Below are positions 1 to 64,000 of a stretch of DNA of 64,000 nt, piece by piece. The stretch comes from Carallia brachiata (Eukaryota > Streptophyta > Magnoliopsida > Malpighiales > Rhizophoraceae). The notes beneath the pieces were generated by a model. That model did not search any database, was not told the DNA's origin, and worked only from the letters and a program-made list of their open reading frames with translations. The stretch is from the NCBI GenBank assembly GCA_021464245.1, contig JADCRB010000027.1, positions 543,987 to 607,986 on the forward strand, read 5' to 3'. The stretch's first letter is position 1; the number at the start of each line of letters is the position of its first letter. The position numbers and the translations under genes were made by a program.

Positions 1-756
1 AAAGCGAGATATGTCATTATATGATTGAATTGATAAAAAACTAGATAAGATATCACATGTCGTTAGATAAAACTAAATTGTTACTTGTTGCTATTTAAAT
101 TATATAGCCTTGCTTGGATCTATGAACTAAACCCCAAATCGGATTGGCTTTTCAAAAAAACAAAAAAAAAAAGAAAAGAAAAAGAGAGAGAGATAGACTT
201 TTAATTCGGATTGACTTAATTCACATGGTGATCCGACATTGACCGAGACCAAAATGTTATTTTCCAACTTTGACTTTTTATTTTAGAATTTATACTAAGT
301 AATTTACCGCTAAAAATACTTAAATCTAAAAGTTAAAATATTAAAATATCAAGATAAATTTTAACTAGATTTAAAAATTAGTTTATTTAAGTATCTTACA
401 GTAAAGTGCCTATAGTTTACGATAAAATAATCAATTCATCATGCAATATTGAAAAAGGTGCCTACAGTACGTACCTTTCCCGTATTTTTATTCATATAAT
501 TATAATCAAAATGTTTATATTTGCTTATAATTCAAAAAAAAATATTTTAGATGTCAAAAACATTATATCATATGAGGATTTTTAATCTAACTTTTTTTTT
601 TAATGAATATAACTTATTTATCATCTTATATTATACTATAAGTTAAGTTCACTTACAATAAAAAATAAAAAATTGCATATTTATGTGGTATAAGCTTGTT
701 TGGTCACTGGTTGAATCAATTACTTAGCAGTTCTAAATGTTGAATATATCTTGCAG
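1..756. other. AT-rich intergenic or intronic DNA
   Basis: No convincing gene is visible. The sequence is AT-rich with short homopolymers. A short motif near 38-70 (gataagatatcacatgtcgtt) resembles motifs near 46288 and 47010, so part of it may belong to a dispersed repeat. If the exon at 757 is real, this stretch is the end of its upstream intron. Confidence 0.4.
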
Positions 757-819
757 GTAGAGAAAGCACAGAAGCGTTTAGACAAATGGGAAGACAAGAA
801 CGAGCCACTTCTCAAATAA
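757..819 (+). CDS. Possible terminal exon of a gene starting left of the window
   Basis: A good 3' splice site (pyrimidine-rich run ending ttgcag at 751-756) is followed by 20 open codons and TAA at 817-819. The peptide is basic and acidic in alternation, reading VEKAQKRLDKWEDKNEPLLK. It looks like the charged C-terminal tail of a protein whose other exons are outside the window. I do not recognise the family. The base composition is visibly less AT-rich than the flanks, which supports coding. It could also be chance. Confidence 0.3.
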   Translation, partial: VEKAQKRLDKWEDKNEPLLK

Positions 820-3800
820 TGATGCATGGAAAATGTATAGATCGATTAAGAAGTTCAGCGTTAAATATCTCATTATCCCATCACATTAGATTCATGGATG
901 TTATATTTAAGTTTATTTTTATTTAAATAACTTACAGAAATGAAAAGAAATAACTTATTAATAAAAAATAAAACAATTTAGCCACTTTATTTATGTAATA
1001 AATGATTTTATATAATTAAAAAATACTAATTAAGATCAATTATTTATTTATTAGAAGAGATTCAATGCATTTAACTCGACCAAAGATATTGGAAAATGCA
1101 TTTCGTATTGAAATTAACAATTTGTGTAACTATGGATATTATGTTTAAATTCATTTTGGATTAAATGACTCTTAAAAATGAAATGAGATCACTTATTAGT
1201 AAGAAATAAAGTGATTTAGTTATTTTATTTATATAATAAACAATTCTATGTAATTAAAAAATATTAATTAAGATCAATTACTCTAACAAATTAAAGAAAA
1301 TTTAATGCATTTAACTCTAACAAAAGTGTTAGAAAATGCAAATTATATTAAAATTAATGATTTGTGTAGCATGGAATAAAACTATGATTGGGTTAAAAAA
1401 AAAAGAATATATATATATATAAAGCCAGAAAATTATTAAGAAAAAAAAAAAGAAGAATATAATAGAAGGGGCAGAACCCAAGAGAAGAAAGGTACCTGGA
1501 TGGTCATGGCTTTCTTGTTAGAATCAAGCTGACTTCCTGCAATTCAAACCGGACCATGATCGGTTTAAAATACATACACACTGTCATCGATCTTGTCTCT
1601 CTTGATATTCCTATTATAATCTAATAAATTAAAAAAATTACGAAAAAAAAAATTCCAATTTCTTTCTTCAATTTCAGGATGCAGAAACCCATTTTTTTCA
1701 ATCTTAATGAGAAGGAAAAATATATAACCAACGCAAAAACCTAATAAGTAATTATTCAACTTTGCCCCGTTATAATACAGGATTGTATCTCTCATACCGT
1801 CTACTTTTCGTATCTCTCTAATTTCTCCGAAAATGATAATGATTTATTGCAGGAAATTTACTTACCGATTCCTCCCGACTTTTGTGCATTGATGTTCTTT
1901 CTTTCTTTAAAAAAAAAATCAAAAGGATAAACCAACTTGCTTTAAACCATGATTTAGAGTAATATTAAATATATTTAAGATAATATTAAGTATTACTTAG
2001 ATTTATTTTTTAAATTAATATTTTAAAATAATACTAAATACGTTTAAGGTAATACTAAATATTAATTAAGGTTTAATATTTTTTATTAGTAAAAATTTAA
2101 TTTAAAAAAACAAATTAGGACCCAAAATAACTGTCATCCTGTAAAAAAAATTATAGAGCTCTACGTATTATGTTAGAAGAGTACTGTTAAATGAACATAC
2201 ATTTTTTGTCATACGATTCGATCATATTGCAATAACATATATATTTTTTACAATAACATACATACTTTTTGTAATAAAAAAATTAAATATAAATTTTTGT
2301 TAAAAAAATATAATTATTATTATAAAAAATATAAATATTATTATAAAATGGCCGAATCATTTGTGAAAAAATTATTACCATTAACTTTTTCCCAAAGAGT
2401 CCGTAAAACCAATTCATGCCATATATCATGATCCTTCTGAAAAGCATATTTCAGAAAAATATATTTTTCTGAGAAATATATTACTCATTGTCTTGAAACA
2501 AAACCACATGAGTCATCTCCTCTCCTTCTCTCTCTCTCTCTTTCATGGCTCATCCTTCGTCTTTCTTGCTTGTAGAGTCACCCTCTCTCTTTTTCTGTCT
2601 CTCTCAACCTCTTTTTCTTTGTCTCTCATATCAGCAGGCTGCTTTCTCACTGAAAAGAACAAAAAAAAAAAAAAAAACTTTTGAGATGAACGCTAGGAAC
2701 CGTGCTTAAAATTTGAACTAGCGCTTTCTTGAAAAACCGATTGCCATTGTCGCAAAAACTCACCAGCAAGCGTCATCACAGATGATAGGGTCCATTCTCG
2801 TTTAATCAAAATTCTTAAATTTGATCTACGAGAATACAGTCGCATTAAATATTTATTTAAAGAGTTTTGTTACCTTTCGGAATTCTCTCCGGATCGGTGG
2901 AGATTAATTAACCTAATGGACTAAATACTGAACGATCTCAGATTAAAAAAATAAAAAAAAACCCACATCGTTGGATCTATCAATTTCCTTTCTAGCGACA
3001 CTTTTTATCTTTTTTTTTTTTTTGGGATTTTAAGAGTTTTAAGAGTAAAAAAAATATCCCGACATTAATTACAGAATTCGAATTCGATATAAACCACATA
3101 TAAAAAAAAAAAAACTGAATATTTAAACACTGAGCTCATCCTCGTGAGGTCCTTAATAGATTTTATCAAAGCTCGTGCGCGTATCCCCGCACAGATCGAT
3201 TACTGCAAGGTGCAATATTTGTAGTTAAACGTGCATTGCACCAAGAAGATTGCTAATGAATCAGTCGTCGAAGCTCGCCATTCCTGTGTATAAGATTCTC
3301 AAAAATGTAGGGTCTGAATAAAAAGACGGATTCGCCCAACCTTACATTCATTTTTCTTTCAGTGACCTTCAAATTAGGATGGAATAATTTTACCATTGAA
3401 CTCAAGCTCGTCCCCTCAAAACTGATTTCACTAAGAAGGAAGAACAGAAATTGCTGCAGATTAACACTCGTGTCATACAAATTTCCGATGCAGGTTCCAA
3501 CCCCTGCATTATCATATGAAATTAAATCTCTGCAATTTTTTTTATTTTTTTTTATTTTCAAGACTTCCACAGGTGATGACCTTTTCTTGAGTAGCCATTG
3601 ACATTCTCTTCCTAGCACTTAATTTCGTGTTCATTCTGTGTGTTGGTAATATTTTTGTTTATATAGATTTTATTATAAATCTCGTGTATATTATATAAAA
3701 TATTATTTACGTAAGATAAATCAGTATATCTATAGTGTAAAATCATTTTGAGTCCATGAAATTTACGTTACCAGAAAATTATTCTTTCTGTAATACTCCA

Positions 3801-4733
3801 AAATCACAAGGAGTGAGTTTGTCTTGGAGATCAAGTGTGAACGTGGAAGAGAACAAAGAAAAACTAGAAGAGAATAGAAAGCATGAGGAGAAAGAAGCAA
3901 AGAAGCAAATGGGAAACAGTTCCATATGACAAAAGGATGGAAGGAGCAAGCAAAATATATATTATTCAATGGCCAACTGAACCATAACCCAATGTTATAA
4001 GGCTTTGGATAAAAAATAGTGTCACGATTCAGTAAATGTTGCTTGTTCCTATCCTCCAAATATTGCTCCATTATTTTCCGACTTACTAGCGAAGGCCACA
4101 TACATAAATTTCTGTAAAAATTATTCATATGCTTAGTATTACTCACAAAATATTGAGAAAACCAAAAGCCAAAATAATTAGTTTTTTCTTCTTTTTGATA
4201 AAATCTAAGACAAACATACGGTAATACTCCAAAAGACCACGAGAACATAGGAGAAATAACTTGTACTTGATTCAAATACTTAGGTTGTCAATGGAACTAA
4301 GCAAAATATACAAGCAATTCATTAGACAGAAAGCTTTCTACTTTGTGAATGTTAGATCACAGGTTCAGATCCAAAAACCACAATTCACAATCCATCAATA
4401 ACTAGCCTGAAAACCTACAATGCATAGATTATATGTGTATCTGTTGCCTCATTATCATGTTCACAAGTCCAGATGAGCCTTACAAGTCCTTCCGAATCAT
4501 TCTATTGGCCTTCCAAATTTACCCCGTGTTTGTCAGGGAGGAGGGTGCTGGAAGCTAACGTCAACTCTTGCTGTTGCTTCCACTAATCAGGCCACAAAAT
4601 TATACAACAACATTGTTTTCTGATGGACCTCGGAAAAAAGAGAGAGCGAGAGAGAGAGAGAGAAAATGTAAAACATGCACCTGTGGAGAAGAATATACGT
4701 GGTCCTCTGTTAACTTGCACAAAAAATTGCTGG
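820..4733. other. AT-rich intergenic DNA with simple repeats
   Basis: Apart from the weak micro-exon at 1496-1536, nothing here is supportable as a gene. There is an (AT)n run near 1409-1422, a pyrimidine-rich CTCT stretch at about 2518-2640 and a GA-rich run at about 4639-4668. Open frames at 3253-4275 have no recognisable domains. Confidence 0.5.
1496..1536 (-). CDS. Possible internal micro-exon of an unknown minus-strand gene
   Basis: On the minus strand a 41-nt stretch is bounded by ttgaattgcag on its 5' side and GTACC on its 3' side. One frame is open (SQLDSNKKAMTIQ). About 330 nt upstream a GTAAGT donor at 1865-1860 ends another open stretch that joins in the same frame (NAQKSGGI before the junction). 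The pairing is suggestive, but no further exons were found to the left and the family is not recognised. Confidence 0.2.
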
Positions 4734-7430
4734 CTAGCCCACAGATCCCTCAAGCTTCAGGCTCATCAGCTGGTTTACCTCGGCACCAAATTCATCAGGA
4801 AGCTCATTGAATACATTCTGGCAAAACCCAGTAATCATGGCAGCCATGGCCTTTTCGTAGTCCATTCCCCTTTGCTGAAAGTAAAATAGCTGGTCTTCAC
4901 CAATTTTGGAAGTGCTGGCTTCATGTTCGACACGGGCTGTGGGATTCCTCACCTATTGGACACCAGAGATTAATGTGTGGAGTTCGGATTTTCTCAGACA
5001 TGACGTAGAAGGACAAATAGTTGTGTGATGCATAGCTACTAATGGAGAAAACTACGTGCAATAATTACAGAAAGCCGATTTTTATCATATGATGCAGCTC
5101 TAATTATCTCAAACTACCTGCCTAAAAGGCAGTTCTTATTGGATGAGAACTGAACTAATAGCTATTAGACTTTAAAAGGCAGTTTTGTGCAGACACACAC
5201 CCCAAAAAAAAAGGAACCGTTTCTACGGGTTGTAGGTGAAAAAATTAAATGCCAAAAAGAAAGAAATACACCCAGAAACTTCCAGACGAACAACAATTTC
5301 ACCGAGGACTTAAGAATTCACGTTCCAAGCATAAATAGAAGGCGGTCAAGTGATAGGGTGGATTCCAAACCACATTCAGCCCTTCAATGGGGAACTCCAG
5401 ACAACTTGTAGTAACATAAATCCGTTTTTAAAACCTATAATCAAGAAAAGAATTGAAAAATATACTTTTCCATCCATATAACTTTCCTTTAATATTCCTA
5501 TATACCCTCGCCCTGCAAACTTCCACTCAAACCAACTGCAATTCTTTAAATCACTTTCTTCAAAAGATATAATAATAGCAATGGAACTGAAATCTGAAAC
5601 TAAGTTTAAACACCAGAATGGCCTTTGCAATGCTGCTTTATGAACAATCCTTTAGTACCTTCTTTTTTAGTTCACTCATGAAGGAGATGGCTTATTATGA
5701 CAGATACAGAATCGACAACAAAATTCAGCCAAAAAGATTACACAAGGCCATCAAGTAATATCAACCTGAAAACAAGCACAGCAAAATAACAATCATACTA
5801 TGGTGGATTTTTGGAAATATAAAATTGGCATCATTCGAAACCAATAGACAAATAAACCCGTATGAAAAAGGCTAAGCATAATTCATGCTTGAGTAGTCAG
5901 CCAGAATAACTCGTGTCAACGAGAAACATCAACAAGGTAAGAGAGTACCTGCATGTAAGGATAGGTGTTTGCTTCTGCAGTGTCACCAATAAGCATTGAG
6001 TCACACTGTGAGGAGTTTCGGGCATTGTCTGCCTTAGGCTGAATCTGGACAAGCCCTCTGTAACAGTTCCTTGAATTCCCAACTGAAATTCCCTTTGAAA
6101 TGATACGACTTCTCGTGTTCTTCCCCTTGTGAATCATCTTTGTCCCTGTGTCAGCCTGCTGATGGTTATTTGTCAATGCAACAGAATAAAACTCTCCCAC
6201 AGTATCATCTCCTTCGAGAACAACACTCGGATACTTCCAAGTTATTGCGGATCCAGTCTCCACTTGGGTCCAAGAGATCTTAGATCTATCCCCAGCACAA
6301 AGTCCTCGCTTTGTAACAAAGTTGTAAATCCCACCTCTACCTTCCTCATCACCAGCATACCAATTCTGCACAGTGGAGTACTTAATCTCTGCCCCTTCAG
6401 CACAATACAACTCAACGACAGCAGCATGAAGCTGGTTAGTATCATAGGAAGGTGCAGTACAGCCCTCCAAATACTCCACAAAGCTCCTATCATCGGCAAC
6501 AATCAGGGTCCTCTCAAACTGCCCCGTTTCCATTGCATTAATTCTAAAATACGTAGAAATCTGCATCGGGCATTTAGTATCCTTCGGTACATAACAAAAG
6601 GACCCATCACTAAACACAGCAGAATTCAAAGCTGCATAATAATTATCCTCAGGAGGCACAACTCTCCCTAAATACTTCCTAACCAAATCCGGGTACCTCT
6701 TAGTGGCTTCAGATATCGAACAAAAGATAACACCAGCCTTCTCTAAGGTCTCCCTATGAGTAGTAGCTATCGAAACACTATCAAGAACCGCATCAACAGC
6801 AACATTAGCCAACCTATTCTGTTCATTTAGAGGCACATTCAATTTCTCAAAGTACTTAAGCAATTCCGGGTCGGCCTCATCGAGGCTATTCAAAGTTGGT
6901 TTCTTTTTAGGAGCAGAGTAATAGCACATGTCTTGAAAATCAATTGGTGGGTATCGATTATCAGACCATTTAGGCTCTTTCATATTCAAGAATCTCTCAA
7001 AAGCATTCAATCTAAACTCAAGCATCCAATCGGGCTCTTCTTTGAGAGACGATATCCGCCTAATTGTCTCCTTTGAGAGACCTTTCGGGATGGAAAACGA
7101 GTCAATATCAACATTAAACCCCCATTTCTTCTCGTAATCCCGATTTCGGAGAATTTCCCTGATTTTATCATCAGAGCTTGCAGTAGTAGTGGTTGTTGGC
7201 GATGCTGTTGTAGTTGAAATAGAAAGGGAATTACCTGGAGGATCCGAATGGAACCCGGCATCAGCTCGGATCTTGACGACGAGATAAGAGGATTTTGGGG
7301 TTGTGGGTGTGATTGGTTTTGCGTAAAACGAAAAGGGTTTTGTGGGTTTTAGGAGTTTCAAAGAATCGGAGATGGGTTGTGGAGAGAAACCGCCGGCGAT
7401 GCCGTTCGCCGCTAGCAGAGACGCCGCCAT
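4734..7430 (-). CDS. SUFB: Chloroplast Fe-S cluster scaffold SufB (ABCI8)
   Basis: SufB is the core of the plastid SUF machinery. With SufC (ATPase) and SufD it forms the SufBC2D scaffold on which Fe-S clusters are assembled in the stroma. Two exons are read on the minus strand: 7430-5949 (494 codons) and 4952-4734 (72 codons plus TAG), joined by a phase-0 GT-AG intron of 996 nt. The 566-aa product has a Ser/Thr/Pro-rich N-terminus of roughly 100 residues (predicted transit peptide plus plant-specific linker), then the SufB body and right-handed beta-helix. The Cys of SQCDSM (about 476) and the Glu of VEHE (about 505) align with E. coli Cys405 and Glu434, which are needed for cluster assembly. 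I chose the ATG at 7430 rather than the in-frame one at 7454 because MAASLL is a typical transit-peptide start. The reading frame is intact. Confidence 0.95.
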
Positions 7431-7479
7431 GGTCCTGTGTCGCGTGGCTGGCACAACCGGAAAAACGGCACGTTAAAAC

Positions 7480-7509
7480 CTATAAAAATAATAATAATAA
7501 TAATAATAA
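7480..7509. repeat. (AAT)n microsatellite upstream of SUFB
   Basis: About nine AAT/TAA units lie 50-80 nt upstream of the SUFB start codon, probably in its 5' UTR or core promoter. The tract is likely to vary in length between individuals. Confidence 0.8.
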
Positions 7510-9239
7510 CGGAAAAACAATAATCATATGTTTGTTTTAGGCAATTGAAATTTTTTTTATTTTAAAATTTAAGGTAATATTAAATAAGTGTATGGGTAAT
7601 ATATTTAAAATTTAATTTTAAAATAAAATAAATTTTTCATTATTTTTTAGAGACTAAAATTTATTTCTTATATTTTTTTGATAAGACTCTAATAATAATA
7701 ATTATAATTATAACTTAATTTTTAATTTTTTTCAGCACTATTACGCGGCCAGATAGTCAAATTGCATCAAAATGACATTGAATTTTTGTGATAAGATGCA
7801 TATTTTATATAACTGTAACTAAAAAATATGAATCGAAAAAACAGTAATACTTTTTTATATCTTATTTTATTATTATAATTACACAAAATATTTTACTTAT
7901 TGTATAAAATGTGAATCTAAAAAATATTTGACCACCAAATTATATGGCCATATTACTTTTTCCTTGTTTTTAATTTGAAAAATTGTTTCTTAATTTTAGC
8001 AATAAAATAGGAAAATATGAGGGCTAGTCCTATTAAAGAGAATTTCAAAACATGTACTGCAGAATAAATTGAACTTTTATATTATTGAAGAGCAAACTCT
8101 GTGCTACCTTAGTGGTAAATCTCTCTCACAACCATACAATTACAGACCTACATTAGTGCCTTCAAAAACTGTTTCTCTATCTTAAATTATGGAGTCTCCG
8201 AGATAATATTATTGTGTACACAGAATAAAATATCATAACTCCAAAAAAAGGCTTTTCTGTTTTTATTTTTAATTTTGGATTTTTGCTGGCCTTAAGTTTG
8301 ACGATTGACTCCTGTATCACACACACTCACCTTTGTGGCATTTTCTTTTTAAAATTAAAAAATGGACAAATTATTAATTTTGACAAGAAAAACATTTCGG
8401 AACGATTAAACGAAAATTAGTTAGAGCAAATTCCTCACCAAAACGTCAAAAATCAAAATTTAATGTTACCATCATTTTAAACTATTTTATGTCTCCACTA
8501 ATCTAAGTACGAACAAAAATACCTTAGATGCTCTATAAAAATTTTAATAAATATGTACAGAAAAAAAAACTCTATTTGATCAACAGACATGTAAACAATT
8601 TCCTAAAACATATTTGCCTTTCAATCAAAATTTTCAAAATAATAATCAAACTCATTGCTTTATTGTCCAGCTACGAAAATGATAAGAATTTTTCTTTTCA
8701 CATATGCTTAAGATATTTTCGTCTTGAATTTGTCCTTAAATAATCAAATTTTAAATTATATTTGGAGTAGAAAAAAAATTATGTTTTTTAGATATTGTCC
8801 AAAAACTCCAATATTAAATTTTCATGTATTTCAAGTACTTTTGAATTATTATCTTCATTATTTTCTTTCAGAATAAATATTTCCAATGAATATATTTCAC
8901 AATATCTTCCCTCCCCACTTAGAAAATTTTTAGATCAACAACTGAATTTTTCTTTCATAATTATTGGTTATAAGACGTCAAATAGAACAAAATGTTTAGA
9001 AACAAAAAAAAAAACAAAATAATAAGTAAATAAACAACAAGTCCACCATTTTAAGCAATAAAGTTACCATAGAATCTCTCTTTTAAATGTGATGATTAAT
9101 TACGCCATATAAATCACATATACTTTTAAAATGATGTGTGTTTATATCATGGTATATGTTGGACACAATTTTTGTTTAACATGCTTCGATATGTGTCAAC
9201 ACTTAAAAATGTATCTGACGAAATCACAAAAATTAAAAA
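7510..9239. other. AT-rich intergenic DNA
   Basis: No gene, RNA or clear mobile element is seen. The short open frames at 8528-9022 are low-complexity and without similarity that I recognise. Confidence 0.5.
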
Positions 9240-10332
9240 AAAAATAGCAAAAACTTTTATCAGACACTTCAAACCTGTTTGTCATACATATATTAAACAA
9301 TTTTAATTAGTATATGTTATGCATATCAGATTCATACAAAGTTGATTTTGAAATTTTTAATAATTTAAAATTTTCAATAGATTATTTTTACGAATTTGTG
9401 TGTCACACACACAACAAGATATTTAAGAAATTACAAATCAAAGTGTCGAAGATAGTTGTTACAATAAAATATTTTTCATGCTTATTATTTTTTACCTTTA
9501 TACAATTATTATGCATATCACTTTTAAAATTTTCGAAATTACATATAATATATTTTATATTTATTTTACAATTGCGTTTATATTATATCGTATCCTAATT
9601 TTAAAAAAAAACAAAAATTTTTATCAGACACTTCAAATCTGTTTGTCATACATATATTAAACAATTTTAATTAGTATATGTTATGCATATCAGATTCATA
9701 CAAAGTTGATTTTGAAATTTTTAATAATTTAAAATTTTCAATAGATTATTTTTACGAATTTGTATGTCACACACACAACAAGATATTTAAGAAATTACAA
9801 ATCAAAGTGTCGAAGATAGTTGTTACAATAAAATATTTTTCATGCTTATTATTTTTACCTTTAAACAATTATTATGCATATCAATTTTAAAAATTTCAAA
9901 ATTACATATAATATATTTTATATTTATTTTGGAATTGCGTTTATATTATATCGTATCCTAATTTTTTTTAAAAAAAGCAAAAATTTTTATCAGACACTTC
10001 AAACTTGTTTGTCAGACATATATTAAGCAATTTTAATTAGTATATGTTATGCATATCAGATTCATATAAAGTTAATTTTGAAATTTTTAATAATTTAAAA
10101 TTTTCAATAGATTATTTTTACGAATTTGTATGTCACACACACAACAAGATATTTAAGAAATTACAAATCAAAGTGCCGAAGATAGTTGTTACAATAAAAT
10201 ATTTTTCATGCTTATTATTTTTTACCTTTAAACAATTATTATGCATATCACCTTTAAAAATTTCGAAATTACATATAATATATTTTATATTTATTTTGCA
10301 ATTGCGTTTATATTATATCGTATCCTAATTTT
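9240..10332. repeat. Tandem array of three ~365-bp units
   Basis: A unit of about 365 bp is repeated three times: about 9240-9604, 9605-9969 and 9970-10332. The same start-like motif (tatgttatgcatatcag) occurs at 9314, 9678 and 10044 (steps of 364 and 366). Copies differ by a few substitutions and small indels. Each carries the same open frame of up to 94 codons, but differences include frame breaks (copy 2 stops at 70 codons), so it is probably non-coding. The unit length is compatible with a short satellite array or a locally duplicated repeat. Confidence 0.9.
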
Positions 10333-11250
10333 TTAAGAGTTCGCGTGTTATCATATCTATATTGTATCTATATTGCAACATTCGTAACCATGCATTATAG
10401 CCTACTCTTAAACATGAGTCAGATTAAAAAAGTTTTCAATTTGACCAAAATAAATTATGTTATTACTTGTCTAAAGATTGCAGCAAGTGAACAACTCAAA
10501 TAACCTAATTTAATTCACCCAAACTCAACTCAAATTAATTCATATTGATTGGCAAAGTCTATGACTTGATTGAAGAACTTAATCCAACTCAATGAGTAGA
10601 AATTCTAACCTGATGTTCCAAAGATTAGAATCCTTAATCCTAATACATCTAAAATTTGAAGAACTTAAACCATATGTATCAAAAAAACACAATAAACACA
10701 AAACTCAAATAAATTGAATACCCATTACCTAAAATTCAATTTACTAAAACACTCGACAAATTTAAATTTTGATATATTAAAACTTGAAATACTTAAAACC
10801 TAAATATTTCAAGACCCCAAACACCCTCCACAATCTCATCCGCACATTACCTCTACAATACAATTCCTGCACTAAAATCTGTTTTAGCCCATCTCTCAAG
10901 TCTCAAGTCTCAATTGCAATTCCTTCCTTTTTGGGTAAGGGAGCTTTCATAACTATTATATATAATACGGTGCAAAAAATTATATAATATTATAAATTAA
11001 TTAAAAAAATTATATGATATTATAAGTAATTATATGACATGTAATTAATTATTAAAAATTAATTTTTTTTAATTTTTTGTTACGACGTACTAAAGAAAAT
11101 ATACAACGTATAATTAACTATTAAAAATTAAAAACATTTATATATTGTATAATTTTTTTTAATATGTTGTTGTTTAAGATTAAAAAAAAAAAACAAAAAA
11201 GGCCTGACAAATTGCAATTCCGTTGAAAATTTCTCAATGGTAAAATTTGT
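10333..11250. other. AT-rich intergenic DNA upstream of the AT-hook gene
   Basis: Nothing gene-like is seen. It ends at the promoter region described next. Confidence 0.5.
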
Positions 11251-11273
11251 AACAGTTTCCCGGAAAATGTACC

Positions 11274-11316
11274 CACGTGTCACTTAATTGGGTCCCAGAA
11301 GGGGACCTATTTAAGG
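11274..11316 (+). promoter_or_regulatory. Putative promoter of the AT-hook gene: G-box/ABRE and TATA-like element
   Basis: A CACGTG G-box at 11274-11279 sits in an ABRE-like context (CCACGTGTC). An interrupted palindrome (ggtcccagaaggggacc) follows near 11291, then a TATA-like ctatttaagg near 11308-11316. The predicted transcript start would be about 11340. The G-box suggests bZIP or bHLH control, by inference only. Confidence 0.4.
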
Positions 11317-11339
11317 CTACCTAGTACCTAAGTACCCAC

Positions 11340-11517
11340 TTTTCGGCTTCCCGGATTGACAGTTATTTTCCCACGAACCAAACAGCCAAATTGCCAAGAA
11401 AATATGTAATCAAGCAGAAAACTTTTTCCAAACGGTAAAGCCTTATGGGATTCTCATTGATTTCTCGAACACCCATTTTACTTCTCCCGTGATTCAGATC
11501 TTATACGGCATTGTTGG
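11340..11517 (+). other. Probable non-coding first exon (5' UTR) of the AT-hook gene
   Basis: This stretch is less AT-rich than its flanks and ends in a strong donor (GTAAGT at 11518) followed by a pyrimidine-rich intron start. The next good acceptor in front of a coding exon is at 15071-15072, so a 5'-UTR intron of about 3.55 kb is proposed. The start of the exon is a guess from the TATA-like element. A cDNA is the only proof of the link. Confidence 0.45.
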
Positions 11518-11844
11518 GTAAGTCTTCCTCTCTCTCTGTTTTTTTTTTTTTTTTTAATCGGATAAAATGGTACTTGGGTTTCTCACTGCTGGATTATGGG
11601 TTGAGTTCTTTGTGGATTGTTAATGTGGAAATTGAATGGAAACATGGATGAATATGATTGGATTTTTCGCGGGTTTGATGCTAATGAGAAAGAAAGATTG
11701 CAACTTTTGTCAATCTTTAGAGGGTTAGCTCATAGCTTTAGCTGTGATTCACCTTTTCCGTAAAGGGACTGACGTTGTTATATGTGAATGACCAGCAAAT
11801 GTGGTTTTCAGCGATGCAAGAATTGTATTTATAAGAAAGGGGTT

Positions 11845-12000
11845 TGTGAGAGGATCTAGTTTAGCTGGAGTGGTGGAAGATGTGTCTTGAGAGAACTGGG
11901 TTCGAATTCTAGTTCTCTCGTTTTCTCGCTTACCTGCCCCCTCTCCAATAATAGGTTACCATCTCCACTGCAGACCAGAAGAAAAAAAAAAAAAAAACAA
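11845..12000 (+). mobile_element. tRNA-derived SINE relic
   Basis: A box-A-like sequence (tagctggagtgg, 11862-11873) and a box-B-like sequence (ggttcgaattc, 11899-11909) are spaced as in tRNA-derived SINEs, and the element ends in an A-rich tail at about 11981-12000. It lies in the UTR intron of the AT-hook gene. No tRNA fold is apparent, so it is not a tRNA gene. Confidence 0.6.
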
Positions 12001-14009
12001 AAGAAATAGGGTTTTCGTTCTCCTGCTTTCATTCTTAATTGTATGATGTCGCGTGTTGTGATCTGTGTGTGACTTTCAAAATCTTTGTTTAGTTGAGTAG
12101 GAGATAAGTTGCTCTCCTTTGGTGATATCTGCCATGTCTTTCCTCTTCTTTTCAGAGTATGTATTCAATTTTCTTGGCAAGAAAACTCTTTAACGACCTT
12201 TTCTCACTTCATTTATTTTCTAATACAGTGAAGAAACATACAAGGAAATTGGGATGATGTGATGAGATCATCTAGAAACACATTAATTAGCTTATGTAAA
12301 AGACAATTGGGCAACAAGAGCTTGATAATCCATGATACACTTGGGATAAAGAAGTATGCCGTAGTGAGCACAGAAATGGAAACACGAATGCGAGTGTAAA
12401 CTGGCTTAGCCAGTGAAGCTGCTCAATGTGTTTAATTGGGGTCATAATGTGCTGAAAAGAGAGTGGACTACCTTTCAATGTGTCCTCAGCCATTTGCATT
12501 AAAATTTTTAAGAAAATGGGGATCAAGAAATAAGAAGGCTTGAAATTTTCTAAGTTGGTGACAAAATAACATAAATGATCCATGATATGCCAATTCTAAA
12601 TCATTTTTATTTCTATTTTTAGCATGGCAGAATTCTCTATGATAAGGAAGGATGGAGCTGGATGCTTGATTTTCATTACACTTAAACTGAGACGCTACAG
12701 CAAATACCGAACAAGTATTCTTTGTATGCATTGACTTGGAGTCTTTTTACATAATAAGCTCTCAGCAGATGGATCTGTAAACCCTTAATTCTGTTTTGAG
12801 GATTAGGGTCTGCCAATTTTGATTATGGACATTGTTGGTGCAAAACTAGTGGCAGATGCAAATGGAAGGATATAACCTTTCTGAATGGGAAAACTGAGCA
12901 ATCTGAATGCAAGTCATTATTGTGCCTGATTTGAAGTTGTCAAATAGGTATCATATTTTGTCAATCTCTCTCATAAATTGTGAGCAGATATTCGCATACA
13001 TGAAATATATCAGCATTTTTTGTGATCCAGATGCTTATATGTTTGACAGTACATTCATAGTTTTAACGCTACTTATGGAAATTTTGGAAACTAGGAACTT
13101 GGTTTACAGTAGTAGGGAAATGAACCTCTTATTTGCTAATGGAATAGAGCAGTCAAGTGGAACTTAATTAGCATCCTTCTATTGATGTTGAAATTTAAAT
13201 GGACTGGCTTCTCCACCTGATTAGCATTCCTCTATTGATGTTGAAATTAATATGGGCTAGCTACAGCAAACTAAGGATGGGCTAATCATGGACTAGTTTG
13301 TGGACCTATGACGATGTCCATTCTAATGACGTCTTAATCCAATCCAACATTGTAGGTATTCCGTGGTAAATTTGTTAATTGTAGTTGTTTAATGGGCGGT
13401 ATTACAGTTGCACAGCATTAATAACGTTCATGTTTGCCAAATGTCGATAGGGTTCTAAAGAATCAATCTTCTCTTCGTATATAAATACCCATCTTTGTGC
13501 GGCCGCCTCCCTTGGTTGTAAAAATTCACTCAAGCATAAGATCTGCTCAGATAGAAAGTCATAAACATTTTTGGGCTTGATTTGATTGTGAAGAATTGAG
13601 TAATGCCAGTGGCTTAGATTGTCCTTGATTTCAGTCGTCAATATCAGTAAGAAGTTTTCATTCTCATTCTCTATTGTTGAGATGAAAAACATCCGATATC
13701 AATTTTTTCATCAGCTCTTTGTGGACATATTTATAATAATACTTTGATTATTGAGAATATTATGAGAAAGTTATTGTATTTCATTCTTGACTACCTAATC
13801 TGTTTATTGATTGGTGTTATAGCTGTCAAACTTATTATCCCTTACGTTTGGATGTATGTAATCACTACTACTCAATCTAGATTTTGAGGCTTATTTTTGC
13901 TATCTGTGTTTGGGCTATATGCGTTTTTTTATTTTATTTTATTATTTCTTGTTTGTAGATGATAAAAATGAGAATATCTAGCGATGTTTTATGGCAGTGA
14001 GTGTTGGAA

Positions 14010-14405
14010 TGTGAAAAAACATGTCCAAAAAATGAGTGTGGTAGAAATGAGAATACTAGATAAATGTGTGGTCACTCCATGAAGGACCGTATAAGAAATA
14101 AGGACATTTGTATGAAGTAACTGTGGCACCCATAGTAGATAAATTGAAGGAGTGGCATTTGCATTTGTTTGGATATGTCCAACATAGACCAGCCAATGCT
14201 TCAATTAAAAGGGGTGATCAAACCTAGGTGGATGGTGAGAGGAAAGGGAGAGGAAGACCTAGGTTGATGGGATAATCTTTAGTTAGGAAAGATTTAGAAC
14301 AATTAGAACTCATACCTAATTCAGTGCATAATAGAACGGAATGGTAAGAAAAGATCCATGCAGCTAACCTCCATTAAATTTGGAATTAAGTCTCTGTCGT
14401 TGTTG
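14010..14405 (+). mobile_element. Degenerate LINE fragment (C-terminal end of the RT ORF)
   Basis: Broken frames on the plus strand recall the C-terminal part of plant LINE reverse-transcriptase proteins: a VVEMRIL-like segment, then a WICPT-like segment followed by a region encoding ERKGRGRPRL and SLVRKDLEQLELIPNS, ending in IHAAN. Several stops and frame changes are present. It is a 5'-truncated relic inside the UTR intron of the AT-hook gene. Confidence 0.55.
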
Positions 14406-15127
14406 TCATTTGTGGATGATGAAACTTGTGGACTTGCTGAATGGTCAAATAAGGTGCCTCATGGGTACCAGATGATCACCTAATTGTTTGTAGTTTATTC
14501 CAATCATTTAATATAGTTTGCGTCAATTATTCTCTGCAGAATTCTCATGCTAATGTCTTATGTGTGGCTGTTTCTGTCCAACATGTCCAAATAAAACTCA
14601 TTTTGGAAAAAAGGCAAAGTGAAAGAGGAAGTAAAGAATTTGTTTTTCTTGCGAGAGCACTGTAGTCGGAGACCATAAGCTTCAGCTTCATCTTCCTCCG
14701 AGTGTGCAACATAAAACCAATATATGCAGTCTATGCAGCGTATGAACTTGTATTGTTTGCCTGAACTTGATTGTTTCGTAATTCATATCCTTGTTTTGCT
14801 AAAATGACATTTTCACACTTGAGAGTTTCAGTGATATATTAGCGTTTGCAACTATCATTGTTGATTGCTATTTACATGCATGTTTTACTGCATACATGGA
14901 AAATCATTTCCTTAACCCTTGCATGATGGTTTTTTTGACCTAAGGCATTGGTTTTTGCTTGCTTAAACTCAAAATCTTCATGCAAATGGAAATTCCCCTT
15001 TTCATTCCATAACATTTTAACTCTTTTTGGATATAGATGAGGTGGGATAAATAGAGTGTTATCTTTTTGCAGAGGAAAACTTTACCAAACAGGTATAGGA
15101 ACAGTTTTTCTTTGTCCATTGTGCAAG

Positions 15128-16534
15128 ATGAATCCACAGAACATAGGGACCAGCTCTTCTTCTCCAGCAGACCCACCCTTGAAGCGCAGACGTGGTCGTC
15201 CCCGCAAGGATGAAAATCTCGTACCGGGGGAGAACTCTCCTCCATTGCCTGGATCTGACAGTGTGAAGAAAAGCAGACAGAGTACGGGGACAACTAGTTC
15301 TGTTGGGGCTGACATGCTTGGTCAAGTGATCTATGGTGTCATTGATGGTTCTTTCGATGCTGGATATCTGGTTAAAGTTAAGGTAGGAGATAGTGACACT
15401 CATCTGAGGGGCGTTGTATTTCTACCAGGGCGATTCACACCAATCACTGCTGCAAATGATGTGGCTCCGCAAGTAAAAATGTATAAAAGGGCTGACATAC
15501 CCATGCCTGTGCCAAATTCAATGATGCCGTTTCCTGGTTCTTCATCAGAGCAGAGTGGCAAGCAACCTGCTGAGCCTAAGAACCTTGCACCTTCAGTTCA
15601 AGTCCCAGGGCCACAAACCAAGCTGACTAATGTTCCTGTTGCACAGGAGAACCATCCTGACTCTATGTTGCCTCTGACAGCTACCTTACCTCTGGCAGGT
15701 AGCTCACTGAGCAGAGGACCTTCCTTGGGAGTGAAAGTAAGGCCATTGGAAAATTTGGATTCGGGAATTCAGAGACAATCTGCCCTTGTTGTGGGACATA
15801 TGGAGCATGGCAAATTTGCTGAACAGGGTGAGGGGCTGCAGAAGTTTGAGTCTTCCAAAGAAAAAGACCTTAATGCAAATGGAAAAGAAACTGAACAGCA
15901 ATTTTCACTTTCTGCTGATGTTTCGTTTGAACATGAGCATCAGACTAACACTGGCAGTAATGACCAGGAGCCAAATCAATTGGTTCATGAGGACAAGCAA
16001 CCTATTATAATGGCTGAGCCTTCAGCAGTGTCTTCTGAACCGGTTGCACTCAACAACCAGATGGGAAAACCAGGTTCTCCAGTGAAAGCTTTCCATCAAG
16101 AGCTTGGTCTAAAGGCAAATAGTGGAGCTGATGATTATCGCTTAAATGGGAGACAAGCAAGTGATGCTGCTGATATTAGGGAGAAAGACTCACAGTCTGC
16201 ACTGAAGTCTGGCCTTTCAGTAACAATATTTGAGAGCAAAACCATTCCATCTGAAGCAAACCTTCCCGTTGAGGGATCTCCCATTCAACAATTGATTGGA
16301 TCTCAGTTCTCCACTTCTTCTGTGGTCACAAACAGTGTGAAGGCAGACTCGGACACTGCAGCAACAACTGGCTTACCGGGAACTCCGTTGGAAGGAGAAC
16401 CTATTCCTTCAGAAACCAAGCTTGCTGGACCTGTTCTTCCTCTGATGACTGAAACCCATTTCTGTGGTTCTGAAGATGCTGCCAATAACATTGATCGTAA
16501 CATTAAAGATTCCTTTCCACCTACAGAATCTTAG
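15128..16534 (+). CDS. AT-hook motif protein, MNM1-like (plant nuclear DNA-binding protein)
   Basis: The 468-aa product carries one AT-hook (core RGRPRK, residues 22-27) preceded by basic residues that can also serve as a nuclear signal. A conserved plant block of about 70 residues (roughly 62-130) follows, with VIDGSFDAGYLVKVKVGD and LRGVVFLPG. The rest is Ser/Pro/Gln-rich and looks disordered. I recall this architecture from Arabidopsis METABOLIC NETWORK MODULATOR 1-type proteins, which bind AT-rich DNA; the assignment is by memory of the motif. The whole coding region is in one exon, whose acceptor is at 15071-15072. I chose the ATG at 15128 because the in-frame ATG at 15056 lies upstream of that acceptor, in intron sequence. 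No PPC/DUF296 domain is present, so it is not an AHL protein. Confidence 0.8.
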   Translation: MNPQNIGTSSSSPADPPLKRRRGRPRKDENLVPGENSPPLPGSDSVKKSRQSTGTTSSVGADMLGQVIYGVIDGSFDAGYLVKVKVGDSDTHLRGVVFLPGRFTPITAANDVAPQVKMYKRADIPMPVPNSMMPFPGSSSEQSGKQPAEPKNLAPSVQVPGPQTKLTNVPVAQENHPDSMLPLTATLPLAGSSLSRGPSLGVKVRPLENLDSGIQRQSALVVGHMEHGKFAEQGEGLQKFESSKEKDLNANGKETEQQFSLSADVSFEHEHQTNTGSNDQEPNQLVHEDKQPIIMAEPSAVSSEPVALNNQMGKPGSPVKAFHQELGLKANSGADDYRLNGRQASDAADIREKDSQSALKSGLSVTIFESKTIPSEANLPVEGSPIQQLIGSQFSTSSVVTNSVKADSDTAATTGLPGTPLEGEPIPSETKLAGPVLPLMTETHFCGSEDAANNIDRNIKDSFPPTES

Positions 16535-18144
16535 ATTATTAACCGGTAGTCTCAAGACAATCCGGATGCTTTATTGACAAGCTATTTTTGAAGACTATAG
16601 AGAAGAAAACAGTGATATATGCGTCATAAATAAGAAGGCAATGCTGCTCATTGGCGCTGTTCTGGGTACTAAAGTTGAAATTGATCATACATTTGAAGTC
16701 TGAAACTTCTGCTCTGAATGGTTTTGGTTTTTGTGAACTGCTTAGTTATTTTTGCATTTGCTTCAACATTACTTCCATTAATTGTTCATTATTTAAAAGG
16801 AGATTATTTCTTTTTTTTTTCCGGTCAAAAACGGAGATTATTTCTGATGACAACTTTTTGCAGCCTTTTGTATTGATCGATGTTATGATCCATAAAGCTT
16901 CCTTGAATTATAAGGCACAAATGATCTTGGAGTTTCTGATTCCAAATTAACATCCTTTTGGTTTATTGCTATCCTTGGATCATATTGAGAAAAATCTAGT
17001 TCTCACTTGCTGATCACAAACGAAAGGCCGGGCATACTCGGACGCTAAAAGTGATTTCACCATAACATCAAGTTCTATGGAACTGCTTTTAAGTCATTTG
17101 CTAATTATCATGCTGTTGTTGTTGTTATTGTAGTCTTGTAGATTGAAAATGGGAACGTGGTTTTGGATGCAGGCGAGCTCCTTTGGATTGTATATAAGTA
17201 TGTTTTCTAGGCCTTGAAGTGAAATTTTGGAACTTTTAATACAAGGATTGGTCTTGTACCATGCTATTTAACCAACTTCCATCTAAAAATTATCATGCCC
17301 AATTCTACATAGATCGCCCTCAATTGCAGGGGAGGAAAAATTAACTGTTTTAAGATTAACACCTTAAATTTTCGCATGCTCACAAGAAGCACTCGGCGGC
17401 CAAAAATTATGAGACTAGACATGCCTTTCCAAATCACGGATCCACTTAAAGATCAGCCATGTTTGCAAGCCGAAGAAAAGATGGTGACGAAAACGAACAC
17501 TTAAATTATATTTTGTACTAACCAGCACTATTTAAAGGTTTCGTGTGAGCACAAATTCGAGCTATTCACGTCGTCTCCGAGTGAGAGGTCACAAATTCGA
17601 GCCATACAAGTTAAGCTGGAGGACCAAACGTACAGCTGACCAGTTATTAAGACGCGAGATTGCTTTTCAAAACTTGGTGACTTTGCCCTGGTAGGTTTAG
17701 AGTGCCACCCATACTTTCACACACTTTTTACGGTGTATATAACAGAAACAAGGCAGCCATAGCTTGCTTATTGCACTGGAAAATGCAAGCCCTGGTCACC
17801 CAATTCGCATATATAGCGACTCATTTCTTCAAAGTGTTTAGGCCTGATCACATTTTCACATTATCTCCATTGCATAAGGGCTTGAAGCCTATACTCGATC
17901 CCGCCAGGGATTTACTGAGAATATCCGCATATTGTGATAAACAGTTCTGAAAGCAGTTATCTATGACAATTGCACAAAATTTCACACGATAGAAGTTTAA
18001 GCAGTACTAAAACCAAGAGAAAAACACAGCCTAAGAGGCTTCTCTGTAACCAGATGCTGAAGAAAATTCAATTTTTCACTCAGAATAAGATCATAATCTA
18101 TCATTAGCAGACCAAAACTTTTCTCAGCTATATCCCACTTGCTG
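16535..18144. other. Intergenic region between convergent genes
   Basis: It holds the 3' UTR of the AT-hook gene and 3'-flanking DNA of the minus-strand RBP45-like gene. A short imperfect duplication (gtgag..cacaaattcgagc..at) occurs near 17545-17605 and looks like a box-B-type SINE scrap. No gene is seen. Confidence 0.5.
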
Positions 18145-21100
18145 CTACTGTTGCTGCTGCTGCTGATAGTTTCCATAACCAGGATAGCCTCCATAGTACA
18201 TGTTAGGGTCCTGTGTGGCAGGGGCATATCCATAATTTTCATATCCTTGTGGATATCCGTAATATCCACCATTCCACTGGTTTGCATCTGGCTGAGCCTG
18301 AAATGCCAAAAAGATGGCCAGCATATCTCTCAGACTCAATGGCAAGCAAAAAATACTTTTTAAGTAGATATCAGTGGGAATCAGTCAATGACCTGTTTGT
18401 TTGAAGGACTACGGCCCCATGAAAGTCGAATGTTCTGTCCACCCAACTGAGTTCCATTCAACATCCGCAATGCTTCCTCTGCACAGCTCCTGTTACAGTA
18501 GGTAAATCCAAATTAGATGTGCCACGATCATCATACACTGCAAAAATCTTGACCGAATCACTTACTTGTCAGCAAATTGAACAAACCCACAACGTTTTCC
18601 ATTAGGTATCTTGACATGAGTCAGGTGCCCATATTGGCCAAAAAGTTCTCTCAAATGATCATCCGTGACATTAGAATCCAAATTACCAACAAATATCTGC
18701 TTTGAAATTCAAGTAAGTGATAACCATGCTGCAAAAATTGTAATTCTAAACTAGGGATGAATGAAGTACCCACAGTTGTATTGTTTGGATCATTCTCGCC
18801 TTGAGCCTGAGGATTCTGATATGAAGCTGCATATGAAAATAAGGGAGAAATAAACGAGAAATGCATTGTACAGCATTGAGTCTGTCAGAGTAACTGAGAA
18901 AGGACAGACTCATGCAGCCATCATTTTGCCAGAAGTTTAGATTCCGCATTTTAATCCATTTTGAGCACCACAACAGTTAGTCCTCGTATCACGTAAGACC
19001 AGTTTCTAAGAATAGAAGCACATGCAATTCGGGAATAGAAAACACAAAAGGAAGATAATATCCATATTCCATGCTGCACCAGCTTCTCAGCACGTGTTAA
19101 AGGGCCACAGATGGCCAAACATGCTGTTTTAGTGCACACCAAATAAAAATGTCCTGCTAGTCTAATGATGTTGCATCACATTCCACAATACATTAATCTC
19201 TAATGGCATATAAACCAATTGAGAATGCTGCGCTCACTCCAACGACAAATATTTGCAATATGATCAATTTACATTAATTGAGGGCCATTGATCACACATA
19301 TTACTTAGCCTACTGAACCATACAAAAACAATTTGTTGGGGAAAAAAAGACATTCGCCCACATACTTGCCAATAGAACCATAAATAATCATTAGAATGTG
19401 GCAAAAATCAACAAATTAAAGGCTAAATATTGAACATTCGGATCAACCATTTGACTCACGCAAAGAGTGACGCAAGCAAGAAAAAGGGGTAGCAGTCCCA
19501 CAAGATACCTAGTTAGGGAAGGTTAAACGTGCTGAACGTAGTAACAAGTATAGGTTAGAACCATAATCAGTATGCTATGAGCAGTTTCCAGCCACAGCAA
19601 GTCACCACCTACAAACTAGGGTCTAGAAATTTACATGGCCAAATAAACCTAAAACCAACAATCAGAATAAGAAATTTGTAAACGATGAAACAAAACCCAA
19701 CAATATTTTTTGGAATCAATCAAAAACAAAAAGGGAAAAAGGATTCCAAAATTCAAAATAGAAAATGAAAGCTGAAAGCTAGAGACATTCCAGAGACTGC
19801 ACACTGCTGAGCTGACAAATCTTTTGGAAATTCGACTGAACTGAAGTAAAGGACTTAAAATGTGCTCGGAGAAATGTAGCATAAAATATGCCACATAAAA
19901 CTGAGATAAAGGACAAGACAAAAACTAAAATACTGACCTAAATGAGGCCACGCACTAAAGGGGTAACCAGTTCACCTGAAATCAGTTCCAGGCCCATGAT
20001 AGAGCCTCTTGAAGCCTGCTTTGAGACAACAGGAGTTCTATAAGTTTTTGCAAGTCTCAAGACTTACAATAGAATTTATGGTACCCAAACATTAAAGGAA
20101 AATGCGGCAAGGAAATGACTTTGGAAACTGCTGGCCTATCTTGAAAAGGCATAACTGAAAGGAAGGAAACGTGACAAAAAAAATTTAAGCATAATTCACA
20201 TAACACATAACAAGATAGTGGAAATTCATACAAATGCCCTACCATATCAAACAGAGCAAATCCATGATTACTATTGTTAATTTAAAATGAAGAGCTCCGA
20301 GTCTTGGACATTGGAATTTACTGTGACCATTGAAAATGACATTATAGAAACAAACCTTTTGGATATTGTTGATCAGCCACAGCCTTCTTATTTGTGGCTA
20401 AACCTATTCGCATAGCCCTCGTTGAGCAGAAGGCACCATTCATCTCAGTCATAGCTCGCAACTGTTCACTTTCATCTCCAAAACGGACAAATCCATAGCC
20501 CTTTGTGCGTCCGGTAAGCCTATCAATTACAACCTTTGCACCCTTAACAGAGGGATAGTGGACCCTGAATGTCTCTTGTAGAATGTAATCAGTAACATCA
20601 GCAGCCAAGTCACCCACAAATATCGTGTAGTCAGGACTATTATCGTGCTTCTCAGCCCCGCTGTAAGATGCCCAGTTCAGCCTGAAACTCTGATCACAAT
20701 TAGGCATGAGAGTGCCATTGTATGTCTGCAGTATTCTTTCTGCAGCTGCATGACTGATAAACTCGATAAAGCCATAACCTTCCACTTGGGAAGTTTGCTT
20801 ATTACGAATGACTTTCACAGAACAAACCTGCAAGTACAAACATCCTCAGTAAAAGAGAAAGACGAGCCTCATTTAGGCATGTTGCACACATTTGTAAGCA
20901 GATAACAAAAGTCCACCCACAGTTCAAGGTGACTAGCAAAAGGACCGATTGCACCCTTAACAAGCCAAAAAAACACACCTTCCAAAGATTAACAAGATGA
21001 ATACAAAACATGCATTAGAATGTTCAGATTTGCGTAATTCTTTTAGAATTTTCATTATATTTTTCAAAATGCCACAAACATAAAAAAATAAAGAATAACC

Positions 21101-21313
21101 AAGTTTACAAGACCGTAAAGATATTTCAGCTGTTCCTGAGGATACACAACAGATCATACAGGTTCTTGCATTCTGCCCATTAAAACAGCTAAATCTAGCT
21201 AATTACAAATACACAACCTAGCATTAGATTATTTCAGCTTTCGTATCAACTGCCCAAATCAACCAAACCAAGACCCCAAAAAAAAAAAAAAATTATAGAC
21301 CAAACAACAACGA

Positions 21314-21346
<33 letters not shown>

Positions 21347-21979
21347 AGGTTTAATCCTAAATATAATTGGGGTCCACTACATGAATTTTTTCATAGACCA
21401 AACAAGGAAAATTAAAATATTCAATCAATGTCATAAAAAAAATATATTCAGTGCATCTTTTTCATTCAAGAATCAAGAGAAAACCCTCAAAAGGAAACAG
21501 TCTTATTCGATTAACCAAAAAAAAAAAGAAGAAAAGGTCGACACACATCAAAAGTACCAAAGAACCTATCGTTTCTTAAAACTCCCGCAAGGAAAAATCC
21601 AATCGAAAATAACCAAAAATCAAAGAACGCAGAAACTCAAAAGTAAAAAAAAAAAAAAAAAAAACGAAATTTATCGGGTAAGAAAAAGATCAATCTATAC
21701 CTCTCCGGTGTGAGCGAAACAGCTCTGGAGATAGTTCTCGTCCATCCAGTGCTGCAAATCCCCGATCCAAAGGGTCCGAACCTCATCGCCGCTGCCCGGC
21801 TGTTGCTGCTGCTGCGGCGGCGCCTGCTGCTGCTGCTGGTGGGCCCACATGGCCTGAGGAGGAGGCTGAGATTGCGGAATTTGAGGCATCATCATCATGT
21901 AAGGGGCTGGTGGCGGCGCCGCCTGCTGGTAATGCTGCTGCGGTTGTGGGGCAACTCCTCCGCCTCCTGGTTGCTGCAT
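18145..21979 (-). CDS. RBP45: RBP45/47-type poly(A)-binding hnRNP-like protein with three RRMs
   Basis: Plant RBP45/47 proteins are nuclear RNA-binding proteins with affinity for poly(U)/poly(A) RNA, related to yeast Nam8 and animal TIA-1, and enter stress granules. Six exons on the minus strand: 21979-21701, 20827-20356, 18826-18774, 18696-18566, 18489-18393 and 18297-18145, all with GT-AG borders and consistent phases. The 394-aa product has a Gln/Pro-rich N-terminus (1-65), RRM1 (about 68-145, RNP1 EGYGFIEF), RRM2 (about 161-240, RNP1 KGYGFVRF), RRM3 (about 269-341, RNP1 RCGFVQF) and a Gly/Tyr/Gln-rich tail. The ATG at 21979 is used; the preceding codon is GTG. Oddity: the final CAG run contains TAG (18147-18145) where CAG is expected, cutting about seven residues (QQVGYS remains open downstream). 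Confidence 0.93.
21306..21345. repeat. (AAC)n microsatellite in RBP45 intron 1
   Basis: About a dozen AAC/CAA units lie in the first intron of the RBP45-like gene. Confidence 0.8.
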
Positions 21980-22121
21980 CACGGCGGCGAAGATCGGCTA
22001 TTTAGAGAGAGAGAGCGGCGAGCAGAGAGAAAGAGAGAGAAAGCAGCCTTTTCGCTTTTGAAAAGACAGAAACCCTAGGCCGGAGCATAAGAAAGAGATA
22101 GAGGTGGCTAATAATTGGGGG

Positions 22122-22130
22122 ATTTTTATA
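22122..22130 (-). promoter_or_regulatory. TATA box of the RBP45-like gene
   Basis: On the minus strand TATAAAAAT lies about 145 nt upstream of the start codon, followed by a CT-rich leader containing the CCTAGGGTTT-type telo-box-like element common in plant translation and RNA-binding genes. Confidence 0.45.
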
Positions 22131-23870
22131 CGAGGACACGCGTTAAATCTGTCACTAATTTTATTTAAAATAATAAATTTATATATTTAAATAATAAATT
22201 TTATTTAAAATAATAAATTTAATATGTAATTATTTTATATAAATAAAATTTATAAATTTTAATAACAAATTTATAAAAATATATCTATTTTAATAATATA
22301 TTATTAAAATAAATAAATTTTATTTAAAATTTTTTATAATATGATAAATTTATTATTTTATATTAAATTATTTTAAATTTATTATTTTTTAATTAAATAA
22401 TAAATTATTATTTTAAATAAAATGGTGATATTTTTGTATATTTATTTTTTTATACTATTAAAAAATAATAATAAAAGAATTTAGAGGACACGTAAGAATC
22501 TTAGCTACGTGCCTGCTTATCAAGATTACATTGGTAAATTATTTTCTGACCGTAGGATTCTTGGTTTTTAAAACATGATGATATTACCTGGTGGGTCCCA
22601 TTCTCACAAGTTTTCTTTTACTTTTTTTATTCTATCAACATTATTGATACACTAAATTCGTCATAGTCTATTTTTTTTTAAAAAAAATCGTAATAATTTC
22701 AAAAAATAAATAATTTATATTTTTTTATTTCACAGCAAAACTATTTAAAATTAAGCTCTCACAGTATTTGTTGTTAGAGTAAAATTAATAATCATATTTA
22801 AATAATAATAAATAATAACGATATGTATCAATTTTTTAAAATTTTGTTAATAATAGATATTTTTTAAGTCATGATATATAATAATTAACTATAAAAAAAT
22901 AAAATTAAATATTTATTATTAAAAAAATATTGATATATTAATTTTTAATTATTAATTAAAAAAAAGTAAAAAATGACGGCTTATACCGAGCTCCCCATTT
23001 TTTTATGGGTTAATATTAAAAAATATTACTACTTTTACATTTTTTTTTATAAATTTAACACAAATTTTAAAAATTTATACATTTAGTACAGTTCAATTAT
23101 TTTTTAATAAATTTAATACAATCTTTAAAAACTAACAAATTTAGTATATTGTTAATTAAAATAATCGAATCTCTAAATATATACATATGAATATATGATA
23201 TTTGAGAGTTTTAAACTGTATTAAATTTAAATATAGACGTATCATATATATATATATATACACACACTAAGGGATTCAGTTACTTTTAACTGATTATTTT
23301 AACTGACAATATATTAAATTTATTAGAAAATAATTAAATTATGGTAGATATATAAATTTTTAAAGATTATACTAAATTTATTAAAAAAATAATTAAATTA
23401 TATTAAATTTTTAAAAATTATATTAAATTTGTTAAAAATTATAAAAGTGGCAATTTTTTTGAAATTAACCCTTTTTTTAACTGCTTTGTGAAGTAAAATT
23501 GTTCTTTCCTTCTCGTTATTCTATTGCGGCTGCTGCTTTTTTATCAGTTCGTGAATTTGATTATACAAATACATATAAATAAGTATATAAAAATTATATA
23601 ATTAATTTAATAAAATTTAATAATTTATTTATTTTTAATTTTTAAAATTTAATATATTTTATATTATTTAACAGTTTAAATATTTATATATTCATTACTC
23701 TCTTATTTATGCACGTCTACTTACGTTTTCTGTTCCCCTAAATAAAGAGTAATAAACGTGGCAAAGAGAATGCTGAAGTGAAGTGTCTGCCTTGTCCTTT
23801 TGACTGGCCATTGAGTCAATGCTCTCTGGATCTCACTCGCTCGCTCAGTGACTCTCTGGTGGCGCTTTCT
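22131..23870. other. AT-rich spacer between divergent genes
   Basis: Extremely AT-rich, with runs of imperfect A/T palindromes and an (AT)n stretch near 23240-23262. It separates the divergent RBP45-like and MYND genes. No gene or intact mobile element is seen. Confidence 0.5.
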
Positions 23871-23872
23871 GG

Positions 23873-23881
23873 TATATAAAA
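23873..23881 (+). promoter_or_regulatory. TATA box of the MYND gene
   Basis: TATATAAAA lies about 400 nt upstream of the start codon and follows a CT-rich stretch. The leader between them may contain an intron, since several GT-rich and AG sites are present, but I could not fix it. Confidence 0.5.
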
Positions 23882-24271
23882 GCTCTGATCTTTATCTTTC
23901 AATTTGACGGAATCCTTTTGATTTTAATTGCCATATTTCTTTCTGCTTTCACTCTCTCTGAGTAGCAATTAGTGTTCATTTTGGTGAATAGATACACACA
24001 TACATGTTAGTTGGACTGCGACTGTGAGCATTTCTTGTCATTGGTCTGTCTAATGTAATGTTTACTTGCTGGATCTCTAGACCCTTTTGGGAATTCAATA
24101 TGTTGATTTGTTGTTTTTGAGGTCTGGCCTCAAAGGAGTTCTCATACATTGTATTGCAGAAGTAAAGGTTGTTGCTTTTATTGTTTTTGGGTTGGGTTGG
24201 GTTTACTGGTGTGGTTGGGGTTTAGGGAGTTTCTGAGGACTTAGGTAGATCTGATACGAGGAGGGGGCATA

Positions 24272-26170
24272 ATGGATTTGCATTTGAAGAACCTGTTTGA
24301 GAGGTTTCAGGGGCAGTTTGGGTCTGGCCCGGGGCTTGGTCCTGGATCGGGGAGCTGCCTAATGAAAGTAGAGGGCATTGCTCCTAATTTCATTAAGGCG
24401 GTGTTTAAGGCATCTGCTGCTCTTTATAGAACTGATCCGTGGAAGAGATTGCGTCCAGGACATCTTTTTGGTGTTCGAATTGGCAAGGATTTGGATTGGT
24501 CTAGCAAGAGACAGCTTTTTCCGTGCATTCAGTTCATAGGTGGTGATGGTGGAAATGTTGGATTTCACATGTTTCGATCTGAAAATGATGCTAAGAAGAT
24601 GACAGGGTCGAGAGAGACCATTCGTGTTCCCAATGTCGAGCTTTTGAGGGTCACATATGAACCCGAGTCCTTGATGTTTTCTTCCAATAGGAAAATGATA
24701 AAAATTTTGTCTTTGGAAGTATCGGGAGCTGATAGATATCCAGTAATTGATGTTGCCTGTTGCATTTCTTCTGGTGAGCTCAGATTTAGGAAGCCAACTC
24801 TTGAAGAGCTTAGGTTTGTGTACGCATTCATGAAAGCCATGTCTCTGGTGCATCCACTACTTCAGGAAGATAATGATGGTGGCCCAAAGTGGTCAAGGTT
24901 GACAAGTTTTGAACCATTTATTGAGACTGTTGATGTTCAGTGGCCACCAGAAATGGCCAAGGGTTACGATATTGTTGCAGTTACCATCTCATATCCACCT
25001 GGTCAGGCATATGAGGAAAAGGCAGGCTCCACGGCTGGCTCGACGCCCACCAAGTATGCAGACCCACCTAGGGAGGAGGTCTTTCTTGATGTCAAGATTA
25101 ATTCAAATTCCAGCCCGAGACAATGCTCATTGTGTGAGAAAGAAGTCAGTGGCGAACAGGCACTCTGTTGTGGGCAATGTCGAGCGATAGTCTATTGTGG
25201 TTCTGTCTGCCAGAAGCAGCATTGGAAGGAAACTCATAAAAGCATGTGTGGTCTTTACAAGGCTATGATGGAAAGAGAAGAAGAGCTGGCAATGAAAATC
25301 TTTATGTTTCCTTGCTCTGCCGACCAGCCATGTAAATGGCTCGAATCATTGGACATCCATCAGAAAGGCATGTGGAGGAGAAAATGTGGTTGCTATTCTC
25401 ACTGTCCCTTTGGTCTCCTTCCTGTTAAAGGTGGGCTATGGGATTCATGGGGTGGGTTGGATGATCAAGAGTATCCTCGAGATTCACCTTTTCTTAACCA
25501 TTTAAGAGATGGGATATCAACCCCGATCTTGCTTTCTGGTTGGTCAGAGTATTATAATCTCCGGTCCTTGCCAATGTCAAGTCCTGTTGCAGACATTCTC
25601 TCCCATCCATTGACAGTTTACTATGTATTGACTGCTCTTAGTATCAGTTCAAAGAATCTCTTGCTCAAAGGGAAGGAGGTGATTCTCCACTACCTTGGTC
25701 CTGAAGGTGAACTGGATTGGATGCCAGCATTTGCGGAGATTGGTCATTTGCTTAATGGATCGGGCAACATACACATTGTAATGGTGGGACCGGAAGTTCC
25801 CACAAATTTGTCAGGAACAACTTCAGGAATAAGCAGCAGAGTGAGGGTGAACCTTGTGAGGGGCATTTATCAGGAAGAAGCTACCTACCTACCTTCTCCC
25901 CATGTTATAGTTGCATTGAACTGTGGATTGGATGGCTACACTGATTGGGGTGGAGCCCTTGATTTGATCAAAGTGATAGGTGTCCCGACATTCTTAACCG
26001 AGCAGTCTGAACTTTCATGCACAAATGCAAAGCAGGTACTCCGAAGTGCTGGATTGCACATAACACATCCCGTGACACCAAACCCTTTCCGCTCGCCTGT
26101 GAAGATAAGTAGCGCATCCACTAATCTTCCTTCATACAGCAATGGTTTTGTGCTTGGTGTAAATACATGA
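24272..26170 (+). CDS. MYND-type zinc-finger protein with MSS51-like C-terminal domain
   Basis: A single exon encodes 632 aa. The N-terminal ~280 residues are a plant-conserved region without a named domain that I recognise. A complete MYND zinc finger spans about 285-326: CxxC, a second CxxC, CxxxC and a final HxxxC, with HW before the His, as in protein-interaction MYND modules. The C-terminal half (about 350-620) resembles the domain shared by mitochondrial splicing suppressor 51 and ZMYND15, with the block GPEGELDWMPAF and an ALNCGLDGY motif typical of it. There is no SET domain, so it is not a histone methyltransferase of the SMYD type. Its molecular role in plants is not established; a scaffold role is inferred from the MYND finger. 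The frame is intact. Confidence 0.85.
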   Translation: MDLHLKNLFERFQGQFGSGPGLGPGSGSCLMKVEGIAPNFIKAVFKASAALYRTDPWKRLRPGHLFGVRIGKDLDWSSKRQLFPCIQFIGGDGGNVGFHMFRSENDAKKMTGSRETIRVPNVELLRVTYEPESLMFSSNRKMIKILSLEVSGADRYPVIDVACCISSGELRFRKPTLEELRFVYAFMKAMSLVHPLLQEDNDGGPKWSRLTSFEPFIETVDVQWPPEMAKGYDIVAVTISYPPGQAYEEKAGSTAGSTPTKYADPPREEVFLDVKINSNSSPRQCSLCEKEVSGEQALCCGQCRAIVYCGSVCQKQHWKETHKSMCGLYKAMMEREEELAMKIFMFPCSADQPCKWLESLDIHQKGMWRRKCGCYSHCPFGLLPVKGGLWDSWGGLDDQEYPRDSPFLNHLRDGISTPILLSGWSEYYNLRSLPMSSPVADILSHPLTVYYVLTALSISSKNLLLKGKEVILHYLGPEGELDWMPAFAEIGHLLNGSGNIHIVMVGPEVPTNLSGTTSGISSRVRVNLVRGIYQEEATYLPSPHVIVALNCGLDGYTDWGGALDLIKVIGVPTFLTEQSELSCTNAKQVLRSAGLHITHPVTPNPFRSPVKISSASTNLPSYSNGFVLGVNT

Positions 26171-27474
26171 GTTGAGAGTTGAGATCATTAAGAACTGAAA
26201 TTTGGCAGTGACATGGGGCATACACAAGATTTTTCTATCAACTATTGCTGCACAGGTCCAATGGAGAACAACCTTTGTGTTTCATTCCTTTGCTGTAACT
26301 AGCGATGTTTGTCCTTGAAAAGTAAGTTAAATTGTCGTAAGCATGTCTTCTTAATTGTGATTTCCTCTTCTGGCTTCCAATTAAGTAATAATTTTCTGTA
26401 CCAAAATGGGAAAACTTTGAAAAGTTTATTTCAGTAGCTACTATATCTGCAAGGAGATGGCCTATAACGAACCTGTTGAACAATCCAAGGTGCGGTAGAA
26501 GCAGAAAAAGTAGTTAGGAGGATAGTTTCCATTTTCTTTTTCATATTGGAATGAATTGGAAGCAGACATCTTTGTAAAGGTTTAACATGGGCACCAATCG
26601 GATTTGTAAAAGAGCAAAACTTTATATGTTTTTCATTCGCCACTTGGAACACCTTCTGTTCAATATTAGCTTTTTTATGGTCAAATTCTTTGCTCATTCT
26701 TTGTTTTTCTATCGGAAAAGTTACATATACTCGGTGAATTTTACGTGTTCTAAACACGGATTTGTATATTACACCATTATAATTTTTGTTACAGATTTCT
26801 ATGTTTTAAAAAATTGATTGCAGTTAAGGAATGATGCCTAAAAGATGTACCGAAAAAAGTAGCTCTAACGGTTTTTGCCGAGGGCCAAGTACATTGCTTT
26901 GTGCCGCTCAGAACCGAGTCTCACAAGTGTTAATTATACCTTACCACCAAGATATTTTTTTTTTTATAAAAAAAAAAGAAAAATAAAAAATGATACATAA
27001 CAATTTTTTCAAAGAATATTGAACTCAAACTAAATAAATGTGAATAATTTGAATAGTTATCTTCAAGATATTTTCCGTTCCATATTTTCATGCCTACTAA
27101 GATAAATACATGACATTCAATTTAATGCATTATTCGATTCTTACATATCGGCTTTATCTTAATAATATTTCTTGTTGTCGGTTTTGCATTTGCTTTTGCT
27201 TAGGTGGTTCAAAAACTTCCGCCATTGTTCTTTCCGAAGATTTACAATAAAGTTTTTAAGTTTGGACGCCTCTATTGGTTTGAAAATATTCTAGTTAATA
27301 GTTATAATTCTAAATCCCCATAACAAATTTTCTAAAAAGAAATTCGAAAAAATCACATAGATGGCTTCATTTTTGCGCATGCATTATGAAGCCTCGACAA
27401 GAAAGTATATGAAATACGAGTTGCTGCATAAAGGAGATAAATAGAAATACGATTAATCACACAGACACACACAG

Positions 27475-27505
<31 letters not shown>

Positions 27506-27674
27506 CCAAGTTCTACCTTTCAGGTAAAGGGAAGAGCACCATAACTGACACAATCACAGAAACTTATACAAGTTACTGTCTTCCATGCAGCTTCAATGAC
27601 ACTACAACAAATAGAATCCGAAGTATGATACATATCTCTCGCTCATTGCTTGTGAGTCTGTACAATATCAGGTT
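26171..27674. other. Intergenic region between convergent MYND and ASPM genes
   Basis: It contains the MYND 3' UTR and AT-rich sequence. No gene is seen. An (AC)n microsatellite is listed separately. Confidence 0.5.
27461..27504. repeat. (AC)n microsatellite
   Basis: A compound CACACAGACACAC tract ending in about 13 pure CA units lies about 170 nt downstream of the ASPM stop codon. Confidence 0.9.
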
Positions 27675-30600
27675 TTAGTTTATCAGTTTAAGCAGTTCAA
27701 CAACCTCTCTTAATCTTCTTTCTGTGTTCTCTCTCGCAGCCGTAGCCCGGGACGTCCTGAAAAAAAAAAAAAAAAATTATGATAGCACATTTTCACTATC
27801 TTGCAAGTATCTTTTCTCTCATTAAAGTGCTGGGTGTTTACCTCTTTTCAATTGCTGCCTTCCTTTGTAGTTCTTCCGCAAGACTCTGTAATCTCTTTAA
27901 GAGACCAGGCAGCTTTCTCACCGTCACAGCACCCTTGTGATTTGAGCAAATCTTCTTCAGAATATCCAAAGCTATAAAGTACCCTGCCTCCTTGTTCCTG
28001 TAAAGTATTCAGCACCATTAAATTATGGGCAAATGGGGAACACACCATCGCGTTCAAAACTGAAAGATGAGAACAACCTTAGCAACTCCCACATAAGTGT
28101 TTCTACAGAGCCACGGCTATCAATAAGCAATTCGGTTAAATGTGGGTAGCGGGTGAGGTTCCGGAGAGTGGAAAGTGCATGCTTTAGAACTTGCTGATCA
28201 GGAATACTTCTGCTGACAGCACGAATCTGTTTCAATAAAGTTCCAATTGCTCCAGCAGCCACAAGTTCCTCACAACATTTCTGAGAATGTGTGTAGCCAT
28301 GTCTGCCAGTAAGCTTTAAAATGAGGACATACTATCCATAAAATGATATAGCAGTACAGAGTATAAAGAATACTATCACATAGACGAAGACCATTAAACT
28401 CAAATGTGACATTAGTAACGCTGTGTCCGGGAAAAAAGCATAACAGGAATAGATTGAAATTTCACAAAATGATTATTACCCAAAGTTGCACATATATGGA
28501 GAATTCCTGTAACACTTTTGATGCTTTGCAATTCTGACAGTGCCATTTTAAGTCTGTTAATAATGCGCATGCTATCATCCACATTTTTAGCAGATTCTTG
28601 GATTCTCATGCGCAAATCCAACAGCTGCCCTCTTGACTCTTTCCGTGCAACATAACCTTTCCAGTATGACTGCATAATTTATGATGTGTTAAATCTATAT
28701 AAACTGACAAGGCCTTGAACAATATAAACAAGGTAAGTAATATTTACTCCAGCATACGTATAAAATAATCAAACCAAGTCAAAAGGTTGACAAGACAAAA
28801 GGAATGTCCAGTCTGGAATAATGTTTTCTGCAATTCACCTAGAAAATTGAATTGTTAAGCTTTGGTAGATAAGGAAAGGTATGAAAACATGATTACCTAT
28901 GAACTATTAATTGTGGCTTAAGGGCCATCAGCCCATAATAAGACATTGTAATGTTATCTCCAATTAGATTAGACAAGAGTATAGGTGTCAAAATGAATTA
29001 TCCGGTCAGGTTTGAATTGGATCGTTTCAAATTCAGGTCATTTTGAGTCTGGTTATTTATAGATCAAGTTATCTTCGGGTCATTTTGGATTGGATTACTT
29101 TAGATTTGGTTCGAGTTCGGATCACCCCACAGGTTGGCCACGTTATAAAAAATGATAACGTGACATTTTTTATTAAAAATTTTGAAAATTTTAAAAATTT
29201 CAAAATTGTGTTAAAAATTCTTAAAAATCAAAGAAAATTATATAATTAAAAAATAATTGAAGAAGTTTATTTGAAAACATTCTAAAAAATTAAAATAAAA
29301 TTTAAAAATTGTATAAAAAATTTCAAAATATTCTCAAAAAATTTATAATTAAGATTTATATTAAAAATGGTAGAATCTATACTTTTTATAATATAAAATA
29401 TGTTAAATTTTTTTATTTTATTTTTTTGTTCTCTTAAGAAAAAAAAAAGTTCAGGTAAGATGAGTCGGGATTAGGGTTGGGTTTGAATTTGACCCAAGAT
29501 TTTCGGGTCATTTTGGATTCGAGTCATTTCGGATTCGAGTCATTTCAAGTTAGGTCATTCTTTGGTTCGAGTTTGGGTTGTATTTTTTCGGGAGGGTTGG
29601 GTCAACCCACTCGGTTGGGTCAGATTTTCACACCTCTAAACAAAAGCTTGTAGACTAAATTATATTTACCTAAGCCATGTATGCATCGTGACAAACACTC
29701 GGATTTATGTTCAACCAATAACTTGGTTGGACATATTATTTTGCAGTGTCTCAATGAGGTAAGTGCAGTCAAATTAGCAAGCCTTATCCCTGGACAGTAA
29801 TCAGACAAAAGCAAAGCGGAGCTCAAGGATGTGTTGGTCTTACTTGGATCAGAACAACACTTCGCCTCTCTCTCGAGGCCTTTCGCCTACCAACATGACC
29901 TCGAAAATGTGACTGTATGCAGATTGCGGACTTTGTTCTTTGTTTTAGGACTAAAACATGTCTCCACCACCTTTGCAGCTTTAGGATTGAAGACAACATT
30001 ACTGTCAATTCAAAACTCTGGCAACCACCTTTAGCATTGTAATAGGAAATGGTGGCTGCACGTAAAGGATGAACCCCTGTATATAGCCCAACTTAAAACA
30101 TGTTTATTGTTAAGACAAACAGAATTTGAATACAACTCAAAACATGCATTCAAGAGTATCAAGGAACATAAACAGGCAGATTGTGTTTGGGAGAAATTAT
30201 AATTAAGTACCTAACAACCTAGTTCGAGTAATTTGCCCCCTAACAAACTGCTGAATCTCGATAGCAGCCTTTTTGTAACAGTGAAATACCGTCCAGCAGT
30301 TTGAACATCGGATAGCACTTTGAATCCTTATTGCAGCTTCTCGTTTTAGCAGAAAGTTCCTCCTTGTCAGCCAAGCACGGCAGCATTTCTGCATTCACTC
30401 ACTCAAGCAAAATACTAGCTGTAAAACATCTGGGGAAAACCTTACTTGTTTCAACTAAAAGGTTATCTTTACAACTAAATAATGTAATCCCAAAAGACAA
30501 TAGCAAAAGTTGGGATTGTGCTATAATCGCCTTCAAACATCCGGATTGGGTAACAGCCAATTGGACGGAGAGAGATATCATTAGAGCCAATCACACATTT

Positions 30601-33600
30601 TACAAATGTCATTCATCAAGTAGAATGACCATCGGTGGGCATCATACGGACCAATAAAACCCATTAATGCATGCATAGCATCATAAGAGCATCTATATGC
30701 TTCATTCAGTCAACAGATTGAGAGGATCAAATAAATAGCTTCAGCAATGAAAATTTCATCCTTTAATTCGAGTAGATTTTGCATGAACTGAGGAAAAGAG
30801 TTCTTATTTCTTGTGAATGGAAAGGAAAAAAAACAAAAACTTACAAAACCTTTTTCCTTGGTACATAAAAAAGGTGCTTGCTTTTCTTACTTACATTGTT
30901 TTCCAAGTATAAATCACACATGATCTTACAACACATAAATTGATTTTATAATTTTTTTTTATTTCTACTGGGTCCTACTTGTACTATTAGTTTTCACTTA
31001 CATTTGAAGTTGGCCAACTTGACTCATGTTTTAGGCGAGTCAAAATAAAAATCCCCACAAGGGGTGTGATTCTGCTTATGTAATGATAATTACTCAGCCA
31101 GATGGAAAGCTAAAACAGGCTTATGCCAATAAGCAAAGCTTATCATAAAAAATAAGTCGGGGCAGTAGACGTCCTTTGTCAATGCATGTGTTCATGTCTC
31201 ATTGCGAGAAAATGAATGGAATCCATACATAATAGTGGTAGCAGATGCACAATGTATCTCATGACTATGATCCAAGCCAAAACACATTATCAGAAAAGAA
31301 GCAGTGCAACTTACTTGAAGTATGACAACTAGATCCCAATGTCTCTTAGCTGCTGTTCGTGCAATCCAACCCCGTACACGAGATTGAATAATAGTTGCTG
31401 ATCTTGCAGCAATTTTAAGTTGTTTGTAAGCCCTCCACCATCTTAAACACCGAAAATGACTCTGGATCTTGATTACTGCTTGCGTCTGATACATAAATTT
31501 CCTTCTTAACAACCAACCTCGGAACTGACCCTGAATTTTGGTAGCAGCAAGGTGCTGAATGTGGAGTGACCTGCTGGAAATGAAATTTCTCCAAGAAAGC
31601 TGAATTCTAACAGCTGCTTCTATCTCAAGGTTTCTAAAACCATTGATTTTACAAACAGATGAAGCTTTCTCCATCTGAGCAACATTATACCTACTCCTTG
31701 CTATCCAACCACGGATACATTTCTGAACAGCAATTGCAGCAATGACTAGATCCTGTGCTGATCCACAACAGCTTCTAGCACTTACATTCCTGTGCCTTCG
31801 GGTGATCCAAATCCTTGCTGCTCTCTGAATGAGAAGAGCAGATCTTTTCAACTTGACAAACTCATGTCTTTCAACAACATACTTCACATATCTCTCAACT
31901 GTTTCTGAGTGATTCTTTTGTTCTGCATGATAAATAAGCAAACCAAACAAGTGTCAAAAAGAGGAAAAAAAAATTGATAAATACATGAAAACAAAAGTTG
32001 AATAAGCAAATACCATGCGCAAACTTTTGGACCAAAATGCCGTGTTCGAAAATCACTGATTTCTGCTTCACCATTAACCAAGCTCGAACAATAGTTTGCA
32101 AGAATGAAACTGCATGTCTCATCTTCAAAAACCTGCGGCATTCTACTGATCGCCTAAATTGTGACTGTATAACTTTTGCTGCATTTTCTGAAGGAAGCTA
32201 AAAGCAAGTCAGAAAGCCAAGACAAGAGGCCAAATATAATACTGAGTGACAGGGAAGCAATTTGGATAGGCTGACGACACATAGTATAATGTTGCATGAT
32301 AAACTAAGATTGGCAAGAAGCCAAAAAGAAGCATGGTATCATTAAGACTCCGGTTTCCAACAGTAACTGATTGGGCCAAACAAGATACAATAAAAATTTG
32401 AAGCATAATTAGGTCAAGCTAAAAAGGAAACAAGAACAACGAGGAATGATGACCGGTAAAAATTCAATAATGAAGCAATATCTGGTAATAAATAGAGACG
32501 TCAAATTCCCAATATTTAAATAAAAATTCTACAGATATAGAAATGAAGAAAACATTCTATACTAAACCTATAGCTACCAAAAATAGCTTAGAGGATGATG
32601 GACGAATCAGCTATTTGAAAGTATGACTGTCCAAAACAAGAAATCAAGAAGAAAATGCAGATAACCTCTTTGAATGTCAATGCTAGGTCGGCTGGGTAAA
32701 TTGTTCTGAAGAGTAGAATTTGCAGGTTTTGCAACAAGCTTACTATTCCGTGCAGCCATCTCTTGCCACCAAGCCTTAATGGAATTGAACTTTCTGGCAG
32801 CGTCTGCCAAAGGAAACATAACATAAAAGCAAATATGTAAGAGCCTCCGAGCCGTATTTCATGTTCTGCTGGCTAGACAGACAGGGAAGAAGTGGAAGTG
32901 CAATTACATTTCTATCCCAATTGCTCTGCCACCCATGCAAGCAGTTCTCAATTATCAAATGTCAGATATTTCTTCCATTTCATCAGAATACACAGAGGAT
33001 TGAAACACGTGAAAAAAGAGGATCCAATAATCCAATAATGTAAGAGTCTTCATGTATTTTAACAAAACACGCAAACATCATCACTCTTCATAATCATGCC
33101 AACCAGCCAAATAGAATGTCAAATATGTCACTCCATCGCCCTAACAAAGCAAGATCCAACCAGGAAACATTATGCAAGTCCTACTTTTCAATCTCTGCAC
33201 TTTTCGTAACTACACCAAGTCATTCCAAAACAAATTTCTGGACGAACAAGAAACAGGTTGTCTATGCAAGCAATTAGTAAAATGCAACAAAAGGGTAAAG
33301 AACAGAAACCTTCAATATTATGCCCATCTGTTCCTTCTTCATCAAGCACAAGATTTGAACAAGTGGAGTACCTTCCATTGTTTGAGTGTCTCCTATCTGG
33401 ACTTTGACAATCACAACCCAGTAGTTTATGAAAGTTCAGCTGATCCTAGTCAAAAGAAAAGCAGTCGTTGAGAAAATTCCTTGGCCAAAGAGAATCATCA
33501 AAACATTTTCAGCAAAAACCTGCATTACCACTGGTTTCTTTACAGTCAGTTGCGATGAAAGGAAGACCAATAAAATTACCACGCTCCGGTCACTAATTGC

Positions 33601-36600
33601 CCCACCATGTTCAAGTATGTCACTGACTTGCAAAACCTGCATTAAAACATCTCAAACAATAAGCAATATCTCAGAGTATTCAAATGAGTCAATTTTGGCT
33701 GCTGATACAGCATCAAACTATGTTGCACATGTCATCCAATTATCTTGTCTCCATAACCAAAATTTTCATGTCCATAAAAGCTCTCTTCCTTATCCTATGA
33801 CCTTCCTTGCTTTTTTTTTTCCATTGGGTTAATTTATCTCAAATTAGAAGCATTATAAGCAATCAGTCAAGTTGTATGAGAAGCATAAACCAATGAAAAC
33901 TTCCAATTCTCACCTCTGGAAAATTTCCCAACAATGCTATCAGCTTTTGCGATAATATAAAATTGTAGAATGAATCTGCATAATCACTAGCTGACATTAT
34001 TGATTCCTCACCACTATTTTCATGAAGATCCTGTGAGCAAATGACACATTGTGATAAAGGAGAAAACAAAACCTATGGAAGCAAACAATCAATAAGCCCG
34101 GGGTTACACAGCACCTTATGAGAATGAGAACAACAAAGTTCCTTTCGGAAGTAGAAGTCAAGCAGACACCATATGGCTTTTCCATCAACTAAGGAAGAAA
34201 AATCATTGGTCTTACAGTCATATTTTTCACAGACTGCCTGCAAAAGGATGCCAAACCACTTTACACTGTCACAAGAAGAGCAGCAGCTACTCAATGAGAC
34301 ACAATAAGATATCTACAGATTGCGGGCAGGAGAGAGGTAGGGGCTCCACCAAATAAGTGTTCATAGCAAGGCGTCATGACATGTATGGGAAAGGTTGGAG
34401 GAAGGAAAGTATCATAGCATGGATGTGCTATCAGAATAAGAATATTACCTGGATCCAATTCAAAAGCAACTCCAAAAGAGAGGTACAGGGATTGTAGCCA
34501 TGCATAGTTTCCTGTTAAAAGGAAGGACCAAGTTCCATGCATATGAAACAATTAAATCCAAGCCAAACTCATGAATAGACACATGTGAAAAACCAAATTT
34601 CAAATAAATCAAAATCCATACACTACTTTTATCTGGAAGACCCTAGCTAGTTCTTAAACTATTTAAAGCACAAAGACTTGAGCTTTAGCATAACAGGTGT
34701 CGTTAAGACTTAAGACCAAGAGGTCCAATTTTCAATTACTAACCTGTTCGTGTTTGCAGAAAAGTAACATGAAAAACATAACTGTATGCCACATTTTTCT
34801 GTAATGGAACTTCTTGCTTGATAAACTAGAGAGATTCAATTCATTTGAGGCATACCTCATTAGTTCCACGAATTTTCCAGATTTCGTCAGCTAAATTTAC
34901 TTTGTTTATCAGAAGTGGGATCTGCAGAAATTGGTGATAAAGTAAAATATATACCAACAGATGAACATGCAATCAACACTAATGATGCTCAGTGCCAGAC
35001 TTAAAATTCTTGCAGGAGTAATAATGAAAGCTAAAGACCTGCAAATGAATAAACATGTTCCAGAGCAAGGAAACAGTTAGTTCCTTGTCCCCCTCAGCAA
35101 TATCATCTTCTACAATTGTCATTCCATCCTCATCACCCAACTTCACACCAGCACGTTTCAAATATTGCAGGGCAATGCCACAGTTCACCAAATTCTTCTT
35201 GTGAGTATCGGATGGAACTACCATTTTCTGCCATGAAATGTCATTCACTGCTTTAAAAAATTGCAAAAATTATGAATTCTTATTTTATTTTAGAAAGAAA
35301 AAAAAGTTCGCAGAAAATGAGGACGAACCATAAGAATAGAGGAGTCCTTTTGCAGGAGCTGAATTGCTCTGCAGAGCCTGACTCCATCTTGGAAATCTAC
35401 GAACAAATCTGACACTCTGAATTCATACTCAACAAGAGGGCACTGCCAGCATGAAGCTTTTGTTGATCAATTCCTCATTATAAGCACAATTGTTCACGTG
35501 AAGCTACTTTGAATTTGTGTTCACATCATTCATGTGAAAATCACTCAAGTTTATTAAGCCTTAATCCCAATTCAATTTGAAAATGGTTCATCACATTCAT
35601 ATATTATAAACTTTTAGTTTTATGCCTCTGCCTCATTATTCATTTAAAAGACCTAAAATAAACTTGAAACAAATTAGTGTATCACCAATATCTTCACTCA
35701 AACTTACATGCATATAAGCTAATTACAACTTTGACTGAACAGCATACCTGCTGATGAGATACTTTGTAACCTATGATCAATAGATGCGCAAGGAGATTAC
35801 CTTCTCCATGCATTACATCTGAGGAGAGAAAGTCTGGTTCATATCAAAAGAGAAAAGTCACCTTTATTATGAGTAGAGAACGGTTGCATGTTAACCTTCA
35901 AACATTCACAGGCAAAAGAATTGAAAAAAAAAAAAAATACCATTAATCAGTTGTCGACTAGACTTGATCAAGGAGTGCTGCGTGAATAAAAGAGGAGAAC
36001 CCCCATCAATTCCATCAAGACCATACTTTAGAGGAAGACTGCTCTGAGACTTGGCTCTATCTAGTACAAGAACAAGGATCAAAAATCTCTTCAAGATAAC
36101 ATTCCCCAGATTTTCATAATAACCAGGTTTGTATAATCCATCAACCATTTTGTTATAAGCATAAGCTCTCGCAAGGCCAGCGTGCGAGAAGAACTGCTTC
36201 TCAATTACCATCTTCAAGAAGGCAATTTCTTGATCAGAATTGACATCTCCATCCGACAACAAGGAGTCACCACCAAAAACAACATACATCCCAATTCGAA
36301 GCCAAACCGGGTTATAGCTCATGAGAATTCTTGTGGCCTTATCCTTCATTCCAACATCCGTTACCATGGGACAATGTGGCCTCATTTTCAGCCTCCCTTC
36401 ATCGATACTCTAGGCATTATTAAACAATGGCAATCAGGCCTCAATCGCTTCAAAAGAGTACAATAAATCAATGAAAGCCTCAATCAATCCAACACATGAT
36501 TTTTCTTCTCTATTGCAAAATCCAAATGTAGGAAGAAAGAAATATATTAATCAATAACGTATAAATCAGCAGTTTGTTGAAATTTGAAAGAGAGCAAACC

Positions 36601-37349
36601 TTAACAACGCGGGTCATTGCATCAAAAATTTCCTTACAATTGTCCAAGCTTAAGTAAGCCCGCATCCTATGCTTCAAATCATCCAAACTACACACATCCT
36701 TGAGCGAGTTCCTCAACAAATCGTACTCTCTGGACACCCAGAACCCATCTTCCTTAATCTCCACATCATTGCAGCCGCGCCACGCGGTATCTCTCTGCCT
36801 CTTAGGGCACCGCCACGTGGCATCCACCGCAACATCACCACCGCTAGTGCCACCCTCCCTCTTCCCCAAACCGGCGGGCCCGAGATTGGGATCTCCATTG
36901 GTGAGTACCTCGCACCCGCAGGACCTAGGATTTTGGAAGAGAAAATTGAGCCACGTAGTGAGTGATTTAGAAAGACACTTGAGTGACTGCTCTTTCCTGA
37001 ACTGTGCCTTGCGGGAGGACTGGGACTGCTCGAGCTCGAAGGCCTTGAGTCGGCGGGCGGTGGCGGCAGCCTTGGACTTGGACCGGCCGGAGAGGGAAGG
37101 ACGGCGGTGCTGGGGGTGGTGGTAGTCGTGGCGGCGGTGGAAGGAGGAGGAGGAAGAAGAAGAGCGCGGCGTATTTTTGGAGGCGGTGAAGAATCGGTCG
37201 GAGGAGCAAGGAGAGGGGAAATTGGGGATTTGAGAAGTGCGTTTTGGGGTTTTGAAATTCGACACGTCTTTCAGAAGCGAGAAAGATCTAGAAGAAGAAG
37301 AAGAAAACTCCGGATACGGTGACCGGCATGGCTGTTCGTCAACGTCCAT
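27675..37349 (-). CDS. ASPM: ASPM homologue (abnormal spindle, CH + IQ + ARM), frameshifted in exon 18
   Basis: ASPM/Asp proteins bind microtubule minus ends and calmodulin and organise spindle poles. Twenty GT-AG exons fit: 37349-36600, 36409-35941, 35818-35748, 35442-35329, 35227-35039, 34921-34856, 34511-34449, 34237-34115, 34030-33914, 33636-33529, 33445-33310, 32803-32666, 32187-32014, 31922-31315, 30388-30211, 30001-29844, 28669-28480, 28302-28078, 27997-27842 and 27756-27675. The product is about 1371 aa, allowing for one missing base. It has a Ser/Arg-rich N-terminus (1-200), a tandem CH-type region (about 410-660, with DFQDGVRLCRAIQLLQ and SLVDGKAIWCLLDFYF), an IQ-repeat region (about 785-1180) and an ARM-like C-terminus. 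I chose the ATG at 37349 (MDVDEQP); an upstream in-frame ATG at 37526 lacks typical context. The exon 18 frameshift is treated separately. Confidence 0.88.
28980..29638. mobile_element. Non-autonomous hAT-like MITE in ASPM intron 16
   Basis: The 659-bp element has imperfect terminal inverted repeats (tataggtgtcaaaatg at the left; tagaggtgtgaaaatc on the other strand at the right). Subterminal GGGTCATTTTGGATTCGAGTC-type repeats occur at both ends. The flanking 8-mers gacaagag (28972-28979) and aacaaaag (29639-29646) match at 6 of 8 positions, in line with an 8-bp hAT target duplication that has drifted. The centre is AT-rich and non-coding. Confidence 0.6.
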
Positions 37350-37846
37350 TGGCGTGCACGTCGGTGATGATGATGATGATCCAGAGCAGTTGGCGATCAA
37401 GAGCGAAGGAGAAATGGAAGGGAGGGAAAGTTTATTTTTGAATTTTTGAAATTGAAGCAAAGGCGCGCCTGACAATGACAATAGGTTAGATGAAAAAGTT
37501 ACAGACCGAACAATTTTGTGGTACAATTTGAATTGGTAATTAGTAAATCAACGTGTTTTAGACATAAGTTTAAGCCTTTGCATTTGTGCTCCCAAACAAA
37601 TGCCGAGTGTCTACATTTTGTGAAAAAAAGTGTTAAAGTGTGGCACAGTAGTCCAGTTTAATAATTATCATGATATATTGCGGCAGAGTTATGCTTGTCT
37701 CTATTTGTACTGAAGCGGTAGGTCGGTTCTTTTAAGAGTTATTGAAGGAGATACCAAAAAATAAGGATTACCTCAGCCTTTGTCTATAAATTTTATGATT
37801 GATATACTTACGATAAATTTATTTTATCAAAAAAATAATTTTGTCG
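37350..37846. other. ASPM upstream region up to an N at the transposon junction
   Basis: It includes the ASPM promoter and leader on the minus strand, with no obvious TATA box. The single N at 37846 is the only ambiguous base in the window and falls exactly where host sequence changes into retrotransposon gag sequence. Confidence 0.6.
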
Positions 37847-38740
37847 NGTGCCCTCAGCTGGACTGCAAGATCGCCTGACGGAACTTTGCCGTGAGGATGT
37901 GCATCCAGGAACATTGGGAGCTGTTATACAATCCTGCAGGGTGTCAAACCCCGAACTTTCGAAGAATGGCGACCCGCGCACATGATATGGAGATAAGCAT
38001 CCAGACTTCCGGAGGCACGGTTCCCATCCAGTTGGACCAGCAAGGGGGCAGAAGGGAGATTAAGAAACCCAACAGCTCCGGAAAAGGAAAGAAGTGATGA
38101 CTGTTGAAGCCGCACCAGTAAAAGTGGGCGCCAAAGCTAAGGTAAATCCTCCGACCCAAATAACTCAGCCAAAACAACAGGAAAGGCGGAAGGTGACATT
38201 GCGAGAGTTGGAGCAGAAGCAGTATCCATTCCCCGACTCAGACGTCCCCGACATTCTTGAACACTCTTGGAGGCGAAGCTGATCGAACTCCCAGAGTGCA
38301 AGCGGCCGAATGAAAAGGATCGAGTCAGCGATCCGAGATTCTGCAAATATCACCGGATAGTAAGTCATCCAACCGAGAAGTGTTTCGTCCTGAAGGAGCT
38401 AATCATGAAGCTCAAAAGCCAGAATAAAATCATTCTGGACCAGGAAGGCAACCTCGGCAAACCAACCACCATCACTTCAAAACCATCAGAAGAGTGACAC
38501 ACCGTAAGGAGGAGCCGCTCGACAACAAAAAGTCGACAACGGAGAAGGTATATGAAGCTCTCCAAACCCTTCTCGCTAACCCTCAGCTGTTTATAGCTTT
38601 GCAATCAACAGAAGTGTGGCAAAATCAAGTCAGCAATACTCTCCAGACCTCAGCTGAATCACAGCCATCAAATGATTCAACTCGCGGAGCAGGCGGACCA
38701 AAATCACGTCGGATGTTACTCTGCTATCTCATTTTCAGAT
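37847..38740 (+). pseudogene. Copy A gag remnant with zinc knuckle
   Basis: The C-terminal part of gag is present in shifting frames (37891-38097, then 38094-38282, then 38267-38497). The knuckle-like motif CKYHRIVSHPTEKC at about 38340-38385 has the CxxH...HxxxxC spacing common in plant Tat gag proteins. The capsid part is missing on the left, beyond the N. Confidence 0.7.
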
Positions 38741-38799
38741 GAGGATCTCCTGCTGGGGTCCAAACCCCACAATCGGCCGCTGTATGTATCAGGCTATGT

Positions 38800-39805
38800 G
38801 AAGAACAGAAGGTCCGACGTATTCTGATCGACGATGGCTCAGCAGTCAATATTATCCCAAAATCCACCAAAAGGAGCTCGGCATCGGCATTGATGAATTA
38901 TCAGACAGCCGCTTGATGATTCATGGCTTTAATCAAGGAGACAGAAAGCAATTGGGATGATTCGCTTGGAGCTAACTATCGGTAATCTCACTTCTAGCAC
39001 TTTTCACGTGATTGATGCACGTACCACGTATAAGATGTTGCTAGGACGACCATGGATTCATGGAAATGGAGTTGTGCTCTCAAACCTGCATCAGTGCTTC
39101 AAGTACTACAATGGTGGTGTTCAAAAGGTCAATGCTGACTTAAAGCCGTTCGATGATGCTGAATCACATTTGGCGGATGCAGTCTTCTACACAGACACAG
39201 ACAATCCGGAGATCATTCCATCAAAAGCTACTTGGACTGGGGGCATCCACAAAAAGGGAAAAGCTGTCGAAGAACCTGCCAATGCTCAACCCCAGGCTCC
39301 AACAAATGAAAAGCTGCCGCAGCCTGCTGAACTCCGTCCGAAGGATGTTGCATCTTCAAGCTCCACTCCAGTCCTACGCTATGTGCCGAAGTCACGACGC
39401 TCAGAAGGTCAACCCCCTTTCTCTTATTGTATTGATCTTAAACAGGAGCAAGGTCATAGCCAACCCAAAACAAAGGAGCTGCACAACCTGAAGGAGACTT
39501 ACACTCTGCCGATACCAAAGATTGAGCCGGTTTTGTCTTCAAAACCATTAAAAGGCTTCGTCAAACCACACACGGGGGCAGTCGAAGGCGGCTCACTTCC
39601 AGAAAGAAGAACACATGAAGGATTTGATCCTAATGCATACAAGCTTTTGGCAAAGGCGGGCTATGACTTCTCAAACCCGAGCACAATGGGTACGCTGCCG
39701 TCCACACATGGCGCCGCTTCTCAAATCACAGTCCCGACCTGGCTTAGGCTATCAGGAGAAGTCACCTGTGCGGATCACGCTAAAGAGCCGAAGCCGAGCA
39801 GCTGA
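38800..39805 (+). pseudogene. Copy A aspartic protease region
   Basis: The retropepsin-like active site IDDGSAVNI is encoded near 38838-38865. After a frameshift near 38940 the frame 38957-39805 continues through RTTYKMLLGRPWIHG, the typical second conserved block of plant gypsy proteases, into a Pro/Ser-rich linker. Confidence 0.75.
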
Positions 39806-40139
39806 TGCACGTGCCATCACCACCACCACCAAACAGACAGGCTTATCCAGTCAAACAAAGAAGGTGAAGTCAGAGGTTCTGCATTTCATGTCACAATTAG
39901 CGAGGAGGCTGATTCACTCATCAGATGAAGTGAAGGAGGCTCCCCCGGAACTTGAAGATGGTGGCCAAGCAACTGTTGATGAACTCAAGGAGGTCAATCT
40001 TGGCTCTCCGGAAGATCCTCGACCTACATTTGTAAGTGCTTTACTTACTGCAGAAGAAGAGCAAGAATATGTTCAGGTATTAAGTCAATACAGGGACGTG
40101 TTCGCATGGAGTTACAAAGAAATGCCTGGACTTGACCCA

Positions 40140-40925
40140 AAATTGCGGTGCATCGTCTAGCAGTAAAGAAGGGTGTCCGTTCTGTCAAGCAGCCACAACG
40201 ACGGTTCCGCCCGGAACTCATTCCACAAATCGAGGAGGAGGTGAACAAGCTGATCAATGCCGGCTTCATCCGAGAGGTCACCTACCCAACGTGGATTGCC
40301 AACATTGTCCCGTAAGAAAGAAGAATGGACAGTTGAGGGTATGTGTTGATTTTCGAGATCTTAACAAGGCCTGCCCGAAAGATGACTTTCCATTGCCCAT
40401 AACGGAGATCACAGTCGATGCAACAACGGGTCACGAAGCATTGTCTTCATGGATGGTTCTTCAGGCTATAACCAAATCAGAATGGCACCAGAAGACGAGG
40501 AGTTGACAGCATTCCGCACCCCAAAAGGTATATACTGCTACAAAGTTATGCCGTTTGGATTGAAAAATGCTGGCGCCACTTATCAACGTGCTATGCAAAA
40601 AATTTTTGATGACATGCTGCACAAGATTGTAGAATGTTATGTTGATGACTTAGTTGTAAAGACTAAGAAGCGCAAAGACCACCTCGAGGATCTCAAGACA
40701 GTGTTCGAAAGACTTCGGAGGCATCAGCTCAAAATGAACCCTCTCAAGTGCGCATTCGGTGTCACATCAGGAAAGTTTCTTGGGTTCGTGGTGCGCCATC
40801 GTGGAATCGAAGTTGATCAGTCAAAGGTTGAGGCAATTCAAAAGATGCCTGAACCTAAAAACCTGCACGAGCTGCGAAGTCTACAAGGAAAGCTGGCTAC
40901 ATTCGCCGTTTCATCTCCAATTTAG
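40140..40925 (+). pseudogene. Copy A reverse transcriptase
   Basis: RT blocks are readable across two frames: VCVDFRDLNKACPKDDFPLP, then MPFGLKNAGATYQRAM and the catalytic YVDD in ECYVDDLVVKT. A 1-nt shift near 40315 and another near 40445 break the frame, and the thumb/connection is interrupted near 40905. Confidence 0.85.
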
Positions 40926-41066
40926 CTGGGAGATGTCAACCTTTCCATCGGTTGATGAAGAAGATGTCAACTTCGAGTGGGACGAAGCTTGCAGCAAAGC
41001 CTTTGAAGCATAAAGAAGTACCTTTCCAATCCACCGGTCCTAGGTGCTCCAATTCAAGGAAAGTCG

Positions 41067-42168
41067 TTGATTCTCTACATTGCAGCGCAGGAAAGATCTT
41101 TGGGAGCCTTGCTTGCACAGGAAAACGAGCAGGGAAAGGAAGTTGCCCTGTACTACTTGAGCAGAACACTAAACGGTCCGGAGCTGAGTTATTCGCCCAT
41201 TGAAAAGACATGTCTAGCACTGTTCTTTGCCATTGACAAGCTGAGGCACTACATGCAAGCTCACACGGTACGTCTCATTGCCAGAGCTGATCCTGTCAAA
41301 TATATCTTATCCAGACCAATCTTGTCAGGACGACTTGCCAAGTGGGCAGTAATCCTACAAAGCTACGACATTGTCTACGTGCCTCAAAAAAGTCAAAGGA
41401 CAAGCTCTAGCAGACTTCCTTGCAGATCACCCTGTTCCGTCAGATTGGGAGTTCACAGATGATCTTCCAGATGAAGAGGTCTTTTACATTGAGACACTAC
41501 CACCATGGACGATGTTCTTTGATGGTGCAGCAAGGCGTGATGGTGCTGGTGCCGGCATAGTGTTTGTCACTCCTCAACGACAAATACTACCATATGCTAT
41601 CATTCTCGGTGAGTTATGTTCAAATAATGTTGCTGAATACCAGGCTTTGATCATTGGTCTTCAAATGGCTGTCGATATGAAGATTCCAACTATAGAAGTC
41701 CATGGAGATTCCCAGCTCGTCATCAACCAACTTACAGGATTGTATGACGTGAAGAAAGAGGACCTTGCGCCTTACCATCAACGTGCTCGACAGCTAATGG
41801 ATGAATTTGAAAGCATCACCTTGGAGCATGTGCCTCGACGAGAAAACACTCAGGCAGACGCGTTGGCTAACCTGGCCACTTCTCTTGCAAAGTCAGAAAT
41901 CCAGGCTACAGTTGTTGCCGTATGCCAGAAATGGATAGTGCCACAAAGGATGATGAAGAAACTACAGCAGCCAACGCTGTATCTGTACGTCTCGCGGAGG
42001 ACGAGGATTGGCGCCAACCAATCATTGACTACCTACAGCACGGGAAGCTGCCCGAAGATCGTCGTCATAAGACAGAAATTCAACGACGAGCTCCCCGCTT
42101 CATATATCTCAAGGATGCTCTGTATCGAAGGTCTTTTGATGGAGTTTACTTCGCTGCCTAGCCAATGA
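41067..42168 (+). pseudogene. Copy A RNase H and archaeal-type RNase H
   Basis: The Ty3-type RNase H lies at about 41067-41400 (ALYYLSRTLNGPELSYSPIEK). A one-base insertion near 41390 shifts into the second domain at 41371-42168. That domain has the DEDD residues of an archaeal-type RNase H: FFDGAARRDGAG, NNVAEYQALIIGL, VHGDSQLVINQL and ENTQADALANLA. The second domain is the diagnostic feature of the Tat lineage. Confidence 0.85.
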
Positions 42169-42410
42169 AGAGGCAAAACAGGCTCTCACTGAAGCACATT
42201 CTGGTGTTTGTGGCGGACATCAATCGGGCCTAAGTTGCACTTCCAACTCAGAAGGATGGGATACTACTGGCCAACCATGGTACGTGATTCAATTGAGTTT
42301 GCTAAAACTGTCAAGCTTGTCAATTTCATGCGAATTACATACATCAACCACCGGAGCCACTGCATCCAACTGTCTCATCCTGGCCCTTTGAAGCTTGGGG
42401 TCTCGACTTA

Positions 42411-43250
42411 GTGGGGCCCTTGCCAAAGTCATCCCTGGGTCACCTGTACATCCTCGCAGCAACCGACTACTTCTCAAAATGGGCTGAAGCCATTCCACTA
42501 AGAGAGGTAAAGAAGGAGCATGTTGCCAATTTCATCCGGACTCATCTGATCTTTCGCTATGGAGTCCCTCGATTCATCATCACTGATAATGGTAAGCAGT
42601 TCTACAACAGCTTGATTGACAAACTCTGCGAGAAGTTCAAATTCAAGCAGTACAAGTCATCCATGTACAATGCCCCAGCAAATGGCTTGGCCGAAGCATT
42701 CAACAAGACCTTATGCAACCTGTTGCGGAAGGTAGTCTCTAAATCCAAAAGAGATTGGCATGACAGAATTCCGGAGGCATTATGGGCGTATCGTACAACT
42801 TATCGGACTCCAACACAGGCGACTCCATACTCACTTGTCTATGGTGTCGAAGCAATACTGCCGTTGGAAACACAGATTCCATCTCTGCGCATGGCTGTTC
42901 TGGAAGGACTCACACAGGAGGAGAATGCTCGCCTACGTCTGGATGAGTTAGAAGCCCTTGATGAAAGGAGGCTTGAAGCACAACAACAACTTGAGTGCTA
43001 CCAAGCCCGGCTCACCAACACGTTCAACCGCAGGGTCCGCCCTCGATCTTTTCAAGTTGGAGATCTTGTTCTTGCAGTGCGACGGCCCATCAACATGAAG
43101 CATCGGCCTGGTGACAAGCTTACTTCCAAATGGGATGGGCCATACCTAGTGCAGGAGGCCTATACTCACAACGCTTACATGCTGTCAGACCAAGAAGGCG
43201 TCCGAATCGGCCCGATTAATGGTAAATTTCTGAAACAGTATTATGTGTAA
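42411..43250 (+). CDS. Copy A integrase (core and C-terminal domains)
   Basis: A 279-aa open frame holds the DDE core: Asp in LAATDYFSKWAEA, Asp in IITDNGKQF and Glu in NGLAEAFNKTL, then a C-terminal domain with the block HRPGDKLTSKWDGPYLVQ. The HHCC zinc-binding N-terminus lies upstream (42200-42410) in a shifted frame, broken by a 1-nt deletion in the CxxC region near 42308. Copy B has the same protein with two substitutions in the stretch examined. Confidence 0.9.
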   Translation: MGPLPKSSLGHLYILAATDYFSKWAEAIPLREVKKEHVANFIRTHLIFRYGVPRFIITDNGKQFYNSLIDKLCEKFKFKQYKSSMYNAPANGLAEAFNKTLCNLLRKVVSKSKRDWHDRIPEALWAYRTTYRTPTQATPYSLVYGVEAILPLETQIPSLRMAVLEGLTQEENARLRLDELEALDERRLEAQQQLECYQARLTNTFNRRVRPRSFQVGDLVLAVRRPINMKHRPGDKLTSKWDGPYLVQEAYTHNAYMLSDQEGVRIGPINGKFLKQYYV

Positions 43251-43256
43251 ATATGT

Positions 43257-43295
43257 TTAAAAAAAAAAAGAAAAAAATCAAAAATCAAAAAAATC

Positions 43296-43327
<32 letters not shown>

Positions 43328-43350
43328 AAAAATAGAAAAAAAAAATCAAA

Positions 43351-43382
<32 letters not shown>

Positions 43383-43391
43383 AAAAAAAAG
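43257..43391 (+). repeat. Poly(A)/A-rich tract after integrase (copy A)
   Basis: An almost pure A tract with scattered T and G follows the integrase stop by a few bases. The matching T-rich tract in copy B is at about 55188-55282. It marks the start of the accessory region. Confidence 0.9.
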
Positions 43392-43708
43392 TTGCGAAGT
43401 CCCGATCTGAAAGACCAAGCGAAAATCCAAATCCAAACACCTGAGCCCAATTCAGAGTCCAACTCAAAAGCCTGAAAACTAAATTCCAAACCCAAACACT
43501 CAACCCAAATCCAAAAGTCCAGACTCCAAACTCAAACACTCGACCCAAGTCCAAAAATCCAAGTCTAGAAGCCCAAACACTCAACCCAAATTCAATTCAA
43601 AGCCCAAAACCCAAAAAATTCCAAGTTCCAAACACAGTCCAGAAACCAAGTTCAGAATCCAATCCAACTCCTGGCCCGCATGAGTATAAACTGTGAACGG
43701 CCCAAAAA

Positions 43709-43716
43709 TATAAAAG
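43709..43716 (+). promoter_or_regulatory. TATA box of the WOX-like ORF (copy A)
   Basis: TATAAAAG lies 95 nt upstream of the WOX-like ATG and is followed by a CA/CT-rich leader (catcagtctcaatcgatcttc). The same sequence, with little change, precedes the ORF in copy B on the minus strand (near 54945-54952). An internal promoter of this kind would make the gene independent of the LTR. By inference only. Confidence 0.5.
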
Positions 43717-43803
43717 CGACGGAGGGTTTGAGTCTGAAACTCAGCATCAGTCTCAATCGATCTTCACCACACACCAGACCTTTGCTCCTCTGCCACAAGA
43801 AAG

Positions 43804-44427
43804 ATGGAACCAGTTGCAGAACCTCAAGACAAGGGAGAAGAAAGGTCACCCCGCACAAGGTGGCAACCAACCATGGCGCAACTGCAAATTCTAGAGGAAG
43901 TCTTCCACAACAATGGAGGTATTATGCCTAATGCATCTCAGATTTACCAACTTGTCTCACGATTGCGCCCACTCGGGGCAATCGAAGGAAAAAATGTGTT
44001 TTATTGGTTCCAGAATCGGAGAAGCAGGAAGAAACCAGCACTGAGAGCTGATTTTTCCAAAGAACAGTCTGCTGTTCCGATGGTAGATCCCACCAGTACA
44101 ACTTCGCCGTCAAATGAAGCAGGTCCGAGTTCTTCCACCGCAATAGTCTCTCCACGGTATGTTCATCAAAGCCGTAGCCCATGGGAGCATGCACGCTGGT
44201 CCTGGTGGTCTTACGGAGTCAGCCAAGGGTTCATCCCTCCTAGGTACTTAAGTCTAGGAGGACATTTTCTAGCAGAAAGGAGTCATTCCGGCGAAACTTT
44301 GCCTCTCTTTCCAGAATATTCCGGCAGCATCAACCAGCCGGAAAGCGACGTCGACGTTGACATCAACATCATCGGCCCACCAGACGAGGTCGAGCTTGAC
44401 TTGGAGTTGCACCTCGGGCCCCGCTAG
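43804..44427 (+). CDS. WUSCHEL-related homeobox (WOX) protein carried by the retrotransposon (copy A)
   Basis: The intact 207-aa frame contains a WOX-type homeodomain at about residues 17-78. Helix 1 reads TRWQPTMAQLQILEEVF, a WOX-specific insertion follows (NNGGIMPNASQI), and helix 3 has the signature IEGKNVFYWFQNRRSRKK, where W, F, Q and N are the invariant DNA-contact residues. The IEGKNVFYWFQN text is most like the modern WUS clade rather than WOX13 or WOX9 types. The middle is Ser/Pro-rich, and the C-terminus is acidic and ends in LDLELHLGPR, an EAR-like (DLELxL/LxLxL) repression motif, as in WUS-clade repressors. I see no clear WUS-box. It lies between integrase and the 3' LTR, outside gag-pol. 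Copy B has a disrupted version. Function as a transcription factor is inferred from the domain. Confidence 0.88.
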   Translation: MEPVAEPQDKGEERSPRTRWQPTMAQLQILEEVFHNNGGIMPNASQIYQLVSRLRPLGAIEGKNVFYWFQNRRSRKKPALRADFSKEQSAVPMVDPTSTTSPSNEAGPSSSTAIVSPRYVHQSRSPWEHARWSWWSYGVSQGFIPPRYLSLGGHFLAERSHSGETLPLFPEYSGSINQPESDVDVDINIIGPPDEVELDLELHLGPR

Positions 44428-44446
44428 GACGGCCGACAAGATAAGG

Positions 44447-44553
44447 TGCAACGACTTCTGCAGCACGCGGCAACGACTTCCGCAGCACGCGCAACGACTT
44501 CCGCCACACAACGACTTCTGCACACACGGTAACGACTTTCGTGACACGCGTCA
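44447..44553 (+). repeat. Short tandem repeat (about 20-23 bp, five units) after the WOX-like ORF
   Basis: Units of the form CAACGACTTCYGCAGCACGCG recur five times with variable spacers. Copy B has a four-unit version on the minus strand at about 54140-54232. Confidence 0.8.
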
Positions 44554-44632
44554 GCCGCTGCCTCTTTTGTCTCTTATGCAGGAAAGGGACGTGGATGGCC
44601 CTACCGATTCTGCATACCTTTTTTGACTTTTC

Positions 44633-44658
44633 AAAAAAAAAAAAAAAAAAAAAAAAAA
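44633..44658 (+). repeat. Poly(A) tract between the two accessory ORFs (copy A)
   Basis: A run of about 25 A follows ttgacttttc. The copy B equivalent is a T run at about 54037-54054. Confidence 0.9.
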
Positions 44659-44672
44659 CTCTTTATTATTTG

Positions 44673-44681
44673 TATATATAT
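44673..44681 (+). promoter_or_regulatory. TATA box of the second accessory ORF (copy A)
   Basis: TATATATAT lies about 60 nt upstream of the ATG at 44736. In copy B the same leader (cacccctcagctcttc) is preceded by a TATATATATA tract near 54010-54020 on the minus strand. Confidence 0.4.
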
Positions 44682-44735
44682 CCTGCATGCCCGAGTTGTA
44701 ATATTCACCCCTCAGCTCTTCTTTCTCAAAAGAAA

Positions 44736-45038
44736 ATGGCTAGTCTCTGCACTTGTCTCAGGAAGTTCTTCGATCAAGAAGTTGGAGGCGCACGAGCTAA
44801 GAAAAGAAGGAGTAGTCTTCTTCGAGGGATCCCTAAAAGCCCTCGAAACTCAATCTCCAACGCCATCGGTGTCATGGAGTTCCAACTACTCTCCTTAGTT
44901 CACATCTACCACAGAGGGATGAGAAGCTGCAATTATCCTAATCTTTCTTTGGATGCAGCGACGTACAGGGAAGTTCCAACTACTCTCCTTACGTCGAAGC
45001 AGACTTGGAAATCATCACTACAGTCAGTCTCTCTGTGA
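44736..45038 (+). CDS. Unknown accessory ORF of the retrotransposon (copy A)
   Basis: A 100-aa basic frame starts MASLCTCLRKFFDQEVGG and ends in SLQSVSL. It is open in both element copies (104 aa in copy B, about five substitutions plus a changed tail). I do not recognise it. Within it the motif GAGTTCCAACTACTCTCCTTA occurs twice at nucleotide level (about 44876 and 44970), so part of it arose by local duplication. An overlapping frame (44623-44898) is open too, so coding is not proven. Confidence 0.45.
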   Translation: MASLCTCLRKFFDQEVGGARAKKRRSSLLRGIPKSPRNSISNAIGVMEFQLLSLVHIYHRGMRSCNYPNLSLDAATYREVPTTLLTSKQTWKSSLQSVSL

Positions 45039-45385
45039 GCCGGTCTTGAAGTTCCAAGTCCTGAGCCTTTCTCTTGGGGAGGTTGAAGTTCTTTGCCTAC
45101 TGGATCATCCTCACCAGAGCTCTGGAACTTTAAGAGATATAAAAAATCCTTTGCGGGCTATGGAAGCTCGAACGCACCTGGAACCAGAATATCAATTTTT
45201 ATATTGGCTGGGGTGCTAACTTTCTCAAGATCGTATCGGGTTCCTATTGTGATCCAACAACAACAGGCATGGTCAAAGATAGAAGACTCCAAGATTCAAT
45301 ATTCATCAGGACGTTTCCAAGTTTCAAACTGGACTTCAAGACTCGGTGCGGATCACGTCTGTAAAGTTCTTCCTTACCGACCCTT

Positions 45386-45399
45386 GAAGTGGGGGCATT
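45386..45399 (+). other. Polypurine tract (copy A)
   Basis: GAAGTGGGGGCATT directly precedes the 3' LTR, the expected site of plus-strand priming. Copy B has GAAGCGGGGGCATT at the same place. Confidence 0.75.
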
Positions 45400-45450
45400 T
45401 GTAAACATCATTTTCAAAAAAAAAAAAAAAAAAAAAAAAAAAGAGTCAGC

Positions 45451-45579
45451 AATTGCCGACTTCAAAGGTCGGCAATTCAACATTGGCTGGCCACCAATTC
45501 AATGGTGGCCAACCTAATATATAGAAAAATAAAAGGAAAAAAGATTCCTTTCCCATGTGATGTTCACATGGGAAAGGAA
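45451..45579 (+). repeat. Three consecutive inverted repeats in U3 of copy A
   Basis: Hairpin 1 (45451-45477) has a perfect 10-bp stem, AATTGCCGAC, with a 7-nt loop. Hairpin 2 (about 45485-45514) has an 11/12 stem (GGCTGGCCACCA) with a 6-nt loop. Hairpin 3 (45545-45579) has a perfect 16-bp stem, TTCCTTTCCCATGTGA, with a 3-nt loop. All lie just upstream of the LTR TATA box. Confidence 0.9.
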
Positions 45580-45582
45580 CCC

Positions 45583-45590
45583 TATAAATA
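45583..45590 (+). promoter_or_regulatory. LTR TATA box (copy A)
   Basis: CCTATAAATAGG lies 4 nt after hairpin 3. Copy B LTRs have the same CCTATAAATAG core (minus strand, near 53083-53094 and 62747-62758). Confidence 0.7.
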
Positions 45591-46234
45591 GGCCCCTGCC
45601 CCTCAGTTTAAAACACATTCAGCAAATCTGTAAACAGAAAAATTCAGAGAATTTGAGAGAAAAAGAAAATTTTGAAAATCTCTCAAGAAAATTTCTCCTT
45701 TTCTTACGTGCTTTTACTTAGCAGTATACTCTCCTAACTCCGTTTTGAGAAGATATTTCAGGGGTAAGGCCCAAAAAATTTGCTGTTCCATTTCTAAAGT
45801 TATTTTTAAATTTATATTCTTGGATCGTTCTAGCTGATTTCTGAGAATATAGAGTTAAAATATCAAATTACTACAAAGCCGGCTGGGATTAAGCCTCATA
45901 CGGCCCTCAGCAAAATCCAGGCAGCTCATGAGAACAAGTCTCTTCGACCCTCGGTGAAATTAAGCCAGATCGGCTCAGATCAGGTCTCTGCGGTTCTTAA
46001 CCGTAGTCAAAACGTCCAAATCAGATCCGGTTTCAGTCTCCCAGTTCAGAAAAATCTGTGGAATTTATTCTGTCAAGATCAAGCTCGTGCAGCCCTTGAC
46101 CGAGTCAAAAAAGAACACTAATCGGAGGATCTACGGAGATCGACCCCACGTAAATTTCCTTTCATTTTTACAATTTTTATTTGTAATTTATTTTTGTATT
46201 TTCGAGTTTAATTATTTTAGACTCGAAATTTACA

Positions 46235-48640
46235 CTTTATAATGATATAAACTATTGAATAATTGAATTTGTAAAAAAGAAAAATTAAAAAGAGATAAAC
46301 TATCAGATGTCGTTGAATGAAATTGTACTGTTATTTATTGCAATTTATTTGAAACTATTTAGTATTAGTCATTAAAAAAATGTTAGGCGTAGCATCATAT
46401 AGTCCAAGGCGAAAAAACAACATGGCGAGTGAGAAATTGACGGGTTAGAGACGGCCTGAATAGGTATTCGGTGAGTCTCACATGGTTTTTATTTTTTTAT
46501 TTTTTTTGTTTTGAAATTTTTACGAAAAAAATGATTAGATGTAATAAACCGATTAAATTTGCAATAACACAGATGGAAATATATAACACATCTTGCAAAT
46601 ACACTTGACCACTCATTGCATATATCAGTCTTGTTTAACATCTAGCATGCCAATAATAGTGTCGTTTCACATCTATTAAATTTAACCAAAAACTTACAGC
46701 TGTGTTTTTGTTCGAAAGTGTGTGAAAGATTGCAAGAGAAAGAGAGTAATGAGAAAATGGAATTTTCTCGGAAACTTTGTGTGGAAAAAATGCACACCCA
46801 TGCAACAACTTTTCTTTTTTCATGTTAGTGTTCATTATCCCATGCAATTGCCAAGAAAAGTGGTAAGAAGGAGGGTTTTTTGATGTGATTTTTTATTTAA
46901 TTACCAACAGAGCCCTTTCTTATATTCACAAAAAGAAAAAGAAAAAACTTAATAGCTCCTTTTACATAGTTTCAAAATTATGTAGATTAGAGATAATTGA
47001 GAATTAAAAAAAAGATAAATTATCAGATATCGTTGATGAGACTATATAACTATTTTAAACATTATTTAAATAAGTCACATAATATCACCTTGATAAGTAC
47101 ATTAATTAAAAAAAGGACATAATGTTATTTTTTAAATATTAATTTTCTTTTTATTACTTTCTCACAATTTGAAGTAACAATATAGTTCCATCCATTTTCT
47201 TTCTTTCTTTTCTACTCATCCAAATAAACGTATAGAAACATAATTTTCTTTTTTCATATTTTTTTCTCATTACTTTTTTTGACATCCTTTCTTTTACATC
47301 TTATTTCAAAATTCAAACACCCATAAATTTCAAAAGGAAAAAAAAAAATCAAAAAAACATGTGAGATCCATGTTGCCGCGCCAACCCGTCAGTTTTCTGT
47401 TTATTTCTTCGCGAAGCACTGTTACATTTTCAGACAAAAAAATATCTGAAACACTGCTCAAATGTAACTGATTGTATGTAATTTACAACTATTTGAATTT
47501 CAAGTGTAACGAAAAAGAAGAAGAAAAAATCACTTTTATTTTTTTACATATAAAATCTAACTAATTACACATTAAATCCACTTAATTATATTTAAATAAT
47601 ATTTTAAATACTTTTTATCCAAAAGTATAAGATTTTCCTTCTTCTCGTCGATCCAGTCAAACTCAGAGTCCATCAAAATTAGGGCGCGATATAATTGGTG
47701 CCGCTCAGAAAAGCGATGACGTCCCATCATTTGTATCATCGGAAAAGTCTTACGTTAAAAATTGACCTTAAAAAGCATACATTAGTCGTTGAAGATTCTT
47801 TGGAACTCAGTCAGCTATTTGTTTTACATCTTGGATTAAGTATGATTTTTTTTTTGAGCAACGTTTAGGTATGATCATTTTTTAATTTATGAAAACAACT
47901 ATTTGATTAATAAAAAAAATACATAACACATCTAAAATGATTGTCTGATTAGTATTTCGATGTATTTCTCTCCTTTTAGACCTAGGTTGGAGTTTTTGTA
48001 ATTTCCCTCAGAAGCAATGCCCTCCCTTAACTCTAAAAATTTTCAGTAAGCTGCGTGCCGTAAATTCAAAAGTCGTAAATATTGTGATTAGTCTGAAAAA
48101 AATTTATTTGGACTCAATAATACTTGAATGGTGGATTTTCTTCATAAGTTAATTGTACTAATAAAGCAACAATGATCCCGACCTCAACTCACATATTTGA
48201 TATAACGAATATATTAGAAATGAACTTTTTTTATCGTAAAAAAAACGAAAAATTTATGACGTGTATTATTCTCCTAATAACTCTATCAATACTCAAGTTT
48301 TACAATACATCGACCGAAAATACTTAAAACTGTTACCTTCATTGAATATATATCTTGTAATCGTGATCTCACTTTAAAGAAAACTAATACCTCATCACTG
48401 CAATTAAACAAAAAAAAAAAAAAAAAACTCTTAACTACATGTATCTTAGGCAGTATTAAAATGACTACACAATTTACTTAACAGTATTTAACGATTTATT
48501 TATTTTTTTTAAATTTAATAATCAAATTATCTATATTACTTTAATTCTATTTTAACCGTAATTAAAGAACTCTACCAAATATTTCACTCAAAATAATATT
48601 TTTTAAATCCCCACCTACACGGTAACTTAGCAACCCGGCC
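46235..48640. other. AT-rich intergenic DNA with repeat scraps
   Basis: Two short related stretches, near 46288-46330 and 47012-47050 (gataaactatcagatgtcgttg-like), suggest a dispersed repeat. A stretch at about 46760-46990 (ggaattttctcggaaac ... caattgccaagaaaagtgg) resembles the DNA on both sides of copy B, see findings. No gene is seen. Confidence 0.5.
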
Positions 48641-48642
48641 CC

Positions 48643-48649
48643 TATAAAT
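48643..48649 (+). promoter_or_regulatory. TATA box of the P450 gene
   Basis: TATAAAT in a GC-rich local context (ggcccctataaatgc) lies 78 nt upstream of the P450 start codon, a normal distance for a plant core promoter with a short leader. Confidence 0.6.
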
Positions 48650-48726
48650 GCTTATCAGGCAGTGTCCACATAACTCATGCCTGAATACAAATATCTAAGA
48701 AACTGGCCCCTTCATCCACAGCACTT

Positions 48727-51700
48727 ATGGCTCCCCCAATTTATTTCTCCTTTCTGATCCTTCTTTTCCTCGTACCATTCCTCCTGCTTATCCTGAAGAG
48801 AAATAAGAACAATCCCAAAAAGCTGCCACCAGGGTCTTTAGGGTTACCCATTATAGGCCAAACACTCACTCTCCAGAGTGTCATGCGCATGAACACTGCA
48901 GAAGAATGGCTCAAAAGCAGAATAAAAAAATATGGGCCTGTCTCAAAACTGAATATTGTTGGATACAATACAGTGTTCATTCAAGGGCAGGCTGCAAATA
49001 AGTTTTTCTACACCAGTGATACCAAATTACTTTCGAACCAGCAGCCGACAACAATTAGAAGGATTTTGGGAGAAAGGAATATCTTGGAGTTGATTGGTCA
49101 TGAGCACAAGCGTGTGAGGGGAGCACTAACATCTTTCTTAAAACCCGAAGTGTTGAAGCAATATGTGGGAAAGATGGATCAAGAGGCTAGAAAGCATTTC
49201 GGATTGCATTGGCTTGGCAACCAAAAGGTTTCGGTACGTCATCTCTGTTTTGTGTTTTTCCTTTTTGGAAAAGCATTGGAGGATATAAAGAGGTAGACAA
49301 TAAAATGTCAATAATGTAACGGTAAAACATATTTGTGTAACAGTATTGATTTTTTGTGCAACAAAAAATAATGTTATATTTTCTTATACCATATTTTATT
49401 AATCTTGTTTCACAAATATTTATAATTATTGTATTATTGACAAATCTTCCGTCTTTTAGCCTCTGTCCTCCTAATGGAACCCTTCCTTTTTTTTAAGTGT
49501 CATTGTTTGCCTGAAAGCGGATTCTCCAATTTCACGATTTAAGATTTTTTAACAATACTGTATTTTAGAATTTGAGGTTATTTTTATAATTGTAAGTGTT
49601 ATCTCGTGCTACTTCCCAGCCTAAAAAAATTTACAAGAGATATCCCAATGATTGAGAATTTGTAAACATCTAATTTAGAGATTATGTGTTTGAATCAAGT
49701 GGAAGGATTTTTTTATAATGGCTTTATATTTGGACGAAGTGAATTTATTTTGTCTCACGATATATATATTAAGAATACATATATATATTTTTTATGTAGG
49801 TGTTACCATTGATGAAGGTTCTTACCTTCAACATTTTGTGCTCACTTATCGTTGGAATCGGACAAGGAGCAAAAAGAGAGAAACTGGCTGAACTTTTCTA
49901 CCAACTTTTGGACGGGGTCATAGCAATACCAATCAACTTGCCTTTCACCCGATTCAATCGTAGTCTCAAAGCAAGGGCAAAAAGTAGAAGCATGATATTG
50001 GATCTTATAAGTGAGAAAAGGGCAGCGCTGGAGCAGCACAATGCTTTTCCTCAGAAGGACTTAATCACTAGCTTGCTTAGTCTCCGAAACGAGGATAATT
50101 CGCCCTTATTATCCGATGAGGAGATCGCCGATAATGTCACGATCGTCATGATAGCCGGACATGATACTTCCTCCACCCTTCTGACTTTTATGGTTAGAAT
50201 TTTGGCCACTGAACCTACTATTTATGCGGGTGTCGTTCAAGGTACGAAAAAAGGGTCACGATTTTGTAACATGACTTGTTCTATTCAAAATTAAGTTAGA
50301 TTTTAGGGTTAAATGAACTTTTTGATATTTCTAATATATCATGAACTTTTATTTTTTTTAAAAGTATATCACGAAACTCTTCAGTTAGTCATAAATCTAT
50401 TGTGTCATCATTTCATAGGTAACATATTTCATTTCATTTTGAACATTTCAACCAGACATCTCCATTTCTAATTCAAACTTAAAAGTTTATGATTTTTGGA
50501 AAGATTTAAGGTTGAAATCTTAAAATAGATACAAAATTTGTTATAATGGAATGACGAAATGATAGATTTGAATCAATCAAAGAGTTCGTTTGTAGTCCAA
50601 AACGATAAAAGTCATGATAACTTTAAAAAGACTGAAAGGTTCACGGTTTTTTTTTTTTTTTTTTTTGATATTAACCCTAAATTTTGAACATCAACTATAT
50701 ATTGTAGACATTATTTTTTTCGTTGCCATCGCTATTTGTGAATACGAACAAGAGGAGATAGCTAAGAATAAGGCCCCCCGACGAACTTTTGACATGGGAT
50801 GATCTTGCGAAGATGAATATCCGTGGAGCGTGGCTATGGAGACTCTGAGGTATTATCCTCCTGCTTTCCTTGCCTTTAGAAGGGTCGTTCAGGATTTTGA
50901 GTACGAAGGATACCATATTCCCAAAGGCTGGCAGGTGAGAAATTAAATTGATTGTCTTTCTTACACATTTTCAACATATTATACTTTTGAAATTTCAAAT
51001 TTGAGAAGTAGGCAGCGAAACTGAATACCATTCAACACTACATAAATATCTTCTTTCTTTTGATTAATTACTTTTGACTGAAATTCGAACTCAAAATTTC
51101 AGTATTCAAAAATTTTAGTATCATTTTTTTTTCTATTAAAAGACTTATTGGAATCATAGTTACATAATAGGAGTAACTTTTTTTTCCATAAATTACACAC
51201 AATCTTTTTGTAGATTAAAACCCAAACTTTTACAATCGAAATCTAACTTTTACTATGGGCTGGCTCTAGTAACAATTAGATATATGGCCGCAAAAAGGAA
51301 AAATTCATAAGATTGTCCTGTGCGTGAAGTAAATTGCCTGATACCATGCCTAAGATATTGTAGTAAGTATAAAGGCCCGTTCCACTGGCTTCCACTTTTG
51401 TAGCAAGTATTCATAACTTAAATCGTCGCCTATAATTAAATCGATCTATGACATTGTTAAGGATAACTGGCGTGATATACAATGCAATTATCATGTAAAA
51501 ATGACATTTCTTATACAAAACTCTCACACTGTGAAATTTGAGAAAAATTAATTAGATGTATAGAGTCTTGGCTTTTTTTATTGAAATTATCATATGTCAA
51601 CCTATGAAGAAATTAAAACTGATCCACATTCTTATATATGTAAAGATTATTAAAAAAATTTCAACAGTTTTATTAATCCTAGTATTTCTCGAAATTGTTT

Positions 51701-52026
51701 TTGACTTGTTCCAGGTAGCTACTTGTTCAACCTTGACGCACATGGATGCCAACTATTTCCCTCATCCAACAAAGTTCGATCCAAGTCGACTAGAGAAGCA
51801 GACATCGGCCCCACCGTACACTTTGGTGCCATTTGGGGCAGGACCACGAATATGCCCAGGTTATGAATTTGCAAGAATTGAAACCTTGGTTGCAATACAT
51901 CACCTGGTGACACATTTCACATGGAAGCTCTGCAGCACTGACCTTTCTCACTGGAGAGACCCAATGCCAAACTTTCACAAGGGACTAGAGATCCAAATTG
52001 ATCCAAAGAAGGTTCCCTCCTCCTAA
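48727..52026 (+). pseudogene. CYP716-like cytochrome P450 (CYP85 clan), exon 3 damaged
   Basis: P450s of this type oxidise triterpene or other terpenoid scaffolds at the ER. Four exons are visible: 48727-49233, 49800-50241, about 50747-50934 and 51715-52026 (TAA). Landmarks in order: N-terminal membrane anchor (residues 4-24), PPGSLGLPIIGQ hinge, I-helix AGHDTSS, K-helix ETLR (ExxR), and the heme loop FGAGPRICPG with the axial Cys. Exon 3 has an extra base in a C6 run (50773-50778) that brings a TGA at 50800-50802 into frame, and a missing base near 50818 that restores the frame. No AG stands directly before the expected start of exon 3; the nearest is aacaag at 50752. The rest is well conserved, at about normal P450 length. 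It could be a young pseudogene, or a working gene with sequence errors. The CYP716 call rests on remembered motifs. Confidence 0.8.
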
Positions 52027-52305
52027 AATGAACTGAACTACCATCATTGAAACAATATATTATAGCGAAGTAGAACATCCACACTTTTGCCCCTTTTTTG
52101 ATTAACAGTACTGTAAGAGGCAAATAACTCAACAGCATAGTTGAGTCAACGACAATAAAATGTGGGTGTGAGCTTTCTTGTGTTGGTAAAATTATTGTTT
52201 TTTAAATGACTTCCCTTTTTTTTTTTTGGCACTATTACATATCCGGAGGAAATTTTGAGCACCATTATATGTCCGGAGGAAATTTTCTCCAAAAATTTCT
52301 GTAAT
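52027..52305. other. P450 3' flank with a ~30-bp imperfect duplication
   Basis: A unit of the form gcacYattacatRtccggaggaaatttt occurs twice (about 52229-52258 and 52259-52286), just left of copy B. Confidence 0.7.
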
Positions 52306-52310
52306 GCAAC
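52306..52310. other. Target-site duplication of copy B, left
   Basis: GCAAC immediately precedes the left LTR and is repeated at 63044-63048 after the right LTR. Confidence 0.92.
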
Positions 52311-53295
52311 TGTAAAGCGTAAATTTCGAGTCTAAAATAATTAAACTCAAAAATACAAAAACAAATTACAAATAAAAATTGTAAAATAAAAGAAAATTTG
52401 CGTGGGGTCGATCTCCGTATATCCTCCGATTAGTGTTCCTTTTTTGACTCTGTCAAGGCTGCACGAGCTTGATCTTGACAGAATAATTTCCACCGCTTTT
52501 TCTTGAACTGGATATACTGAACTGTATCTGATTTGGACGTTTTTGACTACGTTTAGGAACCGTAGAGATTTGATCTGAGCCGATCTTGCTTAATTTTCAC
52601 CGAGGGTCAAATGGACTTGTTCTCGGATGAGCTGCCTGGATTTTGCTGAGGGCCGTATGAGACTTAATCCCAGCCGGATTTGTAGTAATTTGATATTTTA
52701 GATCTATATTCTCATAAATTCAGATCTAGAGCGATCCAAGAATATAAATTTAAAAATAATTTAGAAATGGAAACAGCAAATTTTTGGGCCTTACCCCTGA
52801 AATATCTCTCAAAAAGGAATTAGGAGAGTATACTGCAGAGTAAAAGCACGTAAGAAAAGGGAGAAAATTTTCTTGAGAGATTTCAAAATTTCTTTTTCTC
52901 TCAAATTCTCTGAATTTTTCTGTTTACAGATTTGCTGAATCTTTTCAGAAAGGATGTACCCAACGTACAAAAATGTGAGAGAAAGGTAATACAAAAGAAA
53001 TTAAATGTTTTGCAATTCTCTGGAATTGCTTCTTCTTTTTTTTTTACTCGATGCCATGCAAGATCCTGGATCAATCTATTTATAGGCTAAGGGAATTTAC
53101 TATTCCACCTAACTTAGCCAGCCAATCTTGAAGAAAAAGGTAGCAGGTGCATGGATTTGCCATCCAATTTTGAAAATGCACAAGTCTGCCAGCCAAGTTT
53201 GAAGAAAATGCATGGATGTTTCAAACCAAATTTGAAGATGTCATGCAGCACGTGGTTACTTTTCAACCCCTTTTTTTTTTTTTTAATTGTTTACA
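52311..53295 (-). repeat. 3' LTR of copy B
   Basis: A 985-bp LTR running TGTAAACAATT ... GCTTTACA on the minus strand. A CACGTG G-box lies in U3 (53249-53254). TATA core and R-U5 are shared with copy A. Confidence 0.93.
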
Positions 53296-53642
53296 AATGC
53301 CCCCGCTTCAAGGATCGGTAAGGAAGAACTTTGCAGATGTGATCCGCACCGAGTCTTGAAGTCCAGTTTGAAATTTTGAGATGTTATGATGAACATTGAA
53401 TGTTGAAATCTTCTATCTCTGACCATACCTGCTGTTGTTGGATCGCAATGGAAACCGATATGATCTTGAGGAAGTTAGCAGCCCAGCCAATATAAAAATT
53501 GAAGTCTTGGCTCCAGGTGCGTTCGAGCTTCCATAGCCCGCAAAGGATTTTTTATATCTCTTAAAGTTCCAGAGCTCTGGTGAGGATGATCCGGTAGGCA
53601 AAGAACTTGAACCTCCCCAAGGAAGGCCCAGCACTTGGAACT

Positions 53643-53957
53643 TTAAGACCTGCACACAGAGAGACTGATGTGTAGTGATGATTTCCAAGTCTGCTTCGAC
53701 GTAAGGAGAGTAGTTGGAACTTCCCTGTACGTCGCTGCATCCAAAGAAAGATTAGGATAATTGCAGCTTCTCATCCCTCTGTGGTAGATGTGAACTAAGG
53801 AGAGTAGTTGGAACTCCATGACACCGATGGCGTTGGAGACTGAGTTTCGAGGGCTTTTAGGGATCCCTCGAAGAAGACTACTTCCTCTTTTCTTAGCTCG
53901 TGCGCCTCCAACTTCTTGATCGAAGAACTTCCTGAGACAAGTGCAGAGACTAGCCAT
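53643..53957 (-). CDS. Unknown accessory ORF of the retrotransposon (copy B)
   Basis: A 104-aa frame matches the copy A ORF at 44736-45038 from MASLCTCLRKFF through KQTWKSSL, with R-to-G and I-to-V changes and a longer, altered tail (HISLSVCRS). No stop or frameshift is present in the shared part. The function is unknown. Confidence 0.45.
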   Translation of the reverse strand: MASLCTCLRKFFDQEVGGARAKKRGSSLLRGIPKSPRNSVSNAIGVMEFQLLSLVHIYHRGMRSCNYPNLSLDAATYREVPTTLLTSKQTWKSSLHISLSVCRS

Positions 53958-54247
53958 TTTCTTTTGAGAAAGAAGAGCTGAGGGGTGAGTATTACAACTC
54001 TGGAATGCAAGATATATATATACATACGATAAAGATTTTTTTTTTTTTTTTTTTGAAAAGTCAAAAAGAAGGTACGCAAAATCGAGTAGGGACATCCACG
54101 TCCCTTTCCTGCATAAGAGACAAAAGAGGCAGCGGCTGACGCGTGTCACGAAAGTCGTTACCGTGTGTTGCAGAAGTCGTTGCCGTGTGCTGCAGAAGTC
54201 GTTACCGTGTGCTGCCAAAGTCGTTGCACCTTATCTTGTCGGCCGTC

Positions 54248-54854
54248 CTAGCGGGGCCCGAGGCGCAGCTCCAAGTCAAGCTCGACCTCGTCTGGTGGGC
54301 CGATGATGTTGACGTCGTCGACGTGCTTCCAGCTGGTTGATGCTCGGAATATTCTGGAAAGAGAGGCAAAGTTTCCGGAATAACTCCTTTCTGCTAGAAA
54401 ATTCCTCCTAGACTTAAGTATCTAGGAGGGATGAACCCTTGGCTGACTCCGTAAGACCACCAGGACCAGCGTGCATGCTCCCATGGGCTACGGCTTTAAT
54501 GAACATACCGTGGAGAGACCATTGCGGTGGAAGAACTCGGACCTGCTTCATTTGGGCGAAGTTGTACTGGTGGGATCTACATCGGAACGACAGACTGTTC
54601 TTTGGAAAAGCAGTTCTCAGTGCTGGTTTCTTTGCTTCTCCGATTCTGGAACCAATAAAACACATTTTTTCCTTCGATTGCCCCGAGCGGGCGCAATCGT
54701 GAGACAAGTTGGTAAATTTGAGATGCACTAGGAATAATACCTCCATTGTTGTGGAAGACTTCCTCCAAAATTTGCAGTTGTGCCATATTGGTTGCCACCT
54801 TGTGCGGGGTGACCTTTCTTCTCCCTTGTCTTGAGGTTCTGCAACTGGTTCCAT
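54248..54854 (-). pseudogene. WOX-like ORF of copy B, frameshifted
   Basis: Translated piecewise, this region matches the copy A WOX-like protein. It starts MEPVAEPQDKGEERSPRTRW at 54854. A 1-nt deletion near 54790 moves the homeodomain into the frame covered by 55128-54577, where MAQLQILEEVF through IEGKNVFYWFQNRRS is readable. A 2-nt deletion near 54628 shifts it again. The EAR-like end survives as LDLELRLGPR before TAG (54250-54248). The shared segments differ from copy A by a few residues (for example M-to-I and N-to-S in the loop). Confidence 0.8.
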
Positions 54855-55187
54855 CTTTCTTGTGGCAGAGGAGCAAAGGTTGGTGTGTGGTGAAGATCGG
54901 TTGACTGATGCTGAGTTTCAGACTCAAACCCTCCGTTGCTTTTATATTTTTGGGCCGTTCACAGTTTATACTCATGCGGGCCAGGAGTTGGATTGGATTT
55001 TGAACTTGGGTTCTGGACTGTGTTTGGAACTTGGAATTTTTGGGTTTTAGGTTTTGGATTGGATTTGGGTCGAGTGTTTGGGCTTCTAGACTTGGAAGCT
55101 TTTGAGTTGGACTCTGAATTGGGCTCAAGTGTTTGGGCTTGGATTTTCGGGTTTGGGTTTTCGCTTGGAGTTTCAGATCGAGACTTC

Positions 55188-55282
55188 CAATTTTTTTTTT
55201 TTTTTTTTTTTTTTTGATTTTTTTTTTTTTTTTGATTTTTTTTTTTTTTTTTTTGATTTTTTTTTTTTTTTGATTTTTTTTT
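55188..55282 (-). repeat. Poly(A)/A-rich tract after integrase (copy B)
   Basis: T-rich on the plus strand, with GA interruptions every 15-20 bases. Equivalent to 43257-43391 in copy A. Confidence 0.9.
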
Positions 55283-55291
55283 TAAACATAT

Positions 55292-56131
55292 TTACACATA
55301 ATACTGTTTCAGAAATTTACCATTGATTGGGCCGATTCGGACGCCTTCTTGGTCTGACAGCATGTAAGCGTTGTGAGTGTAGGCCTCCTGCACTAAGTAT
55401 GGCCCGTCCCATTTGGAAGTAAGCTTGTCACCAGGCCGATGCTTCATGTTGATGGGCCGTCGCACTGCAAGAACAAGGTCTCCAACTTGAAAAGATCGAG
55501 GGCGGACCCTGCGGTTGAACGTGTTGGTGAGCCGGGCTTGGTAGCACTCAAGTTGCTGTTGTGCTTCGAGCCTCCTTTCATCGAGGGCTTCTAACTCATC
55601 CAGACGTAGGCGAGCATTCTCCTCCTGTGTGAGTCCTTCCAGAACAGCCATGCGCAGGGATGGAATCTGTGTTTCCAACGGCAGTATTGCTTCGACACCG
55701 TAGACAAGTGAGTATGGCGTCGCCTGTGTTGGAGTCCGGTAAGTTGTACGATACGCCCATAATGCCTCCGGAATTCTGTCATGCCAATCTCTTTTGGATT
55801 TAGAGACTACCTTCCGCAACAGGTTGCATAAGGTCTTGTTGAATGCTTCGGCCAAGCCATTTGCTGGGGCATTGTACATGGATGACTTGTACTGCTTGAA
55901 CTTGAACTTCTCGCAGAGCTTGTCGATTAAGCTGTTGTAGAACTGCTTACCATTATCAGTGATGATGAATCGAGGGACTCCATAGCGATAGATCAGCTGA
56001 GTCCGGATGAAATTGGCAACATGCTCCTTCTTTACCTCTCTAAGTGGAATGGCTTCAGCCCATTTTGAGAAGTAGTCGGTTGCTGCGAGGATGTACAGGT
56101 GACCCAGGGATGACTTTGGCAAGGGCCCCAC
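55292..56131 (-). CDS. Copy B integrase (core and C-terminal domains)
   Basis: A 279-aa open frame with the same DDE residues as copy A: Asp in LAATDYF, Asp in ITDNGKQF, Glu in NGLAEAF. Differences seen from copy A are H/Q and F/Y near IRTQLIYRYG. The HHCC finger upstream (about 56131-56340) is in another frame. Confidence 0.9.
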   Translation of the reverse strand: MGPLPKSSLGHLYILAATDYFSKWAEAIPLREVKKEHVANFIRTQLIYRYGVPRFIITDNGKQFYNSLIDKLCEKFKFKQYKSSMYNAPANGLAEAFNKTLCNLLRKVVSKSKRDWHDRIPEALWAYRTTYRTPTQATPYSLVYGVEAILPLETQIPSLRMAVLEGLTQEENARLRLDELEALDERRLEAQQQLECYQARLTNTFNRRVRPRSFQVGDLVLAVRRPINMKHRPGDKLTSKWDGPYLVQEAYTHNAYMLSDQEGVRIGPINGKFLKQYYV

Positions 56132-56602
56132 TAAGTCGAGACCCCAAGCTTCAAAGGGCCAGGATGAGACAGTTGGATGCAGTGGCTCCGGTGGTTGATG
56201 TATGTAATTCGCATGAAATTGACAAGCTTGACAAGTTTTAGCAAACTCAATGAATCACGTACCATGGTTGGCCAGTAGTATCCCATCCTTCTGAGTTGGA
56301 AGTGCAACTTAGGCCCGATTGATGTCCGCCACAAACACCAGAATGTGCTTCAGTGAGAGCCTGTTTTGCCTCTTCATTGGCTAGGCAGCGAAGTAAACTC
56401 CATCAAAAGACCTTCGATACAGAGCATCCTTGAGATATATGAAGCGGGGAGCTCGTCGTTGAATTTCTGTCTTATGACGACGATCTTCGGGCAGCTTCCC
56501 GTGCTGTAGTAGTCAATGATTGGTTGGCGCCAATCCTCGTCCTCCGCGAGACGTACAGATACAGCGTTGGCTGCTGTAGTTTCTTCATCATCCTTTGTGG
56601 CA

Positions 56603-57475
56603 CTATCCATTTCTGCATACGGCAACAACTGTAGCCTGGATTTCTGACTTTGCAAGAGAAGTGGCCAGGTTAGCCAACGCGTCTGCCTGAGTGTTTTCTC
56701 GTCGAGGCACATGCTCCAAGGTGATGCTTTCAAATTCATCCATTAGCTGTCGAGCACGTTGATGGTAAGGCGCAAGGTCCTCTTTCTTCACGTCATACAA
56801 TCCTGTAAGTTGGTTGATGACGAGCTGGGAATCTCCATGGACTTCTATAGTTGGAATCTTCATATCGACAGCCATTTGAAGACCAATGATCAAAGCCTGG
56901 TATTCAGCAACATTATTTGAACATAACTCACCGAGAATGATAGCATATGGTAGTATTTGTCGTTGAGGAGTGACAAACACTATGCCGGCACCAGCACCAT
57001 CACGCCTTGCTGCACCATCAAAGAACATCGTCCATGGTGGCAGTGTCTCAATGTAAAAGACCTCTTCATCTGGAAGATCATCTGTGAACTCCCAATCTGA
57101 CGGAACAGGGTGATCTGCAAGGAAGTCTGCTAGAGCTTGTCCTTTGACTGCTTTTTGAGGCACGTAGACAATGTCGTAGCTTTGTAGGATTACTGCCCAC
57201 TTGGCAAGTCGTCCTGACAAGATTGGTCTAGATAAGATATATTTGACAGGATCAGCTCTGGCAATGAGACGTACCGTGTGAGCTTGCATGTAGTGCCTCA
57301 GCTTGTCAATGGCAAAGAACAGTGCTAGACATGTCTTTTCAATGGGCGAATAACTCAGCTCCGGACCGTTTAGTGTTCTGCTCAAGTAGTACAGGGCAAC
57401 TTCCTTTCCCTGCTCGTTTTCCTGTGCAAGCAAGGCTCCCAAAGATCTTTCCTGCGCTGCAATGTAGAGAATCAA
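56603..57475 (-). CDS. Copy B RNase H and archaeal-type RNase H
   Basis: Here the two domains are fused in one 290-aa frame. The Ty3-type RNase H occupies residues 1-125. The second, archaeal-type domain occupies about 145-285, with DEDD carried by FFDGAARRDGAG, NNVAEYQAL, VHGDSQLVINQL and TQADALANLA. This intact arrangement shows that the break in copy A is a secondary change. Confidence 0.9.
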   Translation of the reverse strand: MILYIAAQERSLGALLAQENEQGKEVALYYLSRTLNGPELSYSPIEKTCLALFFAIDKLRHYMQAHTVRLIARADPVKYILSRPILSGRLAKWAVILQSYDIVYVPQKAVKGQALADFLADHPVPSDWEFTDDLPDEEVFYIETLPPWTMFFDGAARRDGAGAGIVFVTPQRQILPYAIILGELCSNNVAEYQALIIGLQMAVDMKIPTIEVHGDSQLVINQLTGLYDVKKEDLAPYHQRARQLMDEFESITLEHVPRRENTQADALANLATSLAKSEIQATVVAVCRNG

Positions 57476-58395
57476 CGACTTTCCTTGAATTGGAGCCCAG
57501 GAGGTGGATTGGAAAGGTACTTCTTTATGCTCTCAAAGGCTTTGCTGCAAGCTTCGTCCCACTCGAAGTTGACATCCTTCTTCATCAACCGATGGAAAGG
57601 TTGACATCTCCCAGCTAAATTGGAGATGAAACGGCGAATGTAGGCCAGCTTTCCTTGTAGACTTCGCAGCTCGTGCAGGTTTTTAGGTTCAGGCATCTTT
57701 TGAATTGCCTCAACCTTTGACTGATCAACTTCGATTCCACGATGGCGCACCACGAACCCAAGAAACTTTCCTGATGTGACACCGAATGCGCACTTGAGAG
57801 GGTTCATTTTGAGCTGATGCCTCCGAAGTCTTTCGAACACTGTCTTGAGATCCTCGAGGTGGTCTTTGCGCTTCTTAGTCTTTACAACTAAGTCATCAAC
57901 ATAACATTCTACAATCTTGTGCAGCATGTCATCAAAAATTTTTTGCATAGCACGTTGATAAGTGGCGCCAGCATTTTTCAATCCAAACGGCATAACTTTG
58001 TAGCAGTATATACCTTTTGGGGTGCGGAATGCTGTCAACTCCTCGTCTTCTGGTGCCATTCTGATTTGGTTATAGCCTGAAGAACCATCCATGAAGGACA
58101 ATGCTTCGTGACCCGTTGTTGCATCGACTGTGATCTCCGTTATGGGCAATGGAAAGTCATCTTTCGGGCAGGCCTTGTTAAGATCTCGAAAATCAACACA
58201 TACCCTCAACTGTCCATTCTTCTTTCTTACCGGGACAATGTTGGCAATCCACGTTGGGTAGGTGACCTCTCGGATGAAGCCAGCATTGATCAGCTTGTTC
58301 ACCTCCTCCTCGATTTGTGGAATGAGTTCCGGGCGGAACCGTCGTTGTGGCTGCTTGACAGAACGAACACCCTTCTTTACTGCTAGACGATGCAC
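57472..58395 (-). CDS. Copy B reverse transcriptase
   Basis: A 307-aa frame covers RT from the FRPELIPQIEEEV block through VCVDFRDLNKACPKDDFP, FMDGSSGYNQIRM, MPFGLKNAGATYQ and the catalytic YVDD, to the connection region (YIRRFISNLAGRCQPF). It ends at a frameshift just before RNase H. Copy A has the same domain in broken frames. Confidence 0.9.
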   Translation of the reverse strand: MHRLAVKKGVRSVKQPQRRFRPELIPQIEEEVNKLINAGFIREVTYPTWIANIVPVRKKNGQLRVCVDFRDLNKACPKDDFPLPITEITVDATTGHEALSFMDGSSGYNQIRMAPEDEELTAFRTPKGIYCYKVMPFGLKNAGATYQRAMQKIFDDMLHKIVECYVDDLVVKTKKRKDHLEDLKTVFERLRRHQLKMNPLKCAFGVTSGKFLGFVVRHRGIEVDQSKVEAIQKMPEPKNLHELRSLQGKLAYIRRFISNLAGRCQPFHRLMKKDVNFEWDEACSKAFESIKKYLSNPPPGLQFKESR

Positions 58396-59111
58396 CGCAA
58401 TTTTGGGTCAAGTCCAGGCATTTCTTTGTAACTCCATGCGAACACGTCCCTGTATTGACTTAATACCTGAACATATTCTTGCTCTTCTTCTGCAGTAAGT
58501 AAAGCACTTACAAATGTAGGTCGAGGATCTTCCGGAGAGCCAAGATTGACCTCCTTGAGTTCATCAACAGTTGCTTGGCCACCATCTTCAAGTTCCGGGG
58601 GAGCCTCCTTCACTTCACCATCTGATGAGTCGGACTCAGCCTCCTCGCTAATTGTGACATGAAATGCAGAACCTCTGACTTCACCTTCTTTGTTTGACTG
58701 GATAAGCCTGTCTTGTTTGGTGGTGGTGTGATGGCACGTGCATCAGCTGCTCGGCTTCGGCTCTTTAGCGTGATCCGCACAGGTGACTTCTCCTGATAGC
58801 CTAAGCCAGGTCGGGACTGTGATGTTTGAGAAGGCGCCATGTGTGGACGGCAGCGTACCCATTGTGCTCGGGTTTGAGAAGTCATAGCCCGCCTTTGCCA
58901 AAAGCTTGTATGCATTAGGATCAAATCCTTCATGTGTTCTTCTTTCTGGAAGTGAGCCGCCTTCGACTGCCCCCGTGTGTGGTTTGACGAAGCCTTTTAA
59001 TGGTTTTGAGACAAAACCGGCTCAATCTTTGGTATCGGCAGAGTGTAAGTCTCCTTCAGGTTGTGCAGCTCCTTTGTTTTGGGTTGGCTATGACCTTGCT
59101 CCTGTTTAAGA

Positions 59112-59750
59112 TCAATACAATAAGAGAAAGGGGGTTGACCTTCTGAGCGTCGTGACTTCGGCACATAGCGTAGGACTGGAGTGGAGCTTGAAGATGCAAC
59201 ATCCTTCGGACGAGTTCAGCAGGCTGTGGCAGCTTTTCTTGTTGGAGCCTGGGTTGGGCATTGGCAGGTTCTTCGACAGCTTTTCCCTTTTTGTGGATGC
59301 CCCCAGTCCAAGTAGCTTTTGATGGAATGATCTCCGGATTGTGTCTGTGGTGTAGAAGACTGCATCCGCCAAATGTGATTCAGCATCATCGAACGGCTTT
59401 AAGTCAGCATTGACCTTTTGAACGCCACCATTGTAGTACTTGAAGCACTGATGCAGGCTTGAGAGCACAACTCCATTTCCATGAATCCACGGTCGTCCTA
59501 GCAACATCTTATATGTGGTACGTGCATCAATCACGTGAAATAGAGTGCTAGAAGTGAGATTACCGATAGTTAGCTCCAAGCGAATCATCCCAATTGCTTT
59601 CTGTCCTCCTTGATTAAAGCCATGAATCATCAAGCGGCTGTCTGATAATTCATCAATGCCGATGCCGAGCTCCTTTATGGTGGATTTTGGGATAATATTG
59701 ACTGCTGAGCCATCGTCGATCAGAATACGTCGGACCTTCTGTTCTTTCAC
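59112..59750 (-). CDS. Copy B aspartic protease region
   Basis: Residues 10-18 carry the retropepsin-like active site IDDGSAVNI, and TTYKMLLGRPWIHGNG is the second conserved block. The frame is disrupted further downstream, around 59340, relative to copy A. Confidence 0.8.
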   Translation of the reverse strand: MKEQKVRRILIDDGSAVNIIPKSTIKELGIGIDELSDSRLMIHGFNQGGQKAIGMIRLELTIGNLTSSTLFHVIDARTTYKMLLGRPWIHGNGVVLSSLHQCFKYYNGGVQKVNADLKPFDDAESHLADAVFYTTDTIRRSFHQKLLGLGASTKREKLSKNLPMPNPGSNKKSCHSLLNSSEGCCIFKLHSSPTLCAEVTTLRRSTPFLLLY

Positions 59751-60059
59751 ATAGCCTGATACATACAGCGGCCGATTGTGGGGTTTGGACCCCAGCAGGA
59801 GATCCTCATCTGAAAATGAGATAGCAGAGTAACATCCGACGTGATTTTGGCCGTCTGTTGCTCCGCTGAGTTAATCATTTGATGGCAGATTCAGCTGAGG
59901 TCTGGAGAGTATTGCTGACTTGATTTTGCCACACTTCTGTTGATTGCAAAGCTATAAACAGCTGAGGGTTAGCGAGAAGGGTTTGGAGAGCTTCATATAC
60001 CTTCTCCGTTGTCGACTTTTTGTTGTCGAGCGGCTCCTCCTTACGGTGTGTCACCTCTT

Positions 60060-61747
60060 CTGATGGTTTTGAAGTGATGGTGGTCTGGTTTGCGAGTTAT
60101 GCCTTCCTGGTCCAGAATGATTTTATTCTGGCTTTTGAGCTTCATGATTAGCTCCTTCAGGACGAAACACTTCTCGGTTGGATGACTTACTATCCGGTGA
60201 TATTTGCAGAATCTGGATCGCTGACTCGATCCTTTTCATTCGGCCGCTTGCACTCTGGGAGTTCGATCAGCTTCGCCTCCAAGAGTTGTTCAAGAATGTC
60301 GGGGACGTCTGAGTCGGGGAATGGATACTGCTTCTGCTCCAACTCTCGCAATGTCACCTTCCGCCTTTCCTGTTGTTTTGGCTGAGTTATTTGGGTCGGA
60401 GGATTTACCTTAGCTTTGCGCCCACTTTTACTGGTGCGGCTTCAACAGTCATCACTTCTTTCCTTTTCCGGAGCTGTTGGGTTTCTTAATCTCCCTTCTG
60501 CCCCCTTGCTGGTCCAACTGGATGGGAACCGTGCCTCCGGAAGTCTGGATGCTTATCTCCATATCATGTGCGCGGGTCGCCAGTTCTTCGAAAGTTCGGG
60601 GTTTGACACCCTGCAGGATGTATAACAGCTCCCAATGCATTCCCTGGATGCACATCTCACGGCAGAAGTCTCCGTCAGGCGATCTTTGCAGTCCAAGCTG
60701 AGGGCACGCCATCTGTTGATGTATTCGACAACGGGCTCTCCTTTCCTTTGTTTGGTGCTGGTAAGCTCCATCATACTTACCGTCCTTCGAGTGCTGAAAA
60801 ATCTGTTGAGGAACTCTCGTTGTAGCTGTTCCCAACTGTCGATCGATTCTGGTTCAAGATTTATGAACCAGGTGAAAGCGGTCTCCCTGAGTGAACGAAC
60901 AAACTGCTTCACCAAGAGATCTCCATAAGTCCCTGCGTTGTTGCAGGTTTCAACGAAGTGGGCGATGTGCTGTTTGGGATCGCCTCGTCCGTCGAATTGT
61001 TGAAATTTGGGCGGCTGGTAGCCCAAGGGCATGTTGAGACTTTCGATCCGTCTGGTGTACGGTTTGACGTACATCTGTGATCCTTGGAAGGATGTAGCTT
61101 GTTGCAGTCGGATCGTATTGGCTATCATTTCCTGCAATTGTTGAACAGATAGCGAAGCTAGAATTTGAGGGTGGCAGCTGTGTAGAACTACCTGGTCGCT
61201 TTTCTGCAGGGAAGACGTCGGCTGGTGTGGCTTCTGGAGTGAAACCGGGTGGATATGGTTGCTCCTCGCGGATTTCGGGATCAACTTGGATCGGGGCTTT
61301 TCCTTTGAGAGCGGCGATCTGTTGATCTTTTTCCTCCACGACTCTGATCAGCTGCAAAATTTTGTTCTCCAATTCTGAAATCTTTCCTCTGTGCTGGTTG
61401 TGTTGGTCATCATGACGGCAACAGATGAGGCTCCGGGAAAGACTGGGGGAGAAAACTCTTCTGATTCTTCTGTGTGAGTGGATTTGTTGAGCAGGCTTCG
61501 TCGTGTTGCCCCCGACTTCGATCGGGGTGGGTGATCGACTCCTCCATGCGGCAAGAGAGTCAGGGGAGAGATCCTGTTGTGCGAGCTGTGGACTCTCCAT
61601 TTCGACATTTTGTCGGGTTTGGACGGCAAGAAATTGTGTCCGTCCCCGGGTTTCTGGACCTGCGTACCCAGGTAGGGTAGTTGATGCAGGCAATGGAGCC
61701 GTTGCCTTCTTTTTTGTGGCAGCAGTTGTACTCCTTTTCGGTGCCAT
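60060..61747 (-). pseudogene. Copy B gag (capsid and zinc knuckle), frameshifted
   Basis: The frame starts at 61747 (MAPKRSTTAATKKK), includes a coiled-coil-like segment (KISELENKILQLIRVVEEKD), then shifts into 61284-60553. That part holds the retrotransposon gag core (LKFQQFDGRGDP-like start, REFLNRFFSTRRTVSMMEL, VEYINRWRALSLDCKDRL). Further shifts lead to 60835-60452 and to the knuckle region near 60200-60300. A full-length polyprotein is not encoded as written. Confidence 0.8.
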
Positions 61748-61768
61748 TTGATGCTGAACACCTGTAAA

Positions 61769-61769
<1 letters not shown>

Positions 61770-61799
<30 letters not shown>

Positions 61800-61910
61800 T
61801 ACTTTTTTACTTTTTACTTTTACTTTTTACTTTTACTTTTTTTTTTACTTTTTTTTTACTTTTACTTTTTTTTTTACTTTTTTTTTACTTTTTTTTTTTT
61901 TTTTTTTCTC
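61770..61910 (-). repeat. Simple repeat in the copy B leader
   Basis: On the plus strand ttttactttttac units are iterated; on the element strand this is (GTAAAAA)n. It lies between the putative PBS and the gag start codon. Confidence 0.85.
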
Positions 61911-61968
61911 TCGGCTCCCCTTTTACCTTTTTTTTTTTTTTAAGGAACAAGAGATGGGAGGTGAAGAT

Positions 61969-61986
61969 GTCCCACCGAGCGTGCCA
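61969..61986 (-). other. Putative primer-binding site of copy B
   Basis: TGGCACGCTCGGTGGGAC on the minus strand, six bases after the LTR end, begins with TGG as expected for pairing with a tRNA 3' CCA. I could not assign the tRNA. Confidence 0.5.
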
Positions 61987-61992
61987 AAAATT

Positions 61993-63043
61993 TGTAAAGC
62001 GTAAATTTCGAGTCTAAAACAATTAAACTCGAAAATACAAAAATAAATTACAAATAAAAATTGTAAAAAAAGAAAATTTTTGGGGTCGATCTCCGTAGAT
62101 CCTCCGATTAGTGTTCCTTTTTTGACTCCGTCAAGGGCTGCACGAGCTTGATCTTGACAGAAATAATTTCCACGCTTTTTCTTGAACTGGAGACTGAAAC
62201 TGATCTGATTTGGACGTTTTGACTACGTTAGAACCAGAGACTGATCTGAGATCTGCTTAATTTCACCGAGGGTCGAAGGACTTGTTCTCGGATGAGCTGC
62301 CTGGATTTTGCTGAGGGCCGTATGAGGCTTAATCCCAGCCGGATTTGTAGTAATTTGATATTTTAGATCTATATTCTCAGAAATTCAGATCTAGAGCGAT
62401 CCAAGAATATAAATTAAAAATAACTTTAGAAATGGAAACAGCAAATTTTTTGGGCCTTACCCCTGAAATATCTCTCAAAAGGAGTTAGGAGAGTATACTG
62501 CAGAGTAAAAGCACGTAAGAAAAGGAGAAATTTTCTTGAGAGATTTTCAAAATTTTCTTTTTCTCTCAAATTCTCTGAATTTTTCTGTTTACAGATTTGC
62601 TGAATCTTTTCAGAAAGGATGTACCCAACGTACAAAAATGTGAGAGAAAAGTGGTAATACAAAAGAAATTAAATGTTTTGCAATTCTCTGGAATTGCTTC
62701 TTCTTGTTTTTTTTTACTCGATGCCATTGCAAGATCCTGGATCAATCTATTTATAGGCTAAGGGAATTTACTATTCCACCTAACTTAGCCAGCCAATCTT
62801 GAAGAAAATGTAGCAGGTGCATGGATTTGCCATCCAATTTTGAAAATGCACAAGTCTGCCAGCCAAGTTTGAAGGAGATGTAGCAGGTGCATGGATTTGC
62901 CATCCAATTTTGAAAATGCACAAGTCTGCCAGCCAAGTTTGAAGAAAATGCATGGATGTTATCAACCAAATTTGAAGATGTCATGCAGCACGTGGGTTTA
63001 CTTTTGAACCCTTTTTTTTTTTTTTTTTTTTTAATTGTTTACA
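61993..63043 (-). repeat. 5' LTR of copy B
   Basis: A 1,051-bp LTR with the same termini as the left LTR. It carries a 70-bp tandem duplication (62811-62880 and 62881-62950) present only once in the left LTR, plus many small indels. A G-box CACGTG is at 62989-62994. Confidence 0.93.
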
Positions 63044-63048
63044 GCAAC
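63044..63048. other. Target-site duplication of copy B, right
   Basis: GCAAC, identical to 52306-52310. Confidence 0.92.
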
Positions 63049-64000
63049 TACTTCTCATGAAATTGCCCAGAAAAGTGGAGAAAGAAGGGCTTTTTGACAC
63101 CTTTTTACTAAATTATCAATATGCCCCTTTCTGATATTCATAAAAAAAAATATTTTTAATTTGATTGATTTTTTTTTTTATCGTTCTCAAGTAAGGAAGA
63201 ACGTTGGCATAGTAAATAGTAATGAACTTCCATCACACAACGGTGGCCAAACCGAATTCTTTGCAAAGTAAATAGAAAACTCATGTCGTGTTATCATTGC
63301 TGCCTACAGAATAGTTGGTGATAACTATGAATTAATGGTTTTTTTATTTTTTATTTTTTTATTTTTTTTTACAGAGCAAGTTCAAATTAATATATCAAAA
63401 AGCATGACAGTCAAAATAAGAGTCTCGTCTGTACAACTAATCACCACATATCAAATAACACACTTCCTCCCTATGCTTCTTTATTCCCAGTACAAAAATG
63501 TGTCATAACAGAGAACAAACAAGCAGAATAATCTTAAGAGTGTGTTTGGGAGGAGAGAATCCATACAGAGAAAATAGAATTAGGGTGGATTGATTACATT
63601 GCTCGTGTTTAGAAAGGAAAGGAGAAGGAAAAAAAGGGATGGGGCCATCCTTGGCCCCCACCAAAAGGCATTTTCCCCAAAAATGGGTAGAATGCAGTGG
63701 AAAGGGCGGCTGGCAAAAGCTAGTATCAAAACTAATGGCCACAAGTTGATCAATATCCATACAAAGATAGGAGCCACTGTCCCAACCAAAAACTCAATAA
63801 ACCTCTGATAAAAAATCAGACTTGGTAGCCATGCAAAAGTGGACCACAACACTCAATTAATTCTCAGCATAATAGCCACAAGGACTAGCTAGTATTATTT
63901 TCTGAATTAATACGTTAAAACATTTTTTTTTTAATTTATAGCCACTCTGTATAGCTTATCTACCTAAAAATCATTCCATGCTAAGGCTCCATTACAACAA
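63049..64000. other. Right-hand flank, no gene identified
   Basis: The first ~120 bp resemble the stretch at about 46830-46940, so copy B sits inside a dispersed repeat. Open frames on the minus strand at 63503-63852 are hydrophobic but show no family that I recognise. They may be part of a 3' UTR or terminal exon of a gene to the right. Confidence 0.4.

Follow-up and report, generated by a model that had tools for sequence, protein, structure and literature searches.

A WUSCHEL-like reading frame between the integrase and the 3' LTR of a Tat-type Ty3/gypsy retrotransposon in Carallia brachiata

A Ty3/gypsy retrotransposon of Carallia brachiata carries, 3' of its integrase, 5' of its 3' LTR and on the same strand as both, an intact and intronless open reading frame of 207 aa (43804-44427, + strand) that resembles the stem-cell regulator WUSCHEL (WUS). 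Positions are those of the window, i.e., the whole stretch of 64,000 nucleotides of contig JADCRB010000027.1 analysed here. Judging from its sequence, we propose that this frame may be an accessory gene derived from WUS and kept for a WUS-like effect, a reading to which we give a probability of about 0.45. It would be a known kind of event, with a cargo that is apparently new as far as we searched.

Two Copies of the Element in the Window

The window holds two copies of one Ty3/gypsy element in opposite orientation. Copy A (37848-46241, + strand) is missing its 5' part; the only N of the window (37847) stands directly at its left edge, so that copy A is either 5'-truncated or cut by an assembly join, and the truncation may be such a join at that N. 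Pfam recognises along it a reverse transcriptase fragment (PF00078, 40449-40925), the first RNase H, that of the reverse transcriptase (PF17917, 41067-41462), a second RNase H that is the signature of Tat elements (PF13456, 41371-42168, 88.9 bits) and an integrase frame of 279 aa (rve, 42411-43250), all on the + strand and in the gypsy order of reverse transcriptase, RNase H and integrase; the 3' LTR, which begins TGTAAACA, extends over 45400-46241 (+). Copy B (52311-63043, − strand) is complete, with both LTRs, gag, reverse transcriptase, two RNase H domains, an intact integrase frame of 279 aa (55292-56131, −) and its own WOX copy. Its LTRs (52311-53295 and 61993-63043, −) begin TGTAAACA and end TTTACA, and the element is flanked by a 5-bp target duplication, GTTGC; paired TG..CA LTRs and a target duplication are what defines a complete LTR retrotransposon. 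A second RNase H is reported for Tat elements in the accessible text of PMC6317226 and PMC9289625, and the predicted pair of RNase H domains (PF17917 and PF13456) supports membership of the Tat lineage, hence the label Tat-type used here.

The first-pass annotation had described an intact 207-aa WOX frame on the coding strand of a Tat-type element, between integrase and 3' LTR, and the coordinates, the Pfam homeodomain (PF00046) and the dual RNase H all agree with this description. Its 207 codons exceed the maximum of 128 that an ATG frame attained when 43251-45400 was shuffled by mononucleotides 500 times. A TATAAAA (43709-43715, +; a consensus match only) lies 95 bp 5' of the WOX ATG and is also kept in copy B, so an internal promoter at 43709 is possible. 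The WOX copy of element B (54248-54854, −) has its start and stop at alignment positions equivalent to those of copy A; nine small deletions and, at codon 122, a stop in frame disrupt it. The gene is thus present at this place in 2 of 2 copies, and intact in one of them; the earlier claim of carriage in two copies holds in that sense, but copy A is an incomplete element and the gene of copy B is broken.

One has to consider whether the frame could instead be a host WOX gene or pseudogene beside an inserted retrotransposon, or part of a segmental duplication, as copy A, without its 5' part, abutting the N and incomplete in outline, would allow. Copy B speaks against this, with the gene between integrase and 3' LTR and the whole bounded by LTRs and a target duplication, as do the similarity between the copies, which stops at the LTR edge and not in the flanking DNA, and the lack of introns. 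We hold this explanation to be very improbable, and a host gene next to an inserted element was rejected because the gene of copy B lies inside paired LTRs with a target duplication.

Several other features of the window deserve to be recorded. The first ~217 bp of the copy A LTR (45400-45616), including a TATAAATAG of its own, are unlike the LTRs of copy B, which suggests a putative exchange of the promoter region. Between the two LTRs of copy B, the longer BLAST block has 860 identities, 38 gaps and 15 mismatches in 913 columns; the 62 substitutions counted in the MAFFT alignment of the same pair are inflated by a 69-base repeat difference. A second conserved stretch lies 3' of the WOX frame, a frame of ~100 aa starting MASLCTCLRKFFDQ (44736-45038, +; in copy B from 53957, −), whose first 95 codons differ by 3 bases between the copies (R25G, I40V); the ORF containing it has no Pfam match. 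Exons of a cytochrome P450 gene are found between copies A and B, at 48727-50294, and a tandem array with units of ~366 bp, 96% alike, at 9231-10334. Host genes are represented by an unbroken ORF of 512 aa (5916-7454) and by an unbroken MYND-type gene of 632 aa (24272-26170), 92% identical over its full length to a protein of Rhizophora mucronata, the next named matches being at 83-84% (Erythroxylum, at 83%, among them), which fits a host in or near the Rhizophoraceae.

Probable Assignment of the Frame to WUSCHEL

All modules of the predicted protein are encoded on the + strand: a WUS-type homeodomain delimited by Pfam and by alignment with WUS (residues ~18-77, 43855-44034; PF00046, E 2.3e-12, 47 bits for a cut-off of 22.9), an exact WUS-box TLPLFP (residues 165-170, 44296-44313), a stretch that we read as acidic, DVDVDIN (residues 182-188, 44347-44367), and an EAR-like motif, LDLELHL (residues 198-204, 44395-44415). 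An origin of the frame from WUS is very probable on the basis of the homeodomain length, the WUS-box, the ranking of the database matches and the best PDB matches; the tree described below was not used for this assignment. Our estimate is tempered by a starred branch of that tree and by the occurrence of EAR-like motifs in other WOX clades.

A homologue search among proteins of 114-362 aa returned 513 candidates, 419 of them at E <= 0.001, and the best 120 of these 419 were inspected. Many of the 120 are named WUSCHEL; the top one covers 50% of the query at 43% identity, and none of the matches listed exceeds 53% identity. The label Rhizophora mucronata is absent among these 120 matches, in a database that holds at least one protein of this species. 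The spacing from RW to WFQN is 47 residues in the ORF, in Arabidopsis WUS and in all 120 matches listed (best of 419), vs. 46 in STENOFOLIA, a WOX1-type protein; as the homologues were picked by similarity, it is STENOFOLIA that provides the informative contrast. TLPLFP is held by 120 of the 120 matches listed and LxLxL within the last 40 residues by 116 of them (again the best of 419), and homeodomain, WUS-box and EAR modules align with 22 of the inspected homologues. Among solved structures, Arabidopsis WUSCHEL comes nearest in sequence (6ry3, E 2.9e-18). In the AlphaFold model (mean pLDDT 60.9), confidence is confined to the homeodomain, and 49 of the 207 residues reach a pLDDT of 90 or more; the model has 11 matches in the PDB at E <= 0.001, all of them WUS or STENOFOLIA chains, with WUS first.

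The homeodomain is ~50% identical to that of WUS, and R19, W20, K63, N64, Y67, Q70, N71 and R75 of the ORF stand at WUS R38, W39, K82, N83, Y86, Q89, N90 and R94. According to the accessible text of PMC7203112, WUS R38, K82, N83, Y86, Q89, N90 and R94 read DNA bases or bind the backbone; these seven contact residues are conserved in the ORF. Lesser contacts are altered, with K92 replaced by R, A93 by S and R96 by K, while R100 stays R; in the same text, A93 touches the TGAA motif and K92 and R96 are backbone residues. The position of WUS S36 is taken by R17 in the ORF. A WUS S36R protein, as described there, bound a TGAA probe like the wild type, and its pattern on TAAT was shifted to mainly monomeric. 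The accessible part of PMC9781121 attributes EAR repression domains to WUS, WOX5 and WOX7 and places the EAR motif in all three WOX clades; an EAR-like motif, therefore, supports WUS without being diagnostic of it on its own.

Homeodomain trees were built from 86 and from 31 rows, over 67 columns; the 31-row tree includes 24 of the 120 inspected homologues, picked by hand. The element protein falls outside the starred group of WUS rows in each tree (99/93 in the 86-row tree, 97/91 in the 31-row tree), on the side of STENOFOLIA and four WOX rows that were entered by hand. The branch of the element protein is ~3.6 changes per column long, and a starred branch may wrongly exclude such a long row. 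When the element protein was held with WUS in the 31-row set, the likelihood exceeded that of the free tree by 2.33 log units, and this placement is not rejected (AU p 0.658). Taken at face value, the WOX tree proposed in the first-pass annotation speaks against a plain WUS placement; given the extreme branch and the higher likelihood of the constrained tree, we count it neither for nor against.

Divergence of the Copies and Constraint on the Frame

Between copies A and B, 18 silent and 2 replacement changes separate the integrases (pS 0.092, pN 0.003; one-sided P 5e-10), and this silent excess indicates that the element lines diverged mainly while functional, carrying the WOX gene. A single recent accident confined to these two copies, which the earlier annotation had named as evidence to the contrary, is unlikely, given integrases that differ at 9.2% of synonymous vs. 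0.3% of non-synonymous sites and a gene carried by both elements. The two copies look mosaic: 144 codons of reverse transcriptase (40449-40880 vs. copy B) are identical, the integrase differs at 9% of silent sites, and it is as if the left halves had been recombined, or homogenised in the assembly.

The WOX frame has 26 substitutions in 607 aligned bases between A and B. Over all codons, 9 changes are silent and 14 are replacements (P 0.057); leaving out codons 180-188, which lie beside a 5-base gap, the counts are 8 and 9 (one-sided P 0.024), and codons 1-80, the homeodomain part, have 5 silent and 2 replacement changes. pN/pS is 0.33-0.46 vs. 0.03 for the integrase, the WOX frame being the less constrained of the two (Fisher P 0.0097). 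These counts are consistent with weak constraint on the frame, and we see about an even chance that the gene has been kept at least partly by selection.

The nine small deletions are all in the WOX copy of B, with none in copy A. Some of them may be assembly noise, unpolished long-read repeats being suspected, as both copies have an unusual abundance of small indels (38 vs. 45 substitutions over the 4,533 aligned bases of 37848-42400); the integrase, with no indel in 840 bases in either copy, tells against noise, and the two host ORFs (512 and 632 aa) have no break. The same small indels, together with the one N, could be taken to mean that the WOX stretch was misjoined into the element by the assembly. 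Two copies that have diverged by the substitutions counted above and that have the same surroundings on both sides make such an artefact extremely improbable.

A far more serious possibility, somewhat short of even odds in our opinion, is that the frame is a passenger, i.e., a WUS cDNA transduced by chance and without function, in which case the open frame of copy A would reflect recent luck and former constraint as a host gene. The broken gene of copy B and the high pN/pS of WOX relative to the integrase are what one would expect from this, and plant LTR elements are well known to transduce genes (accessible text of PMC7264820 and PMC13317346). Against it stand the enrichment of silent changes between the copies and the fact that homeodomain, WUS-box, EAR-like motif and a frame of 207 codons have outlasted ~50% divergence of the homeodomain; moreover, no closer protein hints at a late capture among the matches listed, in a database where Rhizophoraceae proteins seem scarce. 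In a drift simulation with substitutions only, started from this ORF and continued to ~54% homeodomain identity (1,000 runs), 0.7% of the runs remained without a stop and 3.4% kept TLPLFP. The model suggests that most of the sequence divergence would have accrued under constraint, either within the element or, before that, in a host gene; as the divergence may predate capture, the simulation is no proof of selection inside the element.

Probable Capture, Possible Role and Known Systems

WUS-clade genes of Brassica napus and its progenitors have two exons in 21 cases and three exons in 19 (accessible text of PMC6482515), and the WOX frame described here has no intron, which is why its capture as a spliced mRNA appears highly likely. 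We propose that a Tat-type Ty3/gypsy element acquired a WUSCHEL message after splicing, the presumed route being a template switch at reverse transcription, and that later rounds of transposition passed the gene on as an accessory ORF located 3' of integrase and 5' of the 3' LTR. It could be expressed from the genomic RNA, from a spliced message or from the internal TATA promoter. Since the main DNA contacts, the WUS-box and the EAR-like motif are kept, the likeliest product would be a WUS-like repressor, a nuclear WUS-type DNA-binding protein whose WUS-box and EAR motif would recruit TOPLESS-type co-repressors to WUS-type sites.

The product might, alternatively, act mainly on the element itself, binding its own LTR or leader and tuning its transcription. 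Eight motifs were counted in four stretches, the three LTRs and the WOX leader, and 3 of these 32 tests, uncorrected, gave P < 0.05. Both LTRs of copy B contain a G-box, which has been reported as a WUS site (P 0.02-0.03, for one palindromic site that is counted on both strands), and TGAA shows a mild excess in the WOX leader (9 vs. 5.2 expected, P 0.04). On the other side, the copy A LTR is without a G-box, and TTAATSS, TTAATGG, TGAATGA, TAATGAA, TTAATGAA, TAAT and TGAA are not enriched in any of the three LTRs. With no broad enrichment of WUS-type sites in the LTRs for these eight motifs, the leader included in the test, we consider a mainly self-acting product improbable.

If the frame is an accessory gene kept for a WUS-like effect, the benefit to the element would presumably be a more stem-cell-like, or less defended, state in the cells that feed the germline. 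That the benefit goes through the state of the meristem or germline is, however, a speculative suggestion, with odds well below even. The plant germline arises from shoot stem cells, and the route of plant transposons to it is an open question, which an element with its own WUS-like gene makes testable. Whether stem cells are a bottleneck for transposon amplification is asked in PMC7560203, in whose accessible text the expression of transposons at the vegetative stage rises there. WUS maintains the stem-cell niche (PMC7203112) and is linked to the exclusion of RNA viruses from it (PMC10589665), again in the accessible text of both papers. An effect of the latter type might also harm an element with an RNA stage, so that any effect could go in either direction.

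In its fullest form, our proposal is that the lineage adopted a stem-cell regulator: a WUS-like repressor, with a DNA preference altered by R17 at the position of WUS S36, would act in shoot or floral meristems, hold a stem-cell or poorly silenced state and thereby raise germline transmission. We consider this complete chain doubtful, a little more so than the meristem or germline benefit taken by itself. LONELY GUY, like WUS, is linked to cytokinin and meristem control; were the adoption real, it and the LONELY GUY-type domains of Citrus elements would suggest that plant Gypsy elements have captured meristem regulators more than once. Retroviruses carry host growth regulators, and a WUS-bearing element would be a plant parallel; adoption would make it the plant counterpart of retroviral oncogene capture.

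As for novelty, the titles and abstract beginnings of the papers listed in our searches of open PubMed Central full text showed no report of a WUSCHEL-bearing retrotransposon, and homeobox and WUSCHEL are absent from the main text of PMC11963269, PMC7264820, PMC6317226, PMC11728184, PMC12786077, PMC9289625 and PMC13317346. A screen of 121 angiosperm genomes reported AlkB, B3, YgdH (LONELY GUY-type), ArgoL2 and others (accessible text of PMC9289625). The earlier remark that no described element is known to carry such a factor is in line with our search of open PubMed Central, where Gypsy elements with B3 and LONELY GUY-type domains were found and none with WUSCHEL. A scan of IMG/VR, from which the window's own genome may be excluded, gave 6 pattern matches and 0 relatives. 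Longer proteins, of ~442 to ~1,410 aa, were searched with the query padded by X to a length of 806; none of the 741 candidates reached E <= 0.001.

Compared with WUSCHEL itself, the ORF has a homeodomain of WUS length, TLPLFP, an EAR-like LxLxL and the seven DNA-contact residues; it differs in being encoded by a retrotransposon, intronless, 207 aa long and only ~50% identical in the homeodomain, in having R17 at the S36 position and a serine at that of A93, in an acidic stretch that comes after the WUS-box, and in a C-terminal LDLELHL in place of the SLELSLN, or a similar motif, of most aligned WUS proteins. Among mobile elements, maize Bs1 is not known to be a Tat element and carries other genes than WOX. 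It is comparable in that host gene sequence was transduced into an LTR retrotransposon (accessible text of PMC7264820). Retand and Grande share with our element an extra ORF between pol and the 3' LTR, and their TRP28 is predicted to bind DNA; in the accessible text of PMC11963269 and PMC7264820, these ORFs are antisense in nearly all described cases and no homeodomain is named, whereas the WOX ORF is in sense orientation. The orchid Tat/Ogre-like elements with AlkB (2-ODD) are also Tat-family Gypsy elements with an extra ORF of recognisable function; theirs is an m6A RNA demethylase with in vitro activity, and ours, by sequence, a transcription factor, and they are known from 38 and 23 consensus sequences in two Phalaenopsis species, vs. 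two copies here (accessible text of PMC9289625). According to the same text, YgdH (LONELY GUY-type) is present in Gypsy elements of Citrus and B3 in those of Aegilops tauschii; these elements likewise bear domains of plant developmental regulators, from protein families other than WOX.
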